Under the pieces are notes generated by a model, which ran no database searches, was not told the origin of the DNA, and saw nothing but the letters and a program-made list of their open reading frames with translations. A stretch of 64,000 bases of DNA from Tubulanus polymorphus (Eukaryota > Nemertea > Palaeonemertea > Tubulaniformes > Tubulanidae): assembly GCF_964204645.1 (NCBI RefSeq), contig NC_134030.1, positions 15,530,447-15,594,446 on the forward strand, in the 5' to 3' direction. The first letter of the stretch is position 1. Each line of letters starts with the position of its first letter. A program made the position numbers and the translations under genes. This document shows positions 1 to 64,000 of the stretch, one piece after another.

Positions 1-361
1 AAAAAGGAGGGTTGAGGTATCAATGTATTAAATACGTATTAGATACGTATCAAATACGTATTAATGGTATTAAATACGTATTAATGGTATTAAATACATA
101 TTATGCTTTATTTCTGAAAATGAAGTAACAGAAGTAATTCATGTTTTAATTCATTCAAGTATGATATTCTAAATTCTTTACATTTGACTAGGATAATACA
201 AGAGTGATATTAGTTAGTTGGCTTATTCAATTAGAGAAACAATGAAATAATACAAGAGTGATACTAACAGTTAAAGTTATTGAATTTCTTGTTAAATCTA
301 TTTGAATTCTAGTCAATTCTTGTTAACCAATAGCGCGAATAGAAATCAAAAAGATTTAAAT

Positions 362-417
362 AAAAAAACAATAAGTTACTTTATCTAATACTAACTTATT
401 TAACTTATTGTTTTTTT
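362..417. terminator. Hairpin at the 3' end of the 400-591 gene
   Basis: Perfect 17-bp inverted arms (AAAAAAACAATAAGTTA at 362-378 and its complement at 401-417) are separated by 22 nt. The stop codon of the minus-strand gene at 400-591 lies inside the structure. A half-site of the same motif, AAAAAAACAATAACT, occurs after the HNH gene near 46072. A role in transcript end formation is inferred from position only. Confidence 0.35.
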
Positions 418-591
418 ATTTCTGTGATTGTTTCCATTTAACTTCTTTAATTTCTTGCTCAATTTTATATTTTCATTAATCAAATCCTTACTGATATTTT
501 CATAATAAAAGAAAAGCGCAGCCAATATTAATCCACCTGCTACTAAATAATGTTTCAAATCACTTTTCCCAGTTGGGATGAAACCATCCAT
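400..591 (-). CDS. Small single-pass membrane protein of Polinton A
   Basis: A 63-residue intact reading frame. Residues 1-13 are polar (MDGFIPTGKSDLK), residues about 16-29 form one hydrophobic segment (VAGGLILAALFFYY), and the tail is lysine- and asparagine-rich and could be helical. The start is supported by the TTAAATAAATG context that precedes most Polinton genes in this window. A broken homologue lies in remnant C at 6370-6556, so the gene is shared by two elements and is unlikely to be chance. Function is unknown; many Polintons encode small membrane proteins of this kind. I see no clear homologue in the 15.5-kb element, although 53688-53909 encodes a protein of similar size and layout. 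Confidence 0.7.
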   Translation of the reverse strand: MDGFIPTGKSDLKHYLVAGGLILAALFFYYENISKDLINENIKLSKKLKKLNGNNHRNKKTIS

Positions 592-715
592 TTATTTAAG
601 AGGAAAATTAAACAGTTTATAAAATATTTGCTAGTTTTTAATTAAATATTTTATAATCATTTTAAAAATATTAAACTTTTAAATGATTAAATCAAATAAG
701 AATTAAATTTACAGC

Positions 716-1326
716 CAAACAATTTATCATTTCAACTGTCAAACAATTTATCATTTCAACAGTCGAACAATTTATCATTTCAACTGTCAAACAATTTATC
801 ATTTCAACTGACAAACAATTTATCATTTCAGCTGTCTTATCATTTCAACTGTCAAACAATTTATCATTTCAACTGTCAAACAATTTATCATTTCAACTGT
901 CAAACAATTTATCACTTCAACTGTCAAACAATTTATCATTTCAGCTGTCTTATCATTTCAACTGTCAAACAATTTATCATTTCAGCTGTCTTATCATTTC
1001 AACTGTCAAACAATTTATCATTTCAACTGTCAAACAATTTATCATTTCAACTGTCAAACAATTTATCATTTCAGCTGTCTTATCATTTCAACTGCCAAAC
1101 AATTTATCATTTCAACTGTCAAACAATTTATCATTTCAACTGTCAAACAATTTATCATTTCAACTGTCAAACAATTTAACATTTCAACTGTTAAACAATT
1201 TATCATTTCAACTGTCAAACAATTTATCATTTCAACTGTCAAACAATTTATCATTTCAACTGTCAAACAATTTATCATTTCAACTGTCAAACAATTTATC
1301 ATTTCAACTGTCAAACAATTTATCAA
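716..1326. repeat. 24-bp minisatellite inside Polinton A
   Basis: About 25 tandem copies of a unit containing TTCAACTGTCAAACAATTTA. Some copies are shortened by 6 bp to a form containing AGCTGTCTTATC. Because the unit is 24 bp, the minus strand reads as an 8-residue peptide repeat (MINCLTVE) for ten units at 1066-1326. The core TTCAACTGT also occurs in the Polinton terminal palindrome at 1427-1541. Confidence 0.95.
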
Positions 1327-1426
1327 ATTATCAAAAATATGAATTATTACTCACACTTTACTCACACTTTTGTTATTAACGTTAATGATTTTAAAATATA
1401 TGAAATTCATGTAAATTATGTTCATT

Positions 1427-1541
1427 TACAGTTGAATTAGGAGTGTGCGCGACTAATTCAACTGTAAATTATTATTATTTTCATTTTTTTACGAGCTCGA
1501 CCTTTCGACCTTTGGTATGAAAGCCTATTATCCCTATTACT
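1427..1541. repeat. Terminus of Polinton A (half palindrome)
   Basis: The sequence from TTTACAGTTGAATTAGG to CCCTATTACT matches the outer part of the terminal inverted repeats at 44251-44439 and 59528-59716. Only about 20 bp of the second palindrome arm remain on the inner side, so this copy has lost most of the inner arm. Confidence 0.85.
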
Positions 1542-3529
1542 GATAAGTAGTCGAATCTGAGTGAAGATAGATTTTTGTTAAAAATAAATTGGATAAAAAA
1601 TAATCGCGACGATTACAAGAGGGTTTTCTGTGAAACAACAGAAAAGCCTAATTTAGATAGATATTCAATTGATACGAAAAAATTCCAGGAGCCCAGAGAT
1701 GCATATGGGTTGCGGTGTTATCGCAGAATCACGGAATCGCAGAATTTTCCAAAAGCATGGAATTTCTTCATTTTCACTGCCGGGTATGTAAACATCGGTT
1801 ATCGAAGTTAATTGCGATCTAGGTAGATCCGTATATTATCAGTTTGGGGATTGAGCACAGATGCTCTAGGTCTGGCCGTAGTTTTAGATGGTTGCAAACA
1901 TATAATGTGCTCCAACCAAACATGTACCGGTTCGTTGAAAATTATTTACATATAAACCGCCATCAAGTACCGACAACACGTTTTTTAAGACCCAAGGAAT
2001 CAACACGAGTAGCAACAGTAAAACAGCTTTCTCTTAAAAAAGAAGCCATTTTATAATCTTACATACCATTCAACTGTTACAGGCACTTCTAGAAACACCA
2101 AACTCGCATAAATAATTCACAATTAAGATGCACGCCACGCATGAAAAATCATGGGATATTTCTCTTGATTGTTTGAATACATACCTCAGTTTGGTCTTAA
2201 TAACACTAGTGAAATAGTGCAGTCCAAATAAACCATCAGTTTCATATCCATTTTACAATGCAGCATAAACTAAATTATCTTAAGTCGCCTCACCCGACTC
2301 ACAGCCTTGGGTACAGGCCCGATACTATGTGGGGTCAGCGGTCAATGGTAAATTTAGTGCCTAGGTTCTCCATTTTCTCGTTGGGAAGAATCCTTAATTT
2401 GTTGAGTGACGGTAATAATGAATTATCACATAGGCCTACCGGGTACCGGTAATGAAAACATGAGTCCGGTACCCTGAAGAATGAAGAAATTCCGTGTTTT
2501 TTTTAATTCCGTGATTTTGTGATATGACAACACCGATTAATGCTGGTATTGTATGTACACGTGTTCCGTGTTCCATAGCGAGTATAATATATATTATATT
2601 ATAATATATATTATGTAGGGGCAGACAGGCAGACTTGTAGACAGACAGACATACAGACGGATTTGCTCGAAAGATAGATAATAAATATTACAGCACGCAC
2701 CTATGCATGCGACGCTGGGCATATAGGCGAACTATGGGGAAGCAGTACAGTGCTGAGAATTTTGCTAAGTGTACTTTAATATCTCCCTAGAAGCCGATTG
2801 AAATATGTACCATCACCTTGGCCGACTGAGCCGATTTAAACAACTCGTTTATTCTCTTAGTCTGCAATGGGGTAGACCCCTGCCTTCCTGCACAATTTCA
2901 AAGGTATATAACAATCTGGTATCGCGATATAACAGAAAATACATGCAGCTTACTAAATATGAGATGCATTTCCATTCCATAGACTTTATCTCAGCAATAC
3001 CGGCTGTTAGCTGCCAATATCTACCGAAACTGAACAATAGAAAAAACGGAATGAGGTCAAAATCATGAATTGGGCGGAAACTAAACATTTTTTTAACGGA
3101 ACGGTTTAGAACTAGTGTATACATATATCAATACATTTCTAGATGAAGTGTCAGTTAACCCTTTAACGCTTTGCCTTTAGTTTTGGGGTTAGGGGTTTTA
3201 GTGAAAATTAGGATTTGGGGTTGGAAGCTTTGATTATTTTGAGGAATTTTGACGTTTAGGCCAGTGGATATGGTAAATATGGCAGCCCGGGCATATCTAC
3301 TTTATCTGCAAAATGCTCGCACAACGGGTGTTGAAAATATCATACTTTATATCATCTCCGTGTTTATATTATCTGGCGGCATTGGTTTAATTGCGGGATT
3401 GCCATCACAGCTGTCAAGCGATCCATTTTGTCCTACTCTCCCCTGTCAAGAAGTGTTTCCCAACGATTCTCTTGTTTTCCCTACCTTTACCCCTACGATT
3501 CTTACCTCCTTTACCCCTACGATTCTTAC
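1542..3529. other. Host intergenic or intronic DNA, no gene recognised
   Basis: I see no convincing exon. The stretch contains a short hairpin repeat (1620-1649), an AT palindrome of alternating TATAATATAT type near 2583-2617, and a degenerate AGAC/CAGACA microsatellite at about 2625-2660. Further exons of the minus-strand transporter gene should lie downstream of 3530, but I could not find one here. Confidence 0.5.
1620..1649. repeat. Short hairpin repeat, copy 1
   Basis: AGGGTTTTCTGT, a 6-nt loop, then the complementary arm with one mismatch (ACAGAAAAGCCT). The same hairpin recurs at 39518-39547, 60932-60961 and 60986-61015. Confidence 0.8.
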
Positions 3530-6500
3530 CTCCCTCGATGGAACCTACGGCCACACCTTGAACGAAGAACATCATCGCAACCAGAATGAAGGAATCGCTC
3601 CACCCGCAAATAGCAGTGCTTGTAGCGCAAATCACTGATATAGCACACAATAATAGCTGAAAGCGAAACATAATGGATTTGTTAGCGGAGCGATACCTGC
3701 CTTAACAGATGTGTACATGGCGTAATCTAATTGTCCAATGAGTTGATGAGCCAATGAGAAGATGGGAAGATTGCCCAATATCTACAACAATGATTGCTCA
3801 TCTCAATAATTCAGCGTGTTACATCATCTTATTTGTTGATTTCATTTGAATGACCTTCCAAAGAAAAAATGGCTACCACCGTAATCCTCCTTTATAGCAT
3901 CATCAAATGCGTAATTTGATAAATCATTGAATGCCCCCGAAGTGAATGTTTATCTTTAATACATATCCCGACGACAACAATGAAGAGAATGAGGTAAACG
4001 ATTACCCAATGGCGTGTACTTTTTATATTGAAAAGATTGTTCCCTTCGTGAAACCGCAATATGACTTCAAATTACACAGGCGTATAATCATCAAATGATA
4101 CAACTTATCTTTACAAAATTGGTCTCGGATTTTTTTTTTTCGTATGAAATCAAATCTTTGTGAATACAGTCACCAAAAAATGTTAATTTGTATGGATTTA
4201 TGATGGCTAGACAATATGACTTAATTGCGCAAGTATAATTTCATTAGTTCTAAAAAAATAGTTCGGTACCTAGTTATATCCACATCACGACGCCGATATC
4301 GCATGCTCAATATTTGTTCATCTTTCATATGGAGTTTAAATGGACATTTATCCTTCCAAATCTAGATATTAGCCTAAAACAGCCTTTCCCATGAAAAATT
4401 TACCAAAATTGAAATCCCTGGTATCATCAATAATAATTACCTTTAGACTTGCCCAAGATTGAAAGTAAGACGTCTACTTTTAAAATGAGCTAATGTTTGT
4501 TAAATGTCCTTCATGAATGGCTGAGTATCCAGGGAGAAACATACTAGATAATAGGATGGGTATATCAAAACTGTGGGTAGTTGAGTGTTGAATGGGTAGT
4601 GTAGTGTGATTTGTATGCATTTGTGGCCAGCACACAGATCACAACGATCATAATTAGTGTAGGCAGAGGCAACATATGAAATGAGGTTATAAAATATTCA
4701 GTTTATTTCCAAACCACATTTTCCAATTCATGTCTTTGAAAGAATTGTATAATTCAGATTTCATCTTTTATTTTCGATCACTCGTCATCGTACGAGATAC
4801 TTATTTTCCATTTCATGCACGAGCGGGGAGGCCGATCGCATGTGCGATCATTTGAAGACTTTACGACTATTCCTTTTGTTTGATCCTCAAAAAGGGTATG
4901 AGTTGTAATATACGAATGACAAACGTGGCAAAAAATAAATATTTCAAAATTTTTCATATGTTCAAAGACCCATCTTAACCACTGGAGGTCGCCCAATAAA
5001 CACGTCGAAACACTAAATACACGATTGAAAATGCAAGTCAGATATTGATTTAATCACGTAGAAGTAAAATCGTAGAAAAGGTGCCCACGTTGGCGGGTTC
5101 GGTTAGGCTATTTGACGGTGTTTTGTTTGTAGGTTGAGAGCCGCGAACTGTATTTACAAACAGAATGGGGAGCATGTACACTGCAAACAAGATGGCGGAA
5201 ACTCTTGTGAAAAAGTAGCGTCCAAGGCAACCTTCGCGGCCAAACATACTGATCGTAAACGTGCGATTCTTTATCGGCACTTTATAGCGGATAAATTTTG
5301 AATATGCACAAAAAATATGTATGATATTTGGCACTTATTACCAGTTTCAATGTTTCGCCATTCTCGCGAAGTTTTCAACAACACGGAAGTAACATGTGGT
5401 AAATCATGACTTGAATTGTATGACTACCTACCACCCCAGTAATTAGAAAATGTGGGTTTCATACGAGAGGTCGACAAATCACTCATCACCACTTTTAAAT
5501 TTTTGTTCCTTATAAATGGGAGACAGAAAAGTATAAAGTATTCTTAGCGTCAATAAATAACAAAATAACACCTTTACCTAATACTTTTATTAAAAAGTAA
5601 AATAATTTAGATTTTTCTATATTAAATTTATGAGTAAAGAGTGAGTGAAATAATTGAGATTTTTAACATAAAATATGGTAAAATAGTTAAATTTTTAAGA
5701 AAAAAGTAAAATAATTACATTTTTTAATATGAACAGTGAAAATAAAGTGTGAGTGAAATATTTTAGATCTTTTGATATTAAAAATGTTAGTTAAGTGCGA
5801 GTAAAAATAATAAAGATTTTTCAATATAAATAATCTAGAAAATTCATTTCAATGAGATTTTTGGTTTATAAATGAAAGAAGAAATCGAATTCAATTTTCA
5901 CTGTTTAACATTAAAAACTACATCATCTCAGCAAAAAATCTAGTGTTTTGAAGACAATATAAAATTGATTATATTACTGTTATTAATCAAATATTATCAA
6001 ATGAAATATATTTAATTACTGAACCAATAGATACTTAGGATAATGGCGTCAAAAGCCCGAAAATATGTAGTATAGTGTTAAATTATAACGATAATTCAGA
6101 TAAAAACATAATTAATATTGCTAAAATTCCTTCTGATGAAAGAAAAACTGATATGATAAAAACGACAATTATATTATTTTAACTGCGATCATTATCTATA
6201 ATTATCTATAATGAAAATACATAAAATATTGAAATTTAATGTGATTTAGAAAATGAATTCAATATATTAAATCCTAATGAAGAAACATTGTTATTATGGG
6301 GTAAATATTAAAAATTACAATATTTAGAATATTTAAAAGCATCCGATTCAATAACTTTCTTATCATTATTACCGTTCTTATGATTATTTCCATTTTTAAT
6401 ATTAAATTTTTCCAATTTCTTACTCATTTAAATATTTTCATTTATTAAATCTTTTGAAATATTTACATTATAAAAATATAATGCAATAAATATTAAACCT

Positions 6501-9500
6501 CCTGCATCTAAATAATGCTTTAAGTCACTAATTCCTGTTGGTATGAAACCATCGCTTTATTTAAGAAAAAAAGTAAAAGATTAATTAATTTTTGAAACAT
6601 ATAAATTAATATTTGATAGTTCTAATTTTGACATTGCATTAATTATTATTTCATTATTTCAAATTTTATATATTTGAAACATATAATTTAATATTTAAGA
6701 TTAAATCTTAATATCTTATCAATAATTATTGAAATATTAAACTTTCACACATTTGAAAGATACAATTTTATTATTTCATTTTTATATTTCATCATTATTT
6801 TAATATTAAACCTTTATGTATTTAAAATATATAATTTGATATTAAAGATTTAATTTTGATATTCTATTAATCATTTTAAGATATTAAACTTTTATACATT
6901 TGAAACATACAATCTAATATTTAAAATGTTTAACTTTTATATATTTGAAACATATGATTTCATTAACTCTAATATTTTATTCTTTTTGAAATGTTCAACT
7001 TTTTAGATTTGAATAATTTTATGATTTCATTGTAATATTTTATTAATCATTATTCTTATATTCAACTTTTATACATTTGATGCGTATAATCTCACATTCA
7101 AGATTTAGTTTTAATACTTCATTAATCATTTTTAAAATATCAAACTTTTATCAATTTGAAACAAACAATTCAATTTCAATATCTTATTATTAAAATGTTC
7201 AATTCTTATATATTTGAAAGATACAATTTTATGATTTAATTTCATTATTTCACTAATTATTTATTTGATATTTTACTTTTAAATATTTGAAAAATATAAT
7301 TTTATATTTAAAATTCAATTTCAATATTTCATTATCATTTTAAATATTAAACTTTTACATGTTTAAGCCAAATAATTTAATAAAGATTCGACTTCAATAT
7401 TTTATTAATCACTTTTAAAATATTAAACTTTTTTACATTTGAAACATACAATTTAACATTTAAGATTTAATTTTAATATTTCATTATCATTTTACATATA
7501 AAATTTTTTTATATTCAAAACATACAATTGAATATTTAAGATTTAATTTTAATATTCTATTATTATTTAAATGTTTAACTTGTATATATTTGAAACATAT
7601 AATTCAATAATTCAATATGTTAATATTTCGACCTAATACCGAATTATTACTCTTTTCATAGTTTTTATGTTTAATTGTTTCATAATGCTTTGATTTATGT
7701 AATTTTAAATATTCACCTCCAGAATAACAATATATTTTTTCATTAGGATTTAATTTTCTAAATTCATTTTCTAAATCACATTGAAGCGCAATATTTTTAA
7801 AAGATTTATTATTTCCTAAATCGCATTGAATTGCAATATCTTTAAAAAATTCCAATATTAGATTTATTATATAAGATAGTATTTTCATTATAAATATATG
7901 TTTATTATCAAACTCAAAATAATATAATTGTCGTTTTTTGATTCTTAAGTTTATCAAGTCATAACCTGTTGGAAGTATTATATCACTTTTTCTTTCATTA
8001 AAAGGAATTGTAAGAACATTTAATGTTTTCATCTAAATTGCCTTTATAATTTAACACTGTCCTAAATATTTTAGGGTTAAGCGTATCTATTAGTTCTGTA
8101 ATTGAATATATTTAATTAAATAATATTTGATTAATTACAGTTATATTATCAATATTATATTGGCATCCAAACACTAGATTTTTTGCTGAGATATAACTTT
8201 TGATGTTAAACAGTAAAATTAGTAAATATTTTCTTTTATTTCAATTTTAAATTCGATCTCTTCTTTCATTCATAAATCAAAAATTTTATCAAAATGAATT
8301 TTTCGATGATTTATTTTGAAAAATCTAAATTATTTTTACTCACATTTTACTAACATTTTCAATATTAAAAAATCTAAATTATGTAACTCACACTTTACTT
8401 ACACTTCATATTGAAAAATCTAAATTATTTTACTTTTTTAATAAAAAATCTAACTATTTCACTACATTTTTGTTCAAAATCTTAATTATTTTCCTCATAT
8501 TTTACTCACACTTTTTATATCGAAAATCCTTAATCATTTTATTCACACTTTTAATATCTTTAGATCTAAATTATTTTTACTCACACTTTTCATATTTCAA
8601 AATTTTATTATTCTATTAACGCATTTATATCGATTATTTCGGAGGAAAAGCAAAGAAAATTGATTTTTTAAATTTTGTAACCTATTTTTATTTTTGAATT
8701 TGCTGATATTTTTCCACCATATTTAGTTTTTTTTTCTAATATCAATAATTCATGCTCAATTTCTTGTGTTACATCGGCTAATTTTTTTATTTCATATTGT
8801 TTTTTTGCTGGTTTTGTTTAGTTATTTATTGGCGCTAAGAATACTTTTCTGTCTCCCATTTATAAAGAAAATTAAAAGTGATGAGTGATTCGTCAACCTC
8901 TTGACCTCAGGTATGAAACCCACATTCTGATTACTCACCCCTCATCATTGTTCCAAAACCAAACGTACCGCAATGATTACCAACAAGTAATAATATTTTA
9001 GAAATGGCCATAATTTTAACTTGAGTTGTATATCATTATTATTTTTCTATTGTGATTGCTTTAATGTTTTTCTAAATGGCCATTAAGGCTTCATATTTTG
9101 TCTGCAGTTCACTGCAAATAGTTATGTAACTACGCAAATTGATATGTTTTGGCCGCTGTACACTCAATCGGAACAGTCCGTGACTAGTTTCACTACGGCA
9201 TTATCATTGATTAACATCGCTCTATCACATCATCAAGTTATATTTGGCCTTGAAACCCTCATAACTGCTGCTTCGCGTAAATCCCACGCTTAGGTGCAAC
9301 CGCGTGGAGTGGAGCCAGTATGTCGAGCATAGGGAATGCCTTTGATTTCCATTTGCCTCACTTTTCTATTCCACGTTTCAAATCCATAAAATACACTAGC
9401 AAGTCAGGTAAAACTGGTCAAAGCGGCTTAATTTTGTCTTAAGGACCCCTAACCTGAGTGTTTTTATAACAGAAAATAAACTAATTAATAACATTTTCAG

Positions 9501-10532
9501 ACTTTCGGCATTTTAAGAGTTAATCGATCGTGGCAAGTACCCTGAGCACCATTCCATGTCCAGGATTCTTCTTATCATCTGATAAGGTTCCCATGAGCCT
9601 TACGTATAATAGTTTAATAAACGATACTGATCATGCTTAGTTCATTAATTTCATGTGACTGCTCTCTTTGGTTTACAACCCGGAATTTAAGCTGAAGCAC
9701 GTAATTAAGCTGCTGTTACCAATTAATCGTGCCTTGTTGACTTTCAATTGGTATAAATGGAAGAATTCTGAGCATGGGAAATCAGGGCACTTTCTTGAAC
9801 GCCGTGAGACTCAGCCATTCATGAAGGGAATCTATCAAACATTAGCTGATTTGAAAGAGTAAAATGTATTACCTTCAATCTGGAATGATTAACAAGAATA
9901 TTATTTACGAAAAAAGGCTAAATTCGGTATATTTTTGTGGGGTAGCAATTCACTTGTAGCTAATCGCCAATAGCGTTCGTGGAAAATTAATCATTTTGGA
10001 GAAAAGATCATTTAAACAAATTTTAGGCTAGAAGAAATGTATGAGTAAATACAATGAGTGAACGTTAAAGCCTTAATTCCCCAGGTTTGAACGCTTGGGT
10101 ACGGGTTCGGCAACAGTTAGTTGATATCTGCGTGAATAGAAATGATGCCACGCGACGGCTCATTGCTTTCACCGTATGAATTAGGTCAGAATTGTCACCG
10201 TAAGGGATGGTGCAAAAACTACAAACCTTATGGTTAAATCTTGCAAAAAGTCCACCAGATGTAGCTGTGCCAATGAATATACCGATTCCTTGAGTTAGAA
10301 AGACTAATGAAATGATGGTTACGTGAACTTGAGTTTTCGCTGCCAGATCAAACAGTGTTGGCCCGATTATATTAAAAACACAGCCCTGCAACGATGATAC
10401 GATTGCAAATAAATTTATAAATGATACATACATGCATGCACGCACGCACGCACGCACAGACACCCACACACACCACACACACACCACACACACACCACAC
10501 ACACACCACACACACACCACACACACACCACA

Positions 10533-10584
<52 letters not shown>

Positions 10585-10754
10585 ACACACACACACCACA
10601 CCACACCACACCACACGCACGCACGCACGCACATACATACATACATACATGGGGAAATGTTGCCACCCGTTCAGACCAATTTAACATTACTCACCACTGA
10701 AACAAAACTCATACATAACCAGAACGTGACGATATATTTCCCGGCGGCTATCAT
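3530..10754 (-). CDS. MFS transporter gene, NaGLT1/MFSD4-like, 5' exons
   Basis: Three exons can be placed: 10754-10695 (ATG start, 20 codons, donor GTGAGT), 10385-10227 (53 codons, acceptor TTGCAG, donor GTTTGT) and 3656-3530 (127 bp, acceptor TTTCAG, donor GTAAGA). Phases agree: exons 1 and 2 join in phase 0, and exon 2 into 3 in phase 0. The product starts with one membrane segment (YIVTFWLCMSFVSV), followed by GPTLFDLAAKTQ, then a segment ending GGLFARFNHK, then further membrane segments ending FFVQGVAVG. This order resembles the N-terminal half of sodium-dependent glucose transporter 1 and MFSD4 proteins (GPTLLDL, then a loop ending in RFN, then a membrane helix ending in a GxxxG-like turn). 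Such proteins move sugars or small solutes across the plasma membrane. The rest of the gene is not seen: only about 115 of an expected 450-500 residues are present. Intron 1 holds a CA microsatellite, and intron 2 (6.6 kb) holds Polinton remnant C. The family is well supported; the substrate is not. Confidence 0.72.
3657..5431. other. Intron 2 of the transporter gene, distal part
   Basis: No further exon or repeat recognised. Close to the exon 3 donor a 24-bp sequence containing the donor (TACGATTCTTACCTCC on the plus strand) is duplicated at 3494-3535, so two potential GTAAGA donors stand side by side. A minus-strand open frame at 5050-5334 has a hydrophobic stretch, but no homology or splice context that I trust. 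Confidence 0.4.
5438..5620. repeat. Left terminal inverted repeat of Polinton C
   Basis: This pairs with the reverse complement of about 8750-8935: AGTAATTAG..TGTGGGTTTCATAC, CACTCATCAC, TATAAATGGGAGACAG and ATTCTTAGCG occur in both. The same terminal family begins Polinton remnant B at 20956. The first six bases AGTAAT are shared with the other terminal family at 44251 and 59716. Confidence 0.85.
5870..6312 (+). pseudogene. Broken copy of the Polinton left-end gene
   Basis: Fragments of translation match the middle of the plus-strand gene at 44519-45414: a stretch like 'IINQILSNE', then a threonine/glutamate-rich part, then a tail like 'LNPNEETLLLWGKY'. Several stops and frameshifts interrupt it. 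An inverted counterpart stands at the opposite end of the element (7604-8260), so it is part of the long terminal inversion. Function unknown. Confidence 0.6.
6370..6556 (-). pseudogene. Broken small membrane-protein gene of Polinton C
   Basis: Homologue of the intact gene at 400-591: the minus strand reads DGFIPTG, then SDLKHYL, then a hydrophobic run and ISKDLINENI. The start codon is replaced by AGC (6554-6556) and an in-frame TAA interrupts it at 6428-6430. The TTAAATAAAG sequence before the lost start still resembles the motif that precedes other Polinton genes. Confidence 0.75.
6580..7610. repeat. AT-rich minisatellite of about 70 bp in Polinton C
   Basis: Roughly 14 diverged units containing ATTAAACTTTTATACATTTG, AAACATACAATTTAATATT and TAAGATTTAATTTTAATATT. 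A related stretch stands at 600-700 in remnant A, suggesting it is an old part of this Polinton family and not host DNA. Confidence 0.85.
7604..8032 (-). CDS. Polinton end gene, C-terminal part (unknown function)
   Basis: A 142-residue open frame related to the last two thirds of the broken gene at 44519-45414. Shared features are a block 'LRIKKRQLYY', two copies of an IQCDL-like motif (AIQCDLGNN, ALQCDLEN), the phrase LNPNEKIYC and a C-terminal part with Cys and His that in the other copy looks like a small zinc-binding knuckle. The upstream part of the gene, 8033-8270, is present but broken by stops, so the ATG at 8032 is probably internal. No known function; position at the element end suggests a replication- or termini-related role, but this is inference only. 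Confidence 0.55.
   Translation of the reverse strand: MKTLNVLTIPFNERKSDIILPTGYDLINLRIKKRQLYYFEFDNKHIFIMKILSYIINLILEFFKDIAIQCDLGNNKSFKNIALQCDLENEFRKLNPNEKIYCYSGGEYLKLHKSKHYETIKHKNYEKSNNSVLGRNINILNY
8942..10226. other. Intron 2 of the transporter gene, proximal part
   Basis: No gene or known repeat recognised. Short open frames here lack splice sites and homology. Confidence 0.4.
10424..10660. repeat. Compound CA/GCAC microsatellite
   Basis: ACACACC and CA runs bordered by GCAC and ATAC repeats (GCACGCACGCACGC on both sides, CATACATACATACAT on the right). It lies in the first intron of the transporter gene (10386-10694). Overlapping Cys/Val- or His/Thr-rich open frames across it are products of the repeat. 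Confidence 0.97.
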
Positions 10755-11421
10755 GATTGCAATTTACAGAACTGTATTGCCTTAGCTGCTGTCTTGCTGT
10801 GCGAATGGATAGTTGGTTGGCTTCTGGTTAGTTGGTTGACTACGTAGTGTATGTTTGCGGCCATGGATCGAAACCCCAAATAGGAAACTGGCGAGCCGTG
10901 TTCAGGACAATATCGTGGACACCAAAATAACGGATAACGCTATAATGCGCAAAGGCCACTGGTGCATGGTTCGTTTTTCCTTGATTTGAACACTAGATGG
11001 TACAACCATACGTTCCTTTCTACACATAGTGAAAATTAATTATTCTTAGGATTGGTTGACGCCTATCATGTCAATTACGATGCGCGTAAAATGGCCGTAA
11101 GCGAAAAAAGATCCGGCGCTTCTCATTTTCATAGTAAATTCAAACTGAAACTCCGTCCACGTAAGACATTTGACGGAGCCGAAAATTCGATGAAGTTTCG
11201 ACGACATAGCATTCTACAATTCCCAGCAACATAGCGTCGCCAGATTTTGATTTAACGGTCCAAAAAGTTATTTCATCGCTTTTATGCTCTTTGATGGAAG
11301 GGGAAAACTTAAACAATCGCGAAGGGATACTTTTATACTCATACTGCTCAACGAATAAAATTGATAGACTGGTGATAGTAAATAAACGTTCGAAGAATCT
11401 TCTCCAGTTGATAAATGCTTT
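10755..11421. other. Upstream region of the transporter gene
   Basis: This lies just 5' of the transporter start on the minus strand and would hold its promoter or 5' untranslated exons. I see no TATA box or other element clear enough to call. No gene is seen in either strand. Confidence 0.35.
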
Positions 11422-12732
11422 ATTTTAGGCACAGGGACTTGTCACAATTGATAGTGAATGAATAAAACCAATATCAATGACCAGGTCCACTATCCCTGTA
11501 TAATACAAAAACAAGGGTGGCAACAAATTGTCAATCTGACAATGACTTCTCCAGTTCAATCGACTGTAATTCCAAAAATTCTCAACCGATTCACATGAAA
11601 TAAGCTTTAATACAACCTAGAAGACTTTATGCTTCGAACGAGCCTTCAACCACCACTCTCCGACAATTATCTCACAACGAAATCACCTTTTTTTGACGAG
11701 AGATAGCTCAAAATGGAGGTCTACCGATTCTATGGTGGACAGCAAAATGGTCATTTTTTTCACTTCAAACGATGATTTCTATGTGAGATCTCAGAGAAAA
11801 CCCCAACAAACCATACATTTTTTTAAACTACGCGGTCATACCTGTACGCTTATCTCATTTATTTGTATGATCCACGCGATGGGTGAGCTCACAAGCTCAA
11901 AATCGAACAAATATACGAAAAAGTCACCTCGCACTATCGCGCTGGCGGCCATTAATCACGTGACGTGCATAGGTTCGGGCTATGTTAATAGAACCGCGAC
12001 AAGTCTACGTCTGTAGACTTGAAAAAAAGGAAATATTTGCTAATAATTCCACCCCTCAGACGAATGTTGCACTTTACTTTCATAATACTGATATTTTATT
12101 AATTAACAGAACTTTTGATAAATTTTGTAATGTTTTTCGAAATCTCTAAGCCAATCAATGCGCGTGAAATATTTAGCCCGTTTCTACGATATCACGTGAT
12201 TAATGGCCGCCCAGTTGATGACAAGTTGAACGCCGTGTTCGTCCTAATTTTTGATTTTGAGCTTGTGAGCTCACCCATCGCGTGGATTATACAAATAAAT
12301 GAGATTAGCGTACAGGTATGACCGCGTAGTTTTAAAAAATGTATAATTTGCTGGGGTTTCTCTAAGATCTCACATAGAAATCATCGTTCGAAGTGAAAAA
12401 AATTGCCATTTTGCTGTCCACCATAGAATCGGTAGACCTCCATTTTGAGCTATCTCTCGTCAAAAAAAGGTGATTTCGTTGTAAGATAATTGTCGTAGAG
12501 TGGTGGTTAATAGCTCGTTGGAAACAGAAAGTCTTTTAGGTTGTAATAAAGCTTATTTCATGTGAATCGGTTGAGAATTTTTGGAATTACAGTCGATTGA
12601 ACTGGAGAAGTCATTGTCAGATTGAAAATTTGTTGCCACCCTTGTTATTTTATTATACAGTTGCAGGGATACTGGTTCCCCCATCATTGGTCTCATCCAT
12701 TATCAATCGTGACAAGTTCCTGTGATTTTAGG
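11422..12732. mobile_element. hAT-like foldback element with 8-bp target duplication
   Basis: The element spans 11430-12724 (1,295 bp) and is flanked by the 8-bp direct repeat ATTTTAGG (11422-11429, 12725-12732). It begins CACAGGGACTTGTCAC and ends with the near complement GTGACAAGTTCCTGTG. The two arms are inverted copies of each other for more than 500 bp each (for example GAGGTCTACCGATTCTATGG at 11716 and its complement near 12430), leaving a short diverged centre near 12000-12100. An 8-bp duplication and CA(N)GGG-like ends fit the hAT superfamily. There is no transposase, so it is non-autonomous. Open frames within it are not genes. Confidence 0.85.
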
Positions 12733-13020
12733 CTTTATTTTTATTCTGCTCTCAGGGCTTTTCTCCAGTGTCGGTGTGTCTCTCGGTGTCTCCCCCTCTC
12801 TCTCTCCCTGTTTTTCTGTTTCGGGGACGTAAAATTTATCTTCTCTCGGATTCGACAACTAACAACTACTAAACGGAATGTTGAATTATGATAGAAATAT
12901 AACAGACTTTCTCTCCGCGTAGATTCTATCAATGCACTCCCCATCCTATTTTAAACTTAAAATTACTTTCAGACAGCTAACACCGGTGGAAATATACTAC
13001 CCCGGTGATCGGCTATCGGA

Positions 13021-13548
13021 ATGTCCCTTCAGCTGTTCCATACTCCTGCATACGGTATACCTGAATGCGCAGATGAAACGATAATACGTCCAAGGAATGC
13101 TCCGATATCGGGTCCAAGTCCAAGAGTTTACGAGGCGGCGTTCGCGAGTCCGATAGACTGGTCGCCTGTCCAATTCTGCGCCACCTGCATTCGCAGTCAG
13201 AATAGGACAGGTTTAACCCGTCCGCCATCTTCCGCGGAATATACGGATCCAATCAGATTTCAGTATTTCGTGAACAATGTAACATGGCCGCCTCCAGAGT
13301 GTCTCGATTTACGTTCCATGGACCTCGATTTTTACATCAATGGAAGAAAGAAACTCGACCAAAACTATCAGGTAACGCTTCTGCGAGAACCTGTATTGCG
13401 TGTGGCCTCGAAGATATCGACATACAAGGTAGTATGTCTCCGTTACAGCACCATCAAAATCTACCCTGCTCAAAGGAACAGTCGTCAATCGACAACAATA
13501 CAAAATACTGACGAACTCGAGATGGAAAAACCAATTTCTGCTGACTGA
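13021..13548 (+). CDS. Uncharacterised open reading frame, possibly an exon
   Basis: An uninterrupted 175-codon frame with somewhat higher GC content than its surroundings. Its product is proline- and arginine-rich, with no domain, membrane segment or motif I recognise. The opposite strand carries a 79-codon frame (13013-13252) whose ATG near 13231 lies in AAGATGGCGGACGG, a context often found at animal first exons, so the minus strand is an equally good candidate. Without transcripts or homologues neither can be preferred. Confidence 0.2.
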   Translation: MSLQLFHTPAYGIPECADETIIRPRNAPISGPSPRVYEAAFASPIDWSPVQFCATCIRSQNRTGLTRPPSSAEYTDPIRFQYFVNNVTWPPPECLDLRSMDLDFYINGRKKLDQNYQVTLLREPVLRVASKISTYKVVCLRYSTIKIYPAQRNSRQSTTIQNTDELEMEKPISAD

Positions 13549-15365
13549 CTTACTGAACTGAACCAGCCATGCAACATGGGCCATGACACCGGCAATTTGT
13601 TTGTTCAATTAAGATGACTGATTGATTATGCTGAATGTGACACTAGATATTAGCAGTGAATTCAGTGTGGTGAAAATATTAGCCTTACGACAGGTGTAAC
13701 TTCACTTAGTTCACTTCAATGTCTTTTAAAACTTGTGAACAGTGAATGAATACTTATTTACAAATATTCTGTTGATTGTCTATTGTAGGTCATTGTGTGT
13801 GTTCTGATGTTGATTTTCTGAGATACAACTCAGGTTTTCTTAAGAATTAGAAGTTATACTTATTAAATTGAGCTCAACATGCACAGAATGAATTGTTGTT
13901 GTATCATGGTAAGTTTGAAAAACTGATGAAACATGAATTGAAAAGTCAATCCAGGTTAAATTTGTTAGTGTATATCGGTTTAATTTCAGAAAGTAACCTA
14001 AATCACGAATCAAGATTATCGGGATTAACGAATCCAGCATTAATCATCATGAAATTAGATTCCAAATAACAAGTGGTGAAACTCCTAGATTCTGATACAG
14101 TGATCTACACGAGCGAGCATGCAATTGGAATTGAGATTGGATGTAGGCCTACTTTCTGGTCAAGACTTGGTTTTAGTGATTCGAGTTAAGTTAGAGATAG
14201 TGTCATTCTGTTGTCACACAATTTGCAATGTCACAAAATACGTACCGGTATGTCACCATCCTGTCAGGCAGTCTGTATATTGAATAAGATTTCGTACTAG
14301 AAAGTGGACAATAAATATAGAATTGCCAGTAAAAAGGAGTTTGTTGTGGTGGATTTTATACTCAATTTCTAACAAAAATCATTTATGGTCCATGAGGAGA
14401 GGAAAATAATTGCAAATATCCAGTTGATCTGAATTACTGGTCTATCCCAACTTGCTGCCTGTATCATCAGGAATATATGTAGAGATGCCGCGTTGGATCC
14501 AAATATCTGATATGAAAAAAACTGACAAGGAGTTCAACTAATGTAAACTTAACTTTATTCAGACTAGTCACTTTCACATCATCAGAAACAACAATTGAGT
14601 GAATATATTTTACATATGGTTGACAAAGAAACCATGTCGCCCTTCAGCCAAGTTCCCTCAGAATGACTATCACAGCTGATCCCTTTTTCTTACCTACAAA
14701 ATTAATAAGTATCAATTTAGAAGTAGCTATTTGAATTCCAAGTAATATCAGCGGATTAATTCGATACTCACAGCAATTCGATACTCACTTTTCTCCGGTC
14801 TTTAAATTTCCATTTGTTTGCTGATCATTATGAGTTTTCCGGTTTGCTCGGCTACCCGTACTGGCGGGGTAGTCTAGATAGGCAAATGAAAACTCCGGTT
14901 TGCTGAACTACCCCTTTTTGTGGGGATGCGGTATGATGTTTGATCTGACAGTTTCAAGTGGTTAATGGGTGTTTCAAGTGCTTACAACGATGCTTATTAC
15001 TTCATGTGCTACAAAAAAGATGTCATAATACTAATAGGCCTACGCTATATCGCTAGGGCTTCGTAGAAAGAACACTGCCTGTGGCCTTCCCAAATTTTAA
15101 TTTCGATTTGATTTCAATTGAGACTGAGACGGCCTTTTCCAGTTATGGCATTTTTGGATCACATCACTGGAAATGACTTACGCTTTTGGGCCACTTTTTC
15201 GGTTCCACATGTTTCATTTGAGCTATATACCACAATGGTGACACGATGGTCAGTAACTGACCAATTGAGATATCCCCGAGTCTGAACACTTGAACACACG
15301 ATTTTCGGAAATTTTTCAAGTCATGATTGTTTTCAAACTACTAATGAATCATCATTGCAAATTCA
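13549..15365. other. Host DNA without recognised gene
   Basis: Nothing coding recognised. At about 14835-14940 a roughly 50-bp sequence with CCGGTTTGCT and a small hairpin (CTACCC...GGGGTAG) occurs twice in direct orientation. Confidence 0.4.
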
Positions 15366-15745
15366 TCACTGACCATTACTGACCACCACTGACCAATTCA
15401 AATTTCTCGAATTTGAGAACGAAATACCGCGTTATGGTGTCAAACTAGAAAGGATTCGCCATTGAAAATTTATAAATTGACCATCACTGACCACCAATGA
15501 CCAATTTAAACTTCTCGAATGTGAGAACGATATACCGGTACAGCGTTTGGTATGAAACAAGAAAGGATTCGCCATTAAACTTCATAAATTGACCATTATA
15601 CTGACCACCACTGACCAATTGAAACTTCTTGAAAGAACGATATACCGGTACCGCATTTGGTGAAACAAGAAAGGATTCGCCATTGAAAATTCATAAATTG
15701 ACCATCACTGACCACCACTGCCCAATTGAAACTTCTCGAATATCG
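15366..15745. repeat. Tandem repeat of about 125 bp, three to four units
   Basis: Units contain ACTGACCACCACTGACCAAT, then CTTCTCGAATGTGAGAACGA, then ATACCGGTA, then GAAAGGATTCGCCATTGAAA. Units differ by small gaps and substitutions, so this is an old array. It lies just upstream of the putative exon at 15899. Confidence 0.85.
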
Positions 15746-15815
15746 TGGTCGAATTCGAAAATGCTTGTCGTCGTATTGCTATTTCTAGAGACCAGCAGTA
15801 TGTTTTGTTACTGTT

Positions 15816-15890
15816 GGGTCTGACTATTTCAGATGGCTGGGAGTCACCTTCATTTCGGTCAACGAATTATACATTTAGACTTCACCTACG
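15816..15890. repeat. 75-bp inverted repeat, left copy
   Basis: GGGTCTGACTATTTCAG to TTCACCTACG is repeated without an observed mismatch in inverted orientation at 17480-17554, about 1.6 kb away. Sequence outside the 75 bp does not match, and there are no evident target duplications. Confidence 0.85.
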
Positions 15891-15898
15891 TACCTAAA

Positions 15899-16046
15899 AT
15901 GGCGGACGATTCAACTTCATCTTTCGATCCGTCTTATTCTTGTCATGATTTTATGGAAGTGTCAGCACTCATCAATGAACACGAATTGAATTCAAGAACT
16001 ACGTGGTGCGTCTGGTGGAAGGACAAGTTATCTGAATATAGTGGTG
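15899..16046 (+). CDS. Putative first coding exon of an unknown gene
   Basis: The ATG lies in AAAATGGCGGACGA, and the frame stays open to a consensus donor GTATGT at 16047. The product would start MADDSTSSFDPSYSC and continue with a Trp-rich stretch (TTWCVWWKDKLSEY). I recognise no family. The upstream ATG at 15833 is in the same open frame but lies inside the 75-bp inverted repeat, directly after a TTTCAG acceptor-like sequence. Evidence is splice-site context only. Confidence 0.25.
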
Positions 16047-17479
16047 GTATGTTTATCTTTTACCGTAATTTTAATGTCTCTCTACTCTAGTCTTGTTTTC
16101 TGTTCTATCTATCTAGACCTATAGTACAGTATAATAACTTATACGCTGATGAGTGTTGTGTTAAGAAAACACTTGTCGTGTTGACATATGGCCTCGCAAA
16201 CAGCATATATACACGAGTACGAATAAGCCTTCCTGTATGTACTGTTTTTCGATATGATCGTATGCCTATAGGCTAATACATGCAAGCGCGCGTCACCGGA
16301 ATTACAGATATTATTGGGGCAAATCACATATTCCGACATAAGCAAGGCTATTTGGAATGAAATATGAAGCAAAGAGACCAGAAATTCAATCCGAGCTAAA
16401 TGAATCCGAGACTGATATGGATCCGACATAGGCGGAGTCTACTGTAGTATTTACTTTCGAAACTCTTCTATCACTGAACTGCTTTAAATGTAGTAAGTAT
16501 TTTATGTTCATACAGTCTGAAAGTCCGTCTGGACCTTCGACTGCATACTTAATACCAAAACATATTTTTGGTGGGTGTGCAACATGCTTTTTTCTCTTTC
16601 ACTTATTGCTTTTTGACTTAATGTTTTTGTCTAATACTCCATATAACATGTATATGATGTATTTTTGATAAAGGTTATTGGGATCATTACACAGCACAAA
16701 TGTGGTGTCGATTAGTTCACATAAAAAATTTGCTAATTATTTGAATATAGGAACATTTAAAGTTGTGGAAAATTTTTGTCCATTGTAAATGTGTGGACTC
16801 ATTGGCATATATATACCGGTATATATATATATATTAGTATATAATAATTGGAGGTAGGTAATTTGATAACATCTATTTTCTGCACACTTCGGCAACAGGT
16901 GAGCTAATTTGGCCATTTTGGTTTGCTTTTTAACTTTTTACACATAATAATTTCTTATATCTTAGTAACCCGATCGTTGTAGAGAAATGTTTGACAATCA
17001 CCATATTTGTATATCAATGACTTGTAATATTCACCATATTGTACTCAATGTCACCTAACATCATCTGCACCGTATGCACTATTAAGATGCTGTAAGGCCG
17101 TGTTGTAATTCAATTTTTTTAACTCAATCAGAACTATGTACATGTATATTCACATTTCAAAATTGTGTAAGTTGATTTATATCAGAACAATGTTTATTCA
17201 AATTTAAAAATTTGTGAAATAAAAAAGTTTGTATGGTACATATATGTTTATGGTTTTAGTTTGTATTTTTCTTCAAGTTGAATGTAATTTGGGAGGACTT
17301 TTTAAGGAATTTCCTTTTGGATAGCCGATCTCCTGATTGGAAATAAGTTTCTATTGGTCATTAATTTGAATTTCATTCAGACAAAAAATGGGAATTTTGT
17401 TTGAACGAATTGCGCTGAAGGACCGAGTTCGTGGAACGATTTACGGGATTCAAACCCAGTGTATTGGGCTACGTTACAT
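16047..17479. other. Host DNA without recognised gene
   Basis: AT-rich, with a TATATA/ACCGGTATATATA microsatellite near 16808-16835. Nothing coding recognised on either strand. Confidence 0.4.
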
Positions 17480-17554
17480 CGTAGGTGAAGTCTAAATGTA
17501 TAATTCGTTGACCGAAATGAAGGTGACTCCCAGCCATCTGAAATAGTCAGACCC
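17480..17554. repeat. 75-bp inverted repeat, right copy
   Basis: Reverse complement of 15816-15890. A minus-strand open frame (17377-17625) runs across it in a different frame from the plus-strand copy. Confidence 0.85.
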
Positions 17555-20500
17555 GTTACTGTTTGTGAATAGCGTCGACATGATGGAAATATATTACCCA
17601 TAAATAGGTTACACATCTGGATCACAGCACCTCACTTGCCACAGTGCATTATTTTCACTGCATAGTAATGCTAATACATAAACTTTTTTACTACTTGACT
17701 CTAAGCTTGACGCGAATCATCTGAACACTACTGCGTTTGAAAACTCAACGAATAGAAAATGTTTGTGGGAAGCGCCTATAAATAAGTTATGATAAGATTA
17801 ATTAATCGATGCTTAAAAAACAATTAAATCACAAGGTGACTAACACCCGTCATTGAACCAATCTGCGCAATAAATCATTAAACGCATTGGGTTCCTAATA
17901 TTTGAAATCATTTGATACAATAGTTGTTCTTTAGACTTGGCCACTTTCGTTTCAGAAAACCGCGTACTAGACCAGTGGTCACCAAGGCATTAAACATTCC
18001 TTCAAGATTTGAAAATTCGATGGTAACGCGGATTTTTCCGCCTCTAAAAACCTGTTTTGTTGATATTTCAAGTTTTTTTACTCTTGTATAGAATTCTACG
18101 AAAGCGTCCCGGGGACATATCTATTAAAAATAATTCGAGGTAATTCCGAGTTTGTAACTCGGAATCAACTAGTTTTCTCAGTTAAATGGGATTTTTGAGG
18201 CAAGTAGTACAAATATCAATGAAGTTCACTTATCATATCAAGTACCGTTTTTAATGTCGCATGCGAGCCCCCTATATTTCACACAAATTGGACAACTTTT
18301 CGAAACAAAAAGATCTATCCAACTGCATATCTTCGGTATAAAATGTGATATCCTTCAGTATATTATGAATATCTTTAAAAATGTGTATTCTAGTGTAATA
18401 CCCGAAGGTTTAACTATCGGACACATAAAATATTCGCCATAATCAGAAATTTTTCTTCGAGAAACAAAGATCTTTAAAAGAACGATTGGCGTCAAACTAA
18501 TCCACAATGGACTGTTGTGAATTTATTGAATAATCCACCTGATAAATTTAATGATTTCGAGGCGAAATTTATTCATTAAAATCAAAAATGCATGAATAAC
18601 TTGACGTTATTTGCAGATCTCATGAAACACTATCGTGCACTCTTTTTAAATCTAAAATAGCATAAAAACATGTGTGTTTCGTTATAAACAAGGTTAAATT
18701 CCAAACATGAAATATGGAGCTTGTAACACACGATACACACATCTTGCATTTTCTCTAACTAGGCCCTTTCCAAATGGCAATTGTTCAGCTTTTTAACGGC
18801 CGACATTCGGAGGTACCTAAAAACCGGTGGTATAGCACTTGAGATTTTCAATGCAGGCCACATCTCACATTGACTCGGCTCGCGGTCGTTTGTTTAATGG
18901 GAACACATCTGGATGATTGGAAAAATTGCTCCACTTAAAACGGATTTAAACATAAAATCATTATTTTCAAAATATTCAATTTTGTCCGATTTTGAAGAAA
19001 TTCTGACACTATTATCTTTATACTCGACACATGATTTTACTTCGGCGTCTTTTAAGAGAGTGTCCCATAAAGTTGAGTTCATACTTAGTCAAACAAGAAG
19101 GTATGTCTGATTCCTTTTTAGATTTTAAATTTCAACAGATATCATCAAATTACTAGAAAGGGACAGCAGTTTTCGGTCATCCGCGAAAAATACCTAAAAT
19201 GCTGCCCTAGGGTTATAGAAAAACCGGGGTACGAATGATGAATACAACTGATAAAACGCCAATTTTACTGATTCTTGCACATAAAGGCGCTTTAGAGTAA
19301 TCCAGTAAACAGATGTGTTTTTATGAGTATTTTGAATTTAAATTCGGGACGAATATTGAGCATTCTAGGGCTGGAGCAAGAAACGTGTGGGATCTTCCGC
19401 CATAAGTATCGCCAGAGATAATAAGGAGCCAGTCAGTGGTGACTATTGAAAGCGACAACCGCATATGAATGCATTGATTGAATGACATTTTAAAAGTCAT
19501 ATTATATAAAATTGAACATGATATATGGACAGTTAATTCCATACTGGTAAAAATGATGCCCAATATGTAATATAAATGTTCAATAAAAAAGTAGAAACTG
19601 AATCCATAATTCAGTATGGTATTGTTATAACATCAAAACCTCAAATTCAATCTCTAACATTGTGAACTGTTCAACAAGTTGGAGTTTGCGTAAAGATGAA
19701 TGGATTGGAATTCAGATAGTACCGTTTGAATGTCTATCGCTCAATCTCTTTATTGATCATAAAAAATTGTGGTAAAATATTTAACTCTAGGGTTGGTTTT
19801 AGATTGTATCTCTCCACGCCAGAGGTATTCACGGATATTGGACTACAAACAAATTCCTTGTGTACAGCTCATCTTTTTAAATCCCTGGATAAGCTCGCTT
19901 CGGATATATCTCAGTAATGATTATTTTTCCCAAAAATTCTCCCCTTCGAAAAACCTAAACAACCAATGTACGCTTGCTCTAAGTTTGCCATTGCACTATT
20001 GTTACCTTTTCTAGCTATTTGTACTGTTTGTCGCAAATAGATTGCGTCCTCTATTACAGGAATTAAGGATACAGCTCTGGGACAAGTTTCTCAACAAACG
20101 TTAGTTTAAATTAACCATCATCCAATATGATACATGACCAAATACACTGACAAAGGTCCAATGTACACATTTCAAACTTCAAACCATGTTTTATCATTAG
20201 AAAATTACGACACAACCTACGATCTCTCACTAGAGATCACCTCTTTTGAATTTGTACACAGTGAGTTTTCGTATCGTATTATCGTATTTTCAATTCTCTG
20301 CATTTGAGTGTGACTATTCTACAATTACAAAGTTATTTTAGCAATGAAGTTTTAATTATCCACTGGTAAACTTACTCACTTTTGGCAACTGACCTAAGAT
20401 CGTGGATTGGTCTCAGGTGGCCTGCTGATCCACTCTGTTTTTACTTCTAAAGGAATATACAGTATAAGAATTAAAAAGTATATTTTATGTACTATATCTT

Positions 20501-20955
20501 TATATCGCGATAAATCGTGTACGTATGATTGAAAAAACGATATTCTATCGAGTCTCATGATAATCAATAATTAGCAACCCAAGCAGCTTAAGTTTTCATC
20601 CTACCAAAATTTTCCTCGAAACTCTCAGCATTATTTCAAGGGTCGGTGTTAGAAAATATATGAAGGACGCGTTCACAGGTTAACGAGGCCAAAAATCTTC
20701 CCGAAAATTTCAAATTTTTACAAGCAAAAAATATTTCATGTCCACAAATTGCAAATTGTGTTTTCAAAGTAAACGATTGAGTGTGGAATTGTTTCGAATT
20801 CAAGGTTCTCCCATTAACACTCCGGTATTTTTCAATAAGGTAAGTCAAACTATTGTTGATGTGATCAGATGGCCAGTTAAATACCATTATATTGAAAGAT
20901 ATGTTATATTTAATGCATCTTTTCTAAGGCCTTACAGTCTTCTCCATTGGTCAGC
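17555..20955. other. Host DNA without recognised gene
   Basis: I found no exon, RNA gene or known repeat in 3.4 kb. One clean small hairpin is present at 18143-18165 (ATTCCGAG, 7-nt loop, CTCGGAAT). The many open frames of 60-100 codons have no homology and poor splice context. Confidence 0.4.
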
Positions 20956-21104
20956 AGTAATTGGAAGATGTGGGTTTCATACCAGAGTACGAGAGTACGA
21001 GACACCACTCATCACCACAAGTAATTTTTTTCCCTTATAAATGGGGGATAGTAAAGCATTCTTAGCAACAATAAATAACAGAATAAAACCAGCAAAAAAA
21101 CAAT

Positions 21105-21344
21105 TTGAAAAAAGAAATTGAACAAAAAATATTGAAATTAGAAAAGATAAAAATAAAATATGGAGAGAAAGTATCAGCGAATTTAAGCTACTGTAATGTT
21201 AGTACATCGCGAGAATTTAAAGTATTTTTACCTGATAAATGGGTTTCATTGAGTACAGAGGAATTAAAAGATTTATAAGGATTTAAAATAATCTATCATG
21301 GGAAAAATGAAGACGGTCATCATGATTTAGAAATTGTTGATTAA
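21105..21344 (+). pseudogene. Broken 117-residue Polinton protein (homologue of 55035-55388)
   Basis: The plus strand reads 'KYGEKV', then 'REFKVFLPDKW', then 'LSTEELKDL', an in-frame TAA, then 'YHGKNEDGHHDLEI' and the stop. This follows the order of the intact protein at 55035-55388 (KYGDKL, FRTYLPDRF, LSSEDLEEL, YKGKNEKGHHEIDF). The start is not identifiable and the internal stop breaks it. Confidence 0.75.
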
Positions 21345-21347
21345 ATA

Positions 21348-22273
21348 GAAAAATAAAAATAATGAATATCTAGAAACCAAAATGACCTTAGTCGTTTTAC
21401 GAATAACTTACTATAATCATGCTAACCAAACATCTGTTACATGAAGAGAGTACTTCATTTGAATATTGATTGATCAAACAGGTGTTGCAATTCAACGTTG
21501 TTGTTATATTGGATACCTAGCAGTTATATAATAAGCACGCAGTACATACAACACACACAGGATACATTCTCTCTCGTGATTAAAAGGAATTCAGTTTTCA
21601 AGGTAAGTTTTAGCAAAATTGCCCTATCCTCGACCTACAGAGTTTTCAGGGGATAAGCATCCCATTATTGAAAGGCGCCACGGAACGCTTATCCCCAGTC
21701 ATTTCTACTTACACCCCCGCGACCCACGTCAACCGGGATCTCCTTCAATGATTGGCAGAAATCACATTATATTAAAGGCGCCTAATGTAATTTCTACCAA
21801 TCTCGAAATTCGAAACCGAGGGAGAAACCCGGAGAGTAGACGAAGGTGCATTTTCAAAATGCCTCTGCTGGCCAGAGCTACTCTAGTAGTGAATTGAATT
21901 ACCTTATATACTTAGCTAAAACACCGAAGTAAATGTTGCTGGTGTTTACTAAAGATATACGTGAAATTTGAAATTATAAATTATTTCGAATGAAAAGAAT
22001 ATAAGAATGAAAACTGATAAATGAATTATGGATTTGTAACTTAATTATGATATAATTTTTAATCAAATTAGTAATCAGTTATCCATGTTAATTGATTAAC
22101 AAATTCAAATTCAAATATTCATTTCAGCATCACACCCAGTGCTGCCATCTTTCAATGTAAGAAAAAACTAATAATAAGAAACGACTGTAATACAATATTC
22201 AAGTAAAAACTTCAAATTAAAAAACAAAATAAATTAATAAAAATAATGAATATCTAGAATCCGAAATGACTTA
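21348..22273. repeat. Direct repeat of about 40 bp flanking a 0.85-kb insert
   Basis: ATAAAAATAATGAATATCTA followed by GAA and (A/T)CC(A/G)AAATGAC occurs at 21348-21389 and again at 22234-22273. The DNA between contains a TATATAATAAG sequence near 21523, CACACACAGG, and a 92-codon open frame with no recognised family. This could be an insertion, such as a solo LTR, or a local duplication; no terminal structure decides it. Confidence 0.5.
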
Positions 22274-22368
22274 TCTGGACAATTTAATTGCTCCACATAG
22301 ATAGACAAAAGTAGTGAGATATTCAATTAATTAAGAAAAATTATTTTTTTTGCTTTTTTTCTAAAATA

Positions 22369-22725
22369 TTAATCCATTTTTTTTATTGTCAATTTTGGAA
22401 TTTCAGAAGTATTTTCATTTTTGATAGCAGTTGTTTCAGAATTATTAATATCGTGAATTTTATTTGATTTCTTATACCAATTACGCCCAATCAAAATGAA
22501 TACAATTACAAATCCATCTGTAAAATATAGACATTTATCAAATATTCTATTATTAGAAGGAGTAGAAATTACAATATTTTCACAATTTTTATTACTTATT
22601 TTTTCTTTTACAGCTTTTTTATACTCTTGTGATTTAATTCCTAATTGCCGAGACCATTCAATTTGTTTCTGAGTTCTCGGTTCTTTCTTCACAGTTAATT
22701 CCTTCACTTCTTCCACTACGCTCAT
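22369..22725 (-). CDS. Small membrane protein of Polinton B
   Basis: An intact 118-residue frame. Residues 1-45 are basic (KKEPRTQKQIEWSRQLG), about 68-85 form a hydrophobic segment (GFVIVFILIG), and the tail is polar. It matches the first 120 residues of the integrase reading frame at 46881-47861 (KKPRSEKQIIWARELG, then a hydrophobic segment), but here it ends with its own stop. The start has the ATAATAAATG context. It overlaps the end of the next gene upstream (22658-23261) by 68 bp; in the 15.5-kb element the same two genes overlap by 8 bp. Function unknown. Confidence 0.65.
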   Translation of the reverse strand: MSVVEEVKELTVKKEPRTQKQIEWSRQLGIKSQEYKKAVKEKISNKNCENIVISTPSNNRIFDKCLYFTDGFVIVFILIGRNWYKKSNKIHDINNSETTAIKNENTSEIPKLTIKKMD

Positions 22726-23261
22726 TTATTATAGAAAAATTTTTACTTTCAATATTTGAAAATGTTATAACTCCAGTTGATAATAATGTCATAAATCCAC
22801 CTAATTGAAATGATAAATATCCAATCCATTTATTTAATTCAGTCATAACTAAATAATCATTTTTTAAATCAGCATATAATCTATTTTCATCTTCAATTGG
22901 CAGCATATAATTACATAATTTACTATAACCTTTTACTACATTTTCAGATATCGCGTCATTAATTCTAGCTGTTCTCGCGGTTTCATAAATCTTGAATAAT
23001 CTAATAATTGCATCTGATTTCATTGTATCGAATTCATTATAAGTTAAATTTTTACCGATAAAATTTTTACATTTTCCAGATGCTATTAATATTTCTAAAT
23101 GATGTTTACAATAGAGATAATTTTCATAATTATTATTTGTTGTAACATTATTTAAAGCACCATCATCTGGAGTTAATTTTGTTTCTGTTATTCCTAAATC
23201 ATCTAAAGTTTTTTCAATTGGAACATCGCCATTTTTAGATTTTATTTTCTTTTGAATGAAT
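22658..23261 (-). CDS. Conserved Polinton protein of unknown function, 5' end lost
   Basis: About 195 residues of an uninterrupted frame homologous to the broken gene at 46287-46888: 'IEKTLDDLGI', 'YLYCKHHLE', 'YADLKNDYLVMTEL', and a C-terminal hydrophobic pair (LSFQLGGFMTLLSTGVI). Its N-terminus runs straight into the 31-bp satellite, and no Polinton ATG remains; the longer open frame upstream is satellite. The C-terminal hydrophobic segments suggest membrane association. Function unknown. Confidence 0.6.
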
Positions 23262-26200
23262 TCTCGCTGGCGATAAAACCAAAGTAATGAATCGTCGTAG
23301 GCGATAAAACCAAAATATTGAATTTTTCGCGGGCGATAAAACCAAAATATTGAATTGTCGCGGGCAACAAAACCAAAATATTGAATTGTCGCGGGCGACA
23401 AAACAAAAATAATGAATTATCGCGGGCGATAAAACCAAAATATTGAATTGTCGCGGTCGATAAAACCAAAATATTGAATTGTCGCGGGCGTCAAAACCAA
23501 AACCAAGAATTGTCGCGGGCGACAAAACCAAAATAATGAATTGTCGCTGGAGAAAAAACCAAAGTAATGAATTGTCGTGGGCGATAAAACCAAAATATTG
23601 AATTGTCGCGGGCGATTAAACAGTAATAATGAATTGTCGCGGGCGATAAAACCAAAATAATGAATTTTCCCTAGTGACAAAACCAAAATAATGAATTATC
23701 GCGGGCGATAAAACCAAAATATTGAATTTTCGCAGGCGATAAAACCAAAATTATGAATTGTCGCGGGCGATAAAACCAGAATAATGAATTTTTCGCGGGC
23801 GATAAAACCAAAATAATGAATTGTCGCGGGCAACAAAACCAAAATATTGAATTGTCGCGGGCGACAAAAACAAAGTATAAAACCAAAATAATGAATTGTC
23901 GCGGGCGTCAAAACCAAAAACAAGAATTGTCGCGGGCGACAAAACCAAAATAATGAATTGTCGCTGGAGATAAAACCAAAGTAATGAATTGTCGTGGGCG
24001 ATAAAACCAAAATATTGAATTTTCGCGGGCGACAAAACCAAAATATTGAATTGTCGCGGGCGACAAAACCAAAAAAAGAATTGTCGGGGCGACAAAACCA
24101 AAGTTTAAAACGAAAATAATGAATTGTCGCGGGCGTCAAAACCAAAAACAAGAATTGTCGCGGGCGACAAAACCAAAATAATGAATTGTCGCTGGAGATA
24201 AAACCAAAGTAATGAATTGTCGTGGGCGATAAAACCAAAATATTGAATTTTCGGGGGCGACAAAACCAAAATATTGAATTGTCGCGGGCGACAAAACCCA
24301 AAAAAGAATTGTCGGGGCGACAAAACCAAAATAATGAATTGTCGCCGGCGATAAAACCAAAATAATGAATTGTCGCGGGCGATTAAACAGTAATAATGAA
24401 TTGTCGCGGGCGATAAAACAAAAATAATGAATTTTCTCACGCGACAAAACCAAAATAATGAATTGTCACGGGCGATTAAACAGTAATAATGAATTGTCGC
24501 GGGCGTCAAAACCAAAAACAAGAATTGTCGCGGGCGACAAGACCAAAATAATGAATTGTCGCTGGAGATAAAACCAAAGTAATGAATTGTCGTAGGCGAT
24601 AAAACCAAAATATTGAATTTTTCGCGGGCGACAAAACCAAAATATTGAATTGTCCGGGGCGATAAAACCAAAATAATGAATTTTCTCGGGCGACAAAACC
24701 AAAATAATGAATTATGGCGGGCGACAAAACCAAAATATTGAATTGTCGCGGACGACAAAAACAAAATATTTAAAAAAAATAATGAATTGTCTCGGGCCAC
24801 AAAACCAAAAAGAAGAATTGTCGCAGGCGACAAAACAAAAATAATGAATTGTCGCTGGAGATAAAACTAAAGTAACGAATTGTCGCGGGTGATAAAACCA
24901 AAATATTGAATTGTCGCGGGCGACAAAACCAAAAACAAAAATTGTCGCGGGCGACAAAAACAAAATATAAAACCAAAATAATGAATTGTCGCGGGCGACA
25001 AAACCAAAATAATGAATTCTCGCTGGCGATAAAACCAAAGTAATGAATCGTCGTAGGCGATAAAACCAAATATTGAATTTTTCGCGGGCGATAAAACCAA
25101 AATATTGAATTGTCGCGGGCGACAAAACCAAAATATTGAATTGTCGCGGGCGACAAAACCAAAATAATGAATTTTCGTGGGCGATAAAACCAAAATATTG
25201 AATTGTCGCGGGCGACAAATCCAAACTAATGAATTGTCACTGGCGACAAAACCAAAAAAAGAATTTTCGGGGCGACAAAACCAAAATAATGAATTGTCGC
25301 GGGCGATAAAACCAAAATAATGAATTATCGCGGGCGATAAAACCAAAATATTGAATTGTCGCTGGCAACAAAACCAAAATATTAAATTGTCGCAGGCGAC
25401 AAAACCAAAAAAAAAATTGTCGCGGGCGACAAAAACAAAGTTTAAAACGAAAATAATGAATTGTCGCGGGCGTCAAAACCAAAAACAAGAATTGTCGCGG
25501 GCGACAAAACCAAAATAATGAATTGTCGCTGGAGATAAAACCAAAGTAATGAATTGTCGTGGGCGATAAAACCAAAATATTGAATTTTCGCGGGCGACAA
25601 AACCAAAATATTGAATTGTCGCGGGCGACAAAACCAAAAAAAGAATTGTCGGGGCGACAAAACCAAAATAATGAATTGTCGCGGGCGATAAAACCAAAAT
25701 AATGAATTGTCGCGAGCGACAAAACCAAAATGGTGAATTGTCGCGGGCGACAAAACCAAAGTAATGAATTGTCGCGGGCGATAAAACCAAAATAATGAAT
25801 TGTCGCGGGCGATAAAACCAAAATAATGAATTGTTCCGGCCGACAAAACCAAAATGGTGAATTGACGCGGGCGACAAAACCAAAATGGTGAATTGTCGCG
25901 GGCGACAAAACCAAAATGGTGAAATGTCGCGTGCGATAAAACCAAAGTAATGAATTGTCGTGGGCGATAAAACCAAAATAATGAATTGTCTCGTGGGACA
26001 AAAACAAAATATTGAATTGTCACGTGCGACAAAACCAAAATAATGAATTATCGCGGGCGATAAAACCAAAATATTGAATTGTCGCGGGCGATAAAACCAA
26101 AATATTGAATTGTCGCGGGCGATAAAACCAAAATAATGAATTGTCGCGGGCGACAAAACCAAAATAATGAATTGTCGCGTGCGTCAAAACCAAAACCAAG

Positions 26201-29200
26201 AACTATCGCGGGCGACAAAACCAAAATAATGAATTGTCGCTGGAGATAAAACCAAAGTAATGAATTGTCGTGGGCGATAAAACCAAAATATTGAATTGTC
26301 GCGGGCGACGAAACCAAACTAATGAATTGTCACGGGCCACATAACCAAAAAAAGAATTGTCGGGGCGACAAAACCAAAATAATGAATTGTCGTGGGCGAT
26401 AAAAACCAAAATATTGAATTGTCGCGGGCGACAAATCCAAACTAATGAATTGTCACTGGCGACAAAACGAAAAAAAGAATTTTCGGGGCGACAAAACCAA
26501 AATAATGAATTGTCGCGGGCGATAAAACCAAAATAATGAATTATCGCGGGCGATAAAACCAAAATATTGAATTGTCGCGGCCGATAAAACCAAAATATTA
26601 AATTGTCGCGGGCGACAAAACCAAAAAAAAAATTGTCGCGGGCGACAAAAACAAAGTTTAAAACGAAAATGCTGAATTGTCGCGGGCGTCAAAACCAAAA
26701 ACCAGAATTGTCGCGGGCGACAAAACCAAAATAATGAATTGTCGCTGGAGATAAAACCAAAGTAATGAATTGTCGTGGGTGATAAAACCAAAATATTGAA
26801 TTTTCGCGGGCTACAAAACCAAAATATTGAATTGTCGCGGGCGAAAAAACCAAAAAAAGAATTGTCGGGGCGACAAAACCAAAATAATGAATTGTCGCGG
26901 GCGATAAAACCAAAATAATGAATGGTCGCGAGCGACAAAACCAAAATGGTGAATTGTCGCGGGCGACAAAACCAAAATAATGAATTGTCGCGGGCGATAA
27001 AACCAAAATAATGAATTGTCGCGGGCGATAAAACCAAAATAATGAATTGTTCCGGCCGACAAAACCAAAATATTGAATTTTTCGCGGGCGATAAAACCAA
27101 AATATTGAATTGTCGCGGGCAACAAAACCAAAATATTGAATTGTCGCGGGCGACAAAACAAAAATAATGAATTATCGCGGGCGATAAAACCAAAATATTG
27201 AATTGTCGCGGTCGATAAAACCAAAATATTGAATTGTCGCGGGCGTCAAAACCAAAACCAAGAATTGTCGCGGGCGACAAAACCAAAATAATGAATTGTC
27301 GCTGGAGAAAAAACCAAAGTAATGAATTGTCGTGGGCGATAAAACCAAAATATTGAATTGTCGCGGGCGATTAAACAGTAATAATGAATTGTCGCGGGCG
27401 ATAAAACCAAAATAATGAATTTTCCCTAGTGACAAAACCAAAATAATGAATTATCGCGGGCGATAAAACCAAAATATTGAATTTTCGCAGGCGATAAAAC
27501 CAAAATTATGAATTGTCGCGGGCGATAAAACCAGAATAATGAATTTTTCGCGGGCGATAAAACCAAAATAATGAATTGTCGCGGGCAACAAAACCAAAAT
27601 ATTGAATTGTCGCGGGCGACAAAAACAAAGTATAAAACCAAAATAATGAATTGTCGCGGGCGTCAAAACCAAAAACAAGAATTGTCGCGGGCGACAAAAC
27701 CAAAATAATGAATTGTCGCTGGAGATAAAACCAAAGTAATGAATTGTCGTGGGCGATAAAACCAAAATATTGAATTTTCGCGGGCGACAAAACCAAAATA
27801 TTGAATTGTCGCGGGCGACAAAACCAAAAAAAGAATTGTCGGGGCGACAAAACCAAAGTTTAAAACGAAAATAATGAATTGTCGCGGGCGTCAAAACCAA
27901 AAACAAGAATTGTCGCGGGCGACAAAACCAAAATAATGAATTGTCGCTGGAGATAAAACCAAAGTAATGAATTGTCGTGGGCGATAAAACCAAAATATTG
28001 AATTTTCGGGGGCGACAAAACCAAAATATTGAATTGTCGCGGGCGACAAAACCCAAAAAAGAATTGTCGGGGCGACAAAACCAAAATAATGAATTGTCGC
28101 CGGCGATAAAACCAAAATAATGAATTGTCGCGGGCGATTAAACAGTAATAATGAATTGTCGCGGGCGATAAAACAAAAATAATGAATTTTCTCACGCGAC
28201 AAAACCAAAATAATGAATTGTCACGGGCGATTAAACAGTAATAATGAATTGTCGCGGGCGTCAAAACCAAAAACAAGAATTGTCGCGGGCGACAAGACCA
28301 AAATAATGAATTGTCGCTGGAGATAAAACCAAAGTAATGAATTGTCGTAGGCGATAAAACCAAAATATTGAATTTTTCGCGGGCGACAAAACCAAAATAT
28401 TGAATTGTCCGGGGCGATAAAACCAAAATAATGAATTTTCTCGGGCGACAAAACCAAAATAATGAATTATGGCGGGCGACAAAACCAAAATATTGAATTG
28501 TCGCGGACGACAAAAACAAAATATTTAAAAAAAATAATGAATTGTCTCGGGCCACAAAACCAAAAAGAAGAATTGTCGCAGGCGACAAAACAAAAATAAT
28601 GAATTGTCGCTGGAGATAAAACTAAAGTAACGAATTGTCGCGGGTGATAAAACCAAAATATTGAATTGTCGCGGGCGACAAAACCAAAAACAAAAATTGT
28701 CGCGGGCGACAAAAACAAAATATAAAACCAAAATAATGAATTGTCGCGGGCGACAAAACCAAAATAATGAATTCTCGCTGGCGATAAAACCAAAGTAATG
28801 AATCGTCGTAGGCGATAAAACCAAATATTGAATTTTTCGCGGGCGATAAAACCAAAATATTGAATTGTCGCGGGCGACAAAACCAAAATATTGAATTGTC
28901 GCGGGCGACAAAACCAAAATAATGAATTTTCGTGGGCGATAAAACCAAAATATTGAATTGTCGCGGGCGACAAATCCAAACTAATGAATTGTCACTGGCG
29001 ACAAAACCAAAAAAAGAATTTTCGGGGCGACAAAACCAAAATAATGAATTGTCGCGGGCGATAAAACCAAAATAATGAATTATCGCGGGCGATAAAACCA
29101 AAATATTGAATTGTCGCTGGCAACAAAACCAAAATATTAAATTGTCGCAGGCGACAAAACCAAAAAAAAAATTGTCGCGGGCGACAAAAACAAAGTTTAA

Positions 29201-31870
29201 AACGAAAATAATGAATTGTCGCGGGCGTCAAAACCAAAAACAAGAATTGTCGCGGGCGACAAAACCAAAATAATGAATTGTCGCTGGAGATAAAACCAAA
29301 GTAATGAATTGTCGTGGGCGATAAAACCAAAATATTGAATTTTCGCGGGCGACAAAACCAAAATATTGAATTGTCGCGGGCGACAAAACCAAAAAAAGAA
29401 TTGTCGGGGCGACAAAACCAAAATAATGAATTGTCGCGGGCGATAAAACCAAAATAATGAATTGTCGCGAGCGACAAAACCAAAATGGTGAATTGTCGCG
29501 GGCGACAAAACCAAAGTAATGAATTGTCGCGGGCGATAAAACCAAAATAATGAATTGTCGCGGGCGATAAAACCAAAATAATGAATTGTTCCGGCCGACA
29601 AAACCAAAATGGTGAATTGACGCGGGCGACAAAACCAAAATGGTGAATTGTCGCGGGCGACAAAACCAAAATGGTGAAATGTCGCGTGCGATAAAACCAA
29701 AGTAATGAATTGTCGTGGGCGATAAAACCAAAATAATGAATTGTCTCGTGGGACAAAAACAAAATATTGAATTGTCACGTGCGACAAAACCAAAATAATG
29801 AATTATCGCGGGCGATAAAACCAAAATATTGAATTGTCGCGGGCGATAAAACCAAAATATTGAATTGTCGCGGGCGATAAAACCAAAATAATGAATTGTC
29901 GCGGGCGACAAAACCAAAATAATGAATTGTCGCGTGCGTCAAAACCAAAACCAAGAACTATCGCGGGCGACAAAACCAAAATAATGAATTGTCGCTGGAG
30001 ATAAAACCAAAGTAATGAATTGTCGTGGGCGATAAAACCAAAATATTGAATTGTCGCGGGCGACGAAACCAAACTAATGAATTGTCACGGGCCACATAAC
30101 CAAAAAAAGAATTGTCGGGGCGACAAAACCAAAATAATGAATTGTCGTGGGCGATAAAAACCAAAATATTGAATTGTCGCGGGCGACAAATCCAAACTAA
30201 TGAATTGTCACTGGCGACAAAACGAAAAAAAGAATTTTCGGGGCGACAAAACCAAAATAATGAATTGTCGCGGGCGATAAAACCAAAATAATGAATTATC
30301 GCGGGCGATAAAACCAAAATATTGAATTGTCGCGGCCGATAAAACCAAAATATTAAATTGTCGCGGGCGACAAAACCAAAAAAAAAATTGTCGCGGGCGA
30401 CAAAAACAAAGTTTAAAACGAAAATGCTGAATTGTCGCGGGCGTCAAAACCAAAAACCAGAATTGTCGCGGGCGACAAAACCAAAATAATGAATTGTCGC
30501 TGGAGATAAAACCAAAGTAATGAATTGTCGTGGGTGATAAAACCAAAATATTGAATTTTCGCGGGCTACAAAACCAAAATATTGAATTGTCGCGGGCGAA
30601 AAAACCAAAAAAAGAATTGTCGGGGCGACAAAACCAAAATAATGAATTGTCGCGGGCGATAAAACCAAAATAATGAATGGTCGCGAGCGACAAAACCAAA
30701 ATGGTGAATTGTCGCGGGCGACAAAACCAAAATAATGAATTGTCGCGGGCGATAAAACCAAAATAATGAATTGTCGCGGGCGATAAAACCAAAATAATGA
30801 ATTGTTCCGGCCGACAAAACCAAAATGGTGAATTGTCGCGGGCGACAAAACCAAAATATTGAATTGTCGCGGGCGATAAAACCAAAATAATGAACTGTCG
30901 CGGGCAACAAAACCAAAATAATGAATTATCGCGGGCGATAAAACCAAAATATTGAATTGTCGCAGGCGATAAAACCAAAATATTGAATTGTCGCGGGCGA
31001 CAAAACCAAAAACAAAAATTGTCGCGGGCGACAAAAACAAAATATAAAACCAAAATAATGAATTGTCGCGGGCGACAAAACCAAAATAATGAATTCTCGC
31101 TGGCAATAAAACCAAAGTAATGAATCGTCGTAGGCGATAAAACCAAAATATTGAATTTTTCGCGGGCGATAAAACCAAAATATTGAATTGTCGCGGGCGA
31201 CAAAACCAAAATATTGAATTGTCGCGGGCGACAAAACCAAAATAATGAATTGTCGTGGGCGATAAAACCAAAATATTGAATTGTCGCGGGCGACAAATCC
31301 AAACTAATGAATTGTCACTGGCGACAAAACCAAAAAAAGAATTTTCGGGGCGACAAAACCAAAATAATGAATTGTCGCGGGCGATAAAACCAAAATAATG
31401 AATTATCGCGGGCGATAAAACCAAAATATTGAATTGTCGCTGGCAACAAAACCAAAATATTAAATTGTCGCGGGCGACAAAACCAAAAAAAAAATTGTCG
31501 CGGGCGACAAAAACAAAGTTTAAAACGAAAATAATTAATTGTCGCGGGCGTCAAAACCAAAAACAAGAATTGTCGCGGGCGACAAAACCAAAATAATGAA
31601 TTGTCGCTGGAGATAAAACCAAAGTAATGAATTGTCGTGGGCGATAAAACCAAAATATTGAATTTTCGCGGGCGACAAAACCAAAATATTGAATTGTCGC
31701 GGGCGACAAAACCAAAAAAAGAATTGTCGGGGCGACAAAACCAAAATAATGAATTGTCGCGGGCGATAAAACCAAAATAATGAATTGTCGCGGACGACAA
31801 AAACAAAATATTGAATTGTTGCGTGCGACAAAACCAAAATAATGAATTGTCGCGGGCAACAAAACCAAAC
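23262..31870. repeat. 31-bp satellite, array 1 (8.6 kb)
   Basis: Tandem copies of a 31-bp unit with core TTGTCGCGGGCGAYA followed by AAACCAAAATAATGAA, all in one orientation. The core is a near-perfect palindrome (TGTCGC GG GCGACA). Unit variants include TCGCTGGAGATA, TCGTGGGCGATA, GGGGCGACA and TATCGCGGGCGATA. Runs of particular variants repeat as higher-order units. The unit has no stop codon on its minus strand in any frame, which creates long spurious open frames. Confidence 0.98.
23304..30813. repeat. 3,755-bp tandem duplication within array 1
   Basis: Bases 23304-27058 and 27059-30813 carry the same succession of variant units. Open-frame boundaries and unusual units (for example the GATTAAACAGTAATAATG unit at 23613 and 27368) recur at an offset of exactly 3,755 bp, and I saw no difference where I compared them. 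The copies diverge again after about 30826. Confidence 0.88.
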
Positions 31871-33103
31871 TAGGGGTCCAGGGACACCATGCTCACTTGG
31901 GAAGTGGTTTCAAATGCTCAACAATCTAACAATTTCAATACATAACGCCCTCTAGTGACCATATACAAAAACCAATGACCTTGAAACCCACCACAATCAT
32001 AGAACATGTGAGCAGCTATGATTTTGTAATCGATTGTGATAACAAAATATGCCTCGTTACCAATTTAATATGGAAATACTAAGTTATTCTACTATTCAAC
32101 GCCCCCTGGTGACCATATGCAAAACCCAATGACCTTAAAACTCACCCCAATCGTAGTACATGTCATAAAATACAACTTTGCAATTGATCATAGTAACAAA
32201 ATATGCCTAGGTACCAATCTAAAAAGAAAATACTAAGACATTCTACTATTCAACGCCCCCTGGTGACTATATGGAATAACTAATGTCCTTAAAAACTCAC
32301 CACAATCATAGACGATGTCATGAACTACAACTTTGCAATAGATCATGGTAACAAAATATGCCTTGGTACAAATATAGCAATACTAAGTTATTGTATATAC
32401 ATACAAAAACCAATGACCTTGAAACTCACCAAAATCATAGAACACGTTATGGGCTACAACTTTCCAATTGAATATAGCAACACAATATGCTTAGGTATCA
32501 ATTTAATGTGGAAAAACTTTTTCCCACCTCAGTACTGATGACACCAAGATGGCCGCCAATTGCGTCATAATTGGCTGATCAAAGATACTTGTCCCAGGTA
32601 TAAAACATCCCTCTCTAAAGAATACCCATCAGCAATTGCAATGAGAAATGGCAAACCAGTAGGAAGCTACGTGACCTAGAATTTTGGCCAAAATTGACAT
32701 TTTTGGGCACTAAAAAGGTCATAGGACGGCCATCTTGAGTCAGATCGACCCAATTTTCTTATGCTGATGGGCCTTTGGTAGATTCAAATATAAACGAAAG
32801 ATCAAGGTAATTGATCAAAGCGTCTTCAAAATTTCCCACGAAAACTTCGAAAATGTTTAAACAGTGCTGATTTTGGCAAACAACAATGGCTGCCAGTCGG
32901 CCATCTTGAATCTGATAGGGCCAGTTTTTGGGCTGACGATGTGTCTAGGGTAGATACATGTATAAACCAAATATCAAGACATTACCTTGAAGTGTCTTCA
33001 AAACTTCCCAAAATAACTGGATTCCGTCTATGGACGGACCGACGGACGAAAAGTGAACGCAATAGCCCGCTGGGACTAAAGTCCCAAGTGGACTGAAAAA
33101 TAA
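31871..33103. repeat. 1.2-kb interspersed repeat, copy 1 (in the satellite)
   Basis: It starts GGGGTCCAGGGACACCATGC and ends near GGGACTAAAGTCCCAAGTGG. The first part consists of diverged subunits of about 150 bp (ACTATTCAACGCCCCCTGG, AATGACCTTGAAACTCACCA, ACAACTTTGCAATTGATCAT, AACAAAATATGCCT); the second part is unique and ends with GGACGGACCGACGGACGA. The weak inverted motif CACTTGGGA/TCCCAAGTG stands near the two ends. There is no coding region. A shorter copy is at 40230-41377. Confidence 0.85.
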
Positions 33104-36100
33104 TTGTTGCGGGCGACAAAACCAAAATATTGAATTGTCGCGGGCGACAAAACCAAACTAATGAATTGTCGCGGGCGACAAAACCAAACTAATGAATTGT
33201 CGCGGGCGATAAAACCAAACTAATGAATTGTCGCGGGCGATAAAACAAAAATATTGAATCGTCTCGGGCGACAAAAACAAAATATTGAATCGTCGCGGGC
33301 GACAAAATCAAAATAATGAATTGTCGCGGGCGACAAAACCAAAATAATGAATTGTCGCGGGCGATAAAACCAAAATAATGAATGGTCTCGGGCGACAAAA
33401 CCAAAATAATGAATTGTCGCGGGCGATAAAACCAAAATATTGAATTGTCGCGGGCGACAAAACCACAAAAAAAATTGGCACGGGCGATAAAAACAAAATA
33501 TAAAACCAAAATAATGAATTGTCGTGGGCGATAAAACCAAAATATTGAATTGTCGCGGGCGATAAAACCAAAATAACCAATTGTCGCGGGCGATAAAACC
33601 AAAATAATGAATTATCACGGGCGATAAAACCAAAATATTGAATTGTTGCGGGCGATTAAACCAAAATAATGAATTGTCTCGGGCGACAAAACCAAAATAA
33701 TGAATTGTCGCGGGCGATAAAACCAAAATAATGAATTGTCGCGGGCGATAAAACCAAAATATTGAATTGTCGCGGCCGATAAAACAAAATTAATGAATTG
33801 TCGCGGGCGACTAAACCAAAATATTGAATTGTTGCGGGCGACAAAACAAAAATAATGAATTGTCGCGGGCGACAAAACCAAAATGGTGAATTGTCGCGGG
33901 CTACAAAACCAAATGGTGAATTGTCGCGAGCGACAAAACTAAAATAATGAATTGTCGCGGGCGATAAAACCGTAATAATGAATTTTTCCGGGCGATAAAA
34001 CAAAAATAATGAATTGTCTCAGGCGACAAAACAAAAATAATGAATAATCGCGGGCGATAAAACAAAAATATTGAGTTGTCGCAGGCGATAAAACCAAAAA
34101 AGGAAATTGTCGCGGGCGACAAAAACAAAATATAAAACCAAAATAATGAATTGTCGCGGGCGACAAAACCAAAATAATGAATTGTCGGTGGCGATAAAAC
34201 CAAAGTAATGAATTGTCGCGGGCGATAAAACCAAAATATTGAATTTTCGTGGGCAACAAAACCAAAATATTGAATTGTCGCGGGCGACAAAACCAAACTA
34301 ATGAATTTTCGAGGGCGACAAAACCAAACTAATGAATTGTCGCGGGCGACAAAACCAAAAAAAGAATTGTCGGGGCGACAAAACAAAAATAATGAATTGT
34401 CGCGGGCTATAAATCAAAATTAATGAATTGTCGCGGGCGACAAAACCAAAATATTGAATTGTCGCGGGCGACTAAACCAAAATATTGAATTGTTGCGGGC
34501 GACAAAACGAAAAAAAGAATTGTCGGGGCGACAAAACAAAAATAATGAATTGTCGCGGGCTATAAATCAAAATTAATGAATTGTCGCGGGCGATAAAACC
34601 AAAATAATGAATTGTCGCGGGCGACAAAACCAAAATGGTGAATTGTCGCGGGCGACAAAACAAAAAAGGTGAATTGTCGCGGGCGACAAAACCAAAATGG
34701 TGAATTGTCGCGAGCAACAAAACTAAAATAATGAATTGTCGCGGGCGATAAAACCAAAATAATGAATTGTCCCGGGCGATAAAACCAAAATATTGAATTG
34801 TCGCGGGCGACAAAACCACAAAAAAAATTGGCACGGGCGATAAAAACAAAATATAAAACCAAAATAATGAATTGTCGTGGGCGATAAAACCAAAATATTG
34901 AATTGTCGCGGGCGATAAAACCAAAATAACCAATTGTCGCGGGCGATAAAACCAAAATAATGAATTATCGCGGGCGATCAAACCAAAATATTGAATTGTT
35001 GCTGGCGATTAAACCAAAATAATGAATTGTCTCGGGCGACAAAACCAAAATAATGAATTGTCGCGGGCGATAAAACCAAAATAATGAATTGTCGCGGGCG
35101 ATAAAACCAAAATATTGAATTGTCGCGGCCGATAAAACAAAATTAATGAATTGTCGCGGGCGACTAAACCAAAATATTGAATTGTTGCGGGAGACAAAAC
35201 CAAAAAAAGAATTGTCGGGACGACAAAACAAAAATAATGAATTGTCGCGGGCTATAAATCAAAATTGATGAATTGTCGCGGGCGATAAAACCAAAATAAT
35301 GAATTGTCGCGGGCGACCAAACCAAAATGGTGAATTGTCGCGGGCGACAAAACCAAAAAGGTGAATTGTCACGGGCGACAAAACCAAAATGGTGAATTGT
35401 CGCGAGCGACAAAACTAAAATAATGAATTGTCGCGGGCGATAAAACCGTAATAATGAATTGTCGCGGGCGATAAAACCAAAATAATGAATTGTCTCGTGG
35501 GACAAAAACAAAATATTGAATTGTCACGTGCGACAAAACCAAAATAATGAATTATCGCGGGCGACAAAACCAAAATAATGAATTTTCGCGGGCGATAAAA
35601 CCAAAATAATGAATTATCGCGGGCGATAAAACCAAAATATTGAATTGTCGCGGGCAACAAAACCAAAATAATGAATTGTCGCGGGCGATAAAACCGTAAT
35701 AATGAATTGTCGCGGGCGATAAAACCAAAATAATGAATTGTCTCGTGGGACAAAAACAAAATATTGAATTGTCACGTGCGACAAAACCAAAATAATGAAT
35801 TATCGCGGGCGACAAAACCAAAATAATGAATTTTCGCGGGCGATAAAACCAAAATAATGAATTATCGCGGGCGATAAAACCAAAATATTGAATTGTCGCG
35901 GGCAACAAAACCAAAATAATGAATTGTCGCGGGCGATAAAACCGTAATAATGAATTGTCGCGGGCGATAAAACCAAAATAATGAATTGTCTCGTGGGACA
36001 AAAACAAAATATTGAATTGTCACGTGCGACAAAACCAAAATAATGAATTATCGCGGGCGACAAAACCAAAATAATGAATTTTCGCGGGCGATAAAACCAA

Positions 36101-38699
36101 AATAATGAATTATCGCGGGCGATAAAACCAAAATATTGAATTGTCGCGGGCAACAAAACCAAAATATTGAATTTTCGCAGGCGATAAAACCAAAATTATG
36201 AATTGTCGCGGGCAACAAAACCAAAATAATGAATTGTCGCGGGCGATAAAACCGTAATAATGAATTGTCGCGGGCGATAAAACCAAAATAATGAATTGTC
36301 TCGTGGGACAAAAACAAAATATTGAATTGTCACGTGCGACAAAACCAAAATAATGAATTATCGCGGGCGACAAAACCAAAATAATGAATTTTCGCGGGCG
36401 ATAAAACCAAAATAATGAATTATCGCGGGCGATAAAACCAAAATATTGAATTGTCGTGGGCGATAAAACCAAAATATTGAATTGTCGCGGGCGATAAAAC
36501 CAAAATAACCAATTGTCGCGGGCGATAAAACCAAAATAATGAATTATCGCGGGCGATCAAACCAAAATATTGAATTGTTGCTGGCGATTAAACCAAAATA
36601 ATGAATTGTCTCGGGCGACAAAACCAAAATAATGAATTGTCGCGGGCGATAAAACCAAAATAATGAATTGTCGCGGGCGATAAAACCAAAATATTGAATT
36701 GTCGCGGCCGATAAAACAAAATTAATGAATTGTCGCGGGCGACTAAACCAAAATATTGAATTGTTGCGGGAGACAAAACCAAAAAAAGAATTGTCGGGAC
36801 GACAAAACAAAAATAATGAATTGTCGCGGGCTATAAATCAAAATTGATGAATTGTCGCGGGCGATAAAACCAAAATAATGAATTGTCGCGGGCGACAAAA
36901 CCAAAATGGTGAATTGTCGCGGGCGACAAAACCAAAAAGGTGAATTGTCACGGGCGACAAAACCAAAATGGTGAATTGTCGCGAGCGACAAAACTAAAAT
37001 AATGAATTGTCGCGGGCGATAAAACCGTAATAATGAATTGTCGCGGGCGATAAAACCAAAATAATGAATTGTCTCGTGGGACAAAAACAAAATATTGAAT
37101 TGTCACGTGCGACAAAACCAAAATAATGAATTATCGCGGGCGACAAAACCAAAATAATGAATTTTCGCGGGCGATAAAACCAAAATAATGAATTATCGCG
37201 GGCGATAAAACCAAAATATTGAATTGTCGCGGGCAACAAAACCAAAATAATGAATTGTCGCGGGCGATAAAACCGTAATAATGAATTGTCGCGGGCGATA
37301 AAACCAAAATAATGAATTGTCTCGTGGGACAAAAACAAAATATTGAATTGTCACGTGCGACAAAACCAAAATAATGAATTATCGCGGGCGACAAAACCAA
37401 AATAATGAATTTTCGCGGGCGATAAAACCAAAATAATGAATTATCGCGGGCGATAAAACCAAAATATTGAATTGTCGCGGGCAACAAAACCAAAATAATG
37501 AATTGTCGCGGGCGATAAAACCGTAATAATGAATTGTCGCGGGCGATAAAACCAAAATAATGAATTGTCTCGTGGGACAAAAACAAAATATTGAATTGTC
37601 ACGTGCGACAAAACCAAAATAATGAATTATCGCGGGCGACAAAACCAAAATAATGAATTTTCGCGGGCGATAAAACCAAAATAATGAATTATCGCGGGCG
37701 ATAAAACCAAAATATTGAATTGTCGCGGGCAACAAAACCAAAATATTGAATTTTCGCAGGCGATAAAACCAAAATTATGAATTGTCGCGGGCGATAAAAC
37801 CAGAATAATGAATTTTTCGCGGGCGATAAAACAAAAATATTGAATTGTCGCAGGCGATAAAACCAAAAAAGAAAATTGTCGCGGGCGACAAAAACAAAAT
37901 ATAAAACCAAAATAATGAATTGTCGCGGGCGACAAAACCAAAATAATGAATTGTCGGTGGCGATAAAACCAAAGTAATGAATTGTCGCGGGCGATAAAAC
38001 CAAAATATTGAATTTTCGTGGGCGACAAAACCAAAATATTGAATTTTCGCGGGCGACAAAACCAAACTAATGAATTGTCGAGGGCGACAAAACCAAACTA
38101 ATGAATTGTCGCGGGCGACAAAACCAAAAAAAGAATTGTCGAGGCGACAAAACAAAAATAATGAATTGTCGCGGGCTATAAATCAAAATTAATGAATTGT
38201 CGCGGGCGACAAAACCAAAATATTGAATTGTCGTGGGCGACTAAACCAAAATATTGAATTGTTGCGGGCGACAAAACCAAAAAAAGAATTGTCGGGGCGA
38301 CAAAACAAAATTAATGAATTGTCGCGGGCTATAAATCAAAATCAATGAATTGTCGCGGGCGATAAAACCAAAATAATGAATTGTCGCGGGCGACAAAACT
38401 CAAAAGGTGAATTGTCGCGGGCGACAAAACCAAAATGGTGAATTGTCGCGAGCAACAAAACTAAAATAATGAATTGTCGCGGGCGATAAAACCAAAATAA
38501 TGAATGGTCTCGGGCGACAAAGCCAAAATAATGAATTGTCGCGGGCGATAAAAACAAAATATTGAATTGTCCCGGGCGATAAAACCAAATTAATGAATTA
38601 TCGCGGGCGATAAAACCAAAATATTGAATTGTCGCGGGCGATAAAACCAAAATAATGAATTGTCGCGGGCGACAAAACCAAAATATTGAATTGTCGCGG
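33104..38699. repeat. 31-bp satellite, array 2 (5.6 kb) with higher-order units
   Basis: Same unit and orientation as array 1. A 248-bp block of eight units, recognisable by GTCTCGTGGGACAAAAACA and GTCACGTGCGACA, repeats near 35500, 35750, 36000 and again near 37080, 37330 and 37570, with a 310-bp variant between. On a larger scale 34874-36208 recurs at 36453-37787, an offset of 1,579 bp. The array ends at a clean edge near 38699. Confidence 0.95.
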
Positions 38700-39004
38700 A
38701 ATGATGCAATCGTGAGTTGAAATAATACCTGAACAAATCGATGCACAGACATTTACTTATATATCTACTTGAACAATCGAGCTTCTCAGTAATATACTCA
38801 GTTTTTACGAAACCTGGAGTTTTTGTTTCAGAGAAATTTGAGTATCAGTATCCGATGCTATATACTAACGTTAACGTTAGTTATCATCGCTCCGTCATGC
38901 TAAGTTATACATTTCATGTCAACCAGTATCTACAGGCAGCTGTACATTGTGTACACACTATATCTGAATACGAGGCTGGAATAGCAGGCTCACTTCACGT
39001 AGGT
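38700..39004. other. Unique DNA between satellite and dispersed repeat
   Basis: About 300 bp with no recognised gene or repeat. Confidence 0.4.
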
Positions 39005-39383
39005 TCATGATGAGGAGAAACTCGCAGCTGATCCCCGGAACGACGATGTAGTAACACACGTCGATTCGTAGATGTTTACGGCTCGACAGTGCTTTTAAAA
39101 TCTAAAGTAGTAAATTTCCAGTGTATCGGTAATATGATTTGATGAGGAAAATGGGCTATTGTTAAAATCACTGTTTGAAGACCGCGACTGAATGTGAAGT
39201 CTGCGGCAATAAATTAGTTCATTTATACTTGAATTGATAATCGAAGTGACAGTCAGCCTGCGGGTTGATTTCGGGATGACGACTCGAAAAACATGTCGCC
39301 CCATTGAATGGGGCTAAATTTTCGATGTTTACGGCCCGACAGCGCTTTTGTAACGATGATTCGTGAAAAAACACGCGGGCTAT
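39005..39383. repeat. Dispersed 379-bp repeat, copy 1
   Basis: From TCATGATGAGGAGAAACTCG to CGCGGGCTAT, nearly identical to 60508-60885. It contains two related sub-blocks with GATGTTTACGGCYCGACAG. Both copies are followed by AGGGTTTTCTGT hairpins. No coding content is evident. Confidence 0.9.
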
Positions 39384-39517
39384 TTGTAGATCTCAGTGAG
39401 CTGAACGATATTATATGGATTGTATATGAAACAGCGGTAAGGTAACAAAGCCTATGTTCTTTTGGTAAACATAGTGTGGAAGAAAATAATAATAATAATA
39501 ATCACGCGGATATCAAT

Positions 39518-39547
39518 AGGGTTTTCTGTGAAATAACAGAAAACCCT
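39518..39547. repeat. Short hairpin repeat, copy 2
   Basis: AGGGTTTTCTGT, loop GAAATA, ACAGAAAACCCT: perfect 12-bp arms. Confidence 0.85.
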
Positions 39548-39604
39548 AAATATAGCTGCAAAGCAGCGATAACGGGTTTTCTGCACAGTCTTAGAATCCT
39601 GTTC

Positions 39605-39870
39605 AACGGTGGATTTCAACAAAGCATTTGATAAGGCTCAACATCAGCCATTACTAAACAGGCTATTAGGAAACAGTATCAATGATAGGTCGCCCAAATG
39701 GCTCAGCAGTTATCTCTGAACGGAAACTTGTAACCGAAATCAACGGAACGCCTCATCTTGGAATTAGACGGTGTAACTAGTGGAGTCACGCAAGGTAGTA
39801 TCCTAAGTCGTCTTCTGTTTAATCTCCTGACAATTGACATACACAGTAATCCAAAATATACCAGACCGAG
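39605..39870 (+). pseudogene. Reverse-transcriptase fragment of a non-LTR retrotransposon
   Basis: The plus strand reads VDFNKAFDKAQHQPLLNRLL and then KWLSSYL followed by a stop. After a frame change comes SGVTQGSILSRLLFNLLTID. These correspond to the DFSKAFD, W(F/L)xSYL and GVPQGSVLGPLLF blocks of LINE reverse transcriptases (domains 3 to 4). It lacks the YADD box and both ends, and is a short dead fragment; the exact clade cannot be told. Confidence 0.85.
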
Positions 39871-39929
39871 TAAATTTCCAAAACGACCTTAACACACTGT
39901 TCAATCAAAAAACTTAATGTTCCGCCAAA

Positions 39930-40229
39930 CCACGGGCGACAAAACCAAAATTATGAATTGTCGCGGGTGACAAAACCAAAATATTGAATTGTAACGGGTG
40001 ACAAAACAAAAATAATGAATTGTCGCGGGCGATAAAACCAAAATAATGAATTGTCGCGGGCGATAAAACCACAATAATGAATTGTCGCGAGCGTTAAAAC
40101 CAAATTATTGAATCGTCCCGGGCGATAAAACCAAAATAATGAATTGTCGCGGACGGCAAAAACAAAATAATGAATTGTTGCGTGCGACAAAACCAAAATA
40201 ATGAATTGTCGCGGGCGACAAAACCAAAC
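39930..40229. repeat. 31-bp satellite, array 3 (0.3 kb)
   Basis: About nine units. The last three, with GGACGGCAAAAACAAAAT and GTTGCGTGCGACA, match the last units of array 1 (31790-31870), and both are followed by the same 1.2-kb repeat. Confidence 0.95.
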
Positions 40230-41377
40230 TTGGGGTCCAGGGACACCATGCTCACTTGGGAAGTGGTTTCAAATGCTCAACTATCTAACAATTTAAATAC
40301 ATAACGCCCTCTAGTGACCATATACAAAAACTAATGACCTTGAAACCCACCACAATCATAGAACATGTGAGCAGCTATGATTTTGTAATTGATTGTGATA
40401 ATAAAATATGCCTCGTTACCAATTTAATATGGAAATACTAAGTTATTCTACTATTCAACGCCCTCTGGTGACCATATGCAAAACCCAATGACCTTAAAAC
40501 TCACCACAATCGTAGTACATGTCATGAAATTTTGCAATTGATCATAGTAACAAAATATAAGGAAATACTAAGCCTAGTAAATAAGGAAATACTAAGCCAT
40601 TCTACTATTCAGCGCCCCCTGGTGACTATATGGAATAACTAATGTCCTTAAAAACTCACCACAATCATAGACGATGTCATGAACTACAACTTAACAATGG
40701 ATCATGGTAACAAACTATGCCTAGGTACCAATCTAATAAGGAAAAACTAAGCTTTTCTACTATTCAACGCCCCCTTGTGACGATATGGATTAACTAATGT
40801 CCTTAAAAACTCACCACAATCATAGACGATGTCATGAACTACAACTTTGCAATTGATCATGGTAACAAAATATGCCTTGGTACAAATATAATATAGCGAT
40901 ACTAAGTTATTGTATTATTCAACGCCCCCTGATGGCCACATACAAAAACCAATGACCTTGAAACTCACCAAAATCATAGAACACGTTATGGGCTACAACT
41001 TTCCAATTGAATATAGTAACACAATATGCTTAGGTATCGATTAATTGTGGAAAAACTTTTTCCCACCTACGAATGAGTACTGATGACACCAAGATGGCCG
41101 CCAATTGCGTCATAATTGGCTGATCAAAAATACCTGTCCCAGGTATAAAACATCCCTCTCTAAAGAATATCCATCAGCAATTGCAATGAGAAATGGCAAT
41201 CCAGTAGGAAGCTACAGGACCTAGAACTCTGGCCAAAATTGACATTTTTGGGCACTAAAAAGGTCATAGGACGACCATCTTGAGTCAGATCGACCCAATT
41301 TTCTTATGCTGATGGGCCTTTGGTAGATTCAAATATAAACGAAAGATCAAGGTAATTGATCAAAGCGTCTTCAAAAT
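40230..41377. repeat. 1.2-kb interspersed repeat, copy 2 (3' truncated)
   Basis: It starts TGGGGTCCAGGGACACCATG and follows copy 1 to GATCAAAGCGTCTTCAAAAT, then stops about 275 bp before the end of copy 1. An extra subunit is present around 40690-40800. Confidence 0.85.
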
Positions 41378-44250
41378 TTTCTTTGGGCGGCAAAACCAAA
41401 ATAATGAATTGTCGCGGGCGATAAAACCAAAATAATGAATTGTCTCGTGCGACAAAACCAAAATAATAAATTGTCACAGGGCAATAAAACCAAAATAATG
41501 AATTATCGCGGGCGATAAAACCAAAATATTGAATTGTCGCAGGCGATAAAACCAAAATAATGAATTGTCGCGGGCGACAAAACCAAAAAAAATTGTCGCG
41601 GGCGACAAAAACAAAATATAAAACCAAAATAATGAATTGTCGCGGGCGTCAAAATGAAAAGAAGAATTGTCGCGGGCGACAAAACCAAAATAATGAATTG
41701 TCGCTGGAGATAAAACCAAAATATTGAATTGTCGCGGGCGACAAAACCAAACTAATCAATTGTCGCGGGCGACAAAACCAAAAAAAGAATTGTGGGGGCA
41801 ACAAAACCAAAATAATGAATTGTCGCGGGCGACAAAACCAAAATGGTGAATGGTCCAGGCGACAAAACCAAAATGGTGAATTGTCGCGGGCGACAAAACC
41901 AAAATGGTGAATTGTCGCGGGCGACAAAACAAAAAAAGAAGAATTGTCGCGGTCGACAAAACCAAAATAATGAATTGTCACTGGCGATAAAACCAAAATG
42001 GTGAATTGTCCAGGCGACAAAACCAAAATTGTGAATTGTCGCGGGCGACAAAACCAAAATAATGAATTGTCGCGGGCGATAAAACCAAAATAATGAATTG
42101 TCTCGGGTGACGAAACCAAAATAATGAATTGTCGCGGGCGATAAAACCAAAATAATGAATTGTCGCGGGCGATAAAACCGAAATAATGAATTGTCGCGGG
42201 CGACAAAACCAAAATGGGGAATTGTCGTGGGCGACAAAACCAAAATAATGAATTGTCGCGGGCGACAAAACCAAAAAAAAAATTGTCACGGGCGACTAAA
42301 ACAAAATATAAAATCAAAATAATGAATTGTCGCGGGCGACACAACCAAAAAGAAGAATTGTCGCGGGCGACAAAACCAAAATAATGAATTGTAGCTGGAG
42401 ATAAAACCAAAGTAATGAATTGCCGCAGGCGACAAAACCAAAATATTGAATTGTCGCGGGCGACAAAACCAAACTAATGAATTGTAGCTGGAGATAAAAC
42501 CAAAGTAATGAATTGTCGCAGGCGACAAAACCAAAATATTGAATTGTCGCGGGCGACAAAACCAAAGTAATGAATTGTCGCAGGCGACAAAACCAAAATA
42601 TTGAATTGTCGCGGGCGACAAAACCAAAATAATGAAGTGTCGCGGGCGATAAAACCAAAATAATGAATTGTCGCGGGCGATAAAACCAAAATAATGAATT
42701 GTCGCGGGCGACAAAACCAAAATGGGGAATTGTCACGGGCGACAAAACCAAAAAGAAGAATTGTCGCGGGCGACAAAACCAAAATAATGAATTGTCGCGG
42801 GCGATAAAACCAAAATATTGAATTTTCGCGGGCGACAAAACCAAAATATTGAATTTTCGCGGGCGTCAAATCCAAAATATTGAATTTTCGCGGGCGACAA
42901 AACCAAAATACTGAATTGTCGCGGGCGACAAAACCAAACTAATGAATTGTCGCGGGTGACAAAACCAAAAAAAGAATTGTCGGGGGCGACAAAACCAAAA
43001 TATTGAATTGTCGCGGGCGACAAAACCAAACTAATGAATTGTTGCGGGCGACAAAACCAAAAAAAGAATTGTCGGGCGACAAAACCAAAATAATGATTCG
43101 TCGCGGGCGATAAAACCAAAATAATGAATTGTCGCGGGCGACAAAACCAAAATGGTGAATTGTCCAGGCGACAAAACTAAAATGGTGAATTGTCGCGGGC
43201 GACAAAACCAAAATAATGAATTGTTGCGGGCGATAAAACCAAAATGATGAATTGTCTCGGGCGACAAAACCAAAATAATGAATTGTCGCGGGCGACAAAA
43301 CCAAAATATTGAATTGTCACGGGCGACAAAACCAAACTAATGAATTGTAGCTGGAGATAAAACCAAAGTAATGAATTGTCGCGGGCGACAAAACCAAAAT
43401 ATTGAATTGTCGCGGGCGACAAAACCAAAATGGGGAATTGTCGCGGGCGACAAAACCAAAATAATGAATTGTCGCGGGCGACAAAACCAAAAAAAAAATT
43501 GTCACGGGCGACTAAAACAAAATATAAAATCAAAATAATGAATTGTCGCGGGCGACACAACCAAAAAGAAGAATCGTCGTGGGCGACAAAACCAAAATAA
43601 TGAATTGTAGCTGGAGATAAAACCAAAGTAATGAATTGCCGCAGGCGACAAAACCAAAATATTGAATTGTCGTGGGCGACAAAACCAAAATGGTGAATTG
43701 TCCAGGCGACAAAACTAAAATGGTGAATTGTCGCGGGCGACAAAACCAAAATAAAGAATTGTCGCGGGCGACAAAACCAAAATGGGGAATTGTCGCGGGC
43801 GACAAAACCAAAATAATGAATTGTCGCGGGCGACAAAACCAAAAAGAAGAATTGTCGCGGGCGACAAAACCAAAATAATGAATTGTCGGGGGCGACAAAA
43901 CCAAAATATTGATTTGTCGCGGGCGACAAAACAAAACTAATGAATTGTCGCAGGCGACAAAACCAAAAAGAAGAATTGTCGCGGGCGACAAAACCAAAAT
44001 AATGAATTGTCGCTGGAGATAAAACCAAAATGGTGAATTGTCGCCGGCGATAAAACCGTAATAATGAATTGTCGCCGGCGATAAAACCGAAATAATGAAT
44101 AGTCTCGGGCGACCTAACCGAAATAATGAATTATCGCGGGCGATAAAACCAAAATATTGAATTGTCGCGGGCGATAAAACCAAAATATTGAATTGTCGCG
44201 GGCGACAAAACCAAAAAAAAAATTGTCGCGGGCGACAAAAACAAAATATA
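41378..44250. repeat. 31-bp satellite, array 4 (2.9 kb)
   Basis: Same unit and orientation, with more variants carrying AATGGTGAATTG and the contracted GTCCAGGCGACA. A block at 42290-42470 recurs near 43500-43680. The array is cut at 44250 by the Polinton and resumes at 59717. Confidence 0.97.
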
Positions 44251-44780
44251 AGTAATAGGGATAATAGGCTTTCAGATCAAAGGTCTAAGGGTCGAGCTCG
44301 TAAAAAAATGAAAATAATAATAATTTACAGCTGAATTAGTCGCGCACACTCCTAATTCAACTGTAAATTATTATTATTTTCATTTTTTACTCACTCACCC
44401 CTTCAACCTTTGATATGAAAGCCTATTATCCCTAATACTCCTAAAATATTCATATATATGAATAAAATATAAATGAATAACTTCTAAAATCAATTTTAAT
44501 AAAAAATTTGATATTAAAATGGAAACAAATAAGTACTACTGTCCAACATGTAATATCAATATAGATAAATCCCAAAAAGCAAGGCACAATAAAACTAAAA
44601 CACATTTAGAGAATAAATTGAAACTAGAATATGAAGATGATATATTAGAAACTAAATTAGATGAATTAAAGAATGAAAAAGATACATATAAATGTGATAC
44701 ATGTAATCAATCATTCAGTGATAAAAGATATTTTAAAGAACATTTAAAATCTAAAAGTCATATTAGAAATAAGAATAATG
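44251..44780. repeat. Left terminal inverted repeat
   Basis: About 530 bp matching the reverse complement of 59187-59716 with a few per cent difference. It includes the start and the first roughly 86 codons of the polymerase gene. The outer 189 bp (44251-44439) are themselves a palindrome: two arms of about 88 bp around TCGCGCACACTCCT. Confidence 0.92.
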
Positions 44781-45414
44781 ATAACTTATTTTCATTATTT
44801 AACATTAAAAATTATATCTCAGCAACAAATTTAGTGTATGGAAGACAATATAAAATTGATAATATTTCTATAATCAATCAAATATTATCAAATGAAGCAT
44901 ATTTAATTATTGAACTGATAGATAATGGAATCAAAAATCCTAACATATTTCATACAGTTTTAAATCATAAAGGAACTTTAGATGAAAAAATGATAAATAT
45001 TCTTGAAACTCCTTTCAATGATAGAAATGATGATTTAATACTTTCTAGAGGTTACAATAATTTGATTAACTTAAGAATTGATAAAAGACAATTATATTAT
45101 TTAAATTTGATGATAAACCAATTATCTATAATGAAAATTCATCAAATATTGGTATTCAATGTGAATTAGATAATAATAATTCTTATAAAGATATTGGAAT
45201 TCAATGTAATTTAGATGATGAAATTGTTGCGCCTAAATATAATCCTAATGAAAGCGTTTTATGTAATTGTGGAAAATATTATACTCGAAGCAATAAATCA
45301 CACCATCTTAAATCAAAATATCAAAATATAACTCCAAATATTAACCAATTTAGTAAAAAAATACGTATAATAAATGGAACCAGAACAACCACAAACTATC
45401 AATATTACAAATAA
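44519..45414 (+). pseudogene. Left-end gene: polymerase-type zinc fingers plus unknown domain
   Basis: The first 86 codons are nearly identical to the start of polymerase B at the other end, because they lie in the terminal repeat. They contain two zinc-finger motifs (CPTCNIN with two His at about 8-29, CDTCNQS with two His at about 58-80). The sequence then changes to a different domain (ISIINQILSNE, LRIDKRQLYY, two IGIQC motifs, then CNCGKYY with two His). A frameshift near 45103 separates the first 217 codons from the C-terminal part. Related fragments occur at both ends of remnant C, so the domain is a regular Polinton end component. Function unknown; zinc fingers near the termini could bind the element ends. 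Confidence 0.65.
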
Positions 45415-46029
45415 CACTGGTGTTATAAATATATATTACAAGAAGTGTTCTAAATGTGAATTTGATAAATTAGCTTTAACAGAATTTAGTAAGCGTAAGA
45501 TTAGCAAAGATGTTTTCAATATTGCTGTAAAACTTTTTTTAAACTATATACCAAACAATACCGAGAAGATAATATAGAACATTATAATTATTATATGGCA
45601 GAATATATGAGAGAAAGATATCAAACAGATCTTAATTTTAGATTGAAACAATGCTTAAGATCTAGATTAACACAATTATTCAACAAAGAAACGCATTCAG
45701 AAACACTATCTAATTTATTGGGTTGTTCAGATGAATTCTTAAAATCATGGATAATATTTCAATTCGATGATAAAATGAATATAAATAATGATGGTAATTA
45801 TTTTCATATTGATCATGTGTTGCCTATTTCTAAATTTGACATGAATGATGAATATGATAAAAAGTTAATTTGGAATTGGAAGAATTAAAGACCTCTTGAA
45901 AAGAAAGAAAATAAAATAAAATTTAATAAACTAGATTTACAGTTATATTTGGATCAATTAGATAAAGCAAAGAAATTCATTGAATTATGGAATAATGATC
46001 AAAATAATGAACAATACGTTGAGTCTTAA
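45374..46029 (+). pseudogene. HNH endonuclease, broken
   Basis: The N-terminal part has a zinc knuckle CSKC with FDKLALTEFSKRK. A later frame has a region LLGCSDEFLKSWIIFQF, then HIDHVLPISKF (the HNH histidine pair), then WNWKN, and after an in-frame TAA (45886-45888) RPLEKKENK with a final asparagine-lysine motif. This order is that of HNH endonucleases common in large DNA viruses and phages, often of free-standing homing type. A frameshift near 45535 and the stop after WNWKN make it inactive as it stands. It lies between the left-end gene and the 46287 gene; its start overlaps the previous frame. Confidence 0.75.
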
Positions 46030-46286
46030 ATGAGAGTTTGAAGAATAATAGAATTTAAATAAAATATGATAAAAAAACAATAACTTTAACTGCTTGTGAA
46101 TTCTATTATATGTTTAATATTTTCTTTTCAAAAAAGAATACTTTATATCACAAATAAAAAATACTAAAAAACAATAACTAATACTAAAATTCTTTACCTT
46201 TTACTAAGCTAGTATTAATCTAAAGAGATACTGGTATCATTTTATAATACTTATAATATTTTTCTTATTAAATTTCTCTAATATAA
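46030..46286. promoter_or_regulatory. AT-rich intergenic segment before the integrase operon
   Basis: 257 bp, almost only A and T, with AAAAAAACAATAACT near 46072 (like the hairpin arm at 362-378) and TATAATACTTATAATATTTT immediately upstream of the next start. A promoter here is plausible for the 46287-48939 gene run; inference only. Confidence 0.3.
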
Positions 46287-46888
46287 ATGTCAAAGAAATC
46301 TAATAAGAATAATATTGATATTGAAAAGACATTAGATGATTTGGGTATAAGTGATAATAAAGATACAGTTGTAACTAATTGTGCTCAAGTTAATTGTAAT
46401 ATAGATTATGAATACTATTTATATTGTAAACACCATCTAGAACTATTGATTGCCGGTGGAAAAACTAAAGAGTTTTTAAATAGAATTATTACTTTTCAAG
46501 AATTAGACTCTATGAAACCCGATAAAGTAATAAAATATTTTAAGATTTTGGAGAGGCAAGATGAGCCCGAATAAATGATTCTATTTCAGATGGTATTGTC
46601 AAATGTTATTCTAAGTTATGTAACCAGTTAATACCAATTAATGATGAAAATAAATTATATAGTGATTTGAAAAATGACTATTTAGTTATGACTGAATTAC
46701 AAAAATTGGTTGGTTATGCTTCATCTCAAATAGGATCGGTTATGACATTAATTTCTACTGGTGTCATAACATTTTCGAACATCAAGCCTATGGAATATAA
46801 ATCAGGTAAGAACGAAACAGATGTACTACAACCAAACGTCGAAACAGAAAATGAATCAGAACAAAAATTAACTAAAATAAATGAGTGA
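46287..46888 (+). pseudogene. Conserved Polinton protein of unknown function, frameshifted
   Basis: The first frame (to 46574) has IEKTLDDLGI, YLYCKHHLELLIAGG and LDSMKPDKVIKYFKI. The second (visible from about 46570 to 46888) has SDLKNDYLVMTELQ and a hydrophobic C-terminal pair ending TLISTGVITF. The homologue in remnant B (22658-23261) is uninterrupted across the same point, so the change near 46555-46575 is damage in this copy. The stop overlaps the ATG of the integrase frame by 8 bp, suggesting translational coupling or shared transcription. Function unknown, probably membrane-associated. Confidence 0.65.
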
Positions 46889-48380
46889 TAGCGTTAAGAA
46901 GAAGCCTAGATCCGAGAAACAAATTATATGGGCAAGAGAATTAGGTAAAAGATCTTCAGAATTAAAAAAAGCTAAGAAAAAGAAATTAACTGATATAAAT
47001 GAATCACAGACTTTATCTGATATTGATTCAAATAATAATCCATCTAATTCTTCTAATGCTGGAAGTAATTATAAATTATATATTACAATTGGATCAGTAA
47101 CAGTTATTATATTATCCGGCGTAATATATAAATCAAAATTCAAATCTGATGATAAAGATGATTCAAATGATAATAAACCTATTATACCAGAAAATAAGTC
47201 AAATCATAAAGTCATTGAAACTAAATCTAAATTATTATTAATGGATAAAAATAAGATGAAAAAAGAACAATATTTAAGAGAGTTATATTACAACCCAGAG
47301 AGTGAAGTATCATATTCTAACGTTTCAGAATTATGGAATAAAATTAAATCTGATAATGAAAATGGTGCCGTACGGCACCCACATGGTGATATAAAATATA
47401 GTGAATTAAGATTATGGTTACAAAATCAACCAACATATCAAATCCACAAGAAAATGGATAAAACTTATTTAACAAGGAAAGTTATGGTTTCATATATCGA
47501 TCAACAATGGCAAGCAGATTTAATTGATATGAAGAACTTAGAGGAATACAACAAAGGATATTTCTGGATACTGAATGTTATAGACATATTCAGTAGATAC
47601 GCATGGTCAATTCCAATCAAAAATAAAACTGGTATAGAATTGACAAATGCTTTTAAATCAATATTTAAAGAAGCTATTCCAGATAAGATACAATTTGATG
47701 GAGGTAAAGAATTTTATAACAAACATTTTAAAAAACTATTATCTGATAACGATGTAGATTATTTTTCAACACATTCAGATAAAAAAGCATCTATTATAGA
47801 AAGATTTAATAAAACATTGAAAACTAGAATGTGGAAATATTTTACTGCTAATGAAACATAGAAATATATCGATGAGTCTAAAAATATATTAGATGATTTA
47901 GTGAAAGGTTATAATAATTCTAAACATTCAAGTATTGGTATGAAACCTATACAAGCTAGAAAAGAAGATAATTCGGAAATAGTTTGGAATAATTTATATG
48001 GAGCGTTTGTTACACATGATTTCGGCGAACCTAAATTTAAAATTGGACAACACGTAAGAATATCTAAATATAGAAAAACATTTTATAAAGGTTATACCCC
48101 AAATTTTACTGAAGAAATATTCAAGATTAAAAAGATAATATTAACTAAACCTTTTGTTTATAAATTAGAAGATCTAAAAGATGAAGAAATATTAGGTTAT
48201 TTCTATGAACAAGAATTATCACTTGTACCAAATCCAGATGAAATAGAATACAAAATAGAAAAAGTATTGAAAACAAAAACTCTTAAAGGAAAAAAGTATT
48301 CTTTGGTGAAATATAAAGGATACGATGATAAATTTAATGAATGGATTTTATCTAGTAAAATTAAAAGAATAAATGAATAA
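46881..48380 (+). pseudogene. Retroviral-type DDE integrase with chromodomain, one premature stop
   Basis: The Polinton integrase inserts the element into host DNA. Residues 1-110 are a basic segment and one membrane-like helix (ITIGSVTVIILSGVIY), which in remnant B is a separate gene. The catalytic core follows, with the first Asp in WQADLIDM, the second in IQFDGGKEF and the Glu in KASIIERFNK. After an in-frame TAG at 47859-47861 the same frame continues with HSSIGMKPIQA, a C-terminal SH3-like part, and a chromodomain near the end (YSLVKYKGYDDKFNEW). Only one stop breaks it. The true integrase start may be an internal ATG near 47240. The ATPase start overlaps its end (ATGAATAA). The zinc-binding HHCC part is not clear. 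Confidence 0.9.
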
Positions 48381-48939
48381 AGATTTATTTATATTTGAAC
48401 CGCATAAAATGTTAGTTACTGGAGTAACAAACTGTGGTAAAACACATTTCATATTAGACTTGTTAGATACTATTTATAAGAATCATTTTGATAATATAAT
48501 ATTATTCTGCCCCACTTATGAAATGAATAAAACATATAATAGAGATATAGTTAAGATGAAAAAGTTTATTATATTAGATCCTAAAACAGTAAAAGAAAAT
48601 TTAGATAATTGTATAAAAATAGCAATTGATACTTATAAAGGATCAAATACATTATTCATTATAGATGATTGCGCTAATTTACATGATTCAAAAGTGAGAG
48701 AAAGTGAGTTATGTTATCTAGCTTTCTCTGGGAGACATTTTGGGATAACAACATGGGTTTTAAATCAAAAATATAATTCAATTGTTAAAGACTTTAGGGA
48801 GAATATAAGATTTCTAGTTTTATTTTATAACAAAGATAGAAAATGTATGCAACAATCATTGGAAGAAAATCAAATTATACCTACTGAGTTACATGATGTT
48901 CTAAAATCTAACCATAATGCATATTTATTACCGGTATAA
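48373..48939 (+). CDS. A32-like genome-packaging ATPase
   Basis: A 188-residue intact frame of the FtsK/HerA-superfamily ATPase that pumps DNA into capsids in Polintons and related viruses. Walker A is GVTNCGKTHF (about residues 17-26), Walker B is LFIIDDCA (about 95-102), and a sensor-like region follows (GITTWVLNQKYNS). The start overlaps the integrase stop by 8 bp. The product is slightly short for the family (usually 200-250) and its end runs 70 bp into the 3' end of the convergent capsid gene, so the last residues may have been altered by the same rearrangement that truncated the capsid gene. Confidence 0.9.
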   Translation: MNKDLFIFEPHKMLVTGVTNCGKTHFILDLLDTIYKNHFDNIILFCPTYEMNKTYNRDIVKMKKFIILDPKTVKENLDNCIKIAIDTYKGSNTLFIIDDCANLHDSKVRESELCYLAFSGRHFGITTWVLNQKYNSIVKDFRENIRFLVLFYNKDRKCMQQSLEENQIIPTELHDVLKSNHNAYLLPV

Positions 48940-49971
48940 TAATAAATTTGATTAATGTTACAATTTTCAGATGATTTTACTTTTTCATTCATAAAATGTT
49001 TTCTAATTTCTGGCCATTGATCAATCATTCTCATTCCTTGACAAAATATTTTATTTGCTATTCCTTCGATAGTTATTTCTACTTTTGTTATTTCAGGATT
49101 ATAATAATTATCAACATTTATTGCGCCATTAGTATATGTTGCAATGGTAAAAAATATTAATATGCCTTTAATAGATCTCCTTGGGAAGTTAATATTCTCA
49201 TTAATTATTTCATCATTTGCATTAATAGTTACGGTTTTAAATTTATCAATATAATCATATAATAATGAAAATCCTTGATTGTATTGAGTTTGAATTATAC
49301 TTGAAATATTTTCATCAGTTACTGTGTCATATTCTAAACATATATTCGATAATTTATAACCCATATCTTTAACAACGCTAGATATTACAATTTCATTTAC
49401 AGGAGCAAATGTTATTTCGAATATAACGTCTTCTTGAATTGCATATTTATATAAAGGCGCATCATTATTTATCAATTCAAAGTCTAATGGAATTTTATAT
49501 TTGCTTCCATAAATCTTTTTTATCAAATTATCTGCGGTACGAGTTACTATTGCGTCATTAGCTCCTGATCTTAATTTATTATGGTTTTCTGATTGGATTC
49601 CTTGAAATATCGTATTATTTCTATTTTCTTTAGTTAACCATTAATCTTTATAATGCATAAATAAATTATAATCATCTAATGAGAAAACTGTTTCTGGACC
49701 AATCTTTATAGTTAATTTTTTAATCAAATATCTCCCAACATTATCAACAACATAATTATTATTATTACCGATTACTTTTATATCGGCTGATAAATAAATA
49801 CTATTTGGAACATAAAAAAGTATTTTGTGTTAATCTAGGAATTCTAACATATAAAGTTTCATCGGGATTAATATTAGAAGGATTATGAGTAATTATATGA
49901 TGTGATCTTTCTGCTTTAATAGCATTAGATATTCTAGAAATCTTAGAAGGACTTATATAACTCCCACTCAT
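48870..49971 (-). pseudogene. Major capsid protein (Polinton double jelly-roll type), broken and truncated
   Basis: The best-preserved part (48870-49526) has the features of Polinton major capsid proteins: YGSKYKIPLDFEL, FEITFAPVNEI, YKLSNICLEYD, FPRRSIKGIL, NPEITKVEITIEG and ALWLDFRT. The N-terminal part starts at 49971 after the TTAAATAAATG motif and contains VRIPRL and, in other frames, the middle of the first jelly roll. Breaks: a frameshift near 49820, an in-frame stop near 49641, and loss of the C-terminus right after LDFRT, where family members normally continue for roughly 60-100 residues. The remaining 1.1 kb is shorter than a normal gene of about 1.4 kb or more. Confidence 0.85.
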
Positions 49972-49991
49972 TTATTTAACAAAAAAATTAA

Positions 49992-51464
49992 TTATTTATT
50001 TTTTATTATTTTTTCTTGATATCTTTTTGATATCATATTCACTAACCCAAAAAAAATAGCACTTACAACTGTAATTAAAAATAAAATAATATGTTCAGCA
50101 GCAAAGTTAATAATGTTTCCTGCAGATTTCAATATAAAACCAACAATTGATGCAATAATTCCTGGTAATGCTGCAGCAGATTTTTTAGATAGTTCCCATA
50201 AATATTTTGCTAATTTCTTTAAACCATCCTTAACTTTATCTTGTATATAATTATTGTCATTCGGGGGTTTATCTGGTTTATTGGGAGTAGGAGTGGATTT
50301 CAGTGAATTTGATATTGCTAAACCTATTGTTGTAAATACCATAGTTACAGCTGTTAGAATTGAAAGAATTGTTATTCCTTCTAATTTAAATAATAACTTT
50401 ATTCTATCTTTCAATGATATTTTAGAATTTGGTTTTAATAGATATCTTTTAAAAACATCTTTTAATCTTTTAAAATTATTACCAAATTCTTTTAATAATA
50501 TATCTCTTTCACCTTTCAGTACTTCTAAATTATCTTTTAAATTATTAATTTTTTTAATTTTAAATTATAAATTTTTTTAAACGCGATTCTTTTTGTCTAT
50601 GTTCCATTTCATCAATTACTTGACGATCAAGACCAGACTTTAATTGTTCTATTTCTTTATTTTTATCAGTTAATTCTTTTTCTAAATTGTTAATTTTAAT
50701 ATCTCTTATACTTTTATTATGTGCAATTTTATCAGCTTCATTTCTTATACTAATAATTTCTCTAATTGCTTCATCAGAAAATATATTTAAATCTTCTAAT
50801 TCTTGATCTGTTGCATCAAGTAATCCATTCGGTAAAAGTTTTTCAGTTTGAACTTCTCTTGAATTAGGTTTACTAGTTTTGGAATTAATAACTTCTTTAG
50901 GAATTTTTTTTGTCTTAAATTTTCATTAATTATCTTAAAAAATTTAGCATTTCTTTGTTTAAATTCTCTTCTATTATCAACTATCTCTTTTTCTGTAACA
51001 TCAGTTATAACATCATTAATGATTTTCTTAATTCTATCTGGTTTAAATAAATTAAAAGTTGATTGTGTTATTATTTTATCGTTACTTTTAAGATTTGAAA
51101 TCTTAAAATAATAGTCGCCTTTCAATTTCCAATAATAATCACCATTAAAATATTTCAAATCTTTTACTAAATAATTCATACCTTTATTTGTTATATTGAA
51201 ACCAGATCTTTTAAACATTGGTTTAAATTCATGAATAATTTCATTATATTTGTATTCTTTTTCTGTTATTTCTGGTACTTCATTTTCAATACTTATCTTT
51301 GAACGTGTTTTATCAATATATGGAGGTGTATTTAAATTAGAATTACGTCCTGGCTCATTACCGTCATTAAAACTTGTTTCATTAAAATCAGGTTGTTGTT
51401 CATCACTTATACCAGGTTCATCTAAAGGATCCAATGGAAAACCTTCTCCACCTTCTACATGCAT
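49992..51464 (-). pseudogene. Virion or membrane-associated Polinton protein with coiled coil, frameshifted
   Basis: Three successive frames add up to about 480 codons. The N-terminal part (51464-50935) is acidic and proline/glycine-rich (GGEGFPLDPLDEPG) followed by a lysine-rich fold (YFNGDYYWKLKGDYYFKI). The middle (about 50900-50570) is a long charged helix with heptad character. The C-terminal part (50414-49992) has hydrophobic helices (ITILSILTAVTMVFTTIG and HIILFLITVVSAIFFGLV) and a proline-rich linker. Frameshifts lie near 50930 and 50565. The start has TTAAATAAATG. I cannot match it to a known capsid component; a membrane-interacting internal virion protein is possible but unproven. 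Confidence 0.6.
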
Positions 51465-51484
51465 TTATTTAATAAAGAAATTAA

Positions 51485-52800
51485 AATTTAAAATATAATA
51501 TTCCTCCGATTACAATTCCTATACAAGTTAAAGCTAATTTAGCATTTTCATGGGATTTATTATCATCATTTAGTTTAATTATACCATGTTGAATAATATC
51601 AGTTCTAATATTTTCTGATGTATTGTAATCTTTTTATTTTAGAATCATTATTTAATTTGATATTATTAGTTTTAGTTTCTGTTGATTGAATATGTTTTAT
51701 ATTTTTTTCACCTTCCATTAATTTTGGAGCAGTGATAATCTTTTTATTTATATCATTCAATCCAAATGAATTATGTATTGTTGCAGTTTTAATTAGATTA
51801 TTGTAACCAATTATGTTTCCCATCTTTAATACTAAATCATTAGAAATAATTAATAGATTAGGGCCTATACAATAATTTAATCTAATATGTGATTCATCTA
51901 AATAGTTTTGATATCTTACAATGTTTTCTGGAATCGATCTATTTTTATCATTATGAATTGAATCTTCAAATAATACTTTAAATTGTTTCTGCGCATCAAA
52001 TGAAGTGTTATCATTTCCAACTATTGGGGATCTTGTTTCAACTTGTGCACCTAGAATACATATCAAATAAGTTCTAATAGATTGATTTATTCTTTGTATA
52101 CCAGCTTTAGTAAAACCTTCACTATTTTCTAAAATGAAATTAACCCAACCATTATTGTTTTGTTGTTGTATATTATTATAATATTTTGGTAATTCATTCC
52201 AATTTAGTGTTCTTATATCTGAATTTTTTCCAAATTCTTTAGTATATAATATTCCTAATCCACCCATTGTTCCAATTTTTGCTCTAAAATCTTTATTTAA
52301 AATTAATATCAAATTCATTACATATTTTATAAAACTTAGAAAAATTAATATTATTATTCAATTCTTTAAAATATTTTGAACCTGGTAAATGACATTCTAA
52401 TTCATCTAATATTAATTGTATTTGAAAATAAGTATGAAATCTAAAAAGTGATAACATCAATGGTAAACTTGGTTTGTTTAAATGATCATTCCAACTTATT
52501 CCACAACCTGTTGTTGCGCAATAAACAGCAAAATTTAATTGGTTCTGCCAATACTTCATATTAGATTTTAATAACCATTGTTTTGCCTCATTTAAATTTT
52601 TGAAATTAATTGTATACACATGAAATATATTTTCCACCTTTACATGGAAAATTATTACTTTCAGTAACATAAATATATAAATCAATTAATGAATTTAAAA
52701 CTTCATTTCTATATGTAATATCTTTATTAAAATCTATTGCGGGAATATTATATTTAATTGATTTATTATATTGGAAAGCTTTTGGAAAACTATCTGCCAT
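51485..52800 (-). pseudogene. Conserved Polinton protein with TTGCGIS motif, frameshifted
   Basis: The frames carry SFPKAFQYNKS and DLYIYVTESNN (52800-52610). Then comes a block FAVYCATTGCGISWNDHL followed by LSLFRFHTYFQI and LPGSKYF (52600-52310). Next are GGLGILYTKEF, FTKAGIQRINQSIRTYLICI and ILGAQVETRSPIVG (52310-51610), and a final hydrophobic helix in another frame (CIGIVIGGILYF, to 51485). Proteins with the TTGCG(V/I)S block and the GAQVxxRSxIVG block recur in Polintons of many invertebrates. I cannot say with confidence which virion or accessory role they have. Frameshifts lie near 52625, 52308 and 51620. The start follows an ATATAAATG sequence. Confidence 0.65.
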
Positions 52801-52814
52801 TTATATAATTAAAA

Positions 52815-53251
52815 AATTAATAATTTATTAATTCTTTTAATAATTTATCTTGTTCTTCAACTGTTATATGGCCATTTAGACTTATTATATAATCTAGTGT
52901 GTTCTTTAATTTATTAATTTCTTTTATATTAGTTTTAATTTTTTCTTTATCACTTTTTATATTTAATTTTGAACTTATACCAGTTTAAATACTTGAACTT
53001 AATCCTAATACACCAATTGATATAGCTAAAGGTGTTAATGGACTGAATATTGCTAGAAATGTTATTACAGAACTAATTGTAACCGAACCACTTATAATCA
53101 AATAATATATAATTTTACTTTTTAAATATTTTTTCTTTTTTATCTTTAAGTCACTTTCAAATTCTAATATTTGTTTTTCTAAATATGTTTTTAATTTAGT
53201 TTTATTTATATCATGAGGAATAATATCAATATTATCAACTTTATCTTCCAT
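52815..53251 (-). pseudogene. Small membrane protein with in-frame stop
   Basis: 88 codons with a charged helix (LEKQILEFESDLKIKKKK) and two adjacent membrane segments (IIYYLIISGSVTISSVITFL, then LTPLAISIGVLGLSSS). A TAA at 52985-52987 follows, after which the same frame continues for about 57 codons as a lysine-rich coiled-coil tail. Either the stop is a mutation or the short form is the product. Function unknown. Confidence 0.5.
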
Positions 53252-53282
53252 ATATTTAGAAAAAAATTACTAATTAGTAAAT

Positions 53283-53663
53283 TTATATGCTACAAATATA
53301 ACAATAACAGTTCTGTTGTTCTTTACTTTGGGTATAATAATCTGATAATTTAGGTTTGTATAGATGTAATTTTTCTTTATTTGTTACTGCGTTATATAAA
53401 CTCATTGCATCATCAACTGATTGAAAATCTCTATGTGAAATCTTCTGATCATATAATTCCTTGTTAATATAATCCATATAGTTTTGTCTCTTTTCTCTAT
53501 ATTCTTCTGCTGCTTTATTGTATTTCTCTAATGCTAAGTGATGTCTTTTTTGTTCTGTTAATGATCCATTTTTATCAATATGTTTAAATAAATAACCACC
53601 ACCAGTAAATGCTAAATCGTTAACAATTTCCGATCCTATAATAGTTATAATTGCAGAAGCCAT
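53283..53663 (-). CDS. Conserved small Polinton protein of unknown function
   Basis: An intact 126-residue frame. A short hydrophobic N-terminus (ASAIITIIGSEIVNDLAFTG) is followed by a basic amphipathic helix (KRHHLALEKYNKAAEEYREK), then RDFQSVDDAMSLYNAVT, and a C-terminal PKLSDYYTQS. To my knowledge, small proteins with the order hydrophobic start, H-LA-EK helix, FQ-VD-AM and LSDYYTPS accompany Polintons in cnidarians and other invertebrates; no function is established. The start follows TAAATAAATG, and the gene lies 24 bp downstream of the 53688-53909 gene in a minus-strand run. Confidence 0.75.
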   Translation of the reverse strand: MASAIITIIGSEIVNDLAFTGGGYLFKHIDKNGSLTEQKRHHLALEKYNKAAEEYREKRQNYMDYINKELYDQKISHRDFQSVDDAMSLYNAVTNKEKLHLYKPKLSDYYTQSKEQQNCYCYICSI

Positions 53664-53687
53664 TTATTTACTAAAATAATTACGCAT

Positions 53688-53909
53688 TTATATGGGAGGA
53701 ATATATTTTTGTTTTTCTAAATAATCAATAGTTAAATTAGATAAACTAACTGCTAATGTTAATTTTAAAATATCATTTATATCAAATCTATCAACATTAA
53801 CACTTCCCATTTTAAATACTTTTTTTAATACCATTGAATAACCAACGGTTCCAACTGATAGTAATTCTCCATTATATAATCCAGTTATTATCCACTTATT
53901 ATCACTCAT
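53688..53909 (-). CDS. Small Polinton membrane protein
   Basis: An intact 73-residue frame: MSDNKWIITGLYNGELLSVG, a hydrophobic region over about residues 16-30, and a second around LKLTLAVSLSNLTIDYL. It is similar in size and layout to small open frames next to the previous gene in other Polintons. Its ATG follows directly on the stop of the upstream gene (TAAATG), with the shared AAATAAATG sequence serving both. Function unknown. Confidence 0.65.
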   Translation of the reverse strand: MSDNKWIITGLYNGELLSVGTVGYSMVLKKVFKMGSVNVDRFDINDILKLTLAVSLSNLTIDYLEKQKYIPPI

Positions 53910-54248
53910 TTATTTATCAAAAAAATTACTATCATCAAAATATTTAGTTAACTTATTTATGATTAATTCAACATTTATTTCATTACTAGTTTCATTTGTA
54001 TATATTTCAATTATTATTTTTTTAATGTCATCGATGATAAAATCTTCATGTAATTCATAAAATCTTAAAGATTCTCTAATTAAATTAGTAATCTTTTCTA
54101 CATTTAAAGTTTCTTTATCTATTGTTGTTTCATTAGAAAATGTAATATTTTTGATATGTGTAATTACATCATTAATGTTAAATTTCATTTCTTTCTCACG
54201 TTTAAAATCAAATCCAAAACATATACTCGGTCCAACAGTTATATTCAT
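53910..54248 (-). CDS. Uncharacterised Polinton protein
   Basis: An intact 112-residue, acidic, mainly helical product (INDVITHIKNITFSNET, LRFYELHEDFIIDDIKKI). No recognised family. The protein at 61053-61427 in Polinton D is similar in size, charge and helical pattern (KYIFKQILRYYVDN), and could be a distant counterpart; I cannot show homology. The stop abuts the next start. Confidence 0.55.
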   Translation of the reverse strand: MNITVGPSICFGFDFKREKEMKFNINDVITHIKNITFSNETTIDKETLNVEKITNLIRESLRFYELHEDFIIDDIKKIIIEIYTNETSNEINVELIINKLTKYFDDSNFFDK

Positions 54249-54321
54249 TTATATAGTGAAAAAAATTACTCTTTTCATCTTATAACTAATTCATATATTA
54301 CAGGAAAGTTATTCAAATAAA

Positions 54322-55017
54322 TTAAATAACCATTATGATTTCTAATTTCAAATTATTGAAATGTGGAATACAAGGATTAAAATCACATTCAGCTAAATTA
54401 TAATTTATTTGCGTTCCAAATTGTTTAACATTCTTCAATGGTAAAATGTTAAGTAAACCAGAATTACAAGTTATATCTTTAGTTGCTTCAAATGTTTTTG
54501 GAGGATCGATTAAATTGCAATAAATATAAAAATGTGTAAAAGGTATTATATTTGAATTACCGTCTACGTTTCCTGTAACAGTTTGTGGTTTAATTCCTAA
54601 CAGTTTAGCTAAAGGTTTCCTTACCATAAATGCATGTTTGCTTTCATCACCTAACTCTATTTTAATCTTATCAGAACTATCACTTTTTATAAATCTAATT
54701 GAAAATTTATCTTCACTTTCAAGTTTTAATCGTGCTTTCCGATTAATTTCTTGGGCTAATGTTTCTAAATTATATAACCCTGGTTTTAAAAAGAGATGAA
54801 ACCATTTATCTACATTTCTAATATGAATTAAAAAGACTTTATGTTCGAGAGTTTTATCCGATATATTATAAAAAGAATTACATAAACTTATATTAACTAA
54901 TTTTAAATCTACACAATTCTTAAATTCTCTATCTAATTGTACTAGTAAATTATGAGATTTATAATTTGTAAGTCTTCTTGAATCAACAAATATTCTGTAT
55001 TCTTTTAATTCTACCAT
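54322..55017 (-). CDS. Probable penton (minor capsid) protein
   Basis: An intact 231-residue frame beginning MVELKEYRIFVDSRRLTNYK. It is beta-rich with LVQLDREFKNCVDLKLVNIS, SFYNIS, a central FLKPGLYNLETLAQEIN, then KPLAKLLGI, THFYIYCNLID and a C-terminal FNPCIPHFNNLKLEI. Length and order (N-terminal strand pair, YNI motif, G-x-Y-xx-x-LxxxIN helix, 'xxFYIYCxLID') agree with the single jelly-roll penton proteins of Polintons. The start has TAAAATAAATG. It is the largest intact virion gene here. A related non-capsid role cannot be excluded. Confidence 0.65.
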   Translation of the reverse strand: MVELKEYRIFVDSRRLTNYKSHNLLVQLDREFKNCVDLKLVNISLCNSFYNISDKTLEHKVFLIHIRNVDKWFHLFLKPGLYNLETLAQEINRKARLKLESEDKFSIRFIKSDSSDKIKIELGDESKHAFMVRKPLAKLLGIKPQTVTGNVDGNSNIIPFTHFYIYCNLIDPPKTFEATKDITCNSGLLNILPLKNVKQFGTQINYNLAECDFNPCIPHFNNLKLEIIMVI

Positions 55018-55034
55018 TTATTTTACATATTTTC

Positions 55035-55388
55035 TTATTCGAAATCTATTTCATGGTGCCCTTTTTCATTCTTACCTTTGTATACGAAATAGAAATCACC
55101 AGAACATAATTCTTCTAGATCTTCACTTGATAATCTATGAAATCTATCGGGTAAATATGTTCTGAATTTATATGTATTTCCTTTTAATCCTTCATATTCT
55201 AAGTGTATAACTAATTTATCTCCATATTTGTTAGTAACTCTATCAATATTTGTAATTAGATATTTCTTGTGGATTATTAATTCTTTTAACTTCTTAAATT
55301 TATAATCTACTGATTTGACATTTGAAGTATATTTTATTCTATCTAGAAATGATTTGTTGTTCTCACTGTGTGTTTGTTTACTCTCCAT
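55035..55388 (-). CDS. Small Polinton protein, possibly OB-fold
   Basis: An intact 117-residue frame: a polar N-terminus, then LIIHKKYLITNIDRVTNKYGDKLVIHLEYEG, FRTYLPDRFHRLSSEDLEEL, and FYFVYKGKNEKGHHEIDF. This alternating beta pattern, starting with 'kkY.it.i..v.tkyG.k.vv.l' and followed by 'f.vfLP.Rf', is common to small proteins in many Polintons. It resembles an OB-like nucleic-acid-binding fold, which is inference. A broken copy lies in remnant B (21105-21344). It is located between the polymerase and the probable penton gene. Confidence 0.65.
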   Translation of the reverse strand: MESKQTHSENNKSFLDRIKYTSNVKSVDYKFKKLKELIIHKKYLITNIDRVTNKYGDKLVIHLEYEGLKGNTYKFRTYLPDRFHRLSSEDLEELCSGDFYFVYKGKNEKGHHEIDFE

Positions 55389-55417
55389 TTATAATACATA
55401 TTTTTATTAAAATTTGA

Positions 55418-58400
55418 TTAACACGTTAGAATTCTTTTCATTATCTCGTTCTCTTTTGTTTCTTCTCTTTTAAATTTTAAGTATTCATCTAAATTACATC
55501 CATAAGCAACTGTATGAATTCCATCATCTAAAATATATCTTTTATCATCAAATGGGTTTAGACTTATCTTTTCAATTTCTTCAATAAACATTTCATGATC
55601 TTCAGATCTTAAACATCTCATTTTATGTTTTCTAACTTCTTCATTGAATATACAATTGATGTAATCTTTGAAATGAATATTCTTTTCTACCACATTTTTG
55701 GTTTTTCCTTTTAACTTTTTAGCTTCATGTTCTTTAGTTTTATATGAATACATTTTAGATCTAATACCAATGAATTCAATCATTTCTTCGCCACCTAATT
55801 CATCTTTGAATTTACCGGGAACTTTTTTATTATCATTGCTAAAAAATTCATGATCTTTAGGATAGTTACTAAAATCAAAATGATGTTTTAATGTTTTTAA
55901 ATCATCTGTTATGTTATCAGTTTTTATCTTTAATATGTAACTGTCAGTATCAAAATATAATATTTCTATATGTTTTTCTCCAAAAAGTAGTTGTAATATA
56001 TTATAATAGAATTCATACATTAGTAATTTTGATAATTCTAAAACTGATGCGCCAACATAGATTGGTTTATTAAATTTCATTGATGTTCTTCTCATTTTAA
56101 CTGCAGCTAAATTTTCATCAAATATCCTGTTACCTATAAATTTAGGATATGATTGTAAATGTCTAATTCTTTTACCATTACTAACTAACTCAATATCATT
56201 TCTATTTCTAATATTTTCACAAGTCTTACCATAGAATGCATTGTTCATTAACTTGAAGAAATCTTTTTCGAAATCAGTTTTAGCTTCAGTTCTCTGTTTG
56301 GTGTTAAAATCTATATATTTTTCTAACCATTTAGATTGACTAAATGAAATATATCTATGTACTTTTTTTAGAACCATTCCTTGATTCAAATAAAACTTTA
56401 ACATTCTATAATGTACTACATAATTATATTTATCTTTTTGAGTTACCATTAACTTTTCTGTATGAATATGATTTTCGGGTTTAATTCTTTTTTGGTAATT
56501 TGATAATTCTTCATGAGTTACAGTTTTATGTTCGGGACAGTATGCTAGATTTCTAGATTTAAATTTTTTATCTTCAGGATATTCTAAATCTACAACAAAG
56601 AAGTAACCAGTATCTGAATCATCTGCAATATCTAGAATTCTTTTCTTCCAATCAAATTTATCATTATTTTCATTCTGTAAAACTTCAGTTAATTCAAATA
56701 CTCCATAAGGTTGTGGTTCCATCATTGCCCAACCATACAAATTATTTGCATCTATATATAATAACTTATATCCAGGGTTATCATTTACATTGAAATATCT
56801 ATCCCCTAATACACCTGAAACACCTCCTCTTATAGATTTTTCAAATAATAGTAATTGATCTATATTTGTTAACAAATCCATTTTTATATCCGTAAATTTT
56901 AATCCACAATCCCATGTTAAACCTGGTGATGAATAACAATGACATGGATCAATATTAAAATATTTTAGGTTAACATCTCTAAACCTTTCGAATATATCGG
57001 TTAATAATAATACATCTGATTTTAGAAATCTACTTATTGTCCATGATTTGTTATTTTAAAATGATTCCAAATGTTCAATGTTCTGTTATAGACTTCATCT
57101 TTAACATATTCATTTTTTAATTCATCATAGAATTGTTCTTTTAATAATTCAGTTATGTTAAAATCATTATGATTTTTATAGAAAGAATATGGAATTGCTC
57201 CTTTATATCTCATTAATTGGAAATCATCATTATTTGGGTAGTGTTGTTTTAATATTTTCAATTCATCATCAACTAATGATTTTGATAAGTTATCTAATGA
57301 ACTATTTAAAAATCTATATGAATCTATAAATCTTAGACAACCAAATTGGAATGATATATAATTCTCAGATGTTTTAGCTAACATTCTAAATTTATAAGTT
57401 GGTATTTTATCTTTTGATCTATTTGAATTTAATCTTTCTATTTCGTTATTAATTTCTTCTATTTTATGGCATAACTGTTTGATGAATAAATGTGCATCAT
57501 ATCCTGATAGATTATGAAATATAACTGGTACAAAATTAATTTTCTTAGCTTGTAAGTTACAATTCTCATGTGCAGCGCCTCTAAACTTTCCGTTCAAATG
57601 ATCATGGTCTCTTACTTTTTTATCTTTATAATTAAATATCTTTTCACAATAATAACATTTATCTGCAAACGCAAATGCTTCTTTATCTTCTTCTGTCATT
57701 ATAATTTCTATATTTGTATTCAATAATTTACTAAATCTTATTTCATATTCAATTAATAAGTCACAAAAATGATTGATAACATTTTCAATTCTGTAATTAT
57801 AATATTCACTTTCAATTAGTTCTGGATAATCAGATTTAATATATAACCCGAAAGCAGCAGCTGATTGATGAATCTTTTTAATAGTATTTGTTTTTGGTGG
57901 TTCATCTGAAAAATCATTTTCATTAGAATTTAATTTCTTTCTTTTATAATATATTTCTTTTCTATCTTGATCAGTTAGTTCTTTATTTAATGATTCAAAA
58001 TCTCCATATATAACAAATGGATCTTCATTTTTGTAATCATATTTTTTGAATTCTAATATTTTATCTTTTTCATTTGGTAAAACTAATTTACAATAATCAT
58101 GATTTTCACATAATTGTTTATGATTCAATAATGTACTTTCATTACTGAATCTATGTAAACATTTTCTACAAAGATATATTTTATTATGGTGATCACTTTC
58201 CGTTCTAAAGAATAAATCTATTTGTTTAATCCACATATAATGATTCTCATAATATAATATATCTATAACATCATTTGAATCATAATCTTTTGATAGATAT
58301 AAAGGTTCTAATGTATAATGTTTTATATTGTTACCTTTTGTATTTGGTAATTTGATTAAATCAAATACGTTTATTCTTAAATTATTATCTCTTTCTATTT

Positions 58401-59448
58401 TTGGGATGTTTTTGATTATAACAGGATACTTATCTATCTTATAATTATTTTCAAATGGTTTATAATGAGTTAATCTACAAATATTATAAGTTGCAGGATG
58501 TAAACAACTTATTATAGCCCATAGAAAACATTTATCATCTTCATTTTGTACATTTATTACAGCTTTAGTTTTAAATGGTAGTTTAATATAACTCGATGCT
58601 TCAATATCTGGTTCTTTATGATATGATACATTATTTTCATCAATTGGTTTTGATTTAGTTAACTTATTACATTTTGTGTTATAAACATGTAAAGTCATAA
58701 ATATTATTTCATCAAATATTAAACCAGATCCTTCAAAAAATTTCTCTTCTATTTTAGTTTTTACTTCATTATAACATTTATCTAATTTATCATCTATATG
58801 TTGTTTTGAAATAATATGTTGTGAATGAGAATTTATATTATATATTGGTTTATCTTCAGATTTTATGAATTTAACTTTTGATGAAATACTTATTTTAGGA
58901 TATTCAACATCAGTTATTATTTTTATTATTTCTTTCATATTTTCTAAATGTTTTTTATTTTCTTCTAATGTTTTTCCTTTATGAAATTTAAACTCGATAG
59001 CTGCTGGGCCAATATCACTTTTAAATGCTTCGGTTATCTCTATATCTTTTTTATTATCTAATGAATTAATATATTTTCTTACATCTTCCATGTATGGTCT
59101 TTTATTGTTTAATTTATTTTGTATGCTTTTAATTGTCTTCTGTTTCTTATCATTATCTTTATCAAAATAATCTTCACCTAAAATATCATTATTCATATTT
59201 CTAATATGACTTATAGATTTTAAATGTTCTTTATAATATCTTTTATCACTGAATGATTGATTACATGTATCACATTTATATGTTTCTTTTTCATTCTTTA
59301 ATTCATCTAATTTAGTTTCTAATATATCATCTTCATATTCTAGTTTCAATTTATTGTCTAAATGTGTTTTAGTTTTATTGTGTCTTGCTTTTTGGGATTT
59401 ATCTATATTGATATTACATGTTGGACAGTAGTACTTATTTGTTTCCAT
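55418..59448 (-). pseudogene. Protein-primed DNA polymerase B, broken once or twice in the middle
   Basis: This is the replicative polymerase of the element. N-terminal frame (59448-57034, 804 codons): two zinc fingers (about 8-29, 58-80), a CRKC...H finger at about 430, exonuclease motif I YGDFESLN at about 490, an HNH-like zinc module (CYYC, VRDHDHLNGKFRGAAHENCN) at about 605-645, and exonuclease motif II NLSGYDAH. C-terminal frame (56881-55418, 487 codons): GVLGDRYFN, motif A YIDANNLYGWAM, motif B KLMNNAFYGKT and motif C YFDTDSY with both catalytic aspartates. Between them, at about 57010-57036, an in-frame TAA and a nearby stop with frame change separate the parts. There is no intein here, unlike Polinton D. 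The total of about 1,330 codons is normal for Polinton polymerases. Confidence 0.93.
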
Positions 59449-59716
59449 TTTAATATCAAATTTTTTATTAAAATTGATTTTAGAAGTTAATCATTTATAT
59501 TTAATTCATATATATGAATATTTTAAGAGTAATAGGGATAATAGGCTTTCAGGTTAAAGGTTGAAGGGGCGAGTGAGTAAAAAATGAAAATAATAATAAT
59601 TTACAGTTGAATTAGGAGTGTGCGCGACTAATTCAACTGTAAATTATTATCATTTTCATTTTTTTACGAGCTCGACCCTTCGACCTTTGATCTGAAAGCC
59701 TATTATCCCTATTACT
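59187..59716. repeat. Right terminal inverted repeat
   Basis: Mirror of 44251-44780. The outer palindrome is 59528-59716: two arms around AGGAGTGTGCGCGA. As on the left, the outermost arm carries CGAGCTCG and the inner arm carries GAGTGAGT, so outer arms of the two ends are more alike than the two arms of one end. Confidence 0.92.
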
Positions 59717-59992
59717 TATACAAAACCAAAATAATGAATTGTCGCGGGCGACAAAACAAAAAAGAAGAATTGTCGCGGGCGACAAAACCAAAATAATGAA
59801 TTGTCGCTGGCGATAAAACCAAAGTAGTGAATTGTCGTGGGCGATAAAACCAAAATATTGAATTTTCGCGGGCGACAAAACCAAAATAATGAATTGTCGC
59901 AAGCGATAAAAGCAAAATAATGAATTGTCGCGGGCTATAAAACCAAAATATTGAATTCTCGCGTGTGACAAAATCAAAATCATTGTTTTCTC
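59717..59992. repeat. 31-bp satellite, array 5 (0.3 kb)
   Basis: About nine units, same orientation as array 4, starting directly at the Polinton end (TATACAAAACCAAAATAATG) and decaying into unique DNA near 59990. It is the other side of the array split by the Polinton. Confidence 0.95.
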
Positions 59993-60507
59993 GCGTTATT
60001 TTAGTTTTGTCGTCATGTCGCCCTCATTTGCATAATCTTATCAGCCACCATACTAAAGCCTTAAGGTCGCGTAAAACTCGATAAACACTTCAAGCGACAC
60101 AGCGAACGATCTCCTTTCCCCCACAGCGAACGCTTACTCCGAATGTCAAGTGTGAGTCCAGCATACGGATAGGAGTGTGTTATATACTTGTATTTAGTAA
60201 ATACCTTGTGCATTTGACAATGATCGGTATGTACTGTAGGAAATATAGAGTATTGATATAGAGGCCCGCGGCCGAATAAAGTAATATATTCTTTTATTTT
60301 GATACCTCGTCGACATAACAGCTTTTCTCCGCTATATCTCTTCGGCGTGTTTAGTTTAGGCCTACGACTCCCCGGTACACTAAAGATTTATCTTAGTAAA
60401 TACACGGTTAATTCGGTAAAGAAAAAGAGGTATTGTTAAACTAACTCCTTGAAACCCGCAGCCAAATCACTGGTAGTAATAAATTAATTTGTACTCGATT
60501 CGATTCT
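59993..60507. other. Unique DNA between satellite and dispersed repeat
   Basis: About 500 bp with GTCGAC and GCGGCCG sites and higher GC content than the elements. Nothing recognised. Confidence 0.4.
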
Positions 60508-60885
60508 CATGATGAGGAGAAACTCGCAGCTGATCCCCGGAACGACGATGTAGTAACACACGTCGATTCGTCGATGTTTACGGCTCGACAGTGCTTTTAA
60601 AATCTAAAGTAGTAAATTTCCAGTGTATCGGTAATATGATCTGATGAGGAAAGTGGGCTATTGTTAAAATCACTGTTTGAAGACCGCGACTGAATGTGAA
60701 GTCTGCGGCAATAAATTAGTTCATTTATACTTGAATTGATAATCGAAGTGACAGTCGGCCTGCGGGTTGATTTCGGGATGACGACTCGAAAAACATGTCG
60801 CCCCTGTGAATGGGGCTAAATTTTCGATGTTTACGGCCCGACAGTGCTTTTGTAACGATGATTCGTGAAAAAAAACGCGGGCTAT
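60508..60885. repeat. Dispersed 379-bp repeat, copy 2
   Basis: Near-identical to 39005-39383 in the same orientation. It is followed at once by the hairpin cluster, while copy 1 is separated from its hairpin by about 135 bp. Confidence 0.9.
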
Positions 60886-61020
60886 AACAGAAATAACAGA
60901 AAACCCTAATAAGAAACACGCGAATCTCAATAGGGTTTTCTGTGATGTAACAGAAAACCCTAATAAGAAACATGCGAATCTCAATGGGGTTTTCTGTGAT
61001 GTAACAGAAAACCCTAATTA
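60886..61020. repeat. Cluster of AGGGTTTTCTGT hairpins
   Basis: Two complete hairpins (60932-60961, 60986-61015) and a preceding half arm (ACAGAAAACCCT ending near 60908) form a 54-bp tandem repeat with ATAAGAAACAYGCGAATCTC between. They border Polinton D at about 61020. Minus-strand open frames here are only repeat. Confidence 0.85.
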
Positions 61021-61052
61021 TTCCATCAACATTTAACACACAAGAAAAGAAA

Positions 61053-61427
61053 ATGTATTTATATTTATTATTTAACGATTATTATAAAAAACCTAAATTA
61101 ACAGAAAAAGATATGGAAAATATAAAATACATATTTAAACAAATATTAAGATATTATGTGGATAATAGAATAACAGATTCAATTAATTATGAATTCTTTT
61201 TAAATAAGATTGTAAATTATTTAAACATCGATATTATAATTCCATTTGATGAATTAACAAACAAAAAGAAACAAAGAGAGCGAGATGAAATATGGTACAA
61301 GATAGAACTTTATTTAAATGAGAAAAATGAAATGGAAGAACCTAAACAAATTATACAAGAACAATTAAATAAAAAAGAAGAAACCAATAGTGATTTCGAG
61401 TTTGATGACATTGATTTTATGTCTTAA
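61053..61427 (+). CDS. Uncharacterised Polinton D protein
   Basis: An intact 124-residue, helical, charged product (ENIKYIFKQILRYYVDNRI, YFNIDIIIPFDELTNKKKQ pattern, acidic tail FEFDDIDFMS). No recognised domain. It converges on the polymerase gene, and their stop codons overlap by 4 bp (TTAATAA). Possible weak similarity in layout to 53910-54248. The start lacks the ATAAATG context, so it may not be the native one. Confidence 0.5.
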   Translation: MYLYLLFNDYYKKPKLTEKDMENIKYIFKQILRYYVDNRITDSINYEFFLNKIVNYLNIDIIIPFDELTNKKKQRERDEIWYKIELYLNEKNEMEEPKQIIQEQLNKKEETNSDFEFDDIDFMS

Positions 61428-64000
61428 TAACCATAAGGTAATGTTTTTATACCATCATCTAAAATATGCCTTTTATCATCAAATGGATTCAAACTAGTTT
61501 TTTCAACTTCATTAATGTACATCTCGTGATCTTTTGATCTTAAACAATTCATTTTATGTTTCATTACAATTGAGTTGTATAAACACTGAATATAATCTTG
61601 AAATTCTATATGTTTATCAACCACATTTTTTGTTATTCCTTTTAACTTTTTAGCTTCATGATCTTTTGTTCTGTAACTATACATTTTACTTCTTATCCCA
61701 ACAAATTCAATCATTTCATCACCCCCTAATTCATCTTTAAATTTACCAGGAATCTTTTTATTATCATTGCTAAATAGTTCGTGATCTTTAGGATAATTGC
61801 TAAAATCAAAATGATGTTTTAATGTTTTTAAGTCTTTTGTTATGTCATTTGTCTTGATTTTTAGTATGTAACGGTAAGTATTTTTGGCTATTAATGGAAA
61901 TCCACAGTTAAATGTGCCATCTTCAGTTGATAAATCATAAACATAATCTGTTGGGTTACATATTTCAAATAAATCTTTAACTTCTTCAGTTAAATCTTTT
62001 TCTGTATGCCTTAAATTAAAACAATTTGGCTTAGATTTAATTAATTCTATATTCATATTAAATCCTAATGAACTGCATAATATATTCAATCCTGATATAG
62101 CAACTTTTCCTTTTTGTGCAAAGGTTATCTTTTTATACTTAATAAATTTTTTAGTACCATCTGCTGCGTAGAATCCAATGAAGAACCATTTTCTTAAATT
62201 ATCTTTTGCATTTAATACATAATCTGGAACTATCTTTTCTTTTGTTGAAGTATTACTTTTCACTATTGCATGAATATAGAATTCATCATTATATTTTATA
62301 GCAAAATCTTTAGGATTATTTACAAGTAATCTATAAACTGCTGATGATTTCATAACATCCATGATTCTAAATGTTTTTTGTGAATAAACTTCTTCACAAA
62401 ATTTCTTAATTCTTTCTAATAATTTCAAGTCTTGATTGCATAAATACCAACAATATTTATTACCCCAAACGTAATTATACACACCTGCTGAACCATCACC
62501 CATGAAAAATCCTTTGATAAAATATTCTTTTTCTTCTAATGTTTCAGGTTCTATATTATAAATATTATCAATAATTTCGTCGAATGACATATGATTCATT
62601 CTTTGGAAAAATCTTTTATGTAATAATTTATCTCCAATTTTTATATCAGTTGGTTTTATTTCATCACCATTTCGTTTAATTAAACTATGATCTTCTGTAT
62701 CATCTACAAACCCTAATTTAGTTCTAACTCTATAGATTTTCTTATTTGTTTTATGCCTAATAATATTCTTTAATTTTTTCCATCCATTTCTTGTCCAAAC
62801 ATCCATTAGACCATTTATTTGTATTAATTCTTTTTCACCATACGAAATATATAGTTCGTTTTGTTTTGGAATTATTTCTGAAATTCTTCTTATCAATATT
62901 TTATTATTACATTTTTAATAATATTGGGGTGTCAGCTGTTACAGAATCAAAATATAATATTTCAATATGCTTTTCCCCAAAAATTGGTTGTAAAACATTA
63001 TAATAAAAATCATACATTAATAATTTTGTTACTTCTAAAACAGTTGAACCAATGAATATAGGTTTATTAAATTTCATTGACGTTCTTTTTAATTTAACTG
63101 CTGTTAAATAATCTTAAATAATCGTAAATCTTTTATTTCCTAGGTGTCTAGGACTTGAATGTAGGTGTCTTAATCTTTCAGAATTATTTACTAATTCAAT
63201 ATCATTTCTATTTCTAATATGTTCACATGTTTTACCATAAAAACTATTATTCATTAATTTGAAGAAATCTTTTTCAAATCTGTTTTTGATATGGTTCTCT
63301 GTTGAGTATTGAAATCTATATATTTTTCTAACCACTTCGATTGATTAAATTCAATATATCTATGTACTTTCTTTAATTTCATTCCTTGTTTTAGATAAAA
63401 TTTTAACATTCTATAATGAACGATATAATTGTATTTATTATTTTGAGTTAGTATTAATTTTTCTGTAAAAACACGATCTTTCGGTTTTATTTTCTTCTGG
63501 TATTCACTTAAATAACTATCATCTACGGTTAAATGTTCTGGGCAATAAGGTAAGTTTCTTGTTTTAAACTTTATATTTTCAGGATATTCTAAATCAACTA
63601 CAAAGAAATAACCAATTGGTGTTTCATCTTTTAAACTCGTAATTGCGCTTTCCCAATCAGTTTTATCGCCATTTTCAACTTCTGTTAATATAAAATGTTT
63701 GTATGGTTGAGGTTGCATCATTGCCCAACCATATAAATTATTGGCGTCAATATATAATAATTTATATTCATCATTTGCTTTAAAATATCTATCTCCCATA
63801 ACACCACTAATTCCACCTCTAATTGATTTTTCAAATACTAAAACCATGTCTGGTTCTTTTAATAAATCTAATTCTACATTTGTGTATTTTAAACCACATT
63901 GCCAGGTTAAACCAGGACTAGAGTAGCAATAACAAGGATCAACATTAAAATGATTCAAATTAACTTCTCTAAATTTTTCAAATATGTCAGCCAATATCAT
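61424..64000 (-). pseudogene. Protein-primed DNA polymerase B with intein, broken, 5' end outside window
   Basis: The upstream part (64000-63254, open at the window edge) has FRE..NLNHFNVDPCYCYSSPGL, GVMGDRYFK and motif A YIDANNLYGWAM. The next part (63335-63114) has motif [12 protein letters not shown]. The frame then reaches YFD, where an intein (62945-61880) interrupts motif C. The C-terminal part (61879-61424) has YILKIKTND, GKFKDELGGDEMIEF and ends DDGIKTLPYGY. Breaks seen: a frameshift near 63290, an in-frame TAA at 63114-63116, a frameshift inside the intein at the A-run 62912-62916, and a change of the residues after the insertion point from the usual TDS to TYR, which removes a catalytic aspartate. 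The gene therefore appears dead. Confidence 0.92.
61880..62945 (-). other. Intein with LAGLIDADG endonuclease in polymerase motif C
   Basis: About 355 residues inserted after YFD of motif C, the site used by viral polymerase B inteins (YGD/TDS). Block A is SVTADTPILLK at the N-terminus (Ser1 codon 62943-62945). Block B is the TEDH motif (FVDDTEDHSLI). The two endonuclease motifs are FIKGFFMGDGSAG and FFIGFYAADGTKK, both with the acidic residue. Block F is YVYDLSTEDGTFNCG and block G is FPLIAKN, followed by Thr. The penultimate His is Lys, as in some viral polymerase inteins. A single extra base in the A-run at 62912-62916, followed by TAA codons at 62901-62909, separates block A from the rest, so this copy cannot be made intact. 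Base composition matches the surrounding Polinton. Confidence 0.93.

Follow-up and report, generated by a model that had tools for sequence, protein, structure and literature searches.

Evidence for a full-size LAGLIDADG intein at motif C of the protein-primed DNA polymerase B of Polintons in the Tubulanus polymorphus genome

An interrupted polymerase gene and its intein-free neighbour

The window, the whole stretch of 64,000 nucleotides analysed here (Tubulanus polymorphus, assembly GCF_964204645.1, contig NC_134030.1, positions 15,530,447 to 15,594,446), contains a complete Polinton without an intein (44247..59720) and, beyond it, part of a second Polinton DNA polymerase B (PolB) gene that carries one. 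The intein, from Ser1 to Asn355, occupies 61880..62945 (minus strand, 1066 nt), with the Ser1 codon at 62945-62943, the last Asn codon ending at 61880 and the Thr codon running from 61879; these codon positions match exactly those of the earlier note, in which an intein was placed within motif C between YFD and Thr. Read along the minus strand, ...EILYFD is followed by SVTADTPILLK... and, 1066 nt on, by ...GFPLIAKN and then Thr. Block A (SVTADTPILLK) was identified together with block B (TEDH, translated as T83-E-D-H86, 62687..62698), LAGLIDADG motif 1 (residues 142-151, FIKGFFMGDG with the core GFFMGDG and D150, 62492..62521), LAGLIDADG motif 2 (residues 254-263, FFIGFYAADG with the core GFYAADG and D262, 62156..62185) and the C-terminal blocks F and G (residues 334-355, YVYDLST...GFPLIAKN, ending ...CGFPLIAKN|T, 61880..61945), all on the minus strand. 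In the structural model the two motifs overlap helices predicted at residues 136-150 and 248-260, respectively. Residues 264-274, just 3' of motif 2 (62123..62155, minus strand), are hypervariable among copies at every second position.

The length of the window intein is not divisible by three, its frame is lost within the first ~13 codons, and block A is read in a different frame from the remainder, so that the complete block set described in the earlier note is present only across a broken frame. The PolB frame upstream is also broken, with further breaks in the N-extein (62946..64000, minus strand), whose 5' part extends to ~2.5 kb beyond the window (L056). The C-extein (61427..61879, minus strand) opens with Thr-Tyr-Arg, as opposed to TDA (23) or TDS (17) in 40 of 41 copies with an unbroken junction. 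Because of these frame breaks and the Tyr-Arg after Thr, the window copy is a dead fragment of an intein-bearing Polinton family. In Pfam profile searches, the ORF at 61427-62914 matched LAGLIDADG_3 with 25.6 bits (E 1.5e-5), over the cut-off of 22.5, and Intein_splicing with 31 bits (E 2.6e-7), short of the cut-off of 35.8. Between 59720 and the intein copy, the sole other recognisable Polinton gene in the ORF list is a short ORF (61005-61427) resembling one beside PolB in a carrier element on contig C4 (L057).

The neighbouring Polinton is 15.5 kb long and is bounded by terminal inverted repeats of 542 nt (44247-44788 and 59179-59720) that are 96% identical. It encodes an integrase (46881-47861, plus strand; rve, E 7.1e-9), a packaging ATPase (48373-48939, plus strand; Pox_A32, E 7.4e-12) and a PolB split into two frames (55418-59490, minus strand). 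The C-terminal part of this PolB (55418..57055, minus strand) bears motif C as uninterrupted YFDTDS, the insertion site lying between 55949 and 55948, as had been claimed for this polymerase from the sequence alone. An Endonuclease VII match (E 3e-6) was observed within the N-terminal part (57037-59490, minus strand). A 31-nt satellite adjoins the element on both sides (23255-44248 and 59720-59980), with ~466 units in one row of 14.6 kb and further units in other rows, and the Polinton seems either to have inserted into a satellite array or to carry the satellite along.

A genome search with the neighbouring PolB part gave 2446 first-look places, of which 80 were scored; all 80 are 94-97% identical (self apart) and each spans the site unbroken. 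As an empty-site comparison within the window, this polymerase is indeed uninterrupted, but it belongs to another Polinton lineage (72-77% extein amino-acid identity to the intein lineage), and nearer empty copies lie elsewhere. In a listing that covers part of 157 pattern matches, at least four such copies with an intein-lineage C-flank were found, and one more was found besides; the same listing contains two rows with mixed flanks and one occupied junction. Three empty copies were checked in sequence, and one of these has the Asp-Ala form otherwise found beside inteins.

Copies across the genome and their carrier element

The genome assembly comprises 267.8 Mb in 77 contigs, the twelve largest of which (C1-C12) measure 11.5-32.1 Mb. 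A protein search with the intein gave 619 first-look places, and all 117 that were scored match at 88-95% identity (self apart), with in-frame stops in 33 of them by hand count. The N-junction pattern YFD|SVTADTP has 254 zero-mismatch matches genome-wide and none in the reversed control, which places the insertion far from chance. Among 20 loci picked for long frames, 11 encode N-extein, intein and C-extein without interruption in one frame of 1686-1690 aa and three more reach 1540-1543 aa; intact intein copies have 355 codons. The search for intact copies in other Polintons of the same genome, which the earlier note had proposed, yielded 11 fully open frames among these 20 loci.

The carrier was characterised at 11.9 Mb of C4 (L036/L057/L058), where an rve integrase (2.5e-10), accompanied by a weak chromodomain match, and a Pox_A32 ATPase (3.5e-13, L058) were found. 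A capsid-like ORF gave one weak match (Capsid_N, E 0.014, below cut-off), the other ORFs resemble those of the complete Polinton of the window, and the same short inverted-repeat sequence occurs near both ends, ~17.4 kb apart. From the genes and the paired inverted repeats around this copy it follows that the intein carrier is a full-size Polinton. In the genome search, DNA_pol_B_2 (PF03175) matched the L036 frame just upstream of the intein at 73.3 bits, above cut-off; it was absent from profile scans of the whole 1687 aa L036 frame and of the window pieces, and in the relative P0016 it was found with E 5.3e-17. Across these integrated copies, the proposal of an intein at YxD|TDS in the protein-primed PolB of a Polinton in an animal genome is supported.

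Scored copies occur on each of the contigs C1-C12. On several of these they lie in inner parts (C1, 14.1-22.4 of 32.1 Mb; C3, 7.3-21.6 of 27.8 Mb; C4, 10.0-16.6 of 27.4 Mb), as if in pericentromeric DNA; the copies on C12, at 7.8-10.9 of 11.5 Mb, do not follow this pattern.

The earlier note had allowed that the locus might be protist or virus DNA, and inteins of the pol-c type are indeed already known in a large virus of amoebae (PMC549080, partial text). Such contamination is rejected here as exceedingly improbable, since copies are present on all twelve chromosome-sized contigs and are interspersed with decayed and empty copies. Wnt exons, moreover, gave 39 of 39 scored matches (best E 1.1e-64) on C1, C3, C4, C5, C7 and C9, all of them intein-bearing, and Wnt signalling is described as uniquely metazoan (PMC5797367, partial text). 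The best named matches of HSP70 are likewise animals (arthropods and molluscs, 82-85% identity); the HSP70 list of 120 also carries plant, alga, fungus and bacterial symbiont labels, and the phylum is not fixed by this gene.

Splicing residues, constraint and relatives

Thirty-five copies were aligned, with one intact copy setting the reading register. All 35 have S1, T83, H86 and D150, and 33 of them also retain D262. The nucleophile Ser1, the block B TxxH and the terminal Asn are all present, the Asn in 41 of 52 copies, namely those with an unbroken C-terminal junction; of the remainder, nine are broken and two escaped the search motif. Ahead of Asn355, 29 of the 41 unbroken copies have Lys, nine have Phe and three have Val; a penultimate His was found in none of them. 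This His is usual, not universal, in inteins, and a penultimate Lys is frequent in large-virus pol-c relatives too.

At the C-terminal junction, nine of the 35 aligned copies (L013, L016, L018, L020, L021, L047, L048, L049 and L050) have a break, in each case at the same A-rich spot just 5' of the last Asn codon; in three of these nine the frame is otherwise open over 1540-1543 aa. The breaks may stem from recurrent slippage, from sequencing error in the run or from damage after cutting.

The insertion site is the pol-c site, YxD|TDS with a downstream Thr+1. Both a Hint splicing fold and a LAGLIDADG endonuclease fold are predicted, and the modelled intein has the same fold as 2cw7 (PI-PkoII) along its whole length. 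In the 11 intact frames, the intein had a pN/pS of 0.25 (splicing part 0.26, endonuclease part 0.29), and the N- and C-exteins had 0.08 and 0.16, respectively; for all 35 copies the values were 0.23, 0.12 and 0.29 for intein, N-extein and C-extein, respectively. Given the low ratio in both parts of the intein, selection seems to have acted on the splicing domain and on the endonuclease until recent times.

The sequence itself shows the position of the insert, its constraint and predicted fold, its integration, its open frames in many copies and the empty sites. On these grounds it is very probable that a full-size pol-c intein of 355 aa, consisting of a Ser1 splicing domain and a two-motif LAGLIDADG endonuclease, splits motif C in a protein-primed PolB that belongs to a high-copy animal Polinton family. 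Splicing, cutting and homing would then proceed as follows. PolB would be made as a single precursor of ~1690 aa, from which the intein would excise itself by Ser1 attack, branch formation at Thr+1 and Asn355 cyclisation; the rejoined exteins would restore the active site and leave the Polinton able to replicate. The freed endonuclease would cut empty motif-C sites of other Polinton copies, and repair would copy the intein in. Against this explanation were counted the missing penultimate His, the stops in 33/117 copies, the nine junction breaks among 35 aligned copies, the general mosaicism of the copies and the Intein_splicing score below the curated cut-off.

Database protein searches returned 14 relatives in a first round and 282 in a second, 120 of which were listed. 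Among the matches listed, relatives in protein-primed PolBs have the intein at the same site, and most others lie in large-virus-type PolB domains (PF00136 with PF03104), with some in topoisomerase II. These class labels were taken from Pfam matches or from extein similarity, as for P0024 and P0025, in which PF03175 is absent and whose exteins are 48-53% identical to that of L036. For tree building, 68 of 134 database proteins lacking clear ends (including the topoisomerases) were left out, and the large-virus group was limited to 45 by leaving out 10. In the resulting tree of 57 rows, the 12 protein-primed PolB inteins (4 of them fragments), among them the Tubulanus intein, form one side of a branch with 100/99 support and the 45 large-virus-type PolB inteins the other. 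The nearest relative in the tree is P0016, with 65% intein and 60% extein identity, followed in intein identity by P0017 (53%), P0018 (49%), P0024 (47%) and P0025 (44%). As the 49% intein identity of P0018 is set against only 22-31% in the extein, it points to a move of the intein between distant protein-primed polymerases. P0017 represents 136 member sequences, and a high intein copy number may for that reason not be unique to the T. polymorphus genome.

The earlier note had suggested either exchange with large viruses or long co-inheritance. Large-virus-type PolBs do share both the insertion site and the intein type. Recent acquisition from the polymerase of a large DNA virus is nevertheless very improbable, given the separation of the protein-primed inteins from the 45 large-virus-type ones and a nearest relative, P0016, that itself lies within a protein-primed PolB. 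The tree rather favours long residence among protein-primed polymerases as the origin. Three large-virus-type polymerases of 2079-2404 aa (P0019, P0021 and P0039) have intein-profile matches spanning far beyond one intein length and perhaps contain several inteins each. A scan of viral contigs gave 3 loci at 29-41% identity.

That inteins at YGD/TDS are known in large-virus PolB, as the earlier note stated, agrees with the placement of the Mimivirus PolB intein, which is of the pol-c allele, at YGD|TDS (PMC549080, partial text). The pol-c inteins compared (Mimivirus, large-virus-type PolB and PI-PkoII, 2cw7) share with the present one the motif C site YxD|TDS, Ser1 and LAGLIDADG, and those relatives with located ends also share Asn followed by Thr+1. 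The Tubulanus intein differs from them in its extein, the protein-primed PolB of an integrated animal Polinton, in its separate tree group (100/99), in its penultimate Lys, Phe or Val and in its presence in more than 200 copies in one genome. The inteins of the P0016, P0017, P0018, P0024 and P0025 PolBs share site and tree group, and are known only as predicted proteins. Insertions in the Jeong 2023 study are reported to be HNH and VSR domains rather than an entire Ser/LAGLIDADG intein within motif C. The likeness to those insertions is a homing-endonuclease domain inside a Polinton pPolB, such domains being described as diverse and as suggesting intein invasions (PMC11071308, partial text, citing Jeong 2023). 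The fungal nuclear inteins Prp8 and VMA1, the latter with PI-SceI, are likewise mobile LAGLIDADG inteins in a eukaryotic nucleus (PMC5784728 and PMC1508164, partial texts) and match the predicted intein model in structure; they occupy host genes, whereas the Tubulanus intein occupies a multicopy virus-like transposon of an animal.

Diversity of the target site and of the endonuclease

Third-position diversity in the exteins of the intein lineage averages ~0.06 and reaches 0.479 in the four codons after the intein (+1..+12), exceeding all 562 extein windows compared (next 0.454); after removal of near-duplicates (32 of 35 copies kept) the value was 0.477 (next 0.438). For the 27 nt before the intein it was 0.323, against at most 0.316 in 436 other windows. 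The last two intein codons before Asn355 are also highly variable (51 of 52 copies aligned). In the empty lineage, aligned for 27 of 28 loci after one was dropped for a mutated motif, the nine bases after the site (+1..+9) have a diversity of 0.236 versus at most 0.160 in 348 other windows. With the first 8 empty loci the nine-base measure was already the highest (0/1510 windows as high). In a distant PolB family, a small sample in which 7 of 8 loci were found, the site codons agree among the closest copies.

Within the endonuclease, intein residues 264, 266, 268, 270, 272 and 274 have a mean amino-acid diversity of 0.545, compared with 0.093 for their six neighbours (263-273) and 0.077 for the whole intein; no other window among 339 of this kind is as high (next 0.238). 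Over residues 263-274, pN was 0.317 at even and 0.039 at odd positions. Enzymes of the LAGLIDADG family read DNA through alternate residues of the segment behind the motif (24-32 in I-CreI). Counting against an arms race between endonuclease and target, the model predicts the stretch behind LAGLIDADG 2 as mostly non-strand, with a pLDDT of 75 for 261-270. Residues 157/160/162 associate with target type (1 and 8 of 2000 shuffles as high, with relatedness uncontrolled).

The copies are mosaic at a scale of a few hundred bases, with between-segment correlations of pairwise differences of at most 0.38 and mostly near 0, and gene conversion among Polintons is, on this pattern, pervasive. Mosaicism as a demonstration of intein exchange was dropped because the exteins are equally mosaic; for the same reason homing is not separable from general gene conversion.

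Chance, or patchy conversion from diverged copies, could accordingly account for the diversity peaks in place of endonuclease-driven selection, and we give this explanation nearly an even prospect. It draws on the pervasive conversion and on several measures: pN/pS exceeded 1 in none of the patches tested (0.84 at the even positions, 0.93 at 152-166 and 0.92 at 185-195), target type was not significantly linked to residues 264-274 (in 2000 shuffles, 459 and 487 reached the observed value), and the third-position measure taken alone was not extreme for the first 8 empty loci (11/502 windows as high). The N-side peak, too, falls to 0.303 after de-duplication, where one other window is higher (0.308), and a nine-codon window within the intein itself reaches 0.349, above the 0.323 of that peak. 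It has, however, to contend with a +1..+12 window that tops all others with and without near-duplicates, with an independent +1..+9 peak in the 27 empty loci, and with an even/odd alternation at 263-274 that is hard to produce by conversion alone.

The competing interpretation, which we hold tentatively and somewhat short of even, is a natural homing drive that is still evolving, in which intein copies would diversify the DNA-reading surface of the endonuclease and Polintons would recode the codons of the cut site and so escape. Such recoding would affect the cut site of a catalytic motif in both intein-bearing and empty Polinton copies.

It is also conceivable, if rather unlikely, that the intein homed only long ago, that the endonuclease is past homing and that splicing is still needed wherever PolB is needed, the copies having spread by Polinton multiplication only. 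The many broken copies, a mosaicism that is general rather than intein-specific and the higher pN/pS of the intein relative to the N-extein would all suit a driver of this kind. It fits less well with the retention of the LAGLIDADG Asp residues noted above, with an endonuclease whose constraint in the 11 intact frames is close to that of the splicing part, or with diversity focused on the target site and on the alternating residues behind LAGLIDADG 2.

Inteins have been stated to be absent from metazoan genomes, an absence that is put forward in favour of using inteins as drug targets (PMC5784728 and PMC8529194, partial texts). No description of an intein in an animal Polinton was found in the open-licence intein and Polinton literature, consisting of partial texts and including PMC2607284, and a report outside these is possible. 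The open intein frames found here at high copy in an animal nuclear genome contrast with that stated absence; the intein, its site, its integration into the animal genome and the intact frames are well supported, and endonuclease-target co-evolution is a testable lead. As occupied, empty, intact and broken copies stand side by side in one genome, the successive stages in the life of a homing element, from invasion through target recoding to decay, become directly testable, with natural LAGLIDADG endonuclease variants available together with natural target variants. If the arms race between intein and Polinton is real, these copies would preserve the history of gene-drive resistance and of counter-adaptation between nested selfish elements in an animal.
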